Under the pieces are notes generated by a model, which was given only the letters and a program-made list of their open reading frames with translations, was not told where the DNA came from and searched no databases. A stretch of DNA of 64,000 bases from Prorocentrum cordatum (taxonomy: Eukaryota > Sar > Dinophyceae > Prorocentrales > Prorocentraceae), in the NCBI GenBank assembly GCA_963575745.1, contig CAUYUJ010015834.1:20001-84000 (forward strand), written 5' to 3'. A program made the position numbers and the translations under genes. Below are positions 1 to 64,000 of this stretch, piece after piece; position 1 is the first letter of the stretch; each line of letters starts with the position of its first letter.

Positions 1-1235
1 CACTCTCCCCACTTTCCCCAGGGTGCGAACCACTGTTCCACTGTCCCCACTGTCCCACTGTCCCCGCCGCTGTCCCACTGCTCCCACCACTGTCCCCGCT
101 GTACCTCTGTCGCATTGTCCCACCACCGTCCTCGCCACCGCCTTCACCACTGTCCCACTCACCACTCTCGCCACTGTCCCTACCGTATCCCCACCGTCCC
201 CACACCACCGTCCCTCCCCACCACTGTCCCACAGTCCCCACCAGTGCCCCCCCAAGTGTCTCACTGTCCCCACTCTCCCAGCCATTGTCCCACTGTCCCC
301 ACTGTCCCCGCCGCTGTCCCACTGTCCCCACTGTCCCCGCCGCTGTCCCACTGTGCTGTCCCACTGTCCCCACTGTCCCCACCACTGTCCCACTGTCCCC
401 ACTGTCCCCACCACTGTTCCACCACTGTCGCACGGCCCCCACTGTCCCCACCACTGTTCCCACCACGGTCCCACTCTCCCCACTTTCCCCAGGGTCCCAA
501 CCACTGTCCCACTGTTCCACTGTCCCCACTGTCCCACTGTCCCCGCCGCTGTCCCACTGAGCTGTCCCACTGTTCCCACCAGTGTCCCCACTGTCCCCAC
601 CACTGTCCCCACTGTACCTCTGTCCCATTGTCCCACCACCGTCATCGCCACCTCCCTCACCACTGTCCCCACTACCACTGTCCCCACCACTGTCCCACTG
701 TCCCCACCACATCCCCACTGTCCCCACAACGCCGTCCCCAGCAGTGTCCCACTGTCCCCGCCGCTGTCCCACTGTCCCCAACTGTTCCCGCCTTTGTTCC
801 CGCTGTCCCCACTAGTGCCCCCACCAGTGTCTCATTGTCCCCACTCTCCCCACCACTGTCCCGCCACAGTCCCACTCTCCCACTTTCCCCACGGTCCCCA
901 CCACTGTCCCACTGTCCCCACTGTTCCCGCCGCTGCCCCACTGTCCCCACTGACCCCGCCGCTGTCCCACTGTGCTGTGCCACTGTCCCCGCCCACTGTC
1001 CCACTGTCCGTACTGTCCGCACCACCACTCTCCCCACTGTACTACTGTCCCACCACTGTCCTCACCACCGCCTTCACCACTGTCCCCACCACTACCGTCC
1101 CCACCACTGTCCCACTGTCCCCACCACTGTCCCGCTGTCCCCTCACCACTGTCAACCCCACCACCACCGTTCCCACCACTGTTTCAGTACCCCCACCACT
1201 GTCCAACTGTCCCCAAGAGCAGACATTGTTTTTCG
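1..1235. repeat. CCACTGTCC minisatellite with higher-order period
   Basis: A pyrimidine-rich array of 9-12 bp words (CCACTGTCC, CCCACTGTCCC). Larger landmarks recur every ~400-500 bp: a CTCCCCACTTTCCCCA block near 4, 475 and 869, and a block with CGCCACC/CTTCACCACTGTCC near 84-175, 600-678 and 1035-1100. The unit is therefore a higher-order repeat of short words. Overlapping ORFs of up to 414 codons are products of the array, because stop codons are rare in it in several frames; no protein is supported. Confidence 0.9.
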
Positions 1236-1239
1236 GCGG

Positions 1240-1475
1240 GCGGGCGGGGCTCGAACTGGTAGTGTGACCCCCCCTCGGTTTTCTGGAGGGGCGGGGGGTT
1301 CTAACCGGTAGTGAGCACCCCGGTTTTCGAGGGTAGGGGTCGAACCCGTAGTGACCCCCCCTGTTCATGATGGACTGGGGGGGGAGGGGTTCGAACCGGT
1401 AGTGACCCCCCCTCGGTTTTTCGCGGGTTGGGAACTTCCAGTGACCCCCCCCCGATTTTCCGCCAGCAGCGGTAG
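1240..1475. repeat. ~35-55 bp degenerate GGTAGTGACCCCCC tandem repeat
   Basis: The word (T)CGAACCGGTAGTGACCCCCC followed by C-GGTTTTC recurs near 1250, 1298, 1335, 1389 and 1438, separated by G/C homopolymer runs. Spacing is irregular and the copies are diverged. The TTCGAACC core resembles a tRNA T-loop, but no cloverleaf can be built around it. Confidence 0.75.
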
Positions 1476-1591
1476 AACGCGCTTTTTCGTGTGTATATCC
1501 GCCGGCTCCTTGTGGGGCCACCAGGCTGTAGGCCCGTGATTCGCAGTTTCCTGTGCCAGTCGTAGGTTGTAGTTTCCAGTGTTACAGTTCT

Positions 1592-1648
1592 GCTTCTTGC
1601 TGGTTACTGTAACTAGTTGACTTATTGCTGGTTACTGTAACTAGTTGA
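1592..1648. repeat. Short direct duplication
   Basis: A ~26-bp sequence containing TGCTGGTTACTGTAACTAGT occurs twice in a row. It contains the near-palindrome GTTACTGTAAC. Confidence 0.8.
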
Positions 1649-1732
1649 TTGACCGCGCGAGGGGGGGGAGGCCCAAACCGGCTTTTTAGCGTCCCCTGGG
1701 CGCGTTGTCTGAATTGCTGGGGGGGCTCGAAA

Positions 1733-2262
1733 TCGCCACCCCTCACGCAGATCCGCGGGGTCAGGGTCCAAAAACACACGGGATTTGCCACATTTCTGAA
1801 CTTCGGTGCCACCCCTCACGCAGATCCGCGGGGTCAGGGTCCAAAAACACATGGGATTTGCCACATTTCTGAAATTCGGTGCCACCCCTCACGCAGATCC
1901 GCGCGGTCAGGGTCCAAAAACACAAGGGATTTGCCACATTTCTGAAATTCGGTGCCACCCCTCACGCAGATCTGCGGGGTCCGGGTCCAAAAACACATGG
2001 GATTTGCCACATTTCTGAAATTCGGTGCCACCCCTCACGCAGAACCGCGGGGTCAGCGTCCAAAAACACATGGGATTTGCCACATTTCTGAAATTCGGTG
2101 CCACCCCTCACGCAGATCAGCGGGGTCAGGGTCCAAAAACACAGGGGATTTGCCACATTTCTGAAATTCGGTGCCACCCCTCACGCAGATCCGTGGGGTC
2201 AGGGTCCAAAAACACAGGGGATTTGCCACATTTCTGAAATTCGGTGCCACCCTTCACGCACA
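1733..2262. repeat. 73-bp tandem satellite, seven units plus a partial
   Basis: Unit starts at 1733, 1806, 1879, 1952, 2025, 2098, 2171 and 2244 are exactly 73 bp apart. Each unit carries GCCACCCCTCACGCAGAT, then GGGGTCAGGGTCCAAAAACAC, then GGGATTTGCCACATTTCTGA. Units differ at a few positions and the last is truncated at about 2262. Because 73 is not a multiple of three, every frame cycles, which gives staggered ORFs of about 65-70 codons on both strands; none is a credible gene. Confidence 0.97.
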
Positions 2263-2263
2263 T

Positions 2264-2395
2264 CCATCGCAAGGCGTGGTAACCCAAACTGCGAGAACTC
2301 CCTCGGCCCTTTAATTGCAAGGTGTGGTAACCAAGCCCGTAAACCATACACGTCTTACCAATCGCCAGGTGTGGTAACCCCTCTTGTGATCAGTT
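2264..2395. repeat. ~48-bp tandem repeat, three units
   Basis: GCAAGGYGTGGTAACC or a close variant occurs at 2269, 2317 and 2364, spaced 47-48 bp, immediately after the 73-bp satellite. The sequence between the conserved 16-mers is poorly conserved. Confidence 0.8.
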
Positions 2396-2689
2396 GGTTT
2401 TGCTGATTGCGGATCGGCTTCGCATGAAGTTTCGATACTGCTTCACGACAGCGCCAAGGCCTCATGACTTAGCTCTTCCATGGCCCATTCTCCGAGAGAG
2501 GGGGCCGGCGGCAGGGGGCGAAGCCCTTACGGATATATACACACACGAGAAGGAAGTCATTGTCTCCCTCCACACAAGCATGGTGTGGACTTCTATGTTC
2601 CCCCAGTTTGCAGCTCCTCAGCAATCGCGGCCGGGTCGCCCAACGCGCTCAAAAGATTATCTGTGGGTCTCTCTGGCCAAAGTGGGAGG

Positions 2690-2830
2690 AGGGATGAGTG
2701 AGGGACGAGGGACTATGGATGAGTGATGGGGGGGAGAAGGGAATGAGGGAGAGTGATGGAGGAGGGAGTGGGGGGAGGGATGAGGGAAGGAGGACAGTGG
2801 AGGAGGGGAGGGGAGGAGGGGCAAGCTAGG
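2690..2830. repeat. Purine-rich GGGATGAGGGAGG low-complexity tract
   Basis: About 140 bp of almost pure purine on the + strand, built from GGGATGAGGGA, GGAGGGAG and similar words. No gene signature. The preceding 2400-2690 holds short ORFs with no recognisable protein. Confidence 0.85.
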
Positions 2831-3039
2831 TGCGCTCGCGTCATATCTGACATCCTACCCCTCCCTTCCATCCCTTACCATGGCGCAGATCCCCTCTCTA
2901 CTCGCACAGTCGGATGTCGAGCAGGGCAATGATCCCGAAAGGGTACGCGATGCATTGTAGAGCACGGCATGGCATGGCGTAGAAGAGCACCGCAAAACGT
3001 AGTATCAACCTAGCATTGCATTGCATGCCGTGGCATGGC

Positions 3040-3810
3040 ACGGGAAATGACGCCAGCGCTGCAGCGGGAGCACGAGTCGAAACGAGCGGAAACGCGGAAA
3101 TGAGGCCAGCGCTGCAGCGGGAACACGATTCGGAACGAGCGGAAGCACGCCAGAATCGGCCCAGGAGGCTTCCCGGGCGCCAGAAGCAGAAATTCAGCAA
3201 GCTCGATTTTCCAGCGCCAGCCGGAACCGGCTCCGGACCCGGCCCGGGCGCCGGCCCGGGCGCCGGCTCGGGCGTCTGGCCCGGGCGCCGGCTCGGGCGC
3301 CAGCCCGGGCGTCGGAATCGGGCCGGGAGGCCCCCCGGGCGCCGGAAGCAGAAATTCAGCATTTTCAAAAGAAAATGTGTATTGGAATTGCCTTTTTTCG
3401 GCGCCGCCTCGGAACTCGATTTTCCGGCGCCGGCCGGAACCGGCTCCGGACCCGGCCCGGGCAGCGGCCCGGGCGCCGGCTCGGGCGTCCGGCGCGGGCG
3501 CCGGCTCGGGCGCCGGGCTGGGCGTCGGAATCGGCTCGGGAGGCCTCCCGGGCGCCGGAAGCAGAAATGGCGCATTTTCAAAAAGAAAATATGTATATGG
3601 CCTTTTTTCGGCGCCGCCTCGGAACTCCATGCACCGGGGGCGGCCGGAACCGGCTCCAGACCCGGCGGCCCGAGCGCCGGCCCGGGCGCCGGCTCGGGCG
3701 TGCAGCCCAGGCGCCGGCGGAAATGATGCCAGCGCTGCAGCGGGAGCACGATTCGGAACGAGCGGGGCCCGAAAATGAGGCCGGCGCCTCAGCGAGAGCA
3801 GCATTTTGGA
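3040..3810. repeat. GC-rich nested repeat mosaic
   Basis: Two repeat themes alternate. One, CCAGCGCTGCAGCGGGA followed by an ACGA..CG.AACGAGCGGAA block, occurs near 3050, 3108 and 3728. The other is a ~190-bp module near 3170, 3340 and 3545: a CGCCGGAAGCAGAAAT start, AAAGAAAAT..GTAT, TTTTTTCGGCGCCGCCTCGGA, then CGGCCGGAACCGGCTCC and a run of GGCTCGGGCG words. Large ORFs on both strands (up to 283 codons) are proline/alanine/arginine-rich shadows of the repeats. Confidence 0.85.
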
Positions 3811-3949
3811 AAAAAATGCAAGCGAAAACCTAACTTCGGGGTAAACTGTGTGTAAAAAACAGTACGCGGGGGGGGGCGAACACTCCCAACAGGGGAAGAG
3901 GGAGAGTAGTATTCATATTGAGGAATTGTGGAAAATGATGATGAGGAGG

Positions 3950-5100
3950 AGGAGGAGGCTTCAGGGCCGGGAGAGGGAGGGTGGAGGATCGACGCAGATC
4001 CGATCCTGCTCTCGCTACTCTGTCCCCCCCCTCAAGCCTCGGCCCTCCTCCTCCTCCTCGATCCCGACTCCTCGCTCCTGATCCTCCTGCTCCGATCCTC
4101 GCTCATCGCTCCTTCTCCTTCTCCTCCTCCTCCACCATCCTCGGTCCTCCTCCATCCTCGATCGATCGTCGATCCCTATCAAGAACTTAGAAGAACAAAT
4201 ATGCACACAAAAAATATAAACGTTCGGAGGCCCGCGCGGATAGCCTGGAGCTGCGCTGAACTTCCGCCCCCTGGCGCACGGAGCGGCGCCGGGGGCAGCG
4301 CCAGGGGCGGCGCCAGAGGCGGCGCCAGGGGGCGGCGCCAGAAGCGCCGCCGGGGGGGCAGAGCAGACCCAACAACAAGTGCGCGGAGCTCTGAGAGCCG
4401 ATGCTTGTGCATCAACTTATTCTTCGAGGGTCCAGGATCGCCTCCCCATGTCTCTCTCGAGCCACTCCCCCAGGACCAGCTTTTTGTTCCGGAGTCGATG
4501 TTCTGCGGTCCCGAGGCCCTGCGAGGCCCCCAGACAGCCGTCCTCGAGAATCCTCCTCTTCCGGGAGCCTCGATCCTCCTCCTCGTCGATCCTCCATCCT
4601 CGACTCTCCTCCTCGATCCTCCATATTGCTCGTCGACCCTCCTCGATCCTCGATCCCCACCTATGATCGAGGATAGTAGGACGCGAACGATGTCATGATG
4701 CAATTGGCTCTGAATACGTCCCAGAGCCAATTGGCTCTGAATGATGCAGTTGGCTCGCGGTCCTCGTCTCTGGAGTCTGTGCGGGACAGCAGGAAATCCC
4801 GGGGACCCACGAAAACCTTGATTCGTATCCCTATCATGACTCATTGCACCTTGATCCTGGTCCTCCTAGACCTCCTCCTCCATCCTGCTCCTCACTCCTC
4901 GCTCCTCGCTCTTCCTCGATCCTCATCGAACCGCATCCTTCTCCGCCTCCTCCTTCTCGTCCTCCTCCTCCTCCTCCTCGTCCTCCTCCATCCTCCTCCT
5001 CCATCCTCTTCCTCCTCCTCGTCCTCCTACTAGCTTGTCCCTCCTCCTCCTCCACTTCCTTCTTCCTCGCTCCTCGCTCCTTCTCCACCTCGTCCTCCAT
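3950..5100. repeat. Degenerate TCC/GATCCTC low-complexity region
   Basis: Interspersed runs of CTCCTCCTC and CCTCGATCC words at 4030-4180, 4555-4660 and 4850-5100. A block of GGCGCCAG words at 4265-4350 is self-complementary. Coding potential on both strands is serine/leucine/proline or arginine/glutamate-rich and typical of repeat translation. Confidence 0.8.
4695..4760. repeat. CAATTGGCTCTGAAT repeats with an 18-bp perfect palindrome
   Basis: TTGGCTCTGAAT occurs twice and a related GTTGGCTCG once. At 4722-4739 the sequence CAGAGCCAATTGGCTCTG is a perfect 18-bp palindrome. It could be a small hairpin, a dyad binding site, or chance within repeats. Confidence 0.7.
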
Positions 5101-5264
5101 GGGGATATCAAAGGGTACGGATAACGCTACTTCCCGGACCTCTCCGAGGGTGCGTTCTGACCAGGATTCCGAGGCGAATCCAGCGGTGGCGACAAGGGCC
5201 GCCCAGGAGACCCAAAAATGGGAAAGCCAGGAGAGGGTAGAGGTATGGGTACCTGTTTCTCCTC

Positions 5265-5830
5265 CTCCTCCTATTCCTCCTCCTCCTCAGCAGTGGCAAA
5301 AAATCGTTGGTGGAGTGTTCGGTGTAGATGGTTTTGGTGGGGAGTACGCTCTAGATCGGAGACTTAGGAGGTGTGGATGGGCCGTGGTGCATTTGAGTGA
5401 CGACCCCTTGGATGTACGAAGGAAACTTTGTGATACCCTTCCTACCGTGGGTCTCGATATCCAGAGCTTTCCCCGTGCTGAATGTTATGCTAAAGGTAAC
5501 CGTGTAAGTATACGATTGGTAATGCGTGCGCTTCTGTTGATGATTCAAACGACCGGGTACTAGAGTAGACTCGTTCACGATATTCGACCGATGGCAGCAA
5601 GTATGGGATCATCTTCGAGGCAGACCTGGAGTAGTAGATTGCAATTGGGTCAAAAGCAACCCCACGCGGCCGCAAATAGGTGACCACGGTCTCACTCCCC
5701 ACGGGCTCGTGGCTAACAGTGTGGCGCAAGTGTTTGCTGGGGCGGCTGCCGAATGGGGGGCTCTAGATCCTGATCTAGTTAAACAAGTGGAGCGTTTGGG
5801 TATGTGTGTTGCCTTCTCGCGCTCAATCGG
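5265..5830 (+). pseudogene. LINE-type retrotransposon RNase H domain remnant
   Basis: The frame ending at 5563 carries an RNase H-like start (GVFGVDGFGGEYALDRRLRR, then CGWAVV), with the first catalytic Asp in GVDG, and then FPRAECYA, the position of the catalytic Glu. Downstream, in a different frame, HGLVANSVAQVFAGAA (about 5690-5745) matches the C-terminal '(N)xxADxxA..AA' end of such domains, although the catalytic Asp is replaced here. The domain is thus split by at least one frameshift and lacks the rest of a LINE ORF2. RNase H in non-LTR elements removes RNA from the RNA:DNA hybrid during target-primed reverse transcription. The upstream proline-rich stretch (residues from VSPPPPIPPPP) is low-complexity. 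This is a relic; no intact product is expected. Confidence 0.65.
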
Positions 5831-6395
5831 CTCCTACCTGTCAATCGTCATGTGTCGTTGACGTGCAGTCGCGTGTGCGCGTGCGTGTGTGTGAAGATAG
5901 GCTGGGCCGTGAAAAACATAGAGAGAAGGGTCGTACGTGTAGTAGTGCAATGAGTCGAATACGGCTTGTTGGATCGTGGAGTCTCGATGTCATGCACCGT
6001 GTGTCTCAAGAGTTTTCCTGTTTTAAAAGAGCGCTTGGACAAGTGCTGGCCACCAGAGGCCTGCGGGGGCCCTGCTGTCGTTGCTCCCGCGGATGCTGGA
6101 AGCAAAGCGTGGCGCCCTGCGAGGTCCCAGGGCGATCAACCCAGCATCCCTTTATGCGATCCCTCCCATGACCTGGTGGTCTACAGAGTGGTGTTGTTTT
6201 GCACTCATCATGGCAAATTCTGTGTAAGTAAGGCCGTGCTGCTTAGTGACAAGTGACCGCCGCAGGCAAGCAAGACGGGCAAGCAGAACTTGAGCAGAAT
6301 TTGGAGGGACTTTTCACCGAAGCATGGTGTGAAGTTCCCATGAGTGTTGATGGGGTCTAAGCTTGCCCTCAGAAATCCCACCAAGGAGGAATCTG
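5831..6395. other. No recognisable gene or repeat
   Basis: Unique-looking sequence with short ORFs (up to about 120 codons) on both strands and no family resemblance. A short CGTGTGCGCGTGCGTGTGTGTG tract lies near 5870. Confidence 0.5.
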
Positions 6396-6399
6396 AGGA

Positions 6400-8150
6400 A
6401 TCATCCTTCTCCTCCTCCTCATCTTCCTCCTCCTCTTCCTCCCGCCCCTCCTCCTCCTCCGTCCTCGCCCCTCGCTCATCGATCCTCCTCGATCCTCGCT
6501 CGATCCTCGACCCCACCCGAGGAATCCAGCACTCAGGATGAAGCCCCGCGGGCCGCGGCATGACCACTGCGGGGCCGCCTCGACGTCCTCCACCGATACG
6601 GGCTCTGCGGCAGCACCGGGCGCGTAGCGCCCCTTGGCGCCGCGGGGCGGCGGCGAGCCGCACCTCTCTGCGGGGAAGGCAGACGGGCTTCCTCCTCCAT
6701 CACTTTTTCTCCCTCTCGCTTCCCGTTCCTCCTTTCTCCTCCTCCCGCCTCCCTCCTCCCTCCTCCTCCCTCTCGTTCCTCGTTTCTCGTTTCTCCTCCT
6801 CCCGCTTCCGCTCCTCCCTCCCCCTCCTCCTCCCTCCCCTACCCTCTTCCTCTCCCCTTCCGCTCGTTCCCTTCCCCCCATCGCTCCGTTCCTCCTCCCT
6901 CCTCCTCCCTCCTTGCCCCTCCCTCCTCTCTCCTCCTCCTCTCCTCCTCCTCCCTCCTCCTCCTCCTACCTCCTCCTCCTCCTCCTCCTCCCTCCTCCTC
7001 CTCCTCCGTCCTCCTCCTCCTCCTCCTCCTCACTCCTCCTCCTCCTCCTCCTCCTTCCTCCTCCTCCTCCTCCTCCTCCTCCCCTCCTCCTCCTCCTCCT
7101 CCTCCTCCTCCTCCTCCTCCGTCCTCCTCCTCCTCCTCCTCTCCTCCTCCTCCTCCTCCTCCTCCTCCTCCTCCTCCCCCGCTCCTCCCCCGCCGTCCGT
7201 CGCTTCCGTCCTCGTTTCCCGCGGGGGCGCGATCCCTACCCCACGCGTCCCCGCGCCGACACTCCGCGCTCGCGCCGCCCTCACCGCGCCCTCCTCTTCC
7301 TCCCTCCTCCTCCACTCATCCTCCTTCTCCTCCTCCTCCTCCTCCTCCTCCTCCTCCTCCTCCTCCTCCCTCCTCCTCCTCCTGCTTGTCCTCATCCTCC
7401 TCCGCCTCCTCCTCCCTGCTCGCCCCTCTCCCCCCCCTTCCTCACCTCCTCATCTTCTGTATCCTCCCCCCCTCCTCCTCCTCCGCATCTCCTCCCCCTC
7501 GCCCCTCTTCCCCCCTCCTCCTGCTTCATCTTGTGCTTTCCCGCCTCATCCTCCTCCTCCTCTCCGCCCTTTCCTCCTCCTCCTCCTCCTCCCTCCTCCT
7601 CCTCCCCCTCCATCCTCCTCCGCCCCCTTCTTCTCTGGCAAGGCGGCGGAAGGCACATTAAATGACCTCAAGACTCCTCATGTCCTCTCTCATTCCCTCC
7701 TCTCATCTCCTCCTCTCTCCCCTCCTCCCGGCGTCCCTGCTGGGGCGGAGCGGGGGGGGATCTCGACGAGGCGGCGGGAGCAGAATGACCCCGATATTCC
7801 TCCCCTCCCCCAATTATTCGCAGTTTTCGTCCACTGGGGGCCATCGCCGGGCTACGGGGCCATCGAGAAACGCCCTGTGATGAAACGCTGGCCCAAGGGA
7901 GCAGATTGGGCCTTCGAGGGGGCCACGCTCTGAAAATCATCATGGCTTCGGATCTCTGGGCTTCCCCTCCCCGCCCCTCCCTCCCCTCCCCCTCCCCTAC
8001 CCTCCTCCCCCTCCTCCTCCTCCTCCCTCCTCCTCCCTCCTCCTCCCCTTCCTCCTCCCCCTCCCACCTCCTCCTCTCCTCCTCCCACCTCCTCCTCCTC
8101 CTCCTCCTCCTCCTCCTCCTCCTCCTCCCCTCTCCTCCTCCGGGGCCTTG
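6400..8150. repeat. Long (TCC)n microsatellite complex
   Basis: Runs of CTC/TCC triplets at 6404-6455, 6900-7190 (the longest), 7310-7390, 7560-7620 and 7990-8140, separated by C/T-rich degenerate sequence. Polypyrimidine lies on the + strand throughout. Very long ORFs (457 and 343 codons, + strand) and Glu/Gly/Arg-rich ORFs on the other strand are triplet-repeat translation; no protein is supported. The GC-rich spacer 7195-7300 has no recognisable gene. Confidence 0.9.
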
Positions 8151-8254
8151 TCCACGCGCGTTCCCTGCGCGGCGCAGAGAAGGCGCGCGTGACGGGCTCT
8201 TGTGCCCGGCTTCCGGATCAATTATGTTAATGGAAGATTCAAGCAACATTTTCT

Positions 8255-8290
8255 GAAGGGGCCCAGGGACACCACAACAAAAACACACCC
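8255..8290 (+). repeat. Partial copy of dispersed GGGGCCCAGGGACAC element
   Basis: TGAAGGGGCCCAGGGACAC followed by an A/C-rich stretch matches the left end of the elements at 51,435 and 49,750. The remainder of the element is absent, so this is a truncated copy. Confidence 0.5.
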
Positions 8291-8467
8291 ATCCGCCGAC
8301 CCTGTCGGGGTGTGCGAGGGGCTTGGCTGTTCGAGTCGTCGTCTCCGTCGGTCGTCGCCTCCGTCGTCCCCTTTCCCTGCAGCTTCCTTCTCAAGCTCGT
8401 GAGCGAGAGAAAAATCTAGCAGTGTCGTAATCGAGTCGAAGGGAAGCCCCTTCCCTTCGATCCCTTC

Positions 8468-8548
8468 CCCAGGGGGGGGGGTCCGGGGGGGTCCCGGGGG
8501 GGGTCCCGGGCCGGGGGGTGTCCCGGGGGGGGTGGGGGGGCAGATTCG
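8468..8548. repeat. G-run cluster
   Basis: About ten runs of 5-9 G separated by TCCC or TCC in 80 bp on the + strand. This is the classical arrangement for intramolecular G-quadruplexes, but it may simply be a mutable homopolymer-rich tract. Confidence 0.75.
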
Positions 8549-8599
8549 TTTTCCCTCGGGCGGCCTAGAAACCTCGAAAACACTCCAAATGAGGTCCGA

Positions 8600-8825
8600 A
8601 TGCCCAAGATGGCCCCCGAGACGGCCCAAGAGGGCCCCGAGTCGCCCAAAGATCGGCCGAAAACGCCCAAGATAGCCCCAAGACCGTCCAAAAAGCCTCC
8701 AAGACGTCCCAGGCCCCCTCCAAGAGACCCCCAGGAAGCTCCAAGAGGCCCCCACGAGGCTTCCAAGCGGCCCCTCAGAGCTTCCCAAGAGGCCCACAAA
8801 CTACCCCCAAGAGGCCCCCAAGAGC
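8600..8825. repeat. Degenerate AAGAGGCCCCC / AAGATGGCCCC repeat
   Basis: Short words of the type CCCAAGATGGCCCC, CCCAAGAGGCCCC and AAGACCGTCC recur roughly every 12-24 bp. The same word family appears at 13,150-13,300 and 14,000-14,300. The minus-strand ORF of W-G-L-L-G-A-S-like residues is repeat translation. Confidence 0.8.
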
Positions 8826-8826
8826 G

Positions 8827-8896
<70 letters not shown>
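8827..8896. repeat. (TCG)n microsatellite
   Basis: About 23 uninterrupted TCG triplets (poly-Ser/Arg/Asp depending on frame and strand). Confidence 0.98.
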
Positions 8897-8899
<3 letters not shown>

Positions 8900-8924
8900 G
8901 TCAGGGTCGGCGGCACCGGCCGTA

Positions 8925-9062
8925 AGGCCTTCGCAAAAATACACAAAGAACAGGATTCCCTTTTTTATTTTCTTCGTCTTCCCCCCACCTCCCATGTTTT
9001 CCCATCTGTTCTAGGAGATCGGCAATTAATTGTGTCTGTGTGTATTTTCCCCTCCTGATTTC
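8925..9062. repeat. MITE-like dispersed element, copy 1
   Basis: The left arm AAAAATACACAAAGAACAGG and the right arm TTGTGTCTGTGTGTATTTT are inverted with respect to each other. Between them are TTTTCTTCGTCTTCCCC and CTCCCATGTTTTCCCAT. The same architecture is seen at 49,770-49,905 and 51,445-51,590. No ORF. Best read as a short non-autonomous inverted-repeat element or a structured SINE-like sequence. Confidence 0.6.
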
Positions 9063-9221
9063 CTTCCCCTGGAGGCACGAGTCGTGCGAGCCAAAATTGG
9101 CCGATCGACGTCGTCTCGGGGCCCGGGCGTTGGGTACACAAAATAATTCTGGCCCTGGGAAGAGGGGGGAAACGCGACCCAGACAGCGGGCGAACGAGTT
9201 TTTCGGCGCAGGGTGGGCCCG

Positions 9222-9298
9222 TATATTACTTATTTATTTATTTATTTATATATATAAATATACATACATGTACAATCTATATATTTATATATATGACA
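9222..9298. repeat. AT-rich (TTTA)n/(TATA)n tract
   Basis: TTATTTATTTATTTATTT followed by TA-rich sequence, in a strongly GC-rich neighbourhood. A candidate unwinding-prone site, but also a plain microsatellite. Confidence 0.85.
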
Positions 9299-9299
9299 T

Positions 9300-9775
9300 G
9301 TTTTTGAGACAATTGATTTGTCCTGAGCCGTTTGTTCGGAGATCCTAGAAATCGAAACAAGCCCGCAAATGGTGAACGACTGTTTGCATGATTTTTGTTC
9401 GAAGCGCCGGCTGTCCCGGGAGAGCCCGCGTCATGAACAATGTGGGACCCCCTCCTCCCCTCCACCTCACCTCCTCCTCACCCCTAGACCTCCAGCGTCG
9501 TGGCCTTGTACTCGACGTGGGACCGCGGAACGCTCGACCCGTGCACCGAGTTGGTTTTTTGGGACATTTGTCCTCCAATGGTTGCGTGTCCGAACGCGGC
9601 CCCAAAAGATGGAAATCGAAAGCAAAACCTTGGCGAAGGGCCGAAGCACATGCAAATGCGAATAACGCAAACGTGAAAACATCTTCGGTGGAATCCCCAA
9701 CGAACTCACACAGCGCGGGCGTCAAATTCGCCGCTTGGGCTTGCTGCGCCGCCGCAGCGACGCGGGCCACCAATT
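9300..9775. other. No recognisable gene
   Basis: Overlapping ORFs of about 80-140 codons on both strands show no family motif. The sequence is neither clearly repetitive nor clearly coding. Confidence 0.5.
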
Positions 9776-9777
9776 AG

Positions 9778-10160
9778 TTCGCCACCTCCCCCTCCTCCTC
9801 CTCCCCCTCCTCCTTCTCCTCCTCCTCATCCTCCCTCCTCCTCCTCCTCCTCCTTCCTCTCACCCTCGCCCCTCTCCCCTCCGCCTCCTCCTCCTCCTCC
9901 TCCTCCTCCTCCGCCTCCTCTTTCTCCTCCTCCTCCTCCTCATCATTCTACTATTGCGCGCGTTTGACATTTCTCCGCCATCCGGGCGCTATCATCGCCC
10001 ACCGTCGACGATGCGAGTTGTTTGAGTTCCCCTTGGTTCACTTCCCCTTGTCCTCCCTCCCCTTACCTCCGTTCCTTGTCATCCACCTTCCTTCCCTCCT
10101 CCTCCGCCTCCTCCTCCTCCTCCTCCTCCTCCCCCATCCTCCTCCTCCTCGTCCTCCATC
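9778..10160. repeat. (TCC)n microsatellites
   Basis: TCC/CTC runs at 9790-9950 and 10,085-10,160, with a non-repetitive spacer near 9960-10,050. Polypyrimidine on the + strand. Confidence 0.9.
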
Positions 10161-10558
10161 CGGTGTTCCCCCTTGGCCTCCTCTGCACGTGCATGCAAGC
10201 GGCGGAAGGCGCTACTGGTAAAGGCCGCGGGTTGCGCGAGAGAGAGGCGCGAAGCAGCCAGCCCAGGCACCAACCACCCGCCTGGCATCAGCGGGAGTTT
10301 CCCCCAACTGCCTATTTGGTATTGTGGGGAATCAAAACAGATGGCGAAATGGCAAAGCAACCATAGCACGCGCGACGAATGGAATCGAAGCACGCATGCA
10401 CCTCACCACTGCTTTGGGCAACGCCCATCAATGCAGCAAGTTTCGCGTTCCCTGGCGACGCAGACATCAACGCGTGGCTCTCGCGTGCCAGTGGGGGCGG
10501 GGGGGAATCCGAGATCAACTGGAACGCTTGCGCAGCTGAAACAATGATCACCGAGGAG
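10161..10558. other. No recognisable gene
   Basis: Short ORFs on both strands without a recognisable domain; no tandem repetition visible. Confidence 0.45.
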
Positions 10559-10662
10559 TAGCAGGAGGAGGAGGAGGAGGAGGAGGAGGAGGAGGAGGAG
10601 GAGGAGGAGGAGGGGGAAGAGAAGGGAGGAAGGAGGAGGGAGGAGGGAGGAAGGAAGTGGGA
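10559..10662. repeat. (AGG)n microsatellite
   Basis: About 17 AGG triplets followed by GGGAAGAGAAGGGAGGAAGG-type purine sequence. Polypurine is on the + strand, the opposite polarity from the flanking TCC tracts. Confidence 0.95.
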
Positions 10663-11615
10663 ACACGTCCACGAGCGTTTGGGCCGAGGCCCTCTCGCAA
10701 CGCGGGCACCCTTCGGCGCGGCGGATTTTTCTCTTAAACTAAGGCAAGCACGTGGCCGCACGATCTACCCAAAGTAAGCGGCTCAAGAAACAACTCGAGA
10801 AACTAAGTGAGCGAACACGCATCGCGAGTAATTCCTGACCGCGGCGCGTACGGTCTAATTACGTTCGCGCAGGAAGACGGCACGAACTGCCAAGCTAACG
10901 CCGAATTGACTCAACGCATATCCTTATCGGGGTCATCCGTCTGGTCTGGAACTGGTAATTTGCCAACGGTGCGGTCCAGAGACAGGAGGGAGATAAGAGG
11001 GACGCGGGGCACTCTCTTCAAAACGGGGACTCGATACCACAGGATGGTTGGAAACGAATCCTCGGAGATCTGGAAACTTCGATCTCACGATGCGTTCAGG
11101 AGCACGCGGCCCCCCCAGGGCGCCACAGCCCCGCCGTGCCGCCGCCGCTGGGCGTGGCCGGCGTGCCCGGCTCGCCGATGTGCGAGCCGCTCACCTGGCG
11201 CTGCGGGGGAGCCGGCCCCGCTGGCCGCGGCCCGCCGCCGGCTGCCCCCTCTCGAGTGGCGAACATATCCGTATCCGCGCCCTCGCGGTCTGGATTCTAG
11301 GGCGAGATCCCGCGGATACGCTGTCACACGGATACGCTCCGCATGGGGCTTCCGCGAAAGAACGCTCCGCATCCGCGGGGCGCGGCCCAGGGGCCCGGTC
11401 CGCGAGGCCACGGGTACGGGTATGTTTTCCGTCTACGAGCCCTCTCTCCGAGGTCCTGGCGCCACCATTGTTTCACGAGGGGCGATTTTGCCTTGATTCG
11501 GGCCTGGTGACCCTCACGGATCTACGGCTCGAAAACTGCAGCAGAAAGAGAAGGTCTAGGGCTCTAGTCGTGATTTGTAGGGATATTGGATTTGTTTCGC
11601 AACGTCAGATCTCAA
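10663..11615. other. No recognisable gene
   Basis: An open + frame of 229 codons (10,807-11,496) and an overlapping longer one (11,048-12,325) exist, but the residues are arginine/proline/alanine-rich and no motif is recognisable. GC content is high, which alone produces long ORFs. Treated as non-coding. Confidence 0.45.
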
Positions 11616-11617
11616 GG

Positions 11618-11975
11618 ACCCTCCACCCAGACCACCATCGGACCCCCCCCCACACCCAGACTCCCACCCAGGCTTCCCCCCCCCACCCAGACCTCCACCC
11701 AGACCACCCAGACATCCTCCCCACTGGTTCCCCCCCCCCCACCCCACACCCAGATCTCCACCCAAACCCCTCCCTCGTCACCCAGACCACCAAAACCTCC
11801 ACCAAGACCTCCACCCACACCACCCTCCACCAAGACCATCACCGAGACCACCACCAGACCCCTCCCCCCACCCTGACTTCCACCCATGCCCACCCCCACC
11901 AAGACCTCCACCCAGACCACCCAAGACCTCCCCCCACTGGCCGCCCCCTCCCCCACCCAAACCTCCAACGGAAGG
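11618..11975. repeat. CACCCAGACC(T/A)CC tandem repeat
   Basis: Words CCACCCAGACCTCC, CACCAAGACC and CCCCCCACCC repeat irregularly every 12-15 bp. ORFs rich in Pro/Thr/His/Gln (+) or Gly/Trp/Val (-) derive from the repeat. Confidence 0.85.
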
Positions 11976-12004
11976 ATCAGTTCGCAAGTTTTCGTGGGCT
12001 GCTG

Positions 12005-12055
12005 CAAGACTTCTCGCCTCGGGATGCCTGCCAGCAGCTGCGCCTCGCCGAGAGC
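12005..12055 (+). repeat. Dispersed CCTGCCAGCAGCTGCGCC element
   Basis: GCCTCGGGATGCCTGCCAGC followed by AGCTGCGCC occurs here. It occurs identically in reverse complement near 54,505-54,535, and with a few changes near 51,985-52,020 (+) and 52,650-52,680 (-). Four copies in both orientations mark a dispersed repeat of unknown class. Confidence 0.6.
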
Positions 12056-12174
12056 GTCCCGGCGCTGGGCCTGGATAGTCCCGAGCGGCCGCCCGAGGCC
12101 CAGATGGCCCGTAAGACAAACCTCCGACGCGCGGACAGCATCATGACCGAAACTTCTCACAAATTTCGGCCTCT

Positions 12175-12269
12175 GGGGGAGCTCCCTATGGGGCCGCGAA
12201 GCGAATGCGGGGTGTGCCGAACAGGGGCGGCGGTGCCATGCAAACCCTCCCACTGGGGCCTTCGGTGGA
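12175..12269 (+). repeat. Unit of the ~90-bp GGAGCTCCCTATGGGGCC family, interrupted
   Basis: Carries GGAGCTCCCTATGGGGCC, CGAAGCGAATGCGGGGTGTG and CCACTGGGGCCTTCGGTGGA, the same landmarks as the array at 62.8-64 kb and the copy at 13,355-13,500. It stops exactly at 12,269, where an A-rich segment begins; the rest of the unit resumes at 12,572. Confidence 0.8.
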
Positions 12270-12571
12270 AAGCAAAAGAAGAACGAAGAGAAAAAAAACA
12301 AAAAAAAAAAGAAAATGAAAAATAATAATAAAAATAAAGTAGAAAAAAAAAAAGGATCAGAAAGAATAAATATAAAATAAATGTAAAAAGAAAAAAAAGA
12401 GGGCAGAAAAAACAAAGCAAAAGATAGCAAAAGAAGCAATACAAAAGAACAAAGACAGGAAAAAGAAAAATACAGTAGAAGAGGAAAACGAACATGCAGG
12501 AGACAAAGAAAGGAATAAATAGAAACAAAAGCAAAAAAATAGAACATACGAAAATAAAGATAATAACAACA
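12270..12571 (+). mobile_element. 302-bp A-rich insertion
   Basis: Long runs of A with AAAGAAAAT, AATAAAAATAAA and AACAAAG words. The homologous uninterrupted sequence at 13,355-13,445 runs straight from TTCGGTGGA into GCTCCCTATCGGGCC, so these 302 bp are extra. No target duplication longer than 1-2 bp is visible and no ORF is credible. It could be the A-rich remnant of a retroposed sequence or an expanded A-tract. Confidence 0.65.
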
Positions 12572-13320
12572 GCTCCCTATCGGGCCACGAAACGTGTACG
12601 TGGTTTGCCGAAATTGGGCAGCGGTTCCTTGCGAACCCTCCCACTGGGGCCTCCCACTCTCTCCAGGCCCCATATTCTTCCTGCCATCGACCCCACCAGC
12701 TCTCCCCCCCGAGACCTCTGGAGGACCCCAAATCGTCTACGCCCGACAACCCGTAGTGGGTACAAACGCAGAGGGGTGTCGGCGTCTCTGTCGCCCCTCG
12801 CCGCATACGCTGCGCCCCTTGGCAAACACACCTTTTCCCTGAACAGCGCGCCCAAAGGTTCCATACACCTAGAAAGCCTCACCACAGCCCTCCTGGGCGT
12901 CCGTGGTTTAGGGCGTTTCCTCTTCCACCCCTCCTTCTTCCCCTTCGGGGAGGGGTTTACCCCTCCCCCTACCCCCTCCCCACTGACCTGGACAGGAGGG
13001 GCGGGGAGCGGTCAGAGCGTCCAAAACGGCCTCGGCGAGGAAGCCAAAATCATTGATTTTACTATGGTTTTGGCTCCATTTTGGCCTTCTGAGGGGGCAG
13101 CGCTAATTAAAGCTCCCCTCTTCTTTGATCGATTTCTTCCACGATGGCCGCAAGAAGCCCCCAGGATGCCCCAAGAGGCCGCAGGATGGCCCCAAGATGG
13201 CCCCAAGAGGCCCCCCAAGAGGCCCCCAGGAGGCCCCCAAGAGACCCCCAAGAGGCCCCAAGAGACCCCCCAGAGGCACCCAAGGTTCTCCAGAGGGCAT
13301 TTTTACTATGGTTTGGGCCC
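12572..13320. repeat. Tandem duplication, copy A (~745 bp)
   Basis: Nearly the same sequence is found 851 bp further on (13,423-14,170). Landmarks in order: GCTCCCTATCGGGCCACGAA, the CTCCAGGCCCCATATTCTTC block, the CTTCGGGGAGGGGTTTACCC block, ATTGATTTTACTATGGTTTT, and a terminal AAGAGGCCCCC word array. No protein family is recognised in either copy. Confidence 0.9.
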
Positions 13321-13349
13321 AATTTTGTGGCCCAATTTTGGCCTGCTGA

Positions 13350-13422
13350 GGGGCACGAAGCGAATGCGGGTTGTGCCGAACGGTCTGGGTGCCATGCAAC
13401 CTCCCACTGGGCCTTCGGTGGA
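13350..13422 (+). repeat. Uninterrupted unit of the ~90-bp family
   Basis: GCACGAAGCGAATGCGGG through CACTGGGCCTTCGGTGGA continues directly into GCTCCCTATCGGGCCACG. It serves as the reference for the insertion at 12,270-12,571. Confidence 0.75.
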
Positions 13423-14170
13423 GCTCCCTATCGGGCCACGAAACGTGTACGTGGTTTGCCGAAATTGGGCAGCGGTTCCTTGCGAACCCTCCCACTGGGG
13501 CCTCCCACTCTCTCCAGGCCCCATATTCTTCCTGCCATCGACCCCACCAGCTCTCCCCCCCGAGACCTCTGGAGGACCCCAAATCGTCTACGCCCGACAA
13601 CCCGTAGTGGGTACAAACTCAGACGGGGTGTCGGCGTCTCCGTCGCCCCTCCCCGCATACAGCTGCGCCCCATTGGCAAACACGCTTTCCCTGAACAGCG
13701 CGCCCAGACAGGTTCCATATACTTATAAATCCCACCAGCCCTCTGGGCGTCGGTGGTTTAGGGCGTTTCCTCTTCCACCCCTCCCTCTTCCCCTTCGGGG
13801 AGGGGTTTACCCCTCCCCCTACCCCCTCCCCACTGACCTGGACAGGAGGGGCGGGGAGCGGTCAGAGCGTCCAAAACGGCCTCGGCGAGGAAGCCAAAAT
13901 CATTGATTTTACTATGGTTTTGGCTCCATTTTGGCCTTCTGAGGGGGCAGCGCTAATTAAAGCTCCCCTCTTCTTTGATCGATTTCCTCCACGATGGCCG
14001 CAAGAGGCCCCCAGGATGCCCCAAGGGGCCGCAGGATGGCCCCAAGATGGCCCCAAGAGGCCCCCCAAGAGGCCCCCAGGAGGCCCCCAAGAGACCCCCA
14101 AGAGGCCCCAAGAGACCCCCCAGAGGCACCCAAGGTGCTCCCAGAGGCATTTTTACTATGGTTTGGGCCC
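13423..14170. repeat. Tandem duplication, copy B (~745 bp)
   Basis: Second copy of 12,572-13,320, differing by scattered substitutions and small indels; it diverges after GGTTTGGGCCC. A third, more diverged partial copy of the segment around 12,890-13,000 (with TTTAG.GC.TTTCCTCT and CCCTTCGGGGA.GGGTTTA) lies near 62,415-62,500. Confidence 0.9.
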
Positions 14171-14340
14171 CATGTTGGCCTTCTGAGGGGGCAAAGATGG
14201 CCCCAAGAAGCGCCCAGGAGGCCCCCAAAGGCCCCAAGATGGCCCCAAGAGGCCCCAAGAGGCCCCCAGGAGGCCCCAAAGAAGATCCCGAACGGCCCAC
14301 AGAGGCCCCCCCGAGGCACCCAAGACGCCGAAAAGCCCCT
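14171..14340. repeat. AAGAGGCCCC/AAGATGGCCCC word array
   Basis: Continuation of the word array that ends the duplicated unit; same family as 8600-8825. Confidence 0.8.
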
Positions 14341-14599
14341 CAGGACGACCCTCTACTCGCCTGGGCGTCGTTTCCGGACGGGCTGGTGGGGATACGCGAA
14401 GCGTCTGGAATTACACCAATTTCTATCACAATACCACCCAGTCTAGCACGCCGCGTTTGGGGAATAAGGGAGCCATTTAATAAGGAATCCATGGTCGGGA
14501 CGAAGGAGAGACACCACCTGAGGCCGTCATGTGAGCCACTTGGGCCGACATGTGACTCTTTTGCGCCCTGTTGGGGCGGCTTTGGGAGCCGCCTGGGCC

Positions 14600-14765
14600 G
14601 CCGTACCCCACCCAATCTAATCCACCCAGCCCAATCCATCAATAAATCACCCAATCGAATCCACCCAACCCAATCCATCAATTCATTTGTTTCTGCGCCT
14701 GCGGCGGGCCAATCCAATTCATCTTATCCAATCCATCTCTTCCAATAATACAACCCACCTTACAG
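14600..14765. repeat. CCCAATCCATC low-order repeat
   Basis: Words CCCAATCCATCAAT, CCCAATCGAATCCACCC and CCAATCCATCT recur at irregular spacing. Confidence 0.7.
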
Positions 14766-14799
14766 GCTGGAGGTCCGTCAGGGGTGGGCATTTGATCTC

Positions 14800-14883
14800 A
14801 ACCCCCCCGCCGCCCCCCCCCCCCCCCCCAGCCCCCTCATCGCCCGCAGTTCGGCGGGGTACAGGTGTGTGTGTGTGTAAATA

Positions 14884-14920
<37 letters not shown>

Positions 14921-14922
14921 AA
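14800..14922. repeat. C-run, (GT)n and (TA)n microsatellites
   Basis: A long C run at 14,810-14,829, then GTGTGTGTGTG at 14,866-14,877 and about 18 TA dinucleotides at 14,887-14,920. Confidence 0.95.
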
Positions 14923-14928
14923 TATCCA

Positions 14929-15318
14929 GGTGCTTTGTAATTTTTCTCGTGGGGGGCTGCTTCTGCAACAAATCGCCGCGCGTCGACGCGACCTGGGCGC
15001 CGGCCGGTCAGCGCGCAGACTGGCGGGGGCCTGAGAGGCGAGATGGCCCCCGCCCAACACGCCCCAAAAGAGAGAGAGGGCCAAGGGAGGGAGGGAAAAG
15101 AGAGAAGAAGAGGCTTGATTATAGATTATAGCAACGGGAGACATCGCCCGAACAATACCCCTCACCTTCCCGTGCAAGCACACACACACACAGGTGCTGT
15201 TGCATTTTGCTCGCGGGCGCACTTTCTGCTGCGCGGCGCCGCGCGTCGACGCGACCTGGGCGCCAGCCGGTCAGCGCGCAAACTGGCGGGGGCCCGAGAG
15301 GCAAGAAGGCCCCCGCTC
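14929..15318. repeat. Direct duplication of ~126 bp (two copies)
   Basis: 14,929-15,055 and 15,193-15,318 share GGTGCT.TT..ATTTT.CTCG, then CGCGCGTCGACGCGACCTGG, GGTCAGCGCGCA.ACTGGCGG and GGCCCCCGC. They are about 264 bp apart. No ORF is convincing. Confidence 0.85.
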
Positions 15319-15469
15319 AAGACATCCCAAACCCGAAATGGGCGACCCAAGCATGGAGGCCCCCAGGGACGGGCGGGACAGGGCAACAAGAGAAAGCACG
15401 CACATTGAAAAACATTGGCGGGGCAGAAGGCCGGCGTCAGCCAGAAGCTAGAGTGGCGATCCAATCGCG

Positions 15470-16310
15470 CCCATTGGAAGGAAGCGACTGGACCATGGCC
15501 TTACACAGAGCTGGAGGGTAGGAGGCTGCGATGGCTGTCCATGTGACGCCTGATGGCGCCGCCCCCTCTATTGCGAAATGCTCGCGGCCTGTGCGACTAC
15601 ACAAACCAAGGCTGCCCTGGCATCTGCGATCGAATCTTCCAGCGTCTGCTTTAAAAAGGAATCAAGATTCGTGCGCTTCCGCCAGCTTCACCCAAGCCGA
15701 CACTGGTAAACAACTCTGGAGTGTCCCCTAGATCGCTGCATGATACTCACAATCTCGGGCGCGCGCCAGATTCGCGAGTTGATCGGGTGTTCTAGAATGG
15801 GTTAACACGATTTCGGCACAACATTTGAAGCACGCGCAAAGCACATCTGAAAATGCGATTGCCTCGCCTGAGCCTGTCGCACTGGCGAGACGCGAGGCAG
15901 CGCTCGGGCAGCCCCCAGGGCTCTTCCACAGAGCGGATCGGACCATGCCGCCCGCGATCCGCGGCGCCTCCCCAGGCATCGCGCGGCGGGCCCATCACAG
16001 CTCCCAACGCTTCGCCTCGGCGCATCGCAGCTCCCAGCCGACTCAGCGCTCTATCGCTGGTCAGGTCCTCTGCTGGTCCGCGGGCGCGATCGAATGCGCG
16101 AGTTTTGCAGCCCTGCTGGGCCGCCGCTCGAGCGACCCCCGCGGTGCCCGAATACAGGTCGAGGACGTACCGACCCCTGAAATGGCCCGCCAGGCGAGCG
16201 TCACGCCGCGCGGCCTGCCCAGGAGCATGTCCTCGAGCACTGCTTCGCAGGCCTCGAGCAGCCCCCGCGCGGAGCTGACAGCTGTTCCCAGCGCGCTCCC
16301 AGCCTGGCAT
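15470..16310 (-). pseudogene. YR retroelement: methyltransferase-like domain
   Basis: The 172-codon frame (16,310-15,792) has RYVLDLYSGTAGVARAAAQQ, a Rossmann motif I like the D-x-F/Y-S/C-G-x-G-G loop of DNA cytosine methyltransferases, then an acidic AFDRARGPAEDL. It then has GAVMGPPRDAW, where a cytosine methylase would carry P-C (catalytic Cys); the position reads Arg. The domain continues in another frame past 15,792 (NSRIWRAPEIV near 15,755, then CQGSLGLCSRTGREHF near 15,600). Methylase-type domains are known in DIRS and in some dinoflagellate retroelements. The lost Cys and frameshifts make this copy inactive, or it is a non-catalytic relative. Confidence 0.6.
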
Positions 16311-17411
16311 CCTTCTCGCACCGCTGGGCGCTCTTCACACTTGCCCACTGGCCGCGGCGCTGCGCCTCCGACACGGCGCGGTAGGGTCGCGCGATATCGA
16401 TCGACGAGCCCGAGCGCCTCGTCTGATGCGGAGCGATGGTCTCGCCGATCTCGAGCTCGGCCAGCGCAGCTTTGAAATCCATCGGGCACTGCGGGTGCGC
16501 GAACGCCCAGACCGACTCCTCCCGCGGCCCATCGGCCAACGCTCTCAGGATCGGTCCTAGAAACTGCAGGCATGGGGAGTCCAGCACTATACTGACATCG
16601 CTGAGAACTGTCTTGCTCCGCTCCGCGTGCTGCGAAGGGAAAAGGAGCAGGTTCCAGAATGGGGAGATCCCCGCAGCTGGCGCAATGATACCACGGCGAC
16701 CCATGCCCCACAACGGCCTCAAGCAAATGCTGAGGGATACAAGAGGAAACGCAGCCATCTGCAACGATCCCCGCTCCACCAGCCGCCAAGCTATGCCGGC
16801 GCGAGGGCCAGCGGTCACCTCCGCCGACTGCGACCCGGCGCCCGGCGCCGCCATCCCCTCAGGCAGCGAAGGGCCTGGGGGGGCAGGCGGCCACCAGCCC
16901 GCGAGAAATCCGGCGCCAGGCGCATCGAGCCAGCCAGGACCTGCTCGCCCTTGTTCGCACCCCAGCGACCGCCCGCGAAGTGGACGAAGCCGCCGACCTC
17001 GGCAAGGCGGCGCTCCAGCACCTTCGGAGTCACCGAGCTCTGCTCGAGGAAGGCGCTCGCTCCCAGCGCGGGGGTCGCGAGGGCGAGGCCCAGGAATTTG
17101 CATCGCCTCTGGTGGCCCGCGCGCCTCAGCACTGCCCGCCGCGCGGCGCCGGGCCCGGGCCCCGCCTCGTCGTCGGTGCCGCTGCTCGCGCCGACGTCGG
17201 CCAGCGCCGGCGCACGGCTCAGCTGCTCGTCGGTCTCGGGGAGGCCGAGCTCCTGGCGACTGCAGCCCAGGCGATCGCGCAAGGCCAGCTGGACGTCCTG
17301 CGGGCGGAGCGTCGCCCTCCGCTGGCTGGCCAGAGACGCGTGACCTCGTCGGCCTCCGGTCGGCCGAGGCTCCGCTGGCGGCGAGCTCGCCTGCCGCCCC
17401 CTGGCCGCCAC
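16201..17411 (-). pseudogene. YR retroelement: tyrosine recombinase (dead)
   Basis: Two overlapping frames. The first (17,411-16,815) has FLEQSSVTPKVLERRLAEVG, an N-terminal core-binding (SAM-like) helix motif. The second (17,103-16,201) has the catalytic domain: ICLRPLWGMG (first Arg of the R..R tetrad region), AERSKTVLSDVSIVLDSPCL, then HQTRRSGSSID (HxxR-like region), RGQW and SAQRCEKDARL. In the family the last motif is usually R-Y-E-K with Tyr as DNA nucleophile; here the codon at 16,318-16,320 is TGC (Cys). The 'RHSG' position reads RRSG. The enzyme would cut and rejoin DNA during integration of circular cDNA, but this copy cannot. Confidence 0.75.
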
Positions 17412-17521
17412 GGCTGCAACAGCCCGTGGGCTCGGGAGAAATACGAGGAGAACATGGTAGATCTTGGGCCGAAATGCCTACGGACCTGCAACGAGGGGCA
17501 GCCTGAACAGGAGCGGCTAAA

Positions 17522-18254
17522 TCACAATGGTTCGGGGATTGCGGGCATTCGCAAGTCCGCTTTTAAGCCGTTGCCTTGGACACTCGCAGAAGGGATCTCA
17601 TCGACCAACGTAATACTAGCACTGCTATACCCAATGACTCGGTTACCCTTGTCCGCGAAGTTAAGCTCGGAGGGGATCCAACGAACGGCACCAAGAACAT
17701 TCGCGGCCACACAGTGGGCCTGGAAAGCGCGAATCTGGACCAGGAACAAGAAGTTTTTGGCGCGGCTCCTACCGAGAGTGACCGACATATTATCACAGAG
17801 AAACAATTGTCTCATATCGCTGACGTGTACACTGGTCGGAACACGAATGAGTGCATTCACTGCGGCTCGAGCTTCCTCGACAAGAACGCCTTCGACTCTC
17901 CTCCATTTCTGCGCGCTCACCAACCGCCAAACATCTGACTTCAAGAGACTGGCCGGCACCTCGGGGAAAGACCGGTCGACTTCCAAGTCTCGCGCCGTCT
18001 CCGAGGGCGGCTCGTCGCAGCCCCGCTCATCTGCCCCCGCGGCGACTGACCAGCCCCCGTCCGCCTGCCACCTGAGGCCCGCCGTTTTGGAGGGCACTCT
18101 CTCGGGCACAGGGGGGCCCGACTCGCCGAATGCGCTTGCGCTCGGAGGTGCGGCCAACCTCCCTCGAGGCATCCAGGGGCCAGGAGGCCTGCGCCACGGC
18201 GCAGCCCTCAAGGCTGCTGTCGGCCTGCCCCGCCAGGCCGGTCCAGCCGCGCAG
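17522..18254 (-). pseudogene. YR retroelement: RNase H domain
   Basis: Directly after the TAG, QADSSLEGCAVAQASW carries the first RNase H Asp. In a second frame, VHVSDMRQLFLCDNMSVTLG contains the DN motif, and the segment ending RWIPSELNFADKGNR (about 17,680-17,640) is the C-terminal 'RWIPSE.N.AD..SR' signature. The two halves are in different frames. In living elements this domain degrades the RNA strand of the hybrid. Small indels have broken it here. Confidence 0.8.
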
Positions 18255-19169
18255 CTAGTCGCTCGCCATGAAGATCACGAGGGGCCTGAAAACACGCAGC
18301 TCCGCTCGGCACTCGCCCCACAGCGGCTCAGCCCGGCCCGATGCGCGCCCGTGCTCCACGAACGCGCGCACCGAGTGGAAGACGCCGAGCAACCTTCGGC
18401 AGCACAAGGCAGCAAAGACGCAGTGGCCGAGGACCGCCTGCACGGACCAGGCGCTGGCCCGCTCGCGCCTCAGTAGTGCGCCCAGCTCCGCGTAGACGTT
18501 CCAGATGCGCTTAGGCGCGACCCGCGCCCTCAAGGCGGCGCCGTCTAGCTCTGCGCCCAAGGCCACGATGCCCGCCCGCGAGAGCTCGGACTTATGCAGC
18601 AGCAGGCCCTCACGGTTGAAGCCCCCCTCCAGCTGCTCGAGCGCCCGGCCGACAGCCTTCTCGCAGACCCCGATCGCGCCGAGATTGTCCACGCGCGCGT
18701 AGTAGCCGATCTCGTCGGCCTCCTCTGCCAGCCAGGGCCTCGCCACCAGCGGCGGCCCGCGGTCCTGCAGAGGGGGCCTCGGCAGCGAGGGCGCAACCCT
18801 CGTCACGTGGCCTCGTCGATCATCTGCGCGATCCACAAACTCCACGTGGAGCCCATTGGCAGGGCGGCCCGGCGCGGAGTTCCTGCCTCCGCGCGGCCGA
18901 GCCGGCGGCCGTGCACCTCCTCGCCCGCCGCTCCCATCGCGTGGGACGGCGCCGGGGGGGGGGGGGCAGAAGTAGTCAGGCGGCCACGCAGGCGCGCGCA
19001 GCCGATGGAAGCAGTTCGAGACGTCGGAGAGCCCGACCGCCAAGTAGAAGTCGCTCAGCAGCTCGACAGCCCGCTCGGAACCCAGCGGCGCGTCGGCGGG
19101 CAGCTCCACCTCCGCGCGAGAGAGCCCTCCGATCTCAGCAGAGATCCGCCTGGCGGCGCCTTGAAGCAA
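18255..19169 (-). pseudogene. YR retroelement: reverse transcriptase palm
   Basis: Residues 48-68 read LSDVSNCFHRLRAPAWPPDY, the RT motif A region (catalytic Asp of 'D..N.FHR'). Residues near 150-168 read EIGYYARVDNLGAIGV, the YxDN motif C (RVDN here). The segment between them is out of frame: the expected LPMG motif (LPMGSTWSLWIAQMIDEAT) is encoded in another frame at about 18,808-18,866. Downstream, SVQAVLGHCVFAALCCRRLL resembles the RT-RNase H linker. The ORF ends at TAG (18,255-18,257), but the frame continues into RNase H-like residues (QADSSLEGCAVAQASW). At least two frameshifts and a stop; no functional enzyme. Confidence 0.8.
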
Positions 19170-19861
19170 TCGTTGGCCCGCTTAGCGTCGACGATGAGGC
19201 GCTGGGCCGTGCCGCCGTCCTTCTCCACCGTGAAGAGGCCCGCCTGGCCCTTCGGGGTGACGTCCAAGATATGATACCGATCTCCGCTAGACGGCGGAGC
19301 AGACGATGAGACTCCCTCTGATAGAACCTCAGCACAGGATCGAAGTATGGGGGCGGTCTCGTACACGTCGACCGATGGCGCCAGCGTGCGCTCCTGATAG
19401 TCCCCCAGGAATCCGATGACCCCCAGGGGCGCCATGTCAGTCATGAGTGGACACTCCTGAACTGAGCCTGGCAGACTCACGAGGTCGAGCTTGAGGGGCG
19501 TGACCCTTGCCGGACAACCCGTCGCCCGATACGGCGAGTGTCCCTGAAGCAGCTTCTTCAGAGCCGTCTCGTCGCTGAAGTGGAGAGGGGGCGGGTGCCC
19601 GCTGTCAGCCAACAACTCACGCGCCCTTCTCTGGCCCATCTGCCGAATCACGCTGTCCTGCTCTGCCTTGCTCACGTCGGCCCACGGCTTGTTCATGATC
19701 GCCTTCAGGTTGGATCCAGAGTGAGTTTCGTCATCGCGGGCGGCTGGCCTGCGCAACGCTGGGCCGACTCCAGTCGCCTTCGTAGGTGCTGGCGATTTTT
19801 TGATGGCAGGCTTACCTCTCGTCAACTTCAATGTGGGCCCCATGGGCCCACGTGGGGACAC
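19055..19861 (-). pseudogene. YR retroelement: N-terminal region and RT start
   Basis: A 268-codon ORF starting at an ATG 55 bp downstream of the relict spliced leader. Residues 1-190 are basic then mixed, with no recognised fold. Residues 199-238 (LDVTPKGQAGLFTVEKDGG, then RLIVDAKRAND, then KAPPG) match the fingers/palm entry of reverse transcriptases ('G.F.V.K...R.I.D.R..N..'). After about residue 240 (near 19,140) the frame is lost, and the RT continues in the frame of the next entry. The start is chosen because it is the first ATG after the leader and the frame is open from there. Confidence 0.75.
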
Positions 19862-19915
19862 TGACTGCGCGAAAAGCTCGACCGATACAGAGAAACCATA
19901 AATGGCATGACAGAT

Positions 19916-19938
19916 TTTGAGCCGAAAGTGGCTACGAC
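19916..19938 (-). other. Relict dinoflagellate spliced leader
   Basis: Read on the minus strand the sequence is CGTAGCCACTTTCGGCTCAA. The conserved dinoflagellate trans-spliced leader ends CCGTAGCCATTTTGGCTCAAG. Eight bases (CGTAGCCA) and seven bases (GGCTCAA) match exactly, flanking CTTTC in place of TTTT. It lies 55 nt upstream of the ATG of the minus-strand RT ORF, the place expected if a trans-spliced mRNA of this element had been copied back into DNA. Chance similarity is possible but unlikely at this position. Confidence 0.65.
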
Positions 19939-19998
19939 CGTTGTTGATGGTGTTGTTGTTGCTGTTGCTGTTGTTGTTGTTGGTGTTGTTGTTGTTTG
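19938..19998. repeat. (TTG)n microsatellite
   Basis: Imperfect TTG/CTG triplets immediately beyond the relict leader, in the outward direction from the retroelement. Confidence 0.9.
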
Positions 19999-20234
19999 GT
20001 GTTTTTGCTGTTTTTCATCCCGTTCTTTTTTCCTGCGGCCGCAAAGCCTGATGGGATTTGGTTATAGGTTATTCGGTATGCAGGGGGGGCGTCTCCTGCC
20101 CCCCCCCCTCCTGCGCCCTGTTTTTTATATATGAAAACATATCCCGGCAAAGCAACCTAACAGCGATGTGTAGAAGCATATATGGAAACATTCCCCTTAA
20201 GATCCAGATGAGAATCCAGTTGTAGAATTCTCCT

Positions 20235-20804
20235 GTTCTCGCAGTCGCAGTCGCATTCGCGATGACAGTCGCGGTGGCAACGGCAGTCACAGTCACAGCC
20301 TCAGCCTCAGCCTGCCTCAGTATCAGCCTGCCTCAGCCTCAGCCTCAGCCTGCCTCAGCCTCAGCCTCAGCCTGCTTCAGCCTCAGCCTCAGCCTCAGTC
20401 TGCCTTCAGCCTCGGCCTCAGCCTCAGGCTGCCTCAGCCTCAGGCTGCATCAGCCTCAGCCTCAGCCTCAGCCTGCCTCAGCATCAGCCTGCCTCAGCCT
20501 CAGCCTCAGCCTGCCTCAGCCTCAGCCTCAGCCTGCTTCAGCTTCAGCCTCAACCTTAGCCTCAGCCTCAACCTTTTCCTCAGCCTCAGCCTCAGCCTGC
20601 ATCAGCCTCAGCCTCAGCCTCAGCCTGCCTCAGCATCAGCCTGCCTCAGCCTCAGCCTCAGCCTGCCTCAGCCTCAGCCTCAGCCTCAGCCACAGCCTGC
20701 TTCAGCCAAAGCCTCAGTCTGCCTTCAGCCTTGGCCTCAGCCTCAGCCTGCCTCAGCCTCAGCCTGCTTCAGCCTCAGCCTCAGCCTCGGCCCGCCTCAG
20801 CATC
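20235..20804. repeat. CAGCCT/CAGCCTG hexamer-type array, left of the copia element
   Basis: (GCAGTC)-like repeats at 20,235-20,300 pass into CAGCCTCAGCCTGCCT words to 20,804. A ~100-bp stretch containing CTTCAGCTTCAGCCTCAACC and CTCAACCTTTTCCTCAGCC (about 20,520-20,600) recurs almost identically at about 39,320-39,410, on the other side of the copia element. Ser/Ala/Leu/Pro/Gln ORFs are repeat translation. Confidence 0.95.
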
Positions 20805-20985
20805 TGTGTATGGGGTTGAAGTACAAGTGTACAGAACCCCTGGTCCGTTGGTAGAGAGATGGAGGGATAGATGGATATCTTTCCCTCCCACGCGGCCAAG
20901 GTACGATCGCTCCAATTCAGTACCTGAGCCCAAACGGCCAGGTGCGGGAGAGGTAAGGATAAGGAGTATATATGAGGGTATTACA
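20805..20985 (-). repeat. 3' LTR
   Basis: Starts TGTGTATGGGG and ends TATTACA on the + strand, giving short inverted termini (TGT/ACA). It is followed inward, after 4 bp, by the polypurine tract. The outer neighbour is AGCATC (20,799-20,804) at the end of the CAGCCT array. Confidence 0.9.
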
Positions 20986-21754
20986 CGGGTTCCTTCCACA
21001 CCCCCCGTCCCGAATCCCGCCCGTGAAGGCAGGACTCGGGAACAGAGGATAGGAATCCGTAACCTCTGAACTCCTTTAGTCCTTAAGTCAGAAAGGCAGC
21101 TGAGGCGTAGAAAACAGCGAAGCCACAGCTGCAAAGTGAGGTAAAAAGAGATACCCTAAGTCCCCCTTTCATCCCCGGGCGCACTTTGGCGCCCCCTCGG
21201 TGCGCCCCCCAAAACGCTTCGGCACTCGAGGGAGGGGAAGAATGAGACAAGGGTAGGCGGAGAAAGTAGATCTGAGCATTAAGGCAACATGCAATCTGCC
21301 TCGCAAGATTTGCGAGGCAGGTGTTGCCACCAGCAAGCAGATTATTCTCGACGCAATATTGTTCAAATTGGTAAAATATGCATGCGAAGATCGCGTTGGC
21401 GAACACAATCTTGAAATGAAACACAGGTCTGCCTAAAAAATCAATGTATACTAAGATCGCGCTGACGAACACGATTCTGAAAAGAAACGCAAATCTGTGT
21501 AAAGCAAGTGTCTGGCCAGACAAAATGTCGTGTTGATGAACACGAAAAGAGATGTATAAAAATCTGTTTGGCGACTCCCGTTGGCGTTGCTCCTTAGGAG
21601 GCTGCCTCGGTGATCGCAAAAGATATCTATATGTGTGTATGGCCACTTGTGTGAATGATTGAAGTGGCCTAAAAGAATGTATTAGCCACCGCTCAAGGCG
21701 AACTTTGATGAAAGGAAGTTCTGCTCTTGAGCAGTGGGCCTTGCGGCCGACTCA
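20986..21754 (-). other. 3' non-coding region of the copia element
   Basis: Lies between the stop of the 1,437-aa ORF and the 3' LTR. A 187-codon minus ORF (21,646-21,083) is Cys/Phe/Leu-rich without a recognised motif. It contains a degenerate duplication around GTGTTCG.CA.CGCGATCTT (about 21,395 and 21,465). Probably untranslated. Confidence 0.5.
20990..21011 (-). promoter_or_regulatory. Candidate polypurine tract
   Basis: On the minus strand, a 22-nt G/A-rich stretch (GGGACGGGGGG then GTGGAAGGAA, one or two T) ends 4 nt before the 3' LTR. This is the position of the plus-strand primer site in LTR retrotransposons. Confidence 0.6.
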
Positions 21755-24700
21755 CTACGCGTCGCCGTCCTTGTAGAACCTGCGGTCCCACACCCTCTGG
21801 CCGTTGTGCGTCACGTAGCTTGTCGTAAACGTTTCCCAAGTTGTCCTCGGGATCCAGTTGCGGAACCAATCGTTGTACGTGATATCCTGGATGTACACAT
21901 ACTCGTCGTTGTTGATCGCAATGTAGATCCAACATTTGATGTAGTAACTCCAGTATCGAAGACCCCAGTAGCTGTCCTCGAGGTCGTGGCGCCAGTAAGC
22001 AGCGTAATCAGATGTACGTGCTCTCTTGGCGCGCGGCATCGCGGGCGCGTAGTCCTCCGCGCCTGAGGCGCGGGACGCAGCAGCGTCGCCAGGAGCAGGG
22101 CGCGGCGGCGGGCGCGGCGGCGGCCGCGACACCATGGCGTCATCGGACTGTTGGGATTGTGTATCGGGATCGGCTCTCTTCCCTGTACTAACCCCCCTCT
22201 GGTCGGTGTGTGACGGATCGAGGGAGCCTATCAGTTCGTTGGCAATCGCGGCAAGCTTACGCTGGGTGAACTGTTCACGGGTTCCGTCCCTTCGAGGGAG
22301 AGAAACCGTAACCTGTCCGCGCGCCTGCCGCGTCTGCCTGTCAATGCGTCCCTCGTTCAGCCACCACTTTCTCCGACCAGCCTGTCCTGTCCTAATGCTG
22401 ACGTCAAGGATGTCCCACGCGTCGCGCATGTCCTCGACGGTCCAGGGCTTCTTGCCGACATTCACGCGGGCACCTGTCATCTGATGATGGAACTTGAGGT
22501 CGTTGAGAAAGCGTTGTATGAGATTGACGAATGGGTAGTACAGAGGTCGGTCGTCCTCGGATTCGCCCATTAATCTGCACTCGTGTGCAGGCGGGCTACC
22601 GGCTTCGACCCACTTCTGATACCTCTTTTTGGACGCATTGGCCAATCTCCGCAACTGATCTTTCTCTGTGCCTATGTGGGATCGCGCACCCGTCATAATG
22701 ACGTGCGCGCCATCCTTCATGTATCTCGCGATCTGGCCCTCAGACAACGTCGTCTTGATCCAGTTCGTCAACTTCTGCAGGTACGCGAGATCGCTCTGTG
22801 TGGCGGTGCTCTTACCTGTGGCGCCTACGGCCACAGTGTATTGCCAACAGATATCACAAAGTGTGCCGTCACCTGGGACAATCCCGAGGGACAGATCTCG
22901 ACCGCAATCTTGACAGAGCGGTATGGGATGCAAGATCGTCTCGGGGGCCCCTGCCGAAGTCAGGTGATCGCGGGATCCCCAGCGGGTGTCCTGACCGCGA
23001 GCGAGGCTCTGACCGATCTGATTGATCGCCTCACGATTGATCTCGGTGTTCGGTCTGGAAGCGATCGATCTGCTTAAACCCTCGATCTCGATCCGAGACA
23101 ACCTTTCCCCTGGCAGTCCTTGATACTCTATCTTGATGTTGTCGGTATCCTCAGTACCGCCATGGCAAACGTTCTCCTCACGAAGACGGCGAGCCTGCTC
23201 CTGCAAGGTAGCCTCGTTGTCGCCCTCCTCGCGCTTGAGTCCCGTCTGCTCGGCTATGATACGTACCATAGTTTCCTGATCGGGAGCTGCAGACGCAACA
23301 CTGCCTGGGTCCTGGGGAATATCCTGCTCAGCGCCTTGCTCTCGAGGCGCAGCAGGTGTTTCCACCAGCTCTTCCCATACAGGAAAATCTGGATTACCGT
23401 ATGTCACAGTACAATTTTTGAATAGGTCACGCAATGCCTGAAGTGCAGGATGGTTCTCATGGATGGCCTCTTTGGCGAAATCTGGAAGCTCCGCAATACT
23501 ATCTTTCAAAATGTTCTGGTATACTTTGGAAATCCATTGAAAGATGCCTGTGGTCGACTCCTCGATAGTCTCTGGGTCGAGGTAGTGCACCAACTTTTTG
23601 AAGAAATGATCTGCACCACAATTAGGTAAGTCACGTGCCCACTTGTAGGTATGATTGTAGTTCAATTGGTATGACTCCGCATTCCATGCTTTCGATCCAA
23701 ATCGAATTTCAAATTGTAAATGTGACTGAATTTTGTCCATTACGATTCTGTCTGCGCCACTGTGTAGCTCGATGATCTGCTTCATCTTGATCATAGGCGA
23801 ACCCACCAATAACGCCGATGTCCAACAATACACGCGGCAATCATCAGACTGTTTAATCCATCTTGAATCCTCGTCGGGGTCGCAATCTGGATGGTCAAGG
23901 AAATTCGATGGCGGATCAATGATGTGGTCGAGGATGCTTGCCTCAATCTGCTCTTCTGCTTGGATGTCTGCCGAGAGGTCTGCTCTCATGTTGTCGTTCG
24001 CAGCTTTCTCATCGGCAGTAAGAGCGATATTTGATATGTCCACGATCACGGCGATCAGTGGATCATGCGATGATGCTGCACCCTGTCGAGGAATTTCGCC
24101 CGCACGAGCGTTGTCCTCGGCAGGTGTGGACACCAGCTCGTCTGGATCGGGTGTCCGAGGAGCGGGCCTTCTTGGCGGTGTACGCGGAATACGTGGTCTA
24201 TGGAAGCTAGGCATTCCAAGGTATGGTAAGCTGCCGCTAACCTTGTGCTGTAGTATCTCCTCGCTGCATGATGTCGGCCCTTTCAGGACAGTCTCCATCC
24301 ATGTTGGATCGATGGCGTGTTCTTCGATACGAATCGGTAATGCAAATACGACGCCCTTGAGGGGCATGCTTTTGTCATTATACCAGATATTTACCCATCG
24401 TAAACCGTAGTTGAGAATAGGTACTTGTACCGCAAAGAACTTGTCGAAGATGCTGAAATGGATGATTGGACCATATATGTGTCCCTTGGACAAAGTAATC
24501 TTGGTATTGTGATTGCCTTTGGGCCAGTGGTTGTCGTAGTGAAAGCATTTGGTAGAACCCCAATTCTTAATGACAATGAAGTCGCCCATTCGAACATCGT
24601 TAAATGCAGGACGACGATCCCAATCTTTTTGCATGATCTTTGATGTGATTGGTCGAAGAGCTTCGCGACAATGTGACAATGCAATTAACCATTCGTTATC

Positions 24701-26068
24701 ATCTGCTTTGTGGTTGGTCTCCTGAATCATAGCGCGTACTATTTGCTCATCCAAGGCGTCCTCTGCGGATGTACGGCCAGCAGGGGTTTCCCCCGGCCTG
24801 GCCGAGGGTGCTGATGCTGGCGTCGTCCTTGGAGGCTCCATGTTGTGGTCGGGGTCGATAGGTGCCAATCCAGGAGGGTCGTCGGTGAGTTCTCCAGGAA
24901 GGCAGGCGCAAATCTCGTACTTGCTCAATGGCTCTCTTGCTGCCAATGGCGGGTAGTCCCATGGGTCGCCGTCTGGCCACAACTGCTGGCCATGCATGTG
25001 GTGTGGTTTGAGGCGGCGAATTGCAATAATTGCCGCAGCGGGTACCACGTCCTCTGTCATGATAGCGCCCTGAGCACCCAACCAAAATCTGCAACCTGCT
25101 TTTGTGGCGATTTCCATGTTAATCACCAGCTCGACCTCGCTCTTGTAGTTGTTGAACTTGTACGATTCCACTGAAGTGTGTGGGTTCTTTTGAACATTGT
25201 TCAAACATGTGCTGGAACTAAAGAATGCCTCAGATCGCTGCGATGGTTTATAATTTCTGTCTCTCTGAGAATGTGGTTCAACATGTCCAGGAATGATCCC
25301 TGTCTTCAATATGTTATTCCAGGCACGGGATGCTGCTCCATGATGGAGATACTTGACGTCTGTCCACTGTAGACTTTCCCATCCCATATTCCATGGCTTG
25401 GAAGATGGGTTGACACAACTGTGACCACCAACGCACCGAATAGCAATGACGCTGTTCCAGTCAAAAGCGCCGGGGTCACCTCCTTCAGGGATCGGCTTGG
25501 CATATATCTCGATTCTGTTTTTCTGCGGGTCAATATGCTTCTGGAACGCACGAATAATGAATATCGGATAGTAGTCGTTCCAATCGGTGTATCCTTCATT
25601 TTCACCGTCTTTCTTGAAATGTGCCACTGCCGCTTCCATGGATGGTCCATTGTGTCTGTCTTTGCGATCTCGGAATTTCCATTCGACCATTTCTTTAAAT
25701 GATTTCCAATTGCTTGGAATATTCCAATCATTCTTTGTTGTTTTCTCCCAGGTATTAATACGTCTGTCATGAAATTGGTTGATCCAAAACTTTTTGTAGT
25801 GAATCTCGTGGCGTAACATGGTAGTGATGTCTTTGCTCATGTATTTGTTTGTTCCCAGCCATTCTTCATCAATTAGCTGAGGACCATAACGTACATCGTC
25901 GTAATGTGGTAATGGTATCCATTTCCACTCTGGGAAACAAGCAGATTGTGCAATGTCAGGCGCATGAGCAATCACACTATCATCATGCAGTAGCTGCTCG
26001 TACCACTCCTGGTCTCCCATGCAGGCAAATCCATTGGTCGCACGCGTGCCCCGCAACATTGGGCACAT
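21755..26068 (-). CDS. Tpt1/KptA RNA 2'-phosphotransferase-like multidomain protein (1,437 aa)
   Basis: A long uninterrupted ORF with an ATG start, ending TAG-TGA. Residues about 78-355 match Tpt1/KptA in order: SKDITTMLRH (R86-H87, the Arg-His of the N-terminal lobe); IAIRCVGGHSCV (R211, GHS); LHHGAASRAWNNILKTGIIP (H243, the 'HGT....I...G' block); QRSEAFFSSS (R278, the 'R.HVHLS' position); then ELVINMEIATKAGCRFWLG and AQGAIMTEDVVP, the 'vvL.id....G..F....NGV.LT..VP' block. Tpt1 transfers a 2'-phosphate from RNA to NAD+. Residues 410-440 are a Pro-rich linker; 480-590 are an unknown beta-rich, Trp/Phe-rich domain; C1052-X2-C-X15-C-X2-C1074 is a zinc ribbon; 1330-1365 are Pro/Arg-rich; the C-terminus is Tyr/Trp-rich. 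The Tpt1 domain is clear by motif; the activity is inferred. Confidence 0.8.
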   Translation of the reverse strand: MCPMLRGTRATNGFACMGDQEWYEQLLHDDSVIAHAPDIAQSACFPEWKWIPLPHYDDVRYGPQLIDEEWLGTNKYMSKDITTMLRHEIHYKKFWINQFHDRRINTWEKTTKNDWNIPSNWKSFKEMVEWKFRDRKDRHNGPSMEAAVAHFKKDGENEGYTDWNDYYPIFIIRAFQKHIDPQKNRIEIYAKPIPEGGDPGAFDWNSVIAIRCVGGHSCVNPSSKPWNMGWESLQWTDVKYLHHGAASRAWNNILKTGIIPGHVEPHSQRDRNYKPSQRSEAFFSSSTCLNNVQKNPHTSVESYKFNNYKSEVELVINMEIATKAGCRFWLGAQGAIMTEDVVPAAAIIAIRRLKPHHMHGQQLWPDGDPWDYPPLAAREPLSKYEICACLPGELTDDPPGLAPIDPDHNMEPPRTTPASAPSARPGETPAGRTSAEDALDEQIVRAMIQETNHKADDNEWLIALSHCREALRPITSKIMQKDWDRRPAFNDVRMGDFIVIKNWGSTKCFHYDNHWPKGNHNTKITLSKGHIYGPIIHFSIFDKFFAVQVPILNYGLRWVNIWYNDKSMPLKGVVFALPIRIEEHAIDPTWMETVLKGPTSCSEEILQHKVSGSLPYLGMPSFHRPRIPRTPPRRPAPRTPDPDELVSTPAEDNARAGEIPRQGAASSHDPLIAVIVDISNIALTADEKAANDNMRADLSADIQAEEQIEASILDHIIDPPSNFLDHPDCDPDEDSRWIKQSDDCRVYCWTSALLVGSPMIKMKQIIELHSGADRIVMDKIQSHLQFEIRFGSKAWNAESYQLNYNHTYKWARDLPNCGADHFFKKLVHYLDPETIEESTTGIFQWISKVYQNILKDSIAELPDFAKEAIHENHPALQALRDLFKNCTVTYGNPDFPVWEELVETPAAPREQGAEQDIPQDPGSVASAAPDQETMVRIIAEQTGLKREEGDNEATLQEQARRLREENVCHGGTEDTDNIKIEYQGLPGERLSRIEIEGLSRSIASRPNTEINREAINQIGQSLARGQDTRWGSRDHLTSAGAPETILHPIPLCQDCGRDLSLGIVPGDGTLCDICWQYTVAVGATGKSTATQSDLAYLQKLTNWIKTTLSEGQIARYMKDGAHVIMTGARSHIGTEKDQLRRLANASKKRYQKWVEAGSPPAHECRLMGESEDDRPLYYPFVNLIQRFLNDLKFHHQMTGARVNVGKKPWTVEDMRDAWDILDVSIRTGQAGRRKWWLNEGRIDRQTRQARGQVTVSLPRRDGTREQFTQRKLAAIANELIGSLDPSHTDQRGVSTGKRADPDTQSQQSDDAMVSRPPPRPPPRPAPGDAAASRASGAEDYAPAMPRAKRARTSDYAAYWRHDLEDSYWGLRYWSYYIKCWIYIAINNDEYVYIQDITYNDWFRNWIPRTTWETFTTSYVTHNGQRVWDRRFYKDGDA

Positions 26069-26095
26069 GTATGGATGGTCATCTTTGACGCCTGC

Positions 26096-26398
26096 TTATA
26101 GCTTCCATTCGCGAATAGTGCACGAGTTGTCGAAGATCCCGATCTTGCTGGTATCCTCGTGCATGGAACGCTCACAGCTGTCCTGCCATGACAATATATT
26201 CATCTCATGTGGAGAAGGCTCCTCCTCGGCAGGAGTTGCCTCCAGCTCCATTGCCTCAAGGTCGGTGCCGTCATCAGGGATCGGTACCGCCTCAGCTTTT
26301 GGGAGCTGATCTGCTGATTGTTGTTCTGCTTTAGGCTCTGGAGTCGATGGTTGCGACGCTTTGATCGATTGCGGTCCAGGTTGCAGTGGATCAGGCAA
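26096..26398 (-). CDS. Acidic linker segment upstream of the Tpt1-like ORF
   Basis: A 100-codon frame in the same phase as the following 1,437-aa ORF, from which it is separated by TAA 26,096-26,098. Pro/Gln/Glu-rich (PKAEAVPIPDDGTDLEAMEL, EEEPSPHEMN), then NILSWQDSCERSMHEDTSK. It probably forms the flexible N-terminal extension of the Tpt1-like protein, or the C-terminus of the preceding one. Confidence 0.45.
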   Translation of the reverse strand: MPDPLQPGPQSIKASQPSTPEPKAEQQSADQLPKAEAVPIPDDGTDLEAMELEATPAEEEPSPHEMNILSWQDSCERSMHEDTSKIGIFDNSCTIREWKL

Positions 26399-27608
26399 TG
26401 GGCCTGGTGGGCTGGCTGTGCTGTGTCATCAGCTGCCCTCCATACGGCTGTAGGGACATTAGGGTCATGACCCAAAGCAACTCGATCCAGTGCATTCTGT
26501 TTGAAGAATGTTTTGCATGCCTCGATGTTCTTCTCGTTCTCGGCAGCTGGGCCGATGCGGTGAGAAGACAATCTGTTTTCTTCTGCAATGATTCTTGATT
26601 TGGTCGCATTATCATCTCCATCCAAATCTTTGATCTGATGTAAAAATTGCTCGAATACAACCCAAGTAACTGCATGTGCATCTTCAACAGTTTTGACGAT
26701 CTTGGGATGTAGGAGTTCATCTTTCTCAAGAGAATGCCAAGATGCCCAAGCCCCAGGGTATTCTTTGATCAACAGCATAAGGTACTGGAATAAGTCGTTG
26801 TATGCAATAACCCATGGATCGTTATCAGGAAGGGTTTGGTCAGGATCGCCAGGGTCAGGTGCTGGCGTACGTGTCGACATTCCAGGAGTCGGCTCAGTGG
26901 TGTCGCCCGTCTCGGCAGGCAGTGATGCCGGCAATGTGCCCTCGGCACATGACGCCATCCACGCACAATGAGCCATCTCGTTTGCCGTCTGTGTCATCCA
27001 CGTTGTGAGGCTGAGGTCTCTTTTCCATTCGTTTGTCAACTTTTCTCTGAAGTCGAGGGCTGCCATGATTTCTTTGGCCTGCGTGTAGGCCTGGTTGTCC
27101 GTGACAGCAGTCAGCAATGGCGGCCTGAATGGATATGGCTGAGAAGGAAGAGACTGTATCAAGGCGCAAAAATTGCGATAGCATACTGCGTCGCAGAATT
27201 GCGTTGTAAACATTGCCATATTATGGTTATTCTGTTTGGCGTGCCAAGCCTGCGGGGTGACCCTGTCGTACGTATCCACCCAATGGTCGGATGGAAGAAC
27301 AGTGATACCACGGTTCTGCATGATAGTGATCAAGTCGCTCGTGTGGTGATCAAAGTTCGGGTGTGCGCCCATTGCGCTGCTTTTCCAGGTCCCATGACAG
27401 TGGGGCAGCGGAAATACTGCATCACGTCGACAAAACGTGATACGTCCACGAGCACGTGTACGGGCATGAGCGTCGGGACGCCGCCCTCACATTCCATCTT
27501 TTGGAGCTCGTATACGTTGGTAGGAGCACGACTGTGATGTCGGCGCATGTCGATGGCGTTCTGTCCAGGATTGGCGCATGCGATGTCGTTCGCGCTCCAA
27601 ACTACCAT
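26200..27608 (-). pseudogene. SGNH-hydrolase-like accessory ORF with frameshift
   Basis: Two overlapping frames. The first (27,608-27,330) starts with an ATG, MVVWSANDIACANPG, where W-S-A-N-D resembles block III (GxND) of SGNH/GDSL esterases, then VPTLMPVHVLVDVSRF. A shift near 27,370 leads to the second frame (27,372-26,200): HPNFDHHTSDLITIMQNRGI, then LPSDHWVDTYDRVTPQAWHA, where D..D..WH fits the block V Asp/His region, and a helical tail. Residues 150-190 are a Pro/Thr-rich linker. The block I GDSL Ser is not evident, so catalysis is unproven; an RNA- or protein-deacylating or purely structural role are alternatives. After about 26,400 the plausible frame moves to that of the next entry. 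Confidence 0.4.
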
Positions 27609-27626
27609 GGCATTGAGTCCCCTGTG

Positions 27627-28385
27627 CTAGTGTCTTTGTTTTATGGATGATGGGAAATCATTGGCCCAATATTCCCAGATGGTCTCGTTCAACTCGCGCC
27701 ACTTCTTGATGGAGGCGTTGTCGCTTTGGAACATGAGGCCTCTGGCTTCGCGGATCTTCCTGATCAGGTTGCGCTGCTCGAGAGTGTTCTCAAACTGATT
27801 GTTGAGAAGAGCGTTGATACGGCTTTCTTATTTCTCGAAACGTTGCTTGCGTAGTTCCTCCATTCCGTATCGTACGCCTTCATAACCAGCTTCAGGCAAG
27901 AGAACGCAATCTTGACCAATCGGCGTGTCATTCTGTCTGAACCATTCCCTGTAATTGCCAAAGGAGAATGCCCACATCATGATGTCGTCGCGGATCATGG
28001 TCGACAGGTGCTCAAGAGTAGCGCCGCCCATGTATTCCGCGCGGTTGAGGCACGGCATGAATAGCGGTACAAGAGCAGTATTTGATGCACTAGCGAGGTC
28101 AATTCTCTTCTGGGCAGCGTTGAGCTCGTCGATGCCGAAAGTGGGGTACTTCTTGTGTTTTGCACCCTTAGTCCCTTTCTTGGGATGCATGATCCATGTT
28201 GAGTCAGTGTATAAGTTGGTCCATTTGTACGCGTGACCCGATGGCCCAAACGCATGATGTAATAGTAGTCCCAAGTCCTCTTGTATGAGGGAGCGCCACC
28301 CATTGTCTGATAAGTGTAGAAACCAAGCGACCACCACAGAAAGCACTGTATTTTGCGTGGTCCAGCTCAAATGGGTCAACAGCAT
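27627..28385 (-). pseudogene. Accessory ORF after RNase H, part 2 (unknown function, interrupted)
   Basis: Continuation of the previous protein after a frameshift near 28,320. Readable sequence: GWRSLIQEDLGLLLHHAFGP, WTNLYTDSTWIMHPKKGTKG, NRAEYMGGATLEHLSTMIRD, MMWAFSFGNYREWF, ending RKQRFEK at TAA 27,828-27,830. The same frame stays coding-like for another 66 codons (SRINALLNNQFENTLEQRN, LNETIWEYWANDFPSS) to TAG 27,627-27,629, after which the SGNH-like segment begins in the same frame. No family is recognised; helical, Trp/Tyr-rich. Joined with part 1 it would be a ~650-residue protein. Confidence 0.55.
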
Positions 28386-29421
28386 TGCCAGGAGTCAGGC
28401 CAGGGTCATTCGAACCGATCTGGTCAGCAGCTTCGCCAAAGAAGTCGTCGCCCTCGTTGTATGGTGTCCAACGATGAGTACGCTCTGTATCTAGTGGATC
28501 ATCCAATATCGCCACCCAACCATTCGGATGGTCGGATGGTGTTGCCACCGTCTTGGAGTTTGATCCGATACTTCCAAAGCCTCCGCGCGCAGTCAACCAT
28601 GTAGTAAGCTTGCGACGGAACTTCTCTGTTTGGGTAAGGTCGGAAAATGCTCTCGTGCTGGTGACCAAGTTATCTTCGACGATGTGACCGATGTGTCCAG
28701 ATGTATCCGATGTCCTGGCGATGCCAGGTGGACGAGTAGGTAGCTTGGCCATTGCGCGATCAATTTTAGGAGCATAGCATGGCGTTACCAACCCATTCTG
28801 GTATACATCGGATGGTGCACTCAGACCATTGTTGTAATATCTTTGCGTATCCGTAACGCTGTCCTCGGTGTATTGTCCCAGAACTGCACTGCCAATTTTG
28901 GACCAATCGTTGCGAATCATCATCCACTCCGTCTTCAGTATCATTGTAGTAAAGTTCGATGGTGGACATTTGCGGTCTGATCCTGGGATCGTCGCATTCA
29001 AATGATCATGTAGTCCACGAACACTGTCTTGTACTGAAGGATTACGATTGAAAAGGCTGGAAATCATACACATAGCACGCATGAATGATAGCCACGGCGT
29101 AGCTGTGAACGTGTTGTACTCGTAGTTGGCGTTGCCGCCAACGGATCCACTCTCGGTGTTGGCCCATTTCTTAGCCTCGACGGACGCGAAGCGGGCAAGT
29201 TCACGAATAGAAGATTCGTCGGGTACGCGAAGATCAAATTCTCCGCTCCGATCGGCACGCCGTTGATGTATGTATATGTAACCATCTTCGGGATCACGAG
29301 GACGACCAGTTTGAGCGTGGTACGCAAAGCCCACGCGGCCATCGTCCCTGGCGTTCGGGTCGTACTCCTTGTCGTAGCCGATGGGCCAGCCGACGAGGTT
29401 GAGCGGCTGTGCCTGATCCAT
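28204..29421 (-). CDS. Accessory ORF after RNase H, part 1 (unknown function)
   Basis: An open frame with an ATG at 29,421. It begins MDQAQPLNLVGWPIGYDKEY; about 405 codons. The composition is that of a normal globular protein (W, Y, F and charged residues well mixed), unlike the repeat ORFs, but no domain is recognised. Landmarks: DDGRVGFAYHAQTG, GYIYIHQRRADRSGEFDLRV, NDWSKIGSAVLGQY, FELDHAKYSAFCGGRLVST. After about 28,320 the credible sequence continues in the frame of the next entry, so an indel separates the two. It lies between RNase H and the SGNH-like ORF on the same strand and is probably part of the element's extra polyprotein. Confidence 0.6.
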   Translation of the reverse strand: MDQAQPLNLVGWPIGYDKEYDPNARDDGRVGFAYHAQTGRPRDPEDGYIYIHQRRADRSGEFDLRVPDESSIRELARFASVEAKKWANTESGSVGGNANYEYNTFTATPWLSFMRAMCMISSLFNRNPSVQDSVRGLHDHLNATIPGSDRKCPPSNFTTMILKTEWMMIRNDWSKIGSAVLGQYTEDSVTDTQRYYNNGLSAPSDVYQNGLVTPCYAPKIDRAMAKLPTRPPGIARTSDTSGHIGHIVEDNLVTSTRAFSDLTQTEKFRRKLTTWLTARGGFGSIGSNSKTVATPSDHPNGWVAILDDPLDTERTHRWTPYNEGDDFFGEAADQIGSNDPGLTPGNAVDPFELDHAKYSAFCGGRLVSTLIRQWVALPHTRGLGTTITSCVWAIGSRVQMDQLIH

Positions 29422-29684
29422 CTCGTGGATGGATGGGGTCGGGATTAGAACCGATCTCACTTATGTGAGCGAGCAACGACATATGTACATGTACGCCCTC
29501 CGCGATCTTGAATGCACGAACGTCCTCGTTCAAACGCCCTCCAGGGGATGCTAACCGCGTACGTGTACATATGTTGCTGGCCTTTGATTATGTTCGCCTC
29601 GCAAGCGGCAAACAGGATGCTTGTAAGCTTTGTAGCTCGAGTCGTAAAATTGCTGCGGTGTGAACGAATAATCAATGTCCTAAC

Positions 29685-32147
29685 TCACTCTGCATCTCGT
29701 TGAGGTGAGGGAGGATGGCGAGGATGTCTACCGTGCGGTGAACGTGCGCGTGAACGAGGTGTGCGCGACGCAATATCTGCGGCTGGTACGCCAATGTGGT
29801 ACATGCATGCACATAGTCCCTCGTGACTAGCTTGCCCAACACACTGAAATCCGCATTCTGATCCTACATCGCCCCATCTTTCTTCTTCCGTCAGCAATAT
29901 CTTGCATATTTCTGGGCATCCATTCAATTTAGGAGGTTCCGCTTCATGAGGTAAACCGTCGGGCCTCCGAGGCCCTCGTATCGGCGGACATTGTATCGGA
30001 GCAACAGGAAAAATAAGCGAGTGTTCCAAGAGGTCCTTCCAAAGGTCTGCTTTCTTGGTCTCGAAATATTTGGTCATCATATCTGCGATCTGCTCTTTTG
30101 TTCCTACATATTTAAGCTCGATGTGTTCAATTTGACATGTTTCGCATATCCAATCCAGATTGATACGATGAGTACGATGAAGATGACGAAGTGCTGGTGT
30201 ACGTCCCTTTTGGACAATTTTGATAACGGCCTGGTTATCCTCCAGGACGATGAGTCGTACTTTCGGTGCACTGATCTCTGGAGCTGGCTCTGGATCCACG
30301 TGTAGTACGGTACCTTCATGGGATATTGTACGTCTCTTTGGAGTCGTAGGTAAATCCGTATTTAGCGGTAGTTGCCTACGGCTAGGAGAAGATCCCCGAG
30401 TAGGGGGTGCCTTGCGAGGCGATGGTTTACGCTTCTTTTTGGCTGCCAATGTAGGACACATCGCCGGGTCAACGTGTCGATGGCAGCTCAGGCATGTATT
30501 CTTCTCTTTGCATGTTTTGGCAACTCCCACCACGGCTTCCCAGAATGATAGTAGTGGTAACCCTTCCAGTCGTAGTGCGGAATCGAGAGCAACGATCTCA
30601 GATTCAGTAGATGAATGTGAAACAACCGTTTGTTTTGAAGGTGAAACAACCGTTTGTTTCTTACATACAGCGTTGACTGGAAAGAACGTATTGGGTCCAA
30701 CAAGCGCAGCAAAAACACCGGTAGTGGATTTGGATGATGTAATGCAATCAGCGAACGAGGCGTCAGTAAAGAGCATGATGGATATCTTGTCTGACGAATC
30801 GCCTATCCATCCGTGTAAGCAATGTGTACGCGTCGTTTTGATGTAGCATATCAACCGATGTAGACGTTTGTCACATGTAGTATTCCATTCGGTAATTTCT
30901 CTGGCCAACATACATACCGGATGTAGAAGATCGAAACGACAGCAACGTGCCAAGTACAGGATCTTCATTAGTACACTTGCCGCGTCCTGGCCGAGAACGC
31001 CCTCGTCTGAATAGTCGGACTCAGTGAAGGAGGTGTCCTCGATGCCAGGGGTCTCTGCGTCGGGTAGGTCATGGTATGTGACGGGTATGGTATTGGTAGA
31101 TGTCGTGTCGACCGATTTTGCTGGGCTGGATGATCGTGGCCGCGCGTTGAGCACACTGGTAGGTCTGGCGACCGACCCGCAGGAGGATGGCGATTTGGAT
31201 CGCGAAGCCCTCGGCGAGTCGGATCGTTTCCGACGTGACCCTGTTCCCTGGGCGCGCTTGGAAGCGCATTCCAGGTACCGCTCAATGCACTGATCTGTAA
31301 AACCAAGCATGTCATGTCGAATGCCACGAACGTGTTTGGCCGTATTGTAATATTTCTCATTGCGTGCAGGTAGCATGGGGCGTATTGTGGACATTCTTTT
31401 GTCGAAGATGCTCTGCGGTACATCATATGCTTGTTGTCCACAACCCAAATATTGTGAGTATGGAGTAGGTGGATCCAAATCGACACCGCTTTTGCGAATA
31501 TAATCCCAGCCAGTCTGTAGATTATGAGCTGGGCCGGCCAATTTAAAATCGTCCACATATACTGAAAGTATCAGTCCCAGTTTGTTGTGTCTCCATACGC
31601 ATTCCCATCCTGAAATAGGCTCGAAACCGACGCTTTCCAAGCACGTACGGCATTTTCGTCCCCAAAAGACACCTGCGAGGGGGTGTCCGTATAGTGCCAG
31701 TCGCAATCGGCACACTGGGTTCTTGTATTTTGACCATGATGTCGGTTGTCGCCATTTAGGTATAGTAATCCAGGTATCAACTGGATCAATTCGTCCGTCG
31801 CCGTATAATAATGCCTGCGTGTAAGCTCCAGGTGCGTCACTTTGCTCCCCTGCATATTGCGGTAATAACGCAGTAGCATCGCAAAGTTTGGAAGCCTCTA
31901 TATGCGAAGCACTGGAAGCGGCGTCGGCGAATATGGCGGCCAAACCAGTTTCGTCTTTGCCTGTATTGCCCTGAACCACCACTCTGCCCTTGAATTTACG
32001 TAGATCAGGAGGAAGTTCCTCATGTTTGACTGAAGATAACTCCAAGATATTGAAGAAATGCACCTTTGTTCCATTGCGGATAGCTTGTGACTCAATATCA
32101 GCTTTTTCTGCAACAGTCTCCAATATCCACGTTTGTTTCTTTTCCAA
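29685..32147 (-). CDS. Copia reverse transcriptase and RNase H (820 aa)
   Basis: The ORF has no ATG at its open end (first listed codon TTG) and is in frame with the preceding ORF across TAA 32,187. RT: RVVVQGNTGK near residue 55, motif A QSDAPGAYTQ with D104, motif B-like ALYGHPLAGVFW (151-162), motif C SVYVDDFKLAG with D199/D200. A Ser/Arg-rich insert (about 295-345) precedes RNase H. RNase H: FTDASFAD (D462), SSTESE (E517), LEDNQAV (D637), KYVGTKEQIADMMTK (D689). Odd features: an 8-residue tandem duplication (KQTVVSPS/KQTVVSHS, 497-512), and a ~75-residue Cys/Lys-rich insertion between E517 and D637 with CLSCHRH. The C-terminus has a Cys-rich tail (GCPEIC, ECGFQC, CAC) and ends at TGA. All RT and RNase H catalytic acids are present. 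Confidence 0.92.
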   Translation of the reverse strand: MEKKQTWILETVAEKADIESQAIRNGTKVHFFNILELSSVKHEELPPDLRKFKGRVVVQGNTGKDETGLAAIFADAASSASHIEASKLCDATALLPQYAGEQSDAPGAYTQALLYGDGRIDPVDTWITIPKWRQPTSWSKYKNPVCRLRLALYGHPLAGVFWGRKCRTCLESVGFEPISGWECVWRHNKLGLILSVYVDDFKLAGPAHNLQTGWDYIRKSGVDLDPPTPYSQYLGCGQQAYDVPQSIFDKRMSTIRPMLPARNEKYYNTAKHVRGIRHDMLGFTDQCIERYLECASKRAQGTGSRRKRSDSPRASRSKSPSSCGSVARPTSVLNARPRSSSPAKSVDTTSTNTIPVTYHDLPDAETPGIEDTSFTESDYSDEGVLGQDAASVLMKILYLARCCRFDLLHPVCMLAREITEWNTTCDKRLHRLICYIKTTRTHCLHGWIGDSSDKISIMLFTDASFADCITSSKSTTGVFAALVGPNTFFPVNAVCKKQTVVSPSKQTVVSHSSTESEIVALDSALRLEGLPLLSFWEAVVGVAKTCKEKNTCLSCHRHVDPAMCPTLAAKKKRKPSPRKAPPTRGSSPSRRQLPLNTDLPTTPKRRTISHEGTVLHVDPEPAPEISAPKVRLIVLEDNQAVIKIVQKGRTPALRHLHRTHRINLDWICETCQIEHIELKYVGTKEQIADMMTKYFETKKADLWKDLLEHSLIFPVAPIQCPPIRGPRRPDGLPHEAEPPKLNGCPEICKILLTEEERWGDVGSECGFQCVGQASHEGLCACMYHIGVPAADIASRTPRSRARSPHGRHPRHPPSPQRDAE

Positions 32148-32186
32148 TCTCTCGTATTCTTTTCGAAGGGCTTCTTGTGCACGTGG

Positions 32187-33437
32187 TTATGCGGTAACTT
32201 CTTTCTTACTCAGGTTTCTGGTAACTAATGCTGGGCGTGACCATGTCGAATCTGGTATTTTATCTCTGTGTGCCGGCGTGTAGTTGGTCTCACGTGGCAT
32301 GGTTGGTATTACTACCGACTGGGTGAACTTGCGTATAAGCGGGTTCAAAGTCCCAAAGTCGGTTCCCTCATTATCCACAAAGACCAAAGCACGTTCTTCT
32401 CCATCGTGCTGTTGTGGTAGTTGACGGTAGTATAGTACCGTGGTAATGTCACGTGGCCCACCAGGTAATTTGGCATACAGTATTTCTTTGTTTGTCACGC
32501 CTTTGACGTTCTCGTCGCGGATGACGTCGCCATTGTCAGTGTCGTATGTAATCCGTCGTTCCACAGTATTCCAGGTTGGTCCGCCTGATGTAGTAGTACG
32601 GAAATTGTTGACCTGTTTATCCTGTCTTGTCCACACTTTTAGTGCGGCGCGATCACGAATTTCTCGAGCTCGTTTTACGTCGTTGGCGTAATCGATCTCT
32701 TTCTTTTGCTGTCCACGAGAAAGTGTTTTCCAATGCTCGGGAAGAACATGATCAGGACGTGTAGTAGTCTGCACACGTGTCTCGCGTCCACGAACCACCA
32801 TTTTGCCGTCTGGCGTTATTTTTGGAAGCTCATAGAACTGAATCGTGCCTGTCCATGGCTCGCTTAACTCCCTGTGGTCGTTGGCGCTAACACCATCCCA
32901 AACATCTCGGAAATTACTTTCGCCCTCGAAAGTAGAAGTCGTTTTGAAATCTCGTGTCACGTCGAGTTGGTCAACAGGTACAGGTATGTTCATGACGTCG
33001 TCCGTCGGGATGAACAGTTTCTTTCTTGGAGTACGAATGTGTCTGATGACGCAATATCCACGCTGTTCCCAGTAGTCTGGCTCCGGCGCTGGCGCAGCAA
33101 CTTCAGAGGCCGATGTCTGGATATCAACAGCGTTATCTTCCGTTGTCATCATAGATGGATCATCCCATTCTTTAGGGTAGGAAAGTGGAGGATCAGGCAT
33201 TGGCTTGTCACCCAAGGGGCGAGAAGTAGAGGCCTTCACCTCGTCGTGTGCCTCCGGGTTGTGATGTCGTAGGGTACCATCTTTCACGGGGTAGGTGAAC
33301 TTGCCATCAGGGCTGATGATGTCTTTAACTCTGTGTACATGACACAGTTCACCATCAGGGTTCCTGGCGTATGTAGCCGTGTCCAAGACAAGGTAGTCAC
33401 CTGACCATCGTCCACCAGAGTGTAAGTGGTATCCCAT
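32187..33437 (-). CDS. Copia integrase C-terminal region and linker to RT (416 aa)
   Basis: Reached from the integrase frame by a -1 (or +2) shift near 33,430; no canonical slippery heptamer is visible there, so an indel is more likely than programmed shifting. It opens with GGRWSGDYLVLDTATYARNP and a GELCHVHRVKDI segment, typical of the beta-rich integrase C-terminus. The middle is acidic and variable. PEHWKTLSRGQQKKEIDYA resembles the helix found before RT in copia polyproteins. It ends at TAA (32,187-32,189), after which the same frame continues (PRAQEALRKEYERLEKKQTW), the usual N-terminal motif of copia RT. Function is mainly structural or targeting; assignment rests on position. Confidence 0.7.
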   Translation of the reverse strand: MGYHLHSGGRWSGDYLVLDTATYARNPDGELCHVHRVKDIISPDGKFTYPVKDGTLRHHNPEAHDEVKASTSRPLGDKPMPDPPLSYPKEWDDPSMMTTEDNAVDIQTSASEVAAPAPEPDYWEQRGYCVIRHIRTPRKKLFIPTDDVMNIPVPVDQLDVTRDFKTTSTFEGESNFRDVWDGVSANDHRELSEPWTGTIQFYELPKITPDGKMVVRGRETRVQTTTRPDHVLPEHWKTLSRGQQKKEIDYANDVKRAREIRDRAALKVWTRQDKQVNNFRTTTSGGPTWNTVERRITYDTDNGDVIRDENVKGVTNKEILYAKLPGGPRDITTVLYYRQLPQQHDGEERALVFVDNEGTDFGTLNPLIRKFTQSVVIPTMPRETNYTPAHRDKIPDSTWSRPALVTRNLSKKEVTA

Positions 33438-36400
33438 GAATAACCCTCCTCGAGTATTTTCTTTAAACTTTGCAGTCTCGTTGTTAATCTCGGGGTTGAG
33501 GCATTTCCGAATGGTATGCAGTGCCCAGGAAAGCTTTCGCCAAATCTTATTTCATGAGCTGTCTTTTCTGCATGCTCCTCGTTGAGGGCAGCGACGCCCG
33601 TGGATGTATGCACAAAGTTGTGTCCACAGCAAAAGGCTTGCATGGCCTCTTTCCGCCATTCGTGTCCCAGACCAGTCATATGTAACACAGCTCTGGTACC
33701 GAGAATGACTATTTTGACAACGCGCTCAATCAATCCATTTGTCTGTGGACGATGTGGCGTACTCGTGTCGCGTCTCCATCCCAGTTGGCGGCAAGCTTTC
33801 TGAAGCTCTCCAGAGTTGTCTGTGTAGATATGCTTCACCTCATCGTTCGCGGCGATGAACTGTTGAAAGGATGCCTTTGTAGTAGCTGCGTCTTTGTGTA
33901 GCGCTGGGTAGGCCATGAAGATGCCAGTATATCTGTCAAGGACAACAAGTGCATATGTGTCGCCATGTTTGTCCGCGGCATCGTCTTTGGCCAGTGCGAT
34001 ATGGTCGGCAGTTAGAGCTTCACCGAACTTCTTCGGGACAAAAGCCTCGTAGGCGTTATCCTCTTCGGTGGGGTCTGCCGGTGGATGTGGTTTGTGCTGT
34101 CGTCTACACGGGGCATTCTGTGCCATCGTACGAGAACAGATCTCACAGTCAGGATGTTTTGGGCTGTGAGTCATGTAATGCATCGGGTCGATCGGTTTCT
34201 TTTGTCTGTTGGGTAGAACTCGATCGTTGTCTGGATGCGTTCGCGTGGGTGTCTCTGTCGGTATGTCGTTGTCTGCTTGAGCTATATCTAGCCCCCCGCA
34301 TTGTGGAGGAGAGCACTGCGTCAGAGACATAGGCGAGTCGGTGGTTGTGTCCACGTTGGGCTCGTCTGTGCGTGTGTCGGGAGGTTGTTCGACCGTGATG
34401 GTCCGTGCTCCTCCTCCCTCTCCGACATGTGGTCTCTTGGGGCAGGTCCCTATGTGGGGCCGTAGCTCGTCTGCAGTGGTTGGTTGCTCTGTAGTTTTGC
34501 AGCACCAACAAGTGTCGTTACAGCGGGCGGATGAACGCTTTCGCTGACGACGGCGGGGTGCTGACGAAATGCATAAACGTGGTGGTGGTATCCGTGTTAA
34601 GTCGTCGAGTCGTAACTCTGGCACTCGATTGTTGACTGGAATCTTATACCATTGGCCCCCCGGATCCTGAAGCATGTAGCCTAGCTCAGGATCCCAAAGC
34701 TGTCGAAAGCCATCAACCTCAATCAATTTTCCAACTGATAGTAATGATGGGCAGTCTGGTAAAGCAAGGGCTGAACTATGCAGTCCAACTTCGGGTAGCC
34801 GTATGTCGTAGTGCTCGTTGACGGTACGATCACCATTTGCAGTTTCCAGAATAAGCTCTTCGCGAATAGATATGCGATCCGACTCGGTCTGCGTAAGTTC
34901 ATGTTTTCCCTGAATATGATGAGCAGAACCACTGTCGAGAACCCAAGACCTTGTCAATGCTGCAGTCGAACGTGGAGGGTCGACTTGCTTTGTCGTTGTT
35001 GTCGTCTGGTCAGTCTTTGATGACTGCTTGACAGTGTCGTCATGCTTTCGGATCGCAGTTGGTGTGGCCACCGACTCTTTGTTGTGTCGGTAGTCATATA
35101 GTTCGTCATACCAGAAAGGTGCCTCTTTTTGACATTCTCGTAAGGCCTCTGCACTATCATCCCACCATTTTTGTTGTAATGGATCTGGTACTTTGACGAT
35201 GTCACCCTCATTCGGCAGCTCTTTCCATCTGTCCAGTCTGGCTCTGCCAGATATGGTATGGAAGTAGTAGTCCACGTTGCGTACGTCGAAGCGTATCCGA
35301 CGACGTGTCTTGGTAGATGTCGCTGTGGCCTTGGTGTTGGCCATGAGGGTCTTGTCACGGATGACGCAACTGCGGTCTGAACGGCGTGAACGTCTAAAGT
35401 TGGCAGGAGAACGTGCTCTAGTGTTGGGAGAACCACGGGGCGATCCGCGGCTCGGATACCGCTTGCCACGTCCTTTGTCACTACCATATGATCTATCACG
35501 GCCGCGTGGACTGCCGCGTCCGCCGCCACGATTGTCTCGTCCTCGGGAGGTAGATCTCGAAGATCTGTCGTAACGATTTCTCGATTGGCTGCGAGAGTCG
35601 TGGGACCTCCTGGATGTCGAACGGGATCGGTCGTATTGGCGTCGGTTGTCACGTCCCTGTCGTGAATCGCTTGCGCGGCGAAACCCCCCGCGTTGTGAAG
35701 ACCGTTGGCTTCCTGATCCGCGGGATGGTGATCGGCCACGGCTGTCCTGGCTGGAAGTCCGTGGTCGACTCGGGCTTCGTTCAGGAGTCTTTGCACCAGG
35801 TGCGAGATGAGCGGATTTGCATTTGTCGCCTTTTGTGCACTTGTTCTGTGCGAAATCCTTGCACTGTGCGACGTGCGGGTAGTTACACTTATCACCTCTG
35901 GTACATGTGTTGCGCTTGGCAACATCGAAGCAGAATGGCCTTGATGCTGGCTTCTTGTGGTTCGCAGGAGTGGACATACTACGGCGGGGGTTGCCACCAG
36001 CCGTTGATGTTCTGGAAGATTTGTTGTTCTTCCAATCCCTGGAATATGTATGTAAAGCCTTGCACCGTTCACCATTGCGACAATTGCCTTCCTTCCATGC
36101 AGCGCACACGTTGACCTGAGATCGTGTCTCGTGTTCGTACAGTAGCTTGTTTTGATTCTTCTCCAATTGTTTAATCTCCAGTATGTCCAGGACACGCTGT
36201 CGAAGCCAACCGTAGGTACGATTCGGGTCGCTCATCTTCATGCGCTGGTACTCGTACATGCCTTGTTTCATCCATGCATGTCTACGAATCTGTGTGCGAA
36301 ATAGCGATTCCAATATCTTTGGATCGGGTACTTCTCGGCATTCCAAGAGTAAGGCGTCCCAATCGGTAATGAAACGTTGCAAATCTTCATCTCTCATCCT

Positions 36401-36451
36401 CAGTTCTTTAAGGCGCTCGAAATCGTGCAGGTCGTCGTCGACGTCTGTCAC
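33284..36451 (-). CDS. Copia capsid C-part, CCCH zinc fingers, protease and integrase (1,055 aa)
   Basis: In frame with the upstream ORF across the TAA; its own first codon is GTG, so it is a continuation rather than an independently started gene. Residues 1-110: helical capsid segment. Residues 116-134, 174-193 and 197-215: three C-X7/8-C-X5-C-X3-H fingers. Residues 220-360: Arg/Ser/Gly-rich. Residues 503-512 (WVLDSGSAHH): aspartic protease with catalytic D506. Residues 762-772 (H..H..C..C): integrase N-terminal zinc region. Integrase core D816 (TADHI), D878 (YTDNSGE) and E909 (NGLIER). After about residue 1000 (near 33,430) the plausible frame shifts to the following ORF. The catalytic residues of protease and integrase are all present. 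Confidence 0.9.
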   Translation of the reverse strand: MTDVDDDLHDFERLKELRMRDEDLQRFITDWDALLLECREVPDPKILESLFRTQIRRHAWMKQGMYEYQRMKMSDPNRTYGWLRQRVLDILEIKQLEKNQNKLLYEHETRSQVNVCAAWKEGNCRNGERCKALHTYSRDWKNNKSSRTSTAGGNPRRSMSTPANHKKPASRPFCFDVAKRNTCTRGDKCNYPHVAQCKDFAQNKCTKGDKCKSAHLAPGAKTPERSPSRPRTSSQDSRGRSPSRGSGSQRSSQRGGFRRASDSRQGRDNRRQYDRSRSTSRRSHDSRSQSRNRYDRSSRSTSRGRDNRGGGRGSPRGRDRSYGSDKGRGKRYPSRGSPRGSPNTRARSPANFRRSRRSDRSCVIRDKTLMANTKATATSTKTRRRIRFDVRNVDYYFHTISGRARLDRWKELPNEGDIVKVPDPLQQKWWDDSAEALRECQKEAPFWYDELYDYRHNKESVATPTAIRKHDDTVKQSSKTDQTTTTTKQVDPPRSTAALTRSWVLDSGSAHHIQGKHELTQTESDRISIREELILETANGDRTVNEHYDIRLPEVGLHSSALALPDCPSLLSVGKLIEVDGFRQLWDPELGYMLQDPGGQWYKIPVNNRVPELRLDDLTRIPPPRLCISSAPRRRQRKRSSARCNDTCWCCKTTEQPTTADELRPHIGTCPKRPHVGEGGGARTITVEQPPDTRTDEPNVDTTTDSPMSLTQCSPPQCGGLDIAQADNDIPTETPTRTHPDNDRVLPNRQKKPIDPMHYMTHSPKHPDCEICSRTMAQNAPCRRQHKPHPPADPTEEDNAYEAFVPKKFGEALTADHIALAKDDAADKHGDTYALVVLDRYTGIFMAYPALHKDAATTKASFQQFIAANDEVKHIYTDNSGELQKACRQLGWRRDTSTPHRPQTNGLIERVVKIVILGTRAVLHMTGLGHEWRKEAMQAFCCGHNFVHTSTGVAALNEEHAEKTAHEIRFGESFPGHCIPFGNASTPRLTTRLQSLKKILEEGYSWDTTYTLVDDGQVTTLSWTRLHTPGTLMVNCVMYTELKTSSALMASSPTP

Positions 36452-36490
36452 TTTGTAGGACTGTAGGATATGCCAGTATATCTGGCGTCC

Positions 36491-38647
36491 TTAGAGCATG
36501 CGTCCTGCTTTGTGCTCTCTGGTCTCGATGAGCCTGATTTGGTAGCGTAAGTCTGAGGATAAGATGTCGCTCAGAGCGGTTGCGAGTTTGCAATCGATGC
36601 TCTCAAAGTCTCCACTGTCATGTAAATCCTCGAATGTACATTCGGGCTGTTCTGCCACGCATAGGAAGGCGTATGCTTTGGATGGTCGCCCTGAGGCGGC
36701 CCCGAAGTTCTTTCGCACTCTTTGCTGCCACTCCAGCAGCTGCGTGATCTTAGGCAAGACAGGTACACGGACGGTGTCTGACTCCTTGATAGGCGTCGTA
36801 GTATGGACCGGCACCGCAGACACGGGCTGTGAGGGCATCGGTGCACCGTCGGTGGTTGGTTCTGTGCGCACAGGAGACACATGACGTGTCTGTGCAGAAG
36901 CTGCCGCGGAGGCTGCTCCTGGGGACGTACGTCGTTGTTGTCCTGCTGGAGCTTGTGGTGCTTCGGCGGACGCTGCCGTCGGCCTGTGCGGGTCGGCTGC
37001 AGATCGAAAGTGAAAATTGGTGTCGTTAGTGTGGTCGATCAGCTGATTCGTCCAGCTCGTCATGTCTTCTTGTATTTGACCCACCTTTTGGCGTGTATAC
37101 TCATCAGTATCCCGAGACCGTTGTGAATACCGATCAAGTCGATGCTCGTATGCTCGGAGACGGGCGCTGTGTGCCTCCACCTCGCTTTCCAGACGTGCGA
37201 GGTAACTCTCTACACGTACCTTCTCAGTATCTCTTTCATGAATAACCTGGGAGAGCTCTAACTGCGCGTGGTCCGCCGCCTTCTCAACCTCCTGCAACCT
37301 GTCAGTGAGGCGGGCGAAATCGTAAACCGTGGGAGGAGAATCCAGCTGATCAGTCTGGGCTCGTCCGACACGCAACTCTGCCAGGGCGTCCTGTACACCC
37401 AGGAAACGCTGCTCTATGTCAGAGATCCGGTTAGCGAGTGGCTGCACGACAGCGTTGGTCGCATCAAGCCTTTGAGTGATGACTCTCTCAGTACGCTGCA
37501 ACATGTCGATCAGGTTCGACGAGTTTGTGTGTGCTTCGGTACGAAGCGTCGCCGTAGTGCGGTCTAGGTAAGATCGAAGATCATTGATCTGAGACTGAAC
37601 GTCGCCGAGGTCTGTGGCCTCGGTTGGAGTTGGTCGGTTGCGGAGCTGGTCGTGGATCTCATCATGTAAAATCCTGACCGCAGAAACGCCTGTGTCGCGT
37701 ACGATCACAAGTTGTTGCTCCATCTGCGCGAGATAGTTGCGCAGGTTCTCGACCATCGCCGTTCGTTCACCTGAGTGTGACACCTCACGATCAACCTGGT
37801 ACTGCAGTTCTCCTATGATGCGTCGATCTTCGGCGATCCTGGAATCGATGATCCCTAAGGCGCCGTCAAGATCGCGACGTATGGCTGCAGTATCGGTGGC
37901 GTTCGTCTGAACGCTCTGTAGTAGTCCAGAGTATTGCCTGGACACGAAGGTTTCAACCTGGTCTCTGAGCTCAGCTATGTCACCTGCGGCGGACGTCTCC
38001 GCCAGCTGGTCGTCTGAGATGGAGAGGTGGGGAGCGTCAGCTTCCCTGTGTCCCGTGTCGCGGGGAGTGCATGGCCTCTGAGAGGCAATGCGCGGGCTCG
38101 ACCTACTTTCGCCGCATGGGCCTGGGGCTCCACGGCGGTTGCGCGCGGACGAGCTGCGACTCGGACCATGTGTGTGTGGTGTCTCATCCGATGATACCTT
38201 GGGGTACCGCGTCTGTGGCTGTGCCGACACTGGTCTACAGAGTTCCTCGAAGGTAGCTACGTGCTCCGCCACAGGGACGGTCGCAGGGCTGGGGGTCCCA
38301 GCACCTGAGGTCCATCGGCGGTTAGCGCGAAAGCGCCCTGGAGTATCGAGACCAGTAAGGCTTTCGCCTGACGCGGTTGGGATTGCTCCCGACGGGGTAG
38401 GGGAGGGAGGATCGAAGGTCGGCGTGTGAAACTCCTTCCTTCCTGTTCCTACTCCTTCTCCTGTCCCCCCGCGGGCGGCGCTGCGGCGAAGTTCAGCAGC
38501 TAGTCGCGCCTCGGGTCCTTCGGAGCTGGGGGGGGGGGTATCTGGAACACCAACACAGTCCGCACTAATGCTCTCCAACTCGTCACCGAGCCGTCGGGCC
38601 GTGGGAGAGCTCGGACGCGAAGGGCCGATGGAACCCTTGCGGCGCAT
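36491..38647 (-). CDS. Copia Gag, N-terminal part (718 aa)
   Basis: Starts at an ATG only 82 nt inside the 5' LTR, so it is the first ORF of the element. Residues 1-220 are Ser/Pro/Arg-rich and disordered. Residues about 225-550 are heptad-like and rich in Glu, Gln, Arg, Leu and Asp, predicted as a long coiled coil. After a Pro/Ala/Thr-rich linker the C-terminal ~80 residues (ASGRPSKAYAFLCVAEQPEC through LRYQIRLIETREHKAGRML) look like the start of a retrotransposon capsid domain. A TAA (36,491-36,493) stops it inside this domain; the same frame continues at once (GRQIYWHILQSYKV) into the next ORF. The TAA therefore most likely replaced a Lys/Glu/Gln-type codon. Gag would assemble the particle that packages the RNA; the very long coiled coil is unusual for copia Gag. 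Confidence 0.8.
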   Translation of the reverse strand: MRRKGSIGPSRPSSPTARRLGDELESISADCVGVPDTPPPSSEGPEARLAAELRRSAARGGTGEGVGTGRKEFHTPTFDPPSPTPSGAIPTASGESLTGLDTPGRFRANRRWTSGAGTPSPATVPVAEHVATFEELCRPVSAQPQTRYPKVSSDETPHTHGPSRSSSARNRRGAPGPCGESRSSPRIASQRPCTPRDTGHREADAPHLSISDDQLAETSAAGDIAELRDQVETFVSRQYSGLLQSVQTNATDTAAIRRDLDGALGIIDSRIAEDRRIIGELQYQVDREVSHSGERTAMVENLRNYLAQMEQQLVIVRDTGVSAVRILHDEIHDQLRNRPTPTEATDLGDVQSQINDLRSYLDRTTATLRTEAHTNSSNLIDMLQRTERVITQRLDATNAVVQPLANRISDIEQRFLGVQDALAELRVGRAQTDQLDSPPTVYDFARLTDRLQEVEKAADHAQLELSQVIHERDTEKVRVESYLARLESEVEAHSARLRAYEHRLDRYSQRSRDTDEYTRQKVGQIQEDMTSWTNQLIDHTNDTNFHFRSAADPHRPTAASAEAPQAPAGQQRRTSPGAASAAASAQTRHVSPVRTEPTTDGAPMPSQPVSAVPVHTTTPIKESDTVRVPVLPKITQLLEWQQRVRKNFGAASGRPSKAYAFLCVAEQPECTFEDLHDSGDFESIDCKLATALSDILSSDLRYQIRLIETREHKAGRML

Positions 38648-38717
38648 GCGCCGAAGTGGCTACATCAGGCTCGCATGCGAGGTCACCGCGGGCGAGTCGG
38701 TGAGGGTGAGCTTTAAA

Positions 38718-38729
38718 GGGCTGATAACC
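38718..38729 (-). promoter_or_regulatory. Candidate primer-binding site
   Basis: Directly internal to the 5' LTR the minus strand reads GGTTATCAGCCC. It resembles the initiator-Met-tRNA-complementary TGGTATCAGAGC used by many copia elements, with one inserted T and changes at the end. Position is right; identity is weak. Confidence 0.35.
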
Positions 38730-38910
38730 TGTGTATGGGGTTGAAGTACAAGGGTACAGAACCCCTGATCCGTTGGTAGAGAGATGGAGGGATAGATGGA
38801 TATCTTTCCCTCCCAAGCGATCAAGGTACGATCGCTCCAACTCAGTACCTGAGCCCAAACGGCCAGGTGCGGGAGAGGTAAGGATAAGGAGTATATATGA
38901 GGGTATTAAG
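38730..38910 (-). repeat. 5' LTR
   Basis: Direct-repeat partner of 20,805-20,985, with 6 substitutions over 179 aligned bases. It begins, on the + strand, TGTGTATGGGG. The outer end reads GGGTATTAAG where the other LTR has GGGTATTACA, so the terminal CA is lost. A TATA-like TCATATATAC (minus strand) lies at 38,891-38,900. AGCATC at 38,925-38,930 matches AGCATC immediately outside the other LTR and may be a displaced target-site duplication. Confidence 0.9.
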
Positions 38911-38930
38911 GAGGAGATTCACAGAGCATC

Positions 38931-39600
38931 AGCCTCAACCTCAGCCTCAGCCTGCCATCAGCCTCCAGCCTTGACTCCACGTCTGCCTCACCTGCCTCTG
39001 CGCAGCCTCACCACAGCAGCCACTACCTCAGCCTCAGCCTCCAGCCCTCAGCCTGCCTCAGCCTCAGCCTGCATCAGCCTTCAAGCCCTCACCTGGCCTC
39101 ACCGCACGCCTTCTGCCACAGCCCTTCCCCTCATTCCTCCACCTCACACTGCTCAAGCGTCTTGCCCTCAGACCTGCCTCAGCCTCAGCCTCAGCCTCAG
39201 CCTGCCTCAGCCTGCCTCAGCCTGCCTCAGCCTCAGCCTGCCTCAGCCTCAGCCTGCCTCAGCGGCTGCCTCAGCCTGCCTCAGTATCAGCTTGCCTACG
39301 CCTCAGCCTCAGCCTGCCTCAGCCTCAGCCTCAGCCTGCTTCAGCTTCAGCCTCAACCTTAGCCTCAACCTCAACCTTTTCCTCAGCCTCAGCCTCAGCC
39401 TGCATCAGCCTCAGCCTCAGCCCTCACCTGCCTCTAGCACAGCCTGCCCCAGCGTCTGCCATCAAGCAGCCTCAAGCCTCAGCCTCAATCGCGCAACCTC
39501 AGCATCAGTCCTCAAAACAGCCTCAGCCTGCCTCAGCCTCAGCCAGCCTCAGCCTCAGCCTCAGCCTCCTCAGCCGCAAGCCTGCCTCAGCCTCATTTTG
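38931..39600. repeat. CAGCCT-type array, right of the copia element
   Basis: Same word family as 20,235-20,804 (CAGCCTCAGCCTGCCT), with a shared ~100-bp segment near 39,320-39,410. The simplest reading is that the copia element inserted into one pre-existing array. Confidence 0.92.
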
Positions 39601-39604
39601 CTAC

Positions 39605-39965
39605 GGCATGGCCCGGGAATGGAGTTCTGGGAACTCGAAGACCACGAAGTGGCCTACAGTTGGCTCCGTGCATTCAAAATGTGGCCCGGGAATGGAGTTC
39701 TGGGAACTCGAAGACCACGAAGTGGTCTACAGTTGGCTCCGGGCATTCAAAATGTGGCCCGGGAATGGAGTTCTGGGAAGTCGAAGAGCACGAAGTGGCC
39801 TACAATTGGCTCCGGGCATTCAGAATGTGGCCCGGGAATGGAGTTCTGGAGGTCGAAGAGCACGAAGTGGCCTACAGTTGGCCTCCCGGATTCAGAATGT
39901 GCCCCGGGAATGGAGTTCTGGAGGTCGAAGAGCACGAAGTGTGTGACTGTTGGCTTAAAACGACT
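39605..39965. repeat. 73-bp tandem array, five units
   Basis: GCCCGGGAATGGAGTTCTGG recurs at about 39,611, 39,684, 39,757, 39,830 and 39,902 (73-bp spacing). Other shared words are TCGAAGA.CACGAAGTGGCCTAC and GTTGGCTCCGGGCATTCA. ORFs in all frames are repeat translation. Confidence 0.95.
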
Positions 39966-40080
39966 CTGCGGCACCCTGTTCCGGCAACACGCCAGACCCT
40001 CCCTGTGGATCATCTGCTGCCTCTTTTTTAACTCCATTAGAAACCTATCTTCTTCGCAGCGATGTAAAAAATAGCGAGGC

Positions 40081-40086
40081 AAAAAA

Positions 40087-40124
<38 letters not shown>
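40081..40124 (+). repeat. Poly(A) run
   Basis: AAAAAAC followed by 37 consecutive A on the + strand, in GC-rich surroundings. Could be the tail of a retroposed transcript or an expanded homopolymer. No AATAAA and no recognisable gene lies immediately upstream. Confidence 0.9.
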
Positions 40125-40125
<1 letters not shown>

Positions 40126-40454
40126 GCCAACTCCTGTCCATGTTTTAAACCGTCTCCCCCTGGGCACCCGCGGATGGGGAGGGCAAGATGGGGGCGAGGA
40201 CTACTAGGACGGAAAAGATGACGGTGGCGAGGGAAGAGGATGAGGAGGAGGAGGAACAGGGACACGCCGGGCTGCACCCGACAGCAGCGGAATCGCCCGG
40301 ATCGGCGGCACTGGCCGGAGGCCACTAAAATATTTGGCTTCGAGCGATCCCTACCGAAACCTTCGGCGTTTGGTCCCAACGGTGCGCGCGTCTACTGGAA
40401 GGATGTGCGCAGTGCCCGGCGGCGTCGGCCAGCGCGGCGGCCGGGCCAGGTCGC

Positions 40455-41040
40455 AAGTTGATGTTATAATATACCATGACCTGCTATGCTAGTATGTGGC
40501 GATGTGCTACACGGTCGTCTCATGACATGTTATGCGATAAAGCGCAATGATATGTGATGGTATGCCAAGGTGTCTGATGTTGTACTCGGTTATGCTATAC
40601 TATGTTGTGTTATGTTGAGTTCTGTTGTACCATGGTATACTGTGATGTGTTACGTGATGGTATGTCATGTTCTTGTTTGTCATGAGTTTGCTATGTTATT
40701 GCATGTCGTGGCATGCTCGTGTTGTGTTATATGTTATAGTATGGTGTGGCATGTTGTGTTCAGGCGTGCTCGTCGCTATGCTCTGCTGTGGTATTATGAT
40801 ATGTTTGGTGACGCTGTGTCATGCTATGATATGTTACGTCAGTGTGTCTTATGGTATGTTCGGTTATGGTATGTTATGTTATGTTATGTTGTGTTATGCC
40901 GTTGTCTGTTCTGTCGTGTTCTGCTCTGGTATGTTATGTTATATGTGGGTGTCCTCTATTTGTCATGATATTGATATGTTATGTTCTGCCATGATCTGTC
41001 ATGCTCTTGCTCTGTTCTGTCATGTTCTGTTGTGCCATAT
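40455..41040. repeat. Degenerate TATGTTATG/TGTTCTGTCATG repeat
   Basis: Words such as TATGTTATGTT, GGTATGTTATG and TTCTGTCATG recur at 5-10 bp spacing over nearly 600 bp. ORFs rich in Cys/Tyr/Val/Leu/Met (132 and 137 codons) result from the repeat. Confidence 0.85.
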
Positions 41041-41041
41041 T

Positions 41042-41216
41042 GTGTTCTGTCGTGTTTGTGGAGTGCGCGAGGCGGGATAACCAAGACACTCGGGACAACT
41101 TGGGATCTGGCGGCCGCGGTATGCAAAGTGTGTTCTGTCGTGTTTGTCGAGGGCGCGAGGTGGGATAACCGGGACACTCGGGACAACTTGGGGTCGGGTG
41201 CCGCGGTATGCAGGGT
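41042..41216. repeat. 87-bp direct duplication
   Basis: Two units starting GTGTTCTGTCGTGTTTGT at 41,042 and 41,129, each containing GGGATAACC.AGACACTCGGG or a close variant, and GCCGCGGTATGCA. Confidence 0.9.
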
Positions 41217-41276
41217 GGGAGTGGCCGGAAGGTCTGTTCTCAAAACCTAACGACCCAAGCCTGTCCGGTGGGGAAC

Positions 41277-41291
41277 AACAACACTAACACT

Positions 41292-41332
<41 letters not shown>
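41277..41332. repeat. (AAC)n microsatellite
   Basis: AACACTAACACTAACAAC followed by about 13 CAA triplets. Confidence 0.95.
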
Positions 41333-41333
<1 letters not shown>

Positions 41334-41339
41334 TACTAG

Positions 41340-42095
41340 CACGTGGGGACACTCCGTTCTCACCAGTGCCAGGGTTTTCATAGGAGGCGGGCAATACCCC
41401 CACTTTGTGGGGGGGCCGGTCCAAGCTCTACCAAATTTCCAAACGACTCTTCGCCACCACCCACACCCAGCTTCCCGCCCTATGACGTTCGGACACTTCA
41501 CTTCGTGGCATGCGGACGACCGTGGCTACTATTCAGGGCCCCGCGGCCGACGACGACGGCGTGCGCGCGCGAAGAAAAAACGAATGTGTCCCATAAGGTA
41601 TTATTTGACAGGGATGATGGCCCTGGCATGCGCGCAACCGTTGTTGCAGAAGTTCGAAGCACGTGAAAAAGTTGCTCGCAAGAGCCCGTTTGACAGAAAT
41701 GTTGAAAAAATATTGGGTTTCCTCAGAAATCCGCAAGAGCGCGCAAGATGAATTTTTGAAACTTTTTTTTTGAAAAACCATTGGGTTTTCATGTTTTTAT
41801 GTTAAAATCGCTACGACAACTAAGGTTTTGGAAGGATTTCATCTTGCGCGCGCGAGTGTGCACTTCGTGTCATTTTTTGCAAAAGGATTCTTGAAGTTTG
41901 GCTATGTTAGAACAAGACATGTCATTTTATATTGTTTTTTGACCGGGAAAGCGGGCGTCAACAAAACAACCGGATCCGGACTCCCCCGATTTGCCTGAGA
42001 CTTCCTCACGAAAATGATGAAAATGTGGCTGCGGCCTAGGCGCGGCGAGGGGGGCGTGCACCAGGGGGCCCAACAATAATTATTCTTTAGAAGAA
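41340..42095. other. No recognisable gene
   Basis: Mixed sequence, relatively AT-rich after 41,700 (runs of T and A). ORFs of up to 114 codons lack motifs. GAAATTTTTTTT-type tracts near 41,755-41,775. Confidence 0.45.
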
Positions 42096-42099
42096 ATAA

Positions 42100-42104
42100 T
42101 GTTC

Positions 42105-42191
<87 letters not shown>

Positions 42192-42192
42192 G

Positions 42193-42240
<48 letters not shown>

Positions 42241-42255
42241 GCAACAAGAACGCAA
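42100..42255. repeat. (AAC)n/(AACAGC)n microsatellite
   Basis: AAC triplets, then alternating AACAGC hexamers, then AAC again. The tidy Asn/Ser or Val/Leu ORFs are repeat translation. Confidence 0.97.
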
Positions 42256-42347
42256 CAAGTAGAATCCTCAACACGGATTCTCACTTCAGCCACGCACCCG
42301 GGGACAATGAATGACCGTTTCGGACCGTCCTGGGGGCCCAGGAGAAT

Positions 42348-42715
42348 GGGGAGGAGGAGGAGGGGGAGGAGGAGGAGGAGGAGGAGGAGGAGGGAAAGGA
42401 GATGAGAGAGGAAGAGAGGAGGAGAAAGGGGCGGGGAGGAGAAGGCGGAGGAGCAGGAGAGCGGAGGAGGAGGCGAAGAGGTGGAGGAGGCCACCCTCGC
42501 TCTGATGTGCACTACGCAGCTGCACGCTCGGCAGCATCTGGGGGCCGCGTAACAGGACTCCGTCGGGCGAACGAGGCTTCCCGCAGCCTCCCGTGCCTCC
42601 TCCTCCTCCTCCCCCTCCTACCTCCTCCCCTCCTCCGTCCCCCTCCTCCTCCTCCTCCCCTCCTCCTCCTCTCCTCCCTCCTCCTCCTCCTCCTCCTCCT
42701 CCTCCCAATCCCTAT
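42348..42715. repeat. (AGG)n ... (TCC)n inverted microsatellite pair
   Basis: Polypurine AGG at 42,348-42,490, a ~100-bp spacer, then polypyrimidine TCC at 42,597-42,708. The two arms are complementary and could form a long hairpin or triplex. Confidence 0.85.
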
Positions 42716-42719
42716 CTCC

Positions 42720-43505
42720 TAAAACTCTATATCCTCCTATCTCTATATCCCAGTAATGTGTCTATCTCTGTCTTCTAAAAACACCAGCTCTACATCCTTG
42801 TCTCTACCCTTATACCTGTTCCGATCCCCCCATCGAGCCCCTCTCATCGTGGCCCCCCCGCACGACCCCCATCGTGGCCCTCATCGTGACTGTGTCAAGC
42901 TGTTCAGGGTCTTCTGCCTTCGTGGTGTCCTGTTGGCAGCGGGCCGGTGCGAGTTTCCGATCAGTCAGAAACATATCATCTGGCACATCGTTGTGACTTC
43001 GGAGAGGCACGGCGGGAGGCGTCGAGCAGTACCCAGCTCCAAGCGCCACGAGAAGCCGCTGTGCTAGGGCGACCGAAGACAAACGGCATCCGAGAGAAGA
43101 ACCGCAACGGTCCTCCAAGAGCAAATGTCAGATGTGGCATCAACAGCCTGTCATTTTGAGAGGGCAGAGGCGCACCCGTGATTGAACTCCTCATCCGTGG
43201 TGACTGCAGCTCATCCCCTTATCGCCCTCAGACCCCCAACGCTCGCTGGCACTCCGAGCCTCCTTGGCCCAAGCCTCGCTCGCACCCCGAGCTTCCTATC
43301 TCCTAGGCTCCAAACGCCTCGCCCGCACCCTGAGCCTCCAAGAAACCCCAGAGCCTCCATCACACAGACCCCCCAGCGCCCCAGCGCCTCGCTGGCATCC
43401 CGAGTCTCCCCGAAGCAAGAAGGCCCAAATACGGCACAGACGCAGACTTCACGAGACGCGCGCGAAACTTCACGGGTCGGGCGGAAGGGGGGATGGGAAA
43501 GGGGA
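42720..43505. other. No recognisable gene
   Basis: No tandem structure and no protein motif; short ORFs only. A pyrimidine-rich stretch with CCCGAGCCTCC-like words near 43,240-43,400. Confidence 0.45.
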
Positions 43506-43507
43506 GA

Positions 43508-43620
43508 ATTCGCGAATCAGCTCGAGCAGCTGGATTTTCCAGCGCATCCCAGTGGCGAGGTTTGAAACCAGCTGCACGTGGCCAAATTTATAACACCCCA
43601 CTTCCCTTTTCTGGGGCGAG
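43508..43620 (+). repeat. Dispersed GAATCAGCTC..AGCTG element, copy 1
   Basis: CGAATCAGCTCGAGCAGCTG, GATTTTCCAGCGC.TCCCAG, ACCAGCTGCA and CCCCACTTCCC are shared in order with 50,960-51,085. Includes the near-palindrome CAGCTCGAGCAGCTG. Confidence 0.55.
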
Positions 43621-43834
43621 AGGCTCTCATGAGTTGCCACCGAAACGTGGCCTTCCGACTCCAGAGGCTCAGACCATCCCACAGCACATGGTTTTCACAT
43701 CGACCTCGAATCGGCGATACGTCGTCGCCTAGATGCATTGCTCTGCTGGTCGATGTTCCGACTCCCCCAGCCAGCGGAAGGCGCACTGGATCGGGCTTCT
43801 TCTGACCAGGGTCAATGCAAACCAGGGTCAGTTA

Positions 43835-43945
43835 GGCCTTGCAGGAGCCTGCAAGACTCCACAGGATCCTGCAGGATCCTGCGCGCAAGCCCGGGACAGT
43901 GCACCCCTGGCTCTGCAGGATCCTGCAAGATCCGGCATCCTGGCT
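43835..43945. repeat. CAGGATCCTGCAGGATCCTG repeats
   Basis: Partly palindromic words CAGGATCCTG and CTGCAAGA.TCC recur over about 110 bp. Confidence 0.75.
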
Positions 43946-44540
43946 GACCCCCGTTTGCCCTGACCCCCGTCCCGAGGCTCCCGACTGAAACCACCTCCAC
44001 CACCGCCGGGGATAGAGCTGCCAACTGAGTGACGATCAAAAACGGGTCTTACGCGAGATGCAACAGCGACCTTACGCAATGGCTTACGCGGGCCGCTGGC
44101 GCGGCACGCCGCATTGGAGACGAGGGCGCTCACGCGCGAACTTCCGCGGGCAGCTTACGCGCCATTTGTCGGCGCAAACGAGTCCTACAGTTCCCCGACC
44201 CCTGAGAGCCGAGGGGGGTGGGCCCAGCGCCGAGCCGAGAGCCCCCGCAAGGAGCTTCCGAAAGATCAAGCTCATGGCGGCGGCTCTTGCCCTCGAGCCG
44301 CCCGATCCTCTCGTCGCCGTGCGCAGTGCAGCTGATTGAGGGTCGGAGGATCGCGCCGCATCGCCAATGCGTCGCTGGTGCATCGGCGACGCACCGGCGA
44401 CGTCGGTGATGCATCGGCGCCCTCGGCGAGGAGTAGGCTGGGCTCCACGTCGAGCTGCATCGCCGAAAATTCAAGTCATACTTCGGGTCTCCGTCGGCCA
44501 TTCGGGACTATCCATGCAAACAAGGAGCGCCCTGGGCAAT
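43946..44540. other. No gene; short GATGCATCGGCGAC repeats
   Basis: At 44,350-44,425 GCATCGGCGACGCACC-type words recur in both orientations. The remainder is unremarkable GC-rich sequence. Confidence 0.5.
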
Positions 44541-47080
44541 ACACGGCGAGGTATTGCTCAGATCCGCGCGGTGCCTCACTCCGCTGGACCCACCAGCAGC
44601 CCTCGAAAGTGGCGACAATTTCGCAGATCGCAGCCCCCCCAGGCACGGCGAGGTCTTGCTCAGATCCGCGCGCTCCCTGACCCACCACACCCCCGAAAGT
44701 GGCACAGGTCGCCGATCGCACCCGGAGCACGGCGAGTCCTGCTAGCTGAGCGTGAATCCGCGCGGTTCCGCTGGACCCATCCAGCAGCCCTCCAAAGTGG
44801 CGATTATATATAATATGGCGACAATTTTTCGCAGATCGCACCACCCCTAGGACGGCGAGTCTTAGCTCAGATCCGCGCGCCCTCACTCCGGCTGGACCTA
44901 CCACAGCCCACGAAAGTGGCGACAGTACGCAGATCGCAGCCCCCCAGGCACGGCAGGTCTTCTCAGAACCGCGCGTGCCTTCCCCCCGCTGACCCACCAC
45001 ACCCTCCGAAAGTGCGACAATTTCGCAGATCGCAGCGCAGCCCCCCCAGGCACGGCGAGGTCTTGCTCAGATCTGCGCGGTGCCTATTCCGCTGGGCCCA
45101 CCAGCAGCCCTCGAAAGTGGCGACAGTTTCGCAGATCGCAGCCCCCCAGCACGGCGAGGTCTTGCTCAGATCTGCGCGTCACTCCGCTGGATCCACCAGC
45201 AGCCCTCGAAAGTGGCGACGGTTTCGCAGATCGCAGCCCCCCAGGGACGGCGAGGTCTTGCTCAGATCTGCGCGGTGCCTCACTCCGCTGGACCCACCAG
45301 CAGCCCTCGAAAGTGGCGACACTTTCGCAGATCGCAGCCCCCCAGGGACGGCGAGGTCCACCTCAGATCTGCGCGGTGCCTCACTCCGCTGGACCCACCA
45401 GCAGCCCTCGAAAGTGGCGACACTTTCGCAGATCGCGGCCCCCCAAGGATGGGGAGGTCCGCTCAGATCCGCGCGCTGCCTCACTCCGCTGGACCCACCA
45501 GCAGCCCCCGAAAGTGGCGACAATTTCGCAGATCGCAGCCCCCCAGGCACGGCGAGGTCTTGATCAGATCCGCGCGGCGCCTCACTCCGCTGGACCCACC
45601 AGCAGCCCCCGAAAGCGGCGACAGGTTCGCAGATCGCAGCCCCCCCAAGCACGGCAAGGTCTTGATCAGATCCGCGCTGCGCCTCACTCCGCTGGACCCA
45701 CCAGAAGCCCTCGAAAATGGCGACAGTTCGCTAGATCGCAGCCCCCCCGCACAGCGAGGTCTTCTCAGGATTCCGCGCGGTGCCTCACTCCGCTGTACCC
45801 ACCAGCATCCCCCGAAAATGGCGACAGTTCGCAATCGCTGCCCCCCAGTCCGGGAGTTGCTCAGATCGCGCGGTGCCTCACTAGTCTCTCGCTGTTCCCC
45901 ACCAGCAGCCCCACGAAAAGCTGGCGACAATTTCGCAGATCGCCGCCACCCCAGCACGGCCGAGGTCTTGCTCAGATTTCCGCGTGCGCCTCACACCGCA
46001 GGAACCCTACCAGCAGCCCTCGAAAGTGGCGACAGGTTCGCAGATCGCAGCCCCCCAGGCACGGCGAGGTCTTGCTCAGATCCGCGCGGTGCCTCCCCCC
46101 GCTGGACCCACCAGCAGCCCTCGAAAGTGGCGACAATTTCGCAGATCGCAGCCCCCCCAGGCACGGCGAGGTCTTGCTCAGATCCGCGCGGTGCCTCACT
46201 CCCTGACATACCACAGCCCCCGAAAATGGCGACAGGTCCAGATCGCACCCCCCAGCACGGCGAGACGGCGAGTCTTGCTCAGAATCCGCGTGCTCACTCC
46301 GCTGGAACCCCCACCAGCAGCCTCCCGAAAGGGTGACAATTTTCGCAATCCGCAGCCCCCCAGCACAGATATATATATGTTTCCGAGACTATCGGCCACC
46401 GCGATCGCAAGCCCCCCCAAGCCAACGGCCGAAGGACTTGATTCAGATCCGCGCGGTGCCTCATCCCTGGCACCAAAAAAAAAAAATACCAGCAGCCCTC
46501 AAAAGTGGCGACAGTTTCGCAGATCGCAGCCCCCCAGGCACAGCGAGGTCTTGCTCAGGTCCGCGCGGCGCCTCACTCCGCTGATCGCAGCCCCCCCAAG
46601 CACGGCGAGGTCTTGATCAGATCCGCGCGGTGCCTCACTCCGCTGGACATACCAGCAGCCCTCAAAAATGGCGGCAGGTTCGCAGATCGCAGCCCCCCAG
46701 GCACGGCGAGGTCTTGCTCAGATCCGCGCTGCGCCTCACTCCGCTGGACCCACCAGCAGCCCTCGAAAGTGGCGACATTTCGCAGATCGCAGCCCCCCAG
46801 GCTCGGCGAGGTCTTGCTCAGATCCGCGCGGTGCCTCACTCCGCTGGACCCACCAGCAGCCCTCGAAAGTGGCGACAATTTCGCAGGTCGCAGCCCCCCA
46901 GGCACGGCGAGGTCTTGCTCAGATCCGCGCGGCGCCTCACTCCGCTGGACCCACCAGCAGCCCTCGAAAGTGGCGACAGGTTCGCAGATCGCAGCCCCCC
47001 AGGCTCGGCGAGGTCTTGCTCAGATCCGCGCGGCCGCCTCACTCCGCTGGACCCACCAGCAGCCCTCGAAAGTGGCGACA
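44540..47080. repeat. ~101-bp satellite, subfamily A
   Basis: About 25 units. Conserved words: CTCGAAAGTGGCGACA, TTTCGCAGATCGCAGCCCCC, GGCGAGGTCTTGCTCAGATC, GCGCGGTGCCTCACTCCGCT, GGACCCACCAGCAGCC. Spacing is 101-102 bp in the regular part (for example CCTCGAAAG at 46,861 and 46,962) and irregular with deletions at 44,700-45,000 and 45,800-46,500. ORFs running through it (418, 297 and 238 codons) are repeat translation. Confidence 0.95.
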
Positions 47081-47712
47081 GTTTCACAGGTCGCAGCCCC
47101 CCAGGGATGGCGAGGTCTAATTTGGGTCCGCGCGTGGCGTTACTGTGCTGGGCCCCCCAGCAGGCCTCGAAAGTGGCGACAGTTTCACAGATCGCAGCCC
47201 CCCAGGGATGGCGAGGTCTAATTTGAATCCGCGCGTGGCGTCACTGTGCTGGGCCCCCCAGCAGGCCTCGAAAGTGGCGACAGTTTCACAGATCGCAGCC
47301 CCCCAGGGATGGCGAGGTCTAATTTGGGTCCCGCGTGGCGTCACTGTGCTGGGCCCCCCAGCAGGCCTCGAAAGTGGCGACAGTTTCACAGATCGCAGCC
47401 CCCCAGGGATGGCGAGGTCTAATTTGGGTCCGCGCGCGGCGTCACTGTGCTGGCCCCCCCCCAGCAAGCCTCGAAAGTGGCGACAGTTTCACAGATCGCA
47501 GCCCCCCAGGGATGGCGAGGTCTAATTTGGGTCCGCGCGTGGCGTCACTGTGCTGGGCCCCCCAGCAGGCCTGGAAAGTGGCGACGGTTTCACAGATCGC
47601 AGCCCCCCAGGGATGGCGAGGTCTAATTTGGGTCCACGCGTGGCGTCACTGTGCTGGGCCCCCCAGCAGGCCTCGAAAGTAGCGACAGTTTCACAGATCG
47701 CAGCCCCCCGTA
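47080..47712. repeat. ~101-bp satellite, subfamily B
   Basis: Six or seven units with the same core (CTCGAAAGTGGCGACAGTTT, CAGATCGCAGCCCCCCAGGG) but different flanks: ATGGCGAGGTCTAATTTGGG, GCGTCACTGTGCTGGGCCCC. The switch from subfamily A is abrupt near 47,080. Units are more uniform than in A, suggesting later amplification. Confidence 0.95.
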
Positions 47713-48104
47713 GGCAAGACAGGAGGAGGCAGGCAGAAGGCGGGAGGAAGGAAGGTGGAGACCACAGCCCCTTATTCAAAACGAATACCCAACCAAGGAG
47801 GGTTGATGCTACGAAACGGACCTCTCGCGCGCGCTCGTCGCAATCGTTCGAACGAAATGGTATGCGTGCTGTCGCATGAACCCACAGCACAAGAAACGGG
47901 ACGCCAAATCTGAGATTTGACGCGAACTCCCGCTTCAAGCATCCAATGAAAACCGTCAAAACCCAAGACATGCACGTCAAAACGTGGAGACAAACCCGAG
48001 TTCGGGCGAACTCGAGTCTCACGTTTCCTTGAGTCTTCTCCCCCTAAAGAAATTGACCCTGGTGTTGACCCCTACCCCCCATCTCCCCATCTACTCGGAT
48101 CTCA

Positions 48105-48252
48105 TTTGGAACCTCCTCCTCCTCACCCTCCTCCTCCTCGTCCTCCTCCTTCCCCTCACTCCTCCTCCTCCTCCTCCCCCTCCTCCTCCTCCTCCTCCTC
48201 CTCCTCCTCCTCCTCCTGCTCCTCCTCCTCCTCCTCCTCCCCCTCCTCTTGT
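48105..48252. repeat. (TCC)n microsatellite
   Basis: TCC triplets with occasional CCC and GTC interruptions; polypyrimidine on the + strand. Confidence 0.95.
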
Positions 48253-48329
48253 CACGCCCCCAGACATGTCGGTGGGGCGGGCCGAGTGTTCCGCCTGAGA
48301 CATCCTCACCGCTTATGGTCCTGAAGATT

Positions 48330-48770
48330 GATAGTTAAAGAAGCGTCACGGATGAAGGGCGGGTCGAGTCGTGCTCAAAATGTTGCCCTCACCGGAGCGC
48401 CGCGCACATTCGTCTTGAACCTTTGCAGCAGTTGTAGGGGTTGGGGGCGGGTCCTTTTCAAGATGTGGTTATCGGCTTAGCGCTGGGCACATTCGTCTAA
48501 GTTTGCGACAGTTGCAAAGATGGGGGCCTGGTCATTTTCAACATGTGGCTCTCCCCTTAGCGCCGCGCGCGCTCCCAGTAAAAGTTTGCAGCGGTTTCGC
48601 GGATGGAAGGCGGACCGATTCCAAGATCTTGCTCTCGCCCAAGCGCCGCACACATTCGTCTTGAGAGCTTGCAGCAGTTTCTAGGATCGGGGACGAATCC
48701 TTCTAAAGATGTGGCGCTCGCCTTTGCGCCGCGCACATTCGTTGCAGAAGCTTGCAGCGGCTTCAAGGAT
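48330..48770. repeat. ~82-bp tandem repeat, about five units
   Basis: GCGCCGCGCACATTCGT (or near variants) recurs about every 80-85 bp from 48,398 to 48,740. Each is followed by TTGCAGC.GTT and, ~30 bp later, TTCAAGATGTGG or TTC.AAGAT.TTG. The block AAGTTTGCAGCGGTTTCGC resembles the core of the 101-bp satellite. Confidence 0.8.
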
Positions 48771-49745
48771 TCGTATAATTGAAGTCCCATGAACGGCTTT
48801 CTGACACGATGTATCATTATCAGAAAGACACGTTATAACAGGCGATTCGCTATATCAGGAATGCAGTTTCGGCATGACTTAGGACAATCAGGACGCAACA
48901 GTCGCGTTTATTCGCGGCGTTGAAATCCCAGGACTGTGTTGTGGCACGATTGAAGATTATAGTCAAGATATTCCAGCGGTGCCCTTCCACAGTTCTCGTA
49001 ATGAAAATAAATTGTTGCAAGGAGTTCCCTACGAAGAAGAAACGTGGAGGGAAGGTCTCATCTAGAGCAACATCGATGATGCGTCCTGGCTTTGCACTGC
49101 TTCTCCTCCTCCTCCTCCTCCTCCTCCGCGATCCTCCTCCTCCATCCTCGACCATCATCCCTCCTCCTCCCCGCCCCTGGCCTCCACAGGCGGCCTGTAG
49201 CTCCTCGACCATCCCCCCCCCCGCCCTGAGAGGGCCCGCCTCCAGCGCGCCCACGCCCTGCGGGCTGTCGCTCAGCGCCGACGCCCACGCCTCTCTCGGG
49301 CGGGCGGGCCCCTCGGCCCGCCCACGGCCATCAGCCAGCTCAGCCGTCGACGGGCCGTCCGAAGGCGACCCGGGATGGAGCACTGGCCCCATGGGGGAGG
49401 CATCGGGCCCTCCAGGGGCCCCGCTCTCTCCATGGCGGCACCAGTGGTGCAATCAGGGCATGGCCGCCAGAACGCTGGCCACGATCGAGGATCGAGGGAC
49501 GGGATGTGAAACGCTCTTGGCTCTGCGGGGGCGCCATCGTGGCCACGGCGGCTGGACGCACCTCGAGAAAGTGGGCAGGATGGACCCTCGCGCGCTGGCC
49601 TCATTCGTTGTTTGTTGGACTGCAGCGGGGACCTGCCTGGGGCGTCGTCGGCCGCCGCCTGTCCGGACGAGCTGGCGCTGCCGTTCGTACGGCGGCGCGC
49701 CCAGCTTTCAGCAACCAAGGCCCTGACATCCTGCAGCTGTGCATC
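48771..49745. other. No recognisable gene
   Basis: 48,771-49,080 is relatively AT-rich unique sequence. A short TCC run lies at 49,098-49,160. 49,160-49,740 is GC-rich with large but motif-free ORFs on both strands. Confidence 0.5.
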
Positions 49746-49747
49746 CT

Positions 49748-49905
49748 TGAAGGGGCCCTGGAACACACAACAAATACACACAAATAACAGGATTCCAAAC
49801 ACTTTCTCATATTTGGTGGGTTTTTGTCTTCCCCCCCGCTTCCCATATTTTCCTAGGGAGTCGACGATGAAATTGTGTCTGTGTGGTTTTTTCCCTCCTG
49901 AATCC
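49748..49905. repeat. MITE-like dispersed element, copy 2
   Basis: GAAGGGGCCCTGGAACACAC leads into AAATACACACAAATAACAGG. The right arm is TTGTGTCTGTGTGGTTTTTT followed by CCTCCTGA. Internal CTTCCCATATTTTCCTAGG aligns with the other copies. Confidence 0.65.
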
Positions 49906-50440
49906 TGTGTGCGCCCACGGCCATCCAACTGGTTGCCGTGAGGACCGCGGACCACGGAACGGAGGTTGAAGACGGCTGTTGGGACGAGGTGGCCCAGCGC
50001 CGCTTCGGGCTTCCAGCTGACAGGAAAGGAGAGCGAAAGGGGCCCCGCCGTCGCTGCGGCTGGCCGCGGCTCGAAAAGCTAGTCGGGATTCCACCCCGGG
50101 AGTGGTCTCGGGACCGACTTTGAGCGACTCTGCCTCGGCCTCTCTCCCCCCTCGTGACCCATGCTCCCTGGGCTCCTGGCAGCCCTCCGGCCGCCCTCAG
50201 AGCGAAAGGGCCCTGCTGGCCACGGCGGGCCTCGGCCGTGAGCAGACTCCTGCCGGGCGTTGGCAGAAGTGGGTTCAGTGGGACCTGGCTTAGCGACGTG
50301 TGCGGGGGGCGCCCCCCTGGGCCCCGTTCCACTCACCGGAACTGCCGCCACCAGGAAAAGCACCAGCTACGGTAGACCTGGCTTCGTGATTCTGGCAAAT
50401 TGAAGGGCTCTGGGGCCTTACTACTAACCGGGTCCCTTTA
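49906..50440. other. No recognisable gene
   Basis: GC-rich sequence with overlapping ORFs up to 159 codons but no protein motif. Confidence 0.45.
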
Positions 50441-50444
50441 CCAT

Positions 50445-50598
50445 TAAGTCGGGCCTGTCCCCCTACAGGCCGATTTTAAGCGAGTAAAAATAGTCAAAAA
50501 GATACCCTAAAATATTCAAAAATGGTAAAACAAATCATCCCCTGACTCTTTTCTACTATTTTTGAATTCTCCTCCTGTAGAGGGACAGGCCCGACATA
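50445..50598. mobile_element. MITE with 22-bp terminal inverted repeats
   Basis: Left end GTCGGGCCTGTCCCCCTACA-GG (50,448-50,469) and right end CCTGTAGAGGGACAGGCCCG-AC (50,574-50,595) are inverted copies with one mismatch in 22. The AT-rich interior also has inverted subterminal AAAAATAGT / ACTATTTTT. Total about 150 bp, no ORF. TTA/TAA-like bases flank both ends and may be target duplication. This fits a miniature inverted-repeat transposable element, mobilised in trans by an unknown transposase. Confidence 0.8.
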
Positions 50599-50955
50599 AC
50601 CTTACCTGGGGCCCTGGCTGTACCCGGTCCTGCGAAGCGCTGCAGAGGGGACGAGGGGGCCCGCCTGGCCACGCTGGGTCCCCTGGGCGCGAGCAGGTCC
50701 CCTGACCTGGAGCGAAGGCACGACCAGAGAGCCAGAGCCCCTCGCCAGCGTCCTCCGATTCTGGGTCTCGACATCTGGCCGAGGGCAGGGGGGGGGCAGG
50801 CGGAAGGACCCAGGCGGGGGCGTCGTCGCTCTGCTCCTGCCGCTCGCGCGGGCAGGACTGGGGGCGAGGGGCCCGGACCGGTCGCCAAAAGCAGCCGCCA
50901 ACGCAGCCGAGATCTGGTCCATGGTCGGGCGGGGCGGCAGGGGGGCACAGGGGGG
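50599..50955. other. No recognisable gene
   Basis: GC-rich sequence; minus ORFs of 106-130 codons are Arg/Pro/Ala-rich without motifs. Confidence 0.45.
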
Positions 50956-50959
50956 GTTT

Positions 50960-51085
50960 GAGAATCAGCTCACGTAGCTGATTTTCCCGGCGCCTCCCAG
51001 CGCCGGACGCGGCTATGTATCCAGGAATGGGCCAGTGGGGCCCAAACTAGCTGCATGCAGCAGATTTCGTACCCCCCCCTTTCCC
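50960..51085 (+). repeat. Dispersed GAATCAGCTC..AGCTG element, copy 2
   Basis: Shares GAATCAGCTC, AGCTGATTTTCC, GGCGC.TCCCAG, CTAGCTGCA and CCCCCCTTTCCC in order with 43,508-43,620. Confidence 0.55.
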
Positions 51086-51434
51086 AGTCCCCCCCTTTCG
51101 TCCGGCCCGATATGGGCGGCGGGCGGCGGGCGGGCGGCGGAGGGCGGATGCCCGCGCCGATCGGCGAAACAAGAGATGGAGAGACGGCGACAACTGGAAC
51201 CCAAAGATCGAGAGGCCGCCTCCCTCGCCACGCCCCCGGCCAGGGCCCGCCCGTGGGCTGGTCCCCAGAGCAGCCCCGGGCTCCTGTCCTGAGCGTGCTG
51301 TGCCGAGAGGGAGGGCATTGACGTGCCGAGGCCTGTCGACGAGCCGTCCCAGAGTGGTTCTTGTCTCAGCTTCTTGACGGCGCTCCCGCCCCCCCCCTTC
51401 GCGGGCTCCCAGCCCCATGCCCTCGACGGCTCTT

Positions 51435-51592
51435 ACACTGAAGGGGCCCAGGGACACACAAATAAGTAGACACTCAGGATTCCCCGAATGTTTCCATACT
51501 CCTCTGAATTTCGTCTCCCCTTCCACTTTCTATGTGTTCTGTTCCTGGGGATCACGTTTACTTGTGTCTGTGTCTATTATAGATATTTGTAT
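51435..51592. repeat. MITE-like dispersed element, copy 3
   Basis: GAAGGGGCCCAGGGACACAC, then AAATAAGTAGACACTCAGGA. The right arm is CTTGTGTCTGTGTCTATTAT. The changes in the left arm (TAGACAC) are mirrored in the right arm (GTGTCTA). Confidence 0.65.
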
Positions 51593-53452
51593 TAAAAAAT
51601 GCGCAGGCATTTCAAATACAAGTGCCGGGGCCGACCTCTATTTTTGGGTTCGCTGCTTCGGCTCAAGAACCGTTTGGTCACCGCGCCGTCTGTTGGTTTC
51701 CGCGCCCCACGCGGTGCCTCACGCGGGCCGGCGGCGCGCCTCAACGCGCGGAGAGGAGAGGGTGCGGCTACGGGCGACCCTCGGTCGGCGCCATCCAGCC
51801 CGGCCGATCATCCAGAAGAACAGCAACGAAGAACTTACACATTCACCTTAGTGGCCCCACCCTTCCTTCCGCCTCCTCCTCCTCCTCCTCCTGCGACGAC
51901 AGGGGGGGACTGACTCGGGGGGGGGGGGGGCGTAGACCTGGAATTGGGGATGCATCGCAGAACGTTTGCCCTCGGTGTTCCTGCCTCGGAAGCCTTCCAG
52001 CGGCTGCGCCTCGCCGAGGGCGCTCCGTGGGTGCCCGGAACCGCTGGAGGTCCGAGGAATGGCCCGAAGACCACCAGGGGACTGGCGGGGGGGAGACATG
52101 GGCCTGCAGTCAGCGATGCGTCGCCGATTGAACAGCGACAGGCCCTCGATAGCCGATCCGCATGGTCCTGGGCGGGGTGGGCCATCAGGCCGCCATCGGC
52201 GATGAATGGGCGATTGGGGGTCGCTGCCTCCCGAAGGCAGCCCCAGAGTCAACTTGAGGCGGTCCGCGCGAGAGGTTTCGGTCCTGGCGCGCGAACGCAC
52301 CAGCCGTGGCGCCGGAGGCACCGCCAGGGGGTGCCCAGCGCCGACCCGAGAAACACGCGCGAACCGGATGTGTGCTTCTTCAACAGTCTGAGGTGTCCAG
52401 AGATCCGACGTGCTGATGTTTCAATGCAGGGCCCCCGAAATCTCGACCCTCTCCCCAAGGCCAGCTTTCGATCCAGACACGTTTTTGACGGTCCAGCGGC
52501 ACAGCGAGTACCCCCAGACCCCGAAAACAACGGAAAAAAAATGTCGCAGTTTGTTTAAAATCGAAGCTTTGGAGGTGTGGCTTTCAACCTACGTATAAAA
52601 CTCGAGCCGCTGGCGGCCGTCAGGGACGATCTGGGTGCCCCTGGAACGCTCCTGGCGAGGCGCGGCTGCTGGCAAGCCTTCCAGGGCGAAAGGACCTCCA
52701 GCAACAACTGCAGAAAACCTGCCAAAACCTAGGAGGACTGAGGATCGAGCAGGAAGATCGAGGATCGATGAGGATCCCAGTCTCCGCGAGCATCGACGCC
52801 CCTCCTCAAAAGGGATCAAGGAAGAGCAAACATGGATCAGCGACGCGTGGACTAGCGACGGGCCCCGCTTCCGTGCAGAATCGGCGTGTTCCGTCGCCAA
52901 GTCGGCCAGTACTGGTCATGTGTTATGAGGTACTCGGAGCAAAGTGATTTGAGACAGCGGCAACTCGAAATTGCACCCTGGACCCTACCTTGGCCCAAAC
53001 GTACGACTTTTCGAGCTGCGGCCAACCGTGGCGCGACGAGGAAGCCCCCCGAAGGCCGACTACCGTTATCTCAACTTGCCTTCCTCTGCAGCACCTTCCC
53101 CAATCCGTGGATCTGGTGGCCCACGCGCCAGATCCACAGATCCCTACGGCGAGTTTGTCTCGTGACGACGTCGGCGTTGGTTCCTGACACAGCGTGGACC
53201 GTTCCAACCTTGAACGATCGGCGGCGTTTCGATCGCTGGACCGTTCCATACTGGTCGACTCTGGGCCGCTGGCGACGTTCAAGCTTGAACGCCCGCGCTG
53301 GTGTCGCCGCCGCGTCGACACGACACGAACGCGAATACGGTGCGGACGCGCCGGAAGAAAACCTGGCAGGCAAAAAGCCGTGCCTCGTGGTGACTGACCA
53401 GCGCGCGAGCTGCGACTGGGGAGACGCCCAGAGCACCCTGAACTCGTCAAGT
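51593..53452. other. No recognisable gene; two dispersed-repeat copies
   Basis: Contains copies of the CCAGC.GCTGCGCCTCGCC family near 51,985-52,020 (+) and 52,650-52,680 (-), a G-run near 51,920, and ACCGTTCC repeats near 53,193-53,255. ORFs up to 417 codons run into the downstream TCC array and are not credible genes. Confidence 0.5.
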
Positions 53453-53479
53453 TCTTGCACAGACGCGAGAGGTCACCGC

Positions 53480-53590
53480 GCAGCGCGGGAGGCGGGAGGA
53501 AAGAGGAGGGAGGAGGGAGGGAGGGAGAAGGGCGGAGGGCGGAGGGAGGAGGGAGGAGGGAGGAGGCAGGAGGGGAGAGGGAGGAACCCT
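53480..53590. repeat. GGGAGGA purine tract
   Basis: GAGGAGGGAGGAGGGAGGGA-type words on the + strand, about 110 bp. Confidence 0.85.
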
Positions 53591-53774
53591 GGCGAACAAA
53601 AAAAACCTCCGGTCTCTTCATGCGCGGCCCCACTGCATGCCGAAACCCGCAGACAGAGAATCGGCGAGCCGCGCCCCTGGCTGCGGCGACGCCGTCTGCT
53701 GCACCGCCGCCTTCGGCTCGCGGAGCCTTTTGGGGGCGGAGGAGGCGCGCGGCCCGTGGACCCGCCCCCTGTGC

Positions 53775-53915
53775 TCCTCGCTCCTCCTCCGATCCCCCCC
53801 CCCACCCCTCCCCTTCCTGCTCCTCCCTCCTCGTTTCTCCTCCTTCCCTCTCCTCCTCCTCCTCCTCCTCCTCCTCCTCCTCCTCCTCCTCCTCCTCCTC
53901 CTCCTCCTCCTCCTC

Positions 53916-53946
<31 letters not shown>

Positions 53947-54125
53947 TCCTCCTCCTCCTCCTCCTCCTCCTCCTCCTCCTCCTTCTCCTCCTCCTCCTCC
54001 TCCTCCTCCTCCTCCTCCTCCCTCCCTCCCTCCCTCCCTCCCTCCCTCCCTCCCTCCCTCCCTCCCTCCCTCCCTCCCTCCCTCCCCCTCATCCTCCCTC
54101 CCCCTCCCCCTCCTCCTCCTCCTCC
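53775..54125. repeat. (TCC)n to (TCCC)n microsatellite
   Basis: One of the longest low-complexity tracts in the window: about 55 TCC triplets (53,842-54,018), then about 17 TCCC tetramers (54,019-54,084), then mixed C/T. The change of period within one tract indicates slippage of two related motifs. Confidence 0.97.
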
Positions 54126-54955
54126 GCAGCTTCCGATAGTACTCAGCGGCATCCTCCCTGCTGGGGAGACATAAGACTCGAGTTGGCCTGACTGCGCCGG
54201 CAGGAGCATGACCCCTCGAACCCTTTCCCAGGGCAGCTTTTAGACGGCCCCGACGCGTTTGTTTAACGGCTCCGAGGCTCAAGCGAGACTAAACCAGACG
54301 CCTCTACATTTTTCGAGGCGCTGGACCCAAATCCAATGGATTGATGTATTCAACACGGGGTCCTGAGAAGTCCCGATCCTTTCCCATGGCCAGTTTCTCA
54401 TCAGAGGCCGTTTTTGACAGCCCGAGACCCAACAAGAACCGAAGCAACACGTGGGGGATCTTGCTTTTTTGCGCCATGGCTTGGGTCTCTGGCGGCCTCT
54501 CGGGGCGCAGCTGCTGGCAGGCATCCCGAGGCGATAACACATGCAGCAAAGGGCGAGAAACCATGAAAACGGCAAGAGCGGACGACGACCCTGACATCCG
54601 CCGATCTGATTTTTCCCATCCGCGACGCAGCACTCCCGACCGCTTTACTACTTTTCCGCCCTAGATGCACTTCTGTCCAATAGCGCCCCCATAGGGTCCG
54701 AAACCTACGAAACCTACGAAAACCTGCCGGTTGGAAAATCATATCGTCCGAGAGCTGAGGGCGAAGACGACGACGGCGAGGCCCAGCAAACACCATGAGA
54801 TCCGACGCCGCGAAGACCAGAGTCCAAAACCCCATCTTTCTGCGGCATGGTGCCAAATCGATCTGTGAGGGTCCCGGGTCATGAAACTTGGCGGAAACGC
54901 CCGAAGTGGAAAAATGCACGCCCGGATCTCAGAGCAGCGAAAGCCTACGAAGACG
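54126..54955. other. No recognisable gene; dispersed repeat in reverse orientation
   Basis: 54,490-54,540 carries the inverted copy of the 12,005-12,055 element. 54,340-54,430 shares GGCC.GTTTTTGAC.G.CC and CC..TGGCCAG.TT words with 52,420-52,500. No protein signature. Confidence 0.5.
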
Positions 54956-54957
54956 GC

Positions 54958-54979
54958 AGAAGCGGACGACGACGACGAC

Positions 54980-55026
<47 letters not shown>

Positions 55027-55050
55027 CGACGACGACGACGGCGAGAGGCC
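54958..55050. repeat. (GAC)n/(GGC)n microsatellite
   Basis: Alternating blocks of GAC and GGC triplets over about 90 bp. Confidence 0.95.
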
Positions 55051-56735
55051 CGGCGAGGGGGGGGAACTGGTGCGGCTCGAGCGCGCCGCTGGTGCTCTTG
55101 GAGACCGGCTGCCTGCTCGGCCGGGGCTGCCCGTGCCCGAAGACGCCGAGGTCGGCGTGGTCCTGGGAGGGATCCAAGGGCAGGACAGGGCTGAATCTAA
55201 ACAGTGCTTTTCGTTTTCGTTTTGTTTTGCGTTCTTCCTCGTTGTGCCTTCGATTCGCCTTGAATCCAAAACAATACGAAAAACAGAACGGCCCACGAGA
55301 TGGCCAAAATACCGTTTAGGTCCAACCCCGGAGCAAGATGACCCCAAATCAAATCGGAAAATCGAAAAGGCCATCAAAATACATCGAATCGGCCAAAGAA
55401 ATCTTTAAGCAGAGCGGAAGGCAGCGGGATCGGCGTCCGCCAGCCCAAGGTGAGGCAGAATGACACAATCCAAACCAAAGTCGGAATGCAGAACCGAATC
55501 GAATCGAAATAGGAATCGTCGAAACCGAATCGATTCGAGCCGAGAGAGTCGAAATGGCTCCTGGAAGGCGGATCCTACAGTTTCGACTCCGACACACTGG
55601 CGTTGAGAAGAGACATCAGAGGCACTCCTTCCCACAGCACACCGCCAACAAGAGAAAAAAGCCTGCATCAACAAAAAAGGCAATCAAACAACACGTGACT
55701 GGATTTGAGCCGCGGGCTGCGATGCAAGACGCACGTTGCGACCGATACTCGGGGGCGGCCAAGAGGGGGGCGTCCAGGAGGGGGGGGGCGCAAATCATGG
55801 CCAGCGGCATGTGCGCGGCTCAAGGGGGGGCCAGGGACCTTATGAAACACGAAGAGGCGCTATGAAATCTAGAGAAATATCATGGCCCACGCCATGATAT
55901 CCACCACCACCCTAGCCATCACCCCCCTCTCTGCCGCCCCCGAGATACTCGGGAGCCTCGTGCCCACCGCGCGAGTGAGCTCACGCACCGCAGCCGCGCG
56001 GGCCGACGAGGGTGGCCGGCGCGCCGACCGCCCGCGGCCTCCAAGAATCCACGGTGGGGAGCCCCGGAAGGGCCGGCTGCACGCCCCGCAACACAGCGGA
56101 ACGCGCTTCCTTTGCAGCCGCCACGGGTCCTGCCGTGGGCGCCTCGGATATTTTTCGGCGACTCCGAGGGATGTGGTCTGCATAGGGTGTGGCTTGCAAC
56201 CGGCACCCTTAGGGGCACCCTGGGGGCCGCGCGAGGGCCTCGACAGAGCTCTCCGCCGCGCCCCGCGGAGGCCCAACGACGACAGCGTCGTGCCCCCAGG
56301 CCCCGACGGTGCCGATCGCAAAACCACCCCCCGGCGTAACCATACCCTTTGTAATCGCCGAATTGTGTAGCCCTGATCCAAGTCATGAGAACGCGCGACG
56401 GTTACGCACTTGAAGCCCCAAGCTGCTACAACGAAAAGTGTAGCTACCAGAAGGCTGTTGCAGCCGATGTGTAGTCAACTGTGTGGCCATTTTTGTAGCC
56501 GCTGTTCCGTTCGGTTCTTTCCACCCCTGCAGGCGTCGCTCCCCCAACCCCCATGTTCTAATTCCAGCGCGCATGAACGCACGACGAAGCAATACCGCGC
56601 GGGCGCGCATTGCGTGATATCTGCAGGAGGGCCAGTTGTTCATACGGAGGCGATGAGGGTTCTAACCTTAGTAAACTACCCAAGACGTGCCAAACCACGT
56701 CTCCTCGCGAGGCGGCTGTCTGTATGATCGCTCCA
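55051..56735. other. No recognisable gene
   Basis: Includes TCGTTTTCGTTTTGTTTTGC near 55,205 and GAATCGAATCGAAAT-type words at 55,490-55,550. An open + frame of 162 codons (55,882-56,370) has no recognisable domain. Confidence 0.45.
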
Positions 56736-56737
56736 TT

Positions 56738-57450
56738 CAAATCTACTCCGCTGGAGCTCCCAGAGGTCCGCGAAAGAAACGACAGCTGCGCAGTTGGCAG
56801 CCTCCCAGGGAACCGCAAGGTCTCGTCTGACGACTGTCTCTGCTGGACCCCACAAGAGCACACGAAATTGGGAACGGTTGCGCAGGTCGCAGCCTCCCAG
56901 GGAGCCGCGAGGTCTCGCCTGACTACCACCTCCGCTGCGCACACGAAAGGGGCGACGGTTGCACAGTTCGCACCCCCCCCAGGGAGCCGCGAGGTCCGGC
57001 CTGCCCTCCGCCTCCGCTGGACCTCTCAGGAGCCCACGAAAGTGGCGACATCGCAGCCATCCGGGGAGCGGCGAGGTCTCGGTCAGGTGCGCATAAGCAT
57101 TCGCTCCGCCGCGCCTCCCAGGAGCCCACGATAGATGTGACAATTGCGCAATTCGCAGCCACCCGGGGAGCCACGAGGTCTCGGCTGGGTGCGCGTACTC
57201 TCCCACTCCGCTAGACCTCCCAGGAGCCCCCCAAAGTGGTGACAGTTGCGCAATTCGCAGTCACCCGGGGAGCGGCGAGGTCTCGGCTGGATGTGCCCAC
57301 TCCCTCACTCCGCTGGGCCTTCCAGGAGTCCACGATAGTGGCGACAGTTGCGCAGTTCGCACCCCTCCCAGGAAGCCGCGAGGTCTCGGCTGGATGTGCG
57401 TACTCCCCTGCTCCGCCGTGCCTCTCAGGAGCCCACGAAAGTGTCGACGG
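56738..57450. repeat. Diverged relative of the 101-bp satellite, about seven units
   Basis: CACGAAAGTGGCGACAGTTG, CAGTTCGCA.CC.CCCAGG, AGCCGCGAGGTCTCG.CTG and TCCGCTGGACC.C.CAGGAGC recur every ~100 bp. Word order and spacing equal those of the array at 44.5-47.7 kb (CGAAAGTGGCGACAGTTTCG, CAGATCGCAGCCCCCCAGG, GGCGAGGTCT, CGCTGGACCCACCAGCAGCC). Confidence 0.85.
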
Positions 57451-57509
57451 ATGTTCAGCTCACAGCCCCGAAATTGAAGGTTCGAGGGAGGGAAGCAAGG
57501 AGGCACGAG

Positions 57510-57632
57510 GCAGGAGGGGGGAGGAGGAGGAGGAGGAGGAGGAGGAGGAGGAGGAGGAGGAGGAGGAGGAGGAGGAGGAGGAGGAGGAGGAGGAGGAGGA
57601 GGAGGAGGAGAAGGAGGAGGGGGAGGGAGACG
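57510..57632. repeat. (GGA)n microsatellite
   Basis: About 32 GGA triplets, polypurine on the + strand. Confidence 0.97.
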
Positions 57633-59315
57633 CGCGAAAAGCCCTTTTCAAAATGACATGCCAACAAAGGAGGAATGGGTAAGGGAAGCAAAGAAGAGTC
57701 CCACAAGGGTGACGGCGACGGAGGGCCCGAAGACGTTTGGTCAAGCAGCCGTTTCGCCTGAGACTTGCGCGCATTGTTGTCAGGAATCGCGCGCTCGCCT
57801 CAATGCAGGCTAATGTTTTGGTCTGGACGGCCACGCTCCCTCGTAAGAGATGAGCCACTCTCACCATCCCAGCCTTCCGCACCATTCTAACCAGTCTAAC
57901 CAATCCGCCCCTTCACCCTTGTTGCTGTTACGGTGCTCTGCTGGGGTAAATGCCCGCAGGCCGCCAAAATGTTACACAACTGTTGCCAGACCTGCACATG
58001 TACACGTCATCGTACACCCCCTACTCTGAATATTTGGGAGATCGGACAAAGCCCTTTGATCCCCGTCGACAGGTCGCCCAACTAAGTTCTGCACCACAGA
58101 TATGTTTCGACCAGCCCAGACCGAGCCCAATGATGCGATCGGGGGGGGGAGAAGGAATGAACAACGATCTCATCTATTGCGAGAAAAAGTCTCGCAGCCT
58201 CGAAGGCATCAGGGGGTCAACATTTTGAAAATGCACCGTTCCCGTACCCCTGACTCCATCACTTTTTCAATGACTTCGACTCCCAGGAGGTCTCGAAACC
58301 TTCCCTGGGGTGAACTTTCCACCCTGCATCGTTTTCAGACGGCCGCTTCACCCCGTGAGGACCCCTGGGCAACAAAACCAAAAACTACCGTCGTGAGTCT
58401 TTCCTGACCCGAGGGAGGTCTGGGTTCGTCTCTATCTCACATGTGCTTCGCTGTGACCTTCGCCGCGGCAGGCCGGGGCAGCGGCGCCTCGCCCGGCCGG
58501 GCGCCCGCGGGGCTGGCGCGGCCGTGGGGCCCAGGCGGGCCGCCGGCGCGAGACTGGCGGCCGCGCCTGGCCTCGGCGAAGGGGGAGGGAGGGGAAGCAG
58601 GGAGAAAAGAGGGGAGGAGGGGAGGGGAGCGAGGCGGAGGGGAGGGAGGAGAAGAGGGAGGAGAGGGAGGACAAGGAACAGCAGCAGGAGGAGTCTGGCC
58701 TGCGCACTCGAGAACGCACGGCTCGACTGGGAAAAGGGGCAAGGCAGAAAGCAAACGGGGTGCCTCAAAACTCAATTCATGACGACAACGGAATCCTCAC
58801 CTCCGACGGCGGGGTGCATGGGCCAGTGGACGAACGGGTTCTCCTGAAGGCCACGTCCCAGTTCCATTCTTTTTGACACAACTCCACGTTTGATCTTGTT
58901 GATGATTGTACGTTGACCGGCGGCCATGCTGCCTGGACACGTCGCCACCAATATGTTGAGTCGGCCTCCTCCGTGCTGAGCAATGTGACCCAGGCCCAAA
59001 GACATGGCACCAGAGCTGTCCGTTCATGAGCGAACAACGGTGGTCATATGCAAAACTCTTGCCACGGAAGACAATAAATGCCTGAGGGGTGGGCGAGAGC
59101 TGAACCGGCACGTTGAACGCTACAAATCAGCACATTTGGTAGATCGAAGCCAATCCAACAAAATCCGGGGGTAAGGAAAACATTAATTTTCTGCACTGTT
59201 TTTTTGCGCCCGTCCGTGCCACGCTGCTTCATAAGGTGCCCACTTTGAACATCCAAAAACATTTTTCCGGTCGGCGCCAGTGGTGTCCTTGAGCTTGCGG
59301 GTTCCATCTGCAACG
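57633..59315. other. No recognisable gene; probable 3' flank of the LINE
   Basis: 58,570-58,680 is a GGGAGGA purine tract. The stretch next to 59,317 (about 58,780-59,316) may be the 3' UTR of the minus-strand LINE, but no tail or target-site duplication was identified. Confidence 0.4.
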
Positions 59316-59316
59316 G

Positions 59317-60045
59317 TTAACGAAGAATGGTAACAACGTGGCTCACAACTGCCGCTGCTCGCATGTGGATCCCGGCCATATGGTGCCTCCACATTTTCAA
59401 ACCGTCCACTTGAGTCTGGATGTAGTTCATCGCCTTCGCCACTGCCGCTTTGGCTCGTTCGTCCGCCACTGCATTTCCACGGGAAGCTTCTGGTGGAACC
59501 TTGCACCGGGAGTCCTGCCTGGATCCACCTAGGTGTGAGTAGCATTTTTTGAAAGCGATACCCTCACGTCCACCTGGCCGAGTGTCCGCAGCCTGTTTGA
59601 CTGCCATCCACCAACTGAGGTTGCTGCCTCCGGGGTTGGAATCTCGACCTGCCTGCCAGCCATCAAATGCAATTCGCTCATCTGTCAATATTGGATCATC
59701 TCCTTCCGCAGTAGCAATAGCGAAGGCTAGTGCAGCAAACTCAGAGAAAGACACCGCATGTCTGTCAGGAGTGAGCCCCCCGTGCATTTGGAGCTCACGA
59801 CCGGCCAATTGTAGACAATATCCCCAAGCTGCCCTCGCTTCTGTTCCGTCTGTGGACTTTGAGCCATCTGGGAACGCCAACTTCGCTCGGAGTTGAACTC
59901 CTCGTGTATGAGCCAAGCCATGAATGACATGAGGTGGTGCATAAGTTGGCCAACCGCAGGGCTGCAATAGCTGAGGTCGCATTCCTGCCACGAGATAGAA
60001 GCAGGCACTTGGCTGGGACGTCCTGGGAGTATGCCTCGAAGCCAC
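59317..60045 (-). pseudogene. LINE RNase H domain
   Basis: 242 codons. KLAFPDGSKSTDGTEARAAW (Asp of the first strand), FSEFAALAFAIA (Glu), DPILTDERIAFDGWQAG (third acidic position), KKCYSHLGGSRQDSRC and PPEASRGNAVADERAKAAV (N-x-x-A-D end). All four expected acidic positions are visible. The region just upstream (NPGLRPVWLRGILPG, another frame near 60,050) belongs to the same ORF. The domain itself is intact, but the rest of the protein is broken. Confidence 0.78.
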
Positions 60046-60414
60046 ACGGGGCGAAGCCCAGGATTGTCAGCCACCTGCTGCCAAGCACGGTTCGGAAGGT
60101 CCGCCAGCGCCTCCAGTCATGGGTGTTCGATGCTTCTGTTGCATGCGCAACCGCATGTATGGTGAAATGTGTATTCGACTTTCGTCTCGCAGCTGCTGCA
60201 TTCTGCCGCGGCGAGGCACTGTCCTTCCACTAGCCTCGATTGATGCCAAAGCCCACTCGACACTAATGTTTTCACTGCGCCAGCATATGTTCAAACATGT
60301 CCTTCCGCGCATGGAAATGATGGGTACTCGCACTTAGACAGCGTCCCCACGTTTCATGTCATGACCATCCATGCGCGTGGGCGCTTATGTGCAAAGACGT
60401 TTGCTCATAAGTTC

Positions 60415-60783
60415 TCATATTGTTTGGCAGAATTCAGTGAGGCCCAATGCGTTCCCACCTTGAAATCCTCTAACATCATCGTCGTCGTCAATCCACTTGT
60501 CGGGTAATGCAACGTCCCATCCAATATCTGAGAAGCCTGCGGTTAGAGCAGCCATTGGGCCAGCAAGCGCTCGCCATCGGGCGTTGGCTTTCTTGCCCAT
60601 GGAGATGCTGCGTATGTAAATCCAACCTTGCTGGGGCCTGCCACGTAGAGGTTCCTGTCTGCGCCAAAGTTCGAGCCACCCCGTAGCCTGCCGACGAAGT
60701 GCTTGCGACACTGGATCCCACTCAGGGTAGCAGAACAGCATGGCCGTCGCGTTGCAGTGCCACCCTTTGGTGAAACCTGCCAT
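60415..60783 (-). pseudogene. LINE post-RT (thumb/linker) fragment
   Basis: EWDPVSQALRRQATGWLELW, then ARWRALAGPMAALTAGFSDI and GWDVALPDKW. The 'DP......I..W...W' and 'W..v.GP..A....L..iGW' pattern is the conserved region between RT and RNase H of this LINE group. Role unknown; probably RNA or protein contacts. In frame with neither neighbour. Confidence 0.6.
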
Positions 60784-60879
60784 GTTGGCTCCCTAGCTGC
60801 TTCGCGAGGGGACAGGTAGTCCAAACGCAGGGGCGTCGTACGAGGCACTGACCTGACGTGAGATAAACAAAGCTGACTG

Positions 60880-62011
60880 TCATGTTCTGTGTCGTGAATG
60901 CGTAAGAACGAAGTTTGCCCTCGATGCTCTGATGCTTGCCGCTTTGCGTCGAACTCTAGTTGTAGCCACCGTGCGTTGCCGACCGCGTGCAGCATCCAGC
61001 CCAAGATTTCTGCCATGCAGCTGCTTCTTGATGGAGGTAGTGAGTGGTTCAAGTCTCTTCGCCACCGCGTCGTGAACAACTGGTGGAGCCAGCAACGTCG
61101 GTGTATCGGATATCGTTAGGTCAGCTTGCAGAGAGCCCTTTTTAATATGGCAAAGGATGACTCGGAGGTATGAAAATGGACGGGCGCCAGCATGCCTTGA
61201 AGTCGGGGCGCTCGATCGCCCACGTATCCCCGAGCAGACGTCCCCGCTTGCTTCTCGTGCGTGGCCTCCTGGATGTGATACAGCAATGCCCTGGCAGAGT
61301 GATTTGCCGCACGACACCCTGCAAGGATCCAAATTGTGCGGACAGGTCGCTTGATCAGCGTACGCTCCATGAGCACGTAGAACTCTTGGAGCCAGGTGAG
61401 GAGGGCCAAGTGCAATTCAATGGGGGGGTGTCGTCAATTTTCCGCGTCAGGAATCCCAGTTTTGAGAAGACGTGAACCTCTTCCAACTCCAGAAACAACT
61501 CTGCCACCAAAGTGGTTCGTAGGTGGAAAGATGCCGTATCCAGTGCAGGAGAAAACCACCTGTAGCGCCGATGATCCGTTGATAGCATTGTCCAGAATCC
61601 TGCACGGTGGTCGCACCAATCCCAGAGATCTCGTCTGCATAACTTCCCATTTCTACGAATTGGCATTGGAAAAAATCCAACCGTCCTCCCACCTCCAGCA
61701 GGGTCATCCGTGGATTTCTTGGCCAGCATGGTATACCATACGTGAAGCCACTGTGTCGGCCATCTCAGAGACCCAACCGCAGACGTGAGCAAATCAGCAA
61801 GTTGAGCCCTTCCTGCTGGAGATGGCGCGATGAAGTGCTCAGGCGCCCGCCACCTACTCCAAGCACCGTGTTGGGCTTGAGCTGCTTCGCCGCCCTGAGG
61901 AGTTGCGCGCAGAGCAACTTCTTTCAAGTGTCGTAGCACACGTAGAAGCTCGTCGTCTCGAGGGTGTTGTGAGAGGGAGGGCAAGGAGGAGGAGGAGGAG
62001 GAGGACGGCAC
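60880..62011 (-). pseudogene. LINE reverse transcriptase fragments
   Basis: Frame 62,011-61,355: after a Ser-rich start (a GGA-tract artefact), WPTQWLHVWYTMLAKKSTDD then RTVGFFPMPIRRNGKLCRRD matches the RT entry motif ('W....l.PK......R.I.l.p..y+...+'). Frame 61,415-61,116: ILAGCRAANHSARALLYHIQ corresponds to the motif B region ('G..qG....spllf'). Frame 61,332-60,880: NLGLDAARGRQRTVATTRVR matches the conserved 'LG+......' post-motif-C block seen in these elements. The catalytic YxDD is not recognisable. The pieces are in three frames; not functional. Confidence 0.65.
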
Positions 62012-62400
62012 ATGGGGCCAGTCTGAGGTGGAGCGCAGTAGGGAGGAGAGGGAGGAGGAGAGGGACCCGCAGACCCGATCTGGAGACGGAGGAGCCCAAC
62101 TCTCTGCCGATCTGGTTGTTCAACCCTCGTGGTTTTCCTGCGTTTCGGCCCCTGGGGCAAGGCATCGGGCCCCGCGACCATCAACAATAGATCCGTAACC
62201 GATAAAAAAAAACACCCAAGGAAGAAGGGGGAGGGGGGAGGAGAGGGATGACGAGAGGCGACACCCTTAGCATCGAATTGGCCAACTCGTCGTGCTCAGG
62301 CCTCGTCCCCAACCGCAAACTCAGGAGTGGCCACTTGGACTTCTGCACACGTGCCTCAGCGATTGCCCAGCTGCGCTCCATGAGAGAACTGCTTCGACCA
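62012..62400. other. No recognisable gene
   Basis: GGA-type purine words at 61,980-62,060; otherwise unremarkable. AT-rich AAAAAAAAC near 62,205. Confidence 0.45.
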
Positions 62401-62404
62401 ACAC

Positions 62405-62540
62405 GAAGATCCCACAAGCCCTTTCGGGCGTGAGTAGTTTAGCGCATTTCCTCTACCAGCCCCCTTCTTTCCCTTCGGGGAAGGGTTTATCACTATTCTC
62501 TGTTCATCGGCACTCCCTCCCCCAGGCGACCGGACCAATG
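62405..62540. repeat. Third, diverged partial copy of the 12.6-14.2 kb duplicated unit
   Basis: TTTCGGGCGTGAGTAGTTTA, GC.TTTCCTCTACCAG, TTCCCTTCGGGGAAGGGTTT and ACTCCCTCCCCCAGGCGACC correspond in order to about 12,890-13,010 and 13,735-13,860. Confidence 0.65.
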
Positions 62541-62764
62541 AGGGCCCCCACCACCATCCCTGTCAAAAAGCAATGTAAAGTTCACTTTGGGGCAAAATCT
62601 TGGGTCATGATCGGAGAGACCGCGAGCACTTTGTATTGTTGTTTGATTGGGACCGCGGGGATGCCCGCATCTTGCCTGCTGCAAGCAGGGCCAGCATCCC
62701 TTCCAAATTAGCCTGGCGAAAAACCCAAGCATAGGCAGTTGTGAGCACCGTCGTTGTATACACC

Positions 62765-64000
62765 GCATTCGGAGGAGCTCCCTATCGGGGATGGACAGAA
62801 CCCCCTTTAGTAAAACGTGGTTTAGTGAAAACAACATCGGGCCCAAACCTGGCGGGCGCAAGCCTGGAAAATGACGGCCGCGGCGCCCTCCAGAGAACCG
62901 AAAACGGACAATTCACTAATCGACGTGGCAAGGTGGGGGTTCTGCCCACCCCACGAAACGAGTGAGGGGTGTGCCAACATGTGTCCGGTGGGCGCATGCG
63001 GAAGCAGCCACTGGGGCCGTCGGTGGAATTCCCTATGGGGCCACGAAACGCGTGAGAGGTGAGCCGAAATAGGTGCGGTGGGCGCATGCGAACGCAGCTA
63101 TTGGGAACGTCGGTGGAGCTCCCCCTATGGTGCCGCGAAACGTGTGATAGGTGTGCCGAAATGGATACGGCGGGCGCATGCGAACGCAGCCACTGGTGCC
63201 TTCGGTGGAGCTCCCAATGGGGCCTTCGGTGGAACTATCTATGGGGCCACGAAAAGTGTAGGGGTGTGCCGAAATGAGTGTGCGTGACGCATGCGGGCGG
63301 TGGCACTGGGGCCTTCGGAGGAGCTCCCTGCGGGGCCACGAAACGTGTAAGGGGTGTGCCGAAATGGGTGTGCGTGACGCATGCGGGCGGTGGCACTGGG
63401 GCCATCGGTGGAGCTCCGTATGGGGCCACGAAACGTGTGAGGGGTGTGCCGAAATGGGTGTGCGTGGTGCATGCGGGCAGTGGCACTGGGGCCTTCGGTG
63501 GAAGAGCTCCCTCTAGGGCCACGAAGCACTAGGGCGGTGGCACTAGGGCCTTCGGGAGCTCCACGTGGGGCCACGAAACGTGCGAGGGGTGTGCCGAAAT
63601 GGGTGTGCGTGACGCATGCGGGCGGTGGCACTGCGGCCTTCGTTGGAGCTCCCAGTGGGGCCACGAAACGTGTGAGGGGTGTGCCGACGCATGCGGGCGG
63701 TGGCACTGGGGCCTTCGGTAGAGCTCAGTGGGGTCACGAAACGTGTGAGGGGTGTGCCGAAATGGGTGTGCGTGACGCATGCGGGCGGTGGCACTGGGGC
63801 CTTCGGTGGAGCTCCCTATGGGGCCACGAAATGTGTGTGGGGTGTGCCGAAACGGGTGTGCGTGACGCATGCAAGCGGTGGCACTGGGGCCTTCGGTGGA
63901 GCTCCCTTTGGGGCCACGAAACGTGTGAGGGGTGTGCCGAAATGGGTGTGCGTGGTGCATGCGGGCAGTGGCACTAGGGAATTCGGTGGAAGAGCTCCCT
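62765..64000. repeat. ~90-bp satellite, running off the window
   Basis: Units with GGGGCCACGAAACGTGTGAG, GGTGTGCCGAAATGGGTGTG, CGTGACGCATGCGGGCGGTG, GCACTGGGGCCTTCGGTGGA and GCTCCC recur about every 89-90 bp (for example 63,243, 63,333, 63,422, 63,822, 63,912). Early units (62,950-63,240) are more diverged; some units are truncated near 63,515-63,540 and 63,690-63,730. Single units of this family also occur at 12.2, 12.6 and 13.4 kb. Cys/Trp/Gly/His ORFs on both strands are repeat translation. Confidence 0.95.

Follow-up and report, generated by a model that had tools for sequence, protein, structure and literature searches.

A Tpt1/KptA-like domain in the polyproteins of two distantly related copia-type retrotransposon lineages of Prorocentrum cordatum

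Does a retrotransposon of the dinoflagellate Prorocentrum cordatum carry an RNA repair enzyme of the Tpt1/KptA family as part of its own polyprotein, and, if so, what would the element do with it? In other organisms Tpt1/KptA enzymes remove the phosphate remaining after RNA repair, and their fold is made of two lobes, a winged helix and an ADP-ribosyltransferase. The first-pass annotation of the window (the whole stretch of 64,000 nucleotides that was analysed) had placed such a domain within an uninterrupted 1,437-codon ORF between the LTRs of a copia element. That observation is confirmed: the ORF is open throughout, the blocks LRH, IRCVGGHS, HHGAAS, Arg278 and GAIMTED follow one another in the order given, and the ORF lies between a pair of 196-bp LTRs flanked by GCATC duplications. 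The accompanying interpretation is partly supported, and its suggestions of RNA end repair, primer processing and ADP-ribose capping are treated below as conditional readings.

The element of the window and the nature of its domain

The element belongs to one of two lineages considered here, designated lineage B, and its features, in window positions, are as follows.

20805..38925, minus strand: lineage B Ty1/copia-type LTR retrotransposon, decayed copy of about 18.1 kb (LTR pair, 5-bp target duplication, PBS, PPT, rve and RVT_2 matches)
38926..38930, no strand assigned: target site duplication GCATC (plus strand; sequence)
38730..38925, minus strand: 5' LTR, 196 bp, differing from the 3' LTR in the outermost 17 bp (LTR comparison)
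38718..38729, minus strand: PBS GGTTATCAGCCC, able to pair with the anticodon arm of host tRNA-iMet at 11 of its 12 nt and identical in copy C19770
36491..38647, minus strand: 718-aa ORF piece in the gag position (weak below-cut-off matches only, none to a gag family)
33284..36451, minus strand: 1,055-aa ORF piece with three CCCH zinc fingers (PF18345/PF00642) and an integrase core (PF00665, E=4.5e-6, below cut-off)
32187..33437, minus strand: 416-aa ORF piece directly upstream of the RT piece, residues 266–344 being 32–36% identical to lineage A pol
29685..32147, minus strand: 820-aa ORF piece, copia-type reverse transcriptase (PF07727, E=4.3e-6, below cut-off)
28204..29460, minus strand: 418-aa ORF piece in the RT–Tpt1 interval, without family match
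26200..27372, minus strand: 390-aa ORF piece in the RT–Tpt1 interval, without family match
21755..26068, minus strand: 1,437-aa ORF, the end of a giant polyprotein, holding the Tpt1-like domain (intact ORF; comparison with longer copies)
25034..25837, minus strand: Tpt1/KptA-like domain, residues 78–345 (PF01885, alignments A1 and A6, profile control)
25808..25816, minus strand: LRH motif with tetrad residues Arg86 and His87
25418..25441, minus strand: IRCVGGHS motif with tetrad residue Arg211
25334..25345, minus strand: HHGA, corresponding to the HGT motif, with His243
25235..25237, minus strand: tetrad residue Arg278, aligned to an invariant Arg of host Tpt1s
21001..21012, minus strand: PPT, the purine-rich tract CGGGACGGGGGG, adjoining the 3' LTR (read from the sequence)
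20805..21000, minus strand: 3' LTR, 196 bp (LTR comparison)
20800..20804, no strand assigned: target site duplication GCATC (plus strand; sequence)

The LTRs are 97% identical over 180 bp. Between them, the ORF in the gag position is followed by the CCCH zinc fingers, the integrase core, the 416-aa piece, the RVT_2 reverse transcriptase, two unmatched pieces and the 1,437-aa Tpt1 ORF, so that on the minus strand the integrase (rve) lies upstream of RVT_2, both matches being under the curated cut-offs. The copy is decayed, since its ORF pieces fall in different frames, and it is frame-shifted upstream of the 1,437-aa ORF. A second lineage B copy, present as a piece (L054, C19770), has the LTR termini TGTGTATGG...CCATACACA and the PBS of the window. 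Neither Rfam nor ARAGORN gave a match in the window, the G+C content of which ranges from 48 to 67% in 2-kb bins. In the assembly as a whole, the pattern that we take to be the dinoflagellate spliced leader occurs in 14,218 exact copies, and its reversed control in none.

The assignment of the domain to the Tpt1/KptA family was to be checked, according to the annotation, against PF01885, and this check gave a divided result. The window ORF matches the family over residues 206–339 with 21.3 bits (E=3.2e-4), below the curated cut-off of 26, and NCBIfam NF002012 only at E=0.053. In turn, the four sister copies tested all pass the PF01885 cut-off in the 380-aa region (28.2–29.8 bits, E 7.6e-7 to 2.3e-6); read as 1,380 aa, one copy falls slightly under it (24.1 bits). 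In a search of 429 window frames with a Tpt1 profile (alignment A6), the frame of the domain scored 13.3 bits and the next best 2.8, and in the profile control the domain reached 16–17 bits, while 5,000 shuffles did not exceed 7.6. These controls speak against chance similarity, which is rejected, and together with the sister copies they bear out the homology.

The Arg-His-Arg-Arg tetrad, given for CthTpt1 as Arg18, His19, Arg68 and Arg121 (PMC6333775), corresponds here to Arg86, His87, Arg211 and Arg278; as the annotation had it, the set is present, namely in 30 of 30 lineage B copies fetched from the genome, and it aligns with host Tpt1s and with lineage A. The HHGA read in the window copy occurs in 2 of the 30 copies; the form in 28 of them is HHGT. 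Comparison of a lineage B profile with a Tpt1 profile by hhalign gave E=8.5e-5 with a probability of 60%; E lay between 1.4e-4 and 0.11 for six other groupings and between 0.096 and 0.68 for reversed-sequence controls, and because these ranges meet, the weaker groupings are not clearly apart from the controls. AlphaFold2 models were poor, both for 380 aa (pLDDT 40) and for the 188-aa core (pLDDT 54, pTM 0.58). No Tpt1 appeared among the PDB matches to lineage B, searched as a single protein and then as a profile; nothing at E <= 0.001 was present among the 1,747 protein-database candidates of matching length for the lineage B region; and IMG/VR scans with the Tpt1 domains of both lineages and the lineage B RT returned no relative.

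Identity to the aligned host enzymes is 19–23%, and a stretch of 123 residues separates His87 from Arg211. As judged from alignments and profiles, the lineage B domain is a very divergent Tpt1/KptA homologue. Its strong divergence, the long stretch within the tetrad and the weak scores might also suit a non-enzymatic RNA-binding or structural module for particle assembly. However, the whole tetrad is kept, nearly all of the copies have HGT, and no region compared is more constrained than the core (below), none of which would be predicted by a structural role; we consider this reading highly improbable.

A giant polyprotein and selection on its Tpt1 core

Copies of the element are numerous in the 4.13-Gb assembly (21,875 contigs). 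The 380-aa Tpt1 region yielded 108 scored matches, including that of the window, from 1,690 first-look candidates; they are 93–100% identical, and 97 of the 108 have no internal stop. With a 284-aa RT query, 137 of 3,569 candidates were scored. In 24 contigs the RT and Tpt1 matches lie in one open frame, with a start-to-start offset of 5,784 (14 contigs) or 6,072 (10 contigs), which amounts to a single constant spacing, because the difference follows the strand. The open frame extends over 5,671 aa in three contigs (C1598, C19770 and C13789) and over 7,081 aa in one (C489). Since the Tpt1-like domain shares its uninterrupted frame with the RT at constant spacing, it is part of one giant polyprotein. 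Thus, the element of the window is a decayed member of lineage B, a Ty1/copia-type family with a high copy number.

These results also bear on the reading of the locus as an artefact, that is, a chance similarity, a chimera of the assembly or a host gene into which the element has inserted. The window match, taken alone, does lie under the Pfam cut-off, but all of the 108 scored matches are closely similar, the shared frame with its one spacing recurs in 24 contigs, and the chance controls are negative, leaving this reading a very small probability. A host gene or a chimera is rejected in view of the shared frame, which equally contradicts the possibility, raised by the annotation, that the ORF belongs to a host gene unrelated to the element.

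For the analysis of selection, the 30 best of the 108 scored copies, ranked by protein similarity, were fetched, and the 18 with a stop inside the 1,380 aa were left out of the regional comparison. In the 12 fully open copies, the pooled pairwise dN/dS of the Tpt1 core is 0.062 (CI 0.030–0.125), against 0.238 in the upstream, 0.226 in the N-terminal and 0.239 in the downstream region; in all 30 copies the values are 0.095 for the core and 0.233 for the N-terminal part. All of these ratios are biased downwards overall, because the copies are the best protein matches. Core variants common to at least four copies comprise 5 nonsynonymous and 24 synonymous changes, and singletons 27 and 21 (29 copies, without L024, which over 1,140 nt does not differ from the window copy; Fisher p=0.0008), and the contrast of core and N-terminal part among shared variants gives p=0.02. 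Since the copies are related and were picked by protein similarity, the p values and the absolute ratios are no more than indicative, and selection is better evidenced by the contrast among regions within one set of copies. Among the lineage B regions compared, constraint is strongest in the Tpt1 core, which is under purifying selection. Selection had been suggested by the annotation from the intact reading frame of the window; that hint is weak, the window copy retaining just the end of a long frame, and it is the proposed dN/dS comparison across copies that upholds the suggestion.

Canonical Tpt1 in a second copia lineage

A genome search with PF01885 gave 150 scored matches from 2,877 candidates, and every one of them exceeds the cut-off: six at 135–186 bits, one at 96, and 143 at 71–92. 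Two of the six (L005 and L006) are members of a small repeat family, and a third, L003, contains an internal stop. Eight of the 143 were opened, seven places mostly picked for their long frames and L008 in addition, and each carries a 291-aa domain 87–100% identical to that of the copy in C10025, with the Tpt1 motif blocks present in 8 of 8 aligned copies. This domain, that of lineage A, is a full canonical Tpt1 (PF01885, 86.7 bits, E=2.5e-24), and it matches tRNA 2'-phosphotransferase 1 in the PDB (7yw3) at E=1.6e-12.

The first ORF of the C10025 copy is 2,940 aa long, and its first 2,461 residues, which were scanned, include a CCHC knuckle (E=1.7e-3, below cut-off), the Tpt1 domain and a RING finger (PF17123, E=1.4e-8); after the latter we read a protease-like stretch. 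A single UGA follows the first ORF, and the frame is then open into pol, the context TCT-TGA-AGA being found in six of the six copies looked at. The lineage A Tpt1 thus sits in a Gag-type ORF followed by a conserved UGA. The element Tca2 of Candida albicans is described as having its gag and pol separated by a UGA (PMC2194720). The C10025 copy is bounded by 269-bp LTRs, identical in 266 of 269 positions, with the duplication CGCAT on both sides. An RVT_2 match is above the cut-off of 31.6 bits in the pol of C1962 (34.3 bits, E=2.5e-8) and weak in C11336 (E=0.0059), and the six lineage A pieces scanned gave no rve match. In five lineage A copies the dN/dS of Tpt1 is 0.222, inside the range of its neighbours, with the RING finger (0.031) and the gag-like region (0.095) more constrained, so that Tpt1 is not specially constrained in this lineage. 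A protein-database search with the 291-aa domain brought up, as the one match from 325 candidates, a 190-aa EukProt protein labelled Pyramimonas (P0001), 70% identical and possibly a contamination; with a longer lineage A piece, nothing was found among 539 candidates.

The two lineages are, on sequence comparison, distantly related copia elements. When the 820-aa RT piece of lineage B was compared with the lineage A pol piece by BLASTP, the best match had E=0.58. The 416-aa ORF of the window matches lineage A pol at 7 of 7 loci (32–36% over 73–91 positions, best E=3e-9), which rejects the view of A and B as unrelated elements. In the tree of the domains, lineage A groups with the Tpt1 repeat family L006/L007 (UFBoot 100), and lineage B, with a very long branch, is unplaced (30–34). 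Since the lineages differ in the position of Tpt1, in the PBS and widely in pol, two separate captures of the domain are favoured, although the two domains may also share a single origin.

Possible functions, and relation to known systems

Complementarity of the PBS to tRNA-iMet is usual in Ty1/copia elements, and both lineages have it, at different sites of the tRNA. The lineage A PBS TGGTAGCGGAGC (C10025, one copy) can pair at 12 of 12 positions with the 3' terminus of host tRNA-iMet (L061), CCA included. In two copies of lineage B, the complement is the anticodon arm GGGCTCATAACC, with 11 of 12 positions paired, the first anticodon base as the sole mismatch and no extension beyond. Anticodon-loop priming is described for Drosophila copia, Ty5 and fungal Copia elements (PMC10886601), and a Hemivirus is defined by a short tRNA segment as primer (PMC8515867). 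The lineage B PBS, judged from its complementarity, fits that definition and would resemble these elements in its priming, apart from the one mismatch; no Tpt1 is mentioned for them in the text available of either source.

Our preferred explanation, to which we give about an even chance, is that the domain is a genuine RNA 2'-phosphotransferase of the Tpt1/KptA family, fixed and selected in at least two distantly related copia lineages, which would strip 2'-phosphates from RNA for reverse transcription. We infer this role because a 2'-phosphate is expected to hinder RT on the template or to block priming at a 3' end. Using NAD+, the domain would take 2'-phosphates off RNAs needed by reverse transcription; the substrates might be genomic RNA that was cleaved and then re-ligated by a putative host tRNA-type ligase, or the tRNA-iMet primer or a fragment of it. 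Being made within the polyprotein, the domain would reach the virus-like particle, the site of reverse transcription.

We can speculate further that lineage B carries a primer-maturing enzyme: tRNA-iMet would be cut near the anticodon, leaving a phosphate-blocked 3' end, Tpt1 would remove the 2'-phosphate, and the half-tRNA would prime at the anticodon-arm PBS, so that, with lineage A, copia elements would have recruited NAD+-dependent RNA repair twice. This extended scheme is distinctly unlikely, and a primer-fragment role cannot account for both lineages, because priming in lineage A starts from the 3' end of the tRNA.

The retained tetrad is also consistent with ADP-ribose capping of the 5'-phosphate ends of RNA or cDNA, which would shield the RNA or DNA of the element from host enzymes. 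Human TRPT1 and a Streptomyces KptA are reported to ADP-ribosylate 5'-phosphorylated RNA, an activity abolished by loss of any tetrad residue of TRPT1, but known in vitro (PMC6582358). The same tetrad, however, serves the 2'-phosphotransferase reaction (PMC6333775), and the present data do not separate both activities; we regard capping as improbable. By analogy with the KptA of phages and viruses, which has been so interpreted (PMC9503650), the domain might act in counter-defence, healing RNA, either host tRNAs or that of the element, after cleavage by a ribonuclease with which the host responds to the element. That two copia lineages so distantly related both have the domain, each at its own place in the polyprotein, would suit such a common host pressure, but the pieces scanned, which are parts of both polyproteins, gave no ligase, kinase or 2H family match, and we consider this reading rather unlikely.

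Comparison with the Tpt1/KptA family (PF01885) reveals the same Arg-His-Arg-Arg tetrad and the GHS and HGT motifs in the same order, sister copies of lineage B as well as lineage A passing the cut-off; the differences are the location inside a retrotransposon polyprotein and, in lineage B, a longer N-terminal part. KptA embedded in polyproteins is reported for a picorna-like virus and a nidovirus, which are not retrotransposons, and KptA also for phages, sawfly nucleopolyhedrosis viruses and Bodo saltans mimivirus (PMC9503650); the word stem "retrotranspos" does not occur in the main text of that paper. DNA methyltransferase (DNMT) genes are carried by LINE- and DIRS-type retrotransposons of Symbiodinium and, in the charophyte K. 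nitens, by DIRS-like elements with Gypsy-type domains, and the Symbiodinium Copia elements are described as lacking a DNMT domain (PMC5890265). The Symbiodinium elements resemble those described here as dinoflagellate retrotransposons in which a nucleic-acid-modifying enzyme was captured more than once, but there the enzyme is a DNA methyltransferase.

The annotation knew of no description of Tpt1 as retrotransposon cargo, and none was found in the open-access literature, among the titles and abstract beginnings of the matches listed (subscription papers, preprints and Repbase lie outside this scope). In the main text of the P. cordatum genome paper (PMC10666404), "phosphotransferase", "LTR" and "retrotranspos" are absent. 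Thus, retrotransposons with a captured enzyme are known, and a predicted Tpt1-type activity inside one appears to be new.

Such an activity would add RNA repair to those captured by LTR retrotransposons, in two distantly related lineages and in abundance within one genome. It would offer a handle on the old question of why repair enzymes of the tRNA-ligation type are so widely kept, and captured by mobile elements, and on whether reverse transcription is limited by RNA damage. If the primer-maturing scheme were true, retrotransposition would be linked to the NAD+ of the host and to RNA damage.

Insertion site and copies of the lineage B element

The decayed lineage B element of the window (20805–38925, minus strand) is flanked on both outer sides by a similar minisatellite:

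20296–20801, strand not given, CAGCCT-type minisatellite, one outer side
38925–39595, strand not given, CAGCCT-type minisatellite, other outer side

The insertion target of this element therefore seems to have been a CAGCCT-type array. Elsewhere in the window, tandem repeats of about 100 bp each form a long array at 44542–47720, and a direct repeat of 0.76 kb (12571–13327 and 13422–14177) is 96% identical between its two units. Locus L024 (C2509:20464–21603) is identical to the window copy across the 1,140-nt domain, being either a very recent copy or the same locus assembled twice.

Nine matches resembling tRNA-iMet, the host tRNA complementary to the PBS of lineages A and B, are all located on a single contig (G000:C19152); of these, L061 was retrieved, and ARAGORN calls it a tRNA-Met(CAT) gene.

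The TGA codon of lineage A

Comparison of lineage A copies placed a single TGA, with near-identical flanks, after the gag-Tpt1-RING-protease-like ORF in all six copies looked at, with the reading frame open past it:

L010:1437–1439 (example copy), strand not given, TGA codon

This codon and its near-identical flanks may constitute a readthrough signal.

Relatives of the lineage A Tpt1 domain

In the tree, the Tpt1 of lineage A groups with that of a dispersed repeat family, found in three copies (L006, L007, and L005, near-identical to L006) with identities of about 93–99%:

L006:1432–2379, plus strand, ORF of 316 aa, Tpt1 and histone-hairpin-binding domain

The Tpt1 part matches PF01885 at 133 bits and is fused in one ORF with a PF15247 (SLBP_RNA_bind) match of 28.1 bits (cut-off 27); the ORF arranged head to head with it is without a family match. 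The EukProt entry P0001, 190 aa long and labelled as Pyramimonas sp., shares 70% identity with the lineage A Tpt1 domain, a likeness that may reflect wider spread, horizontal transfer, or contamination.
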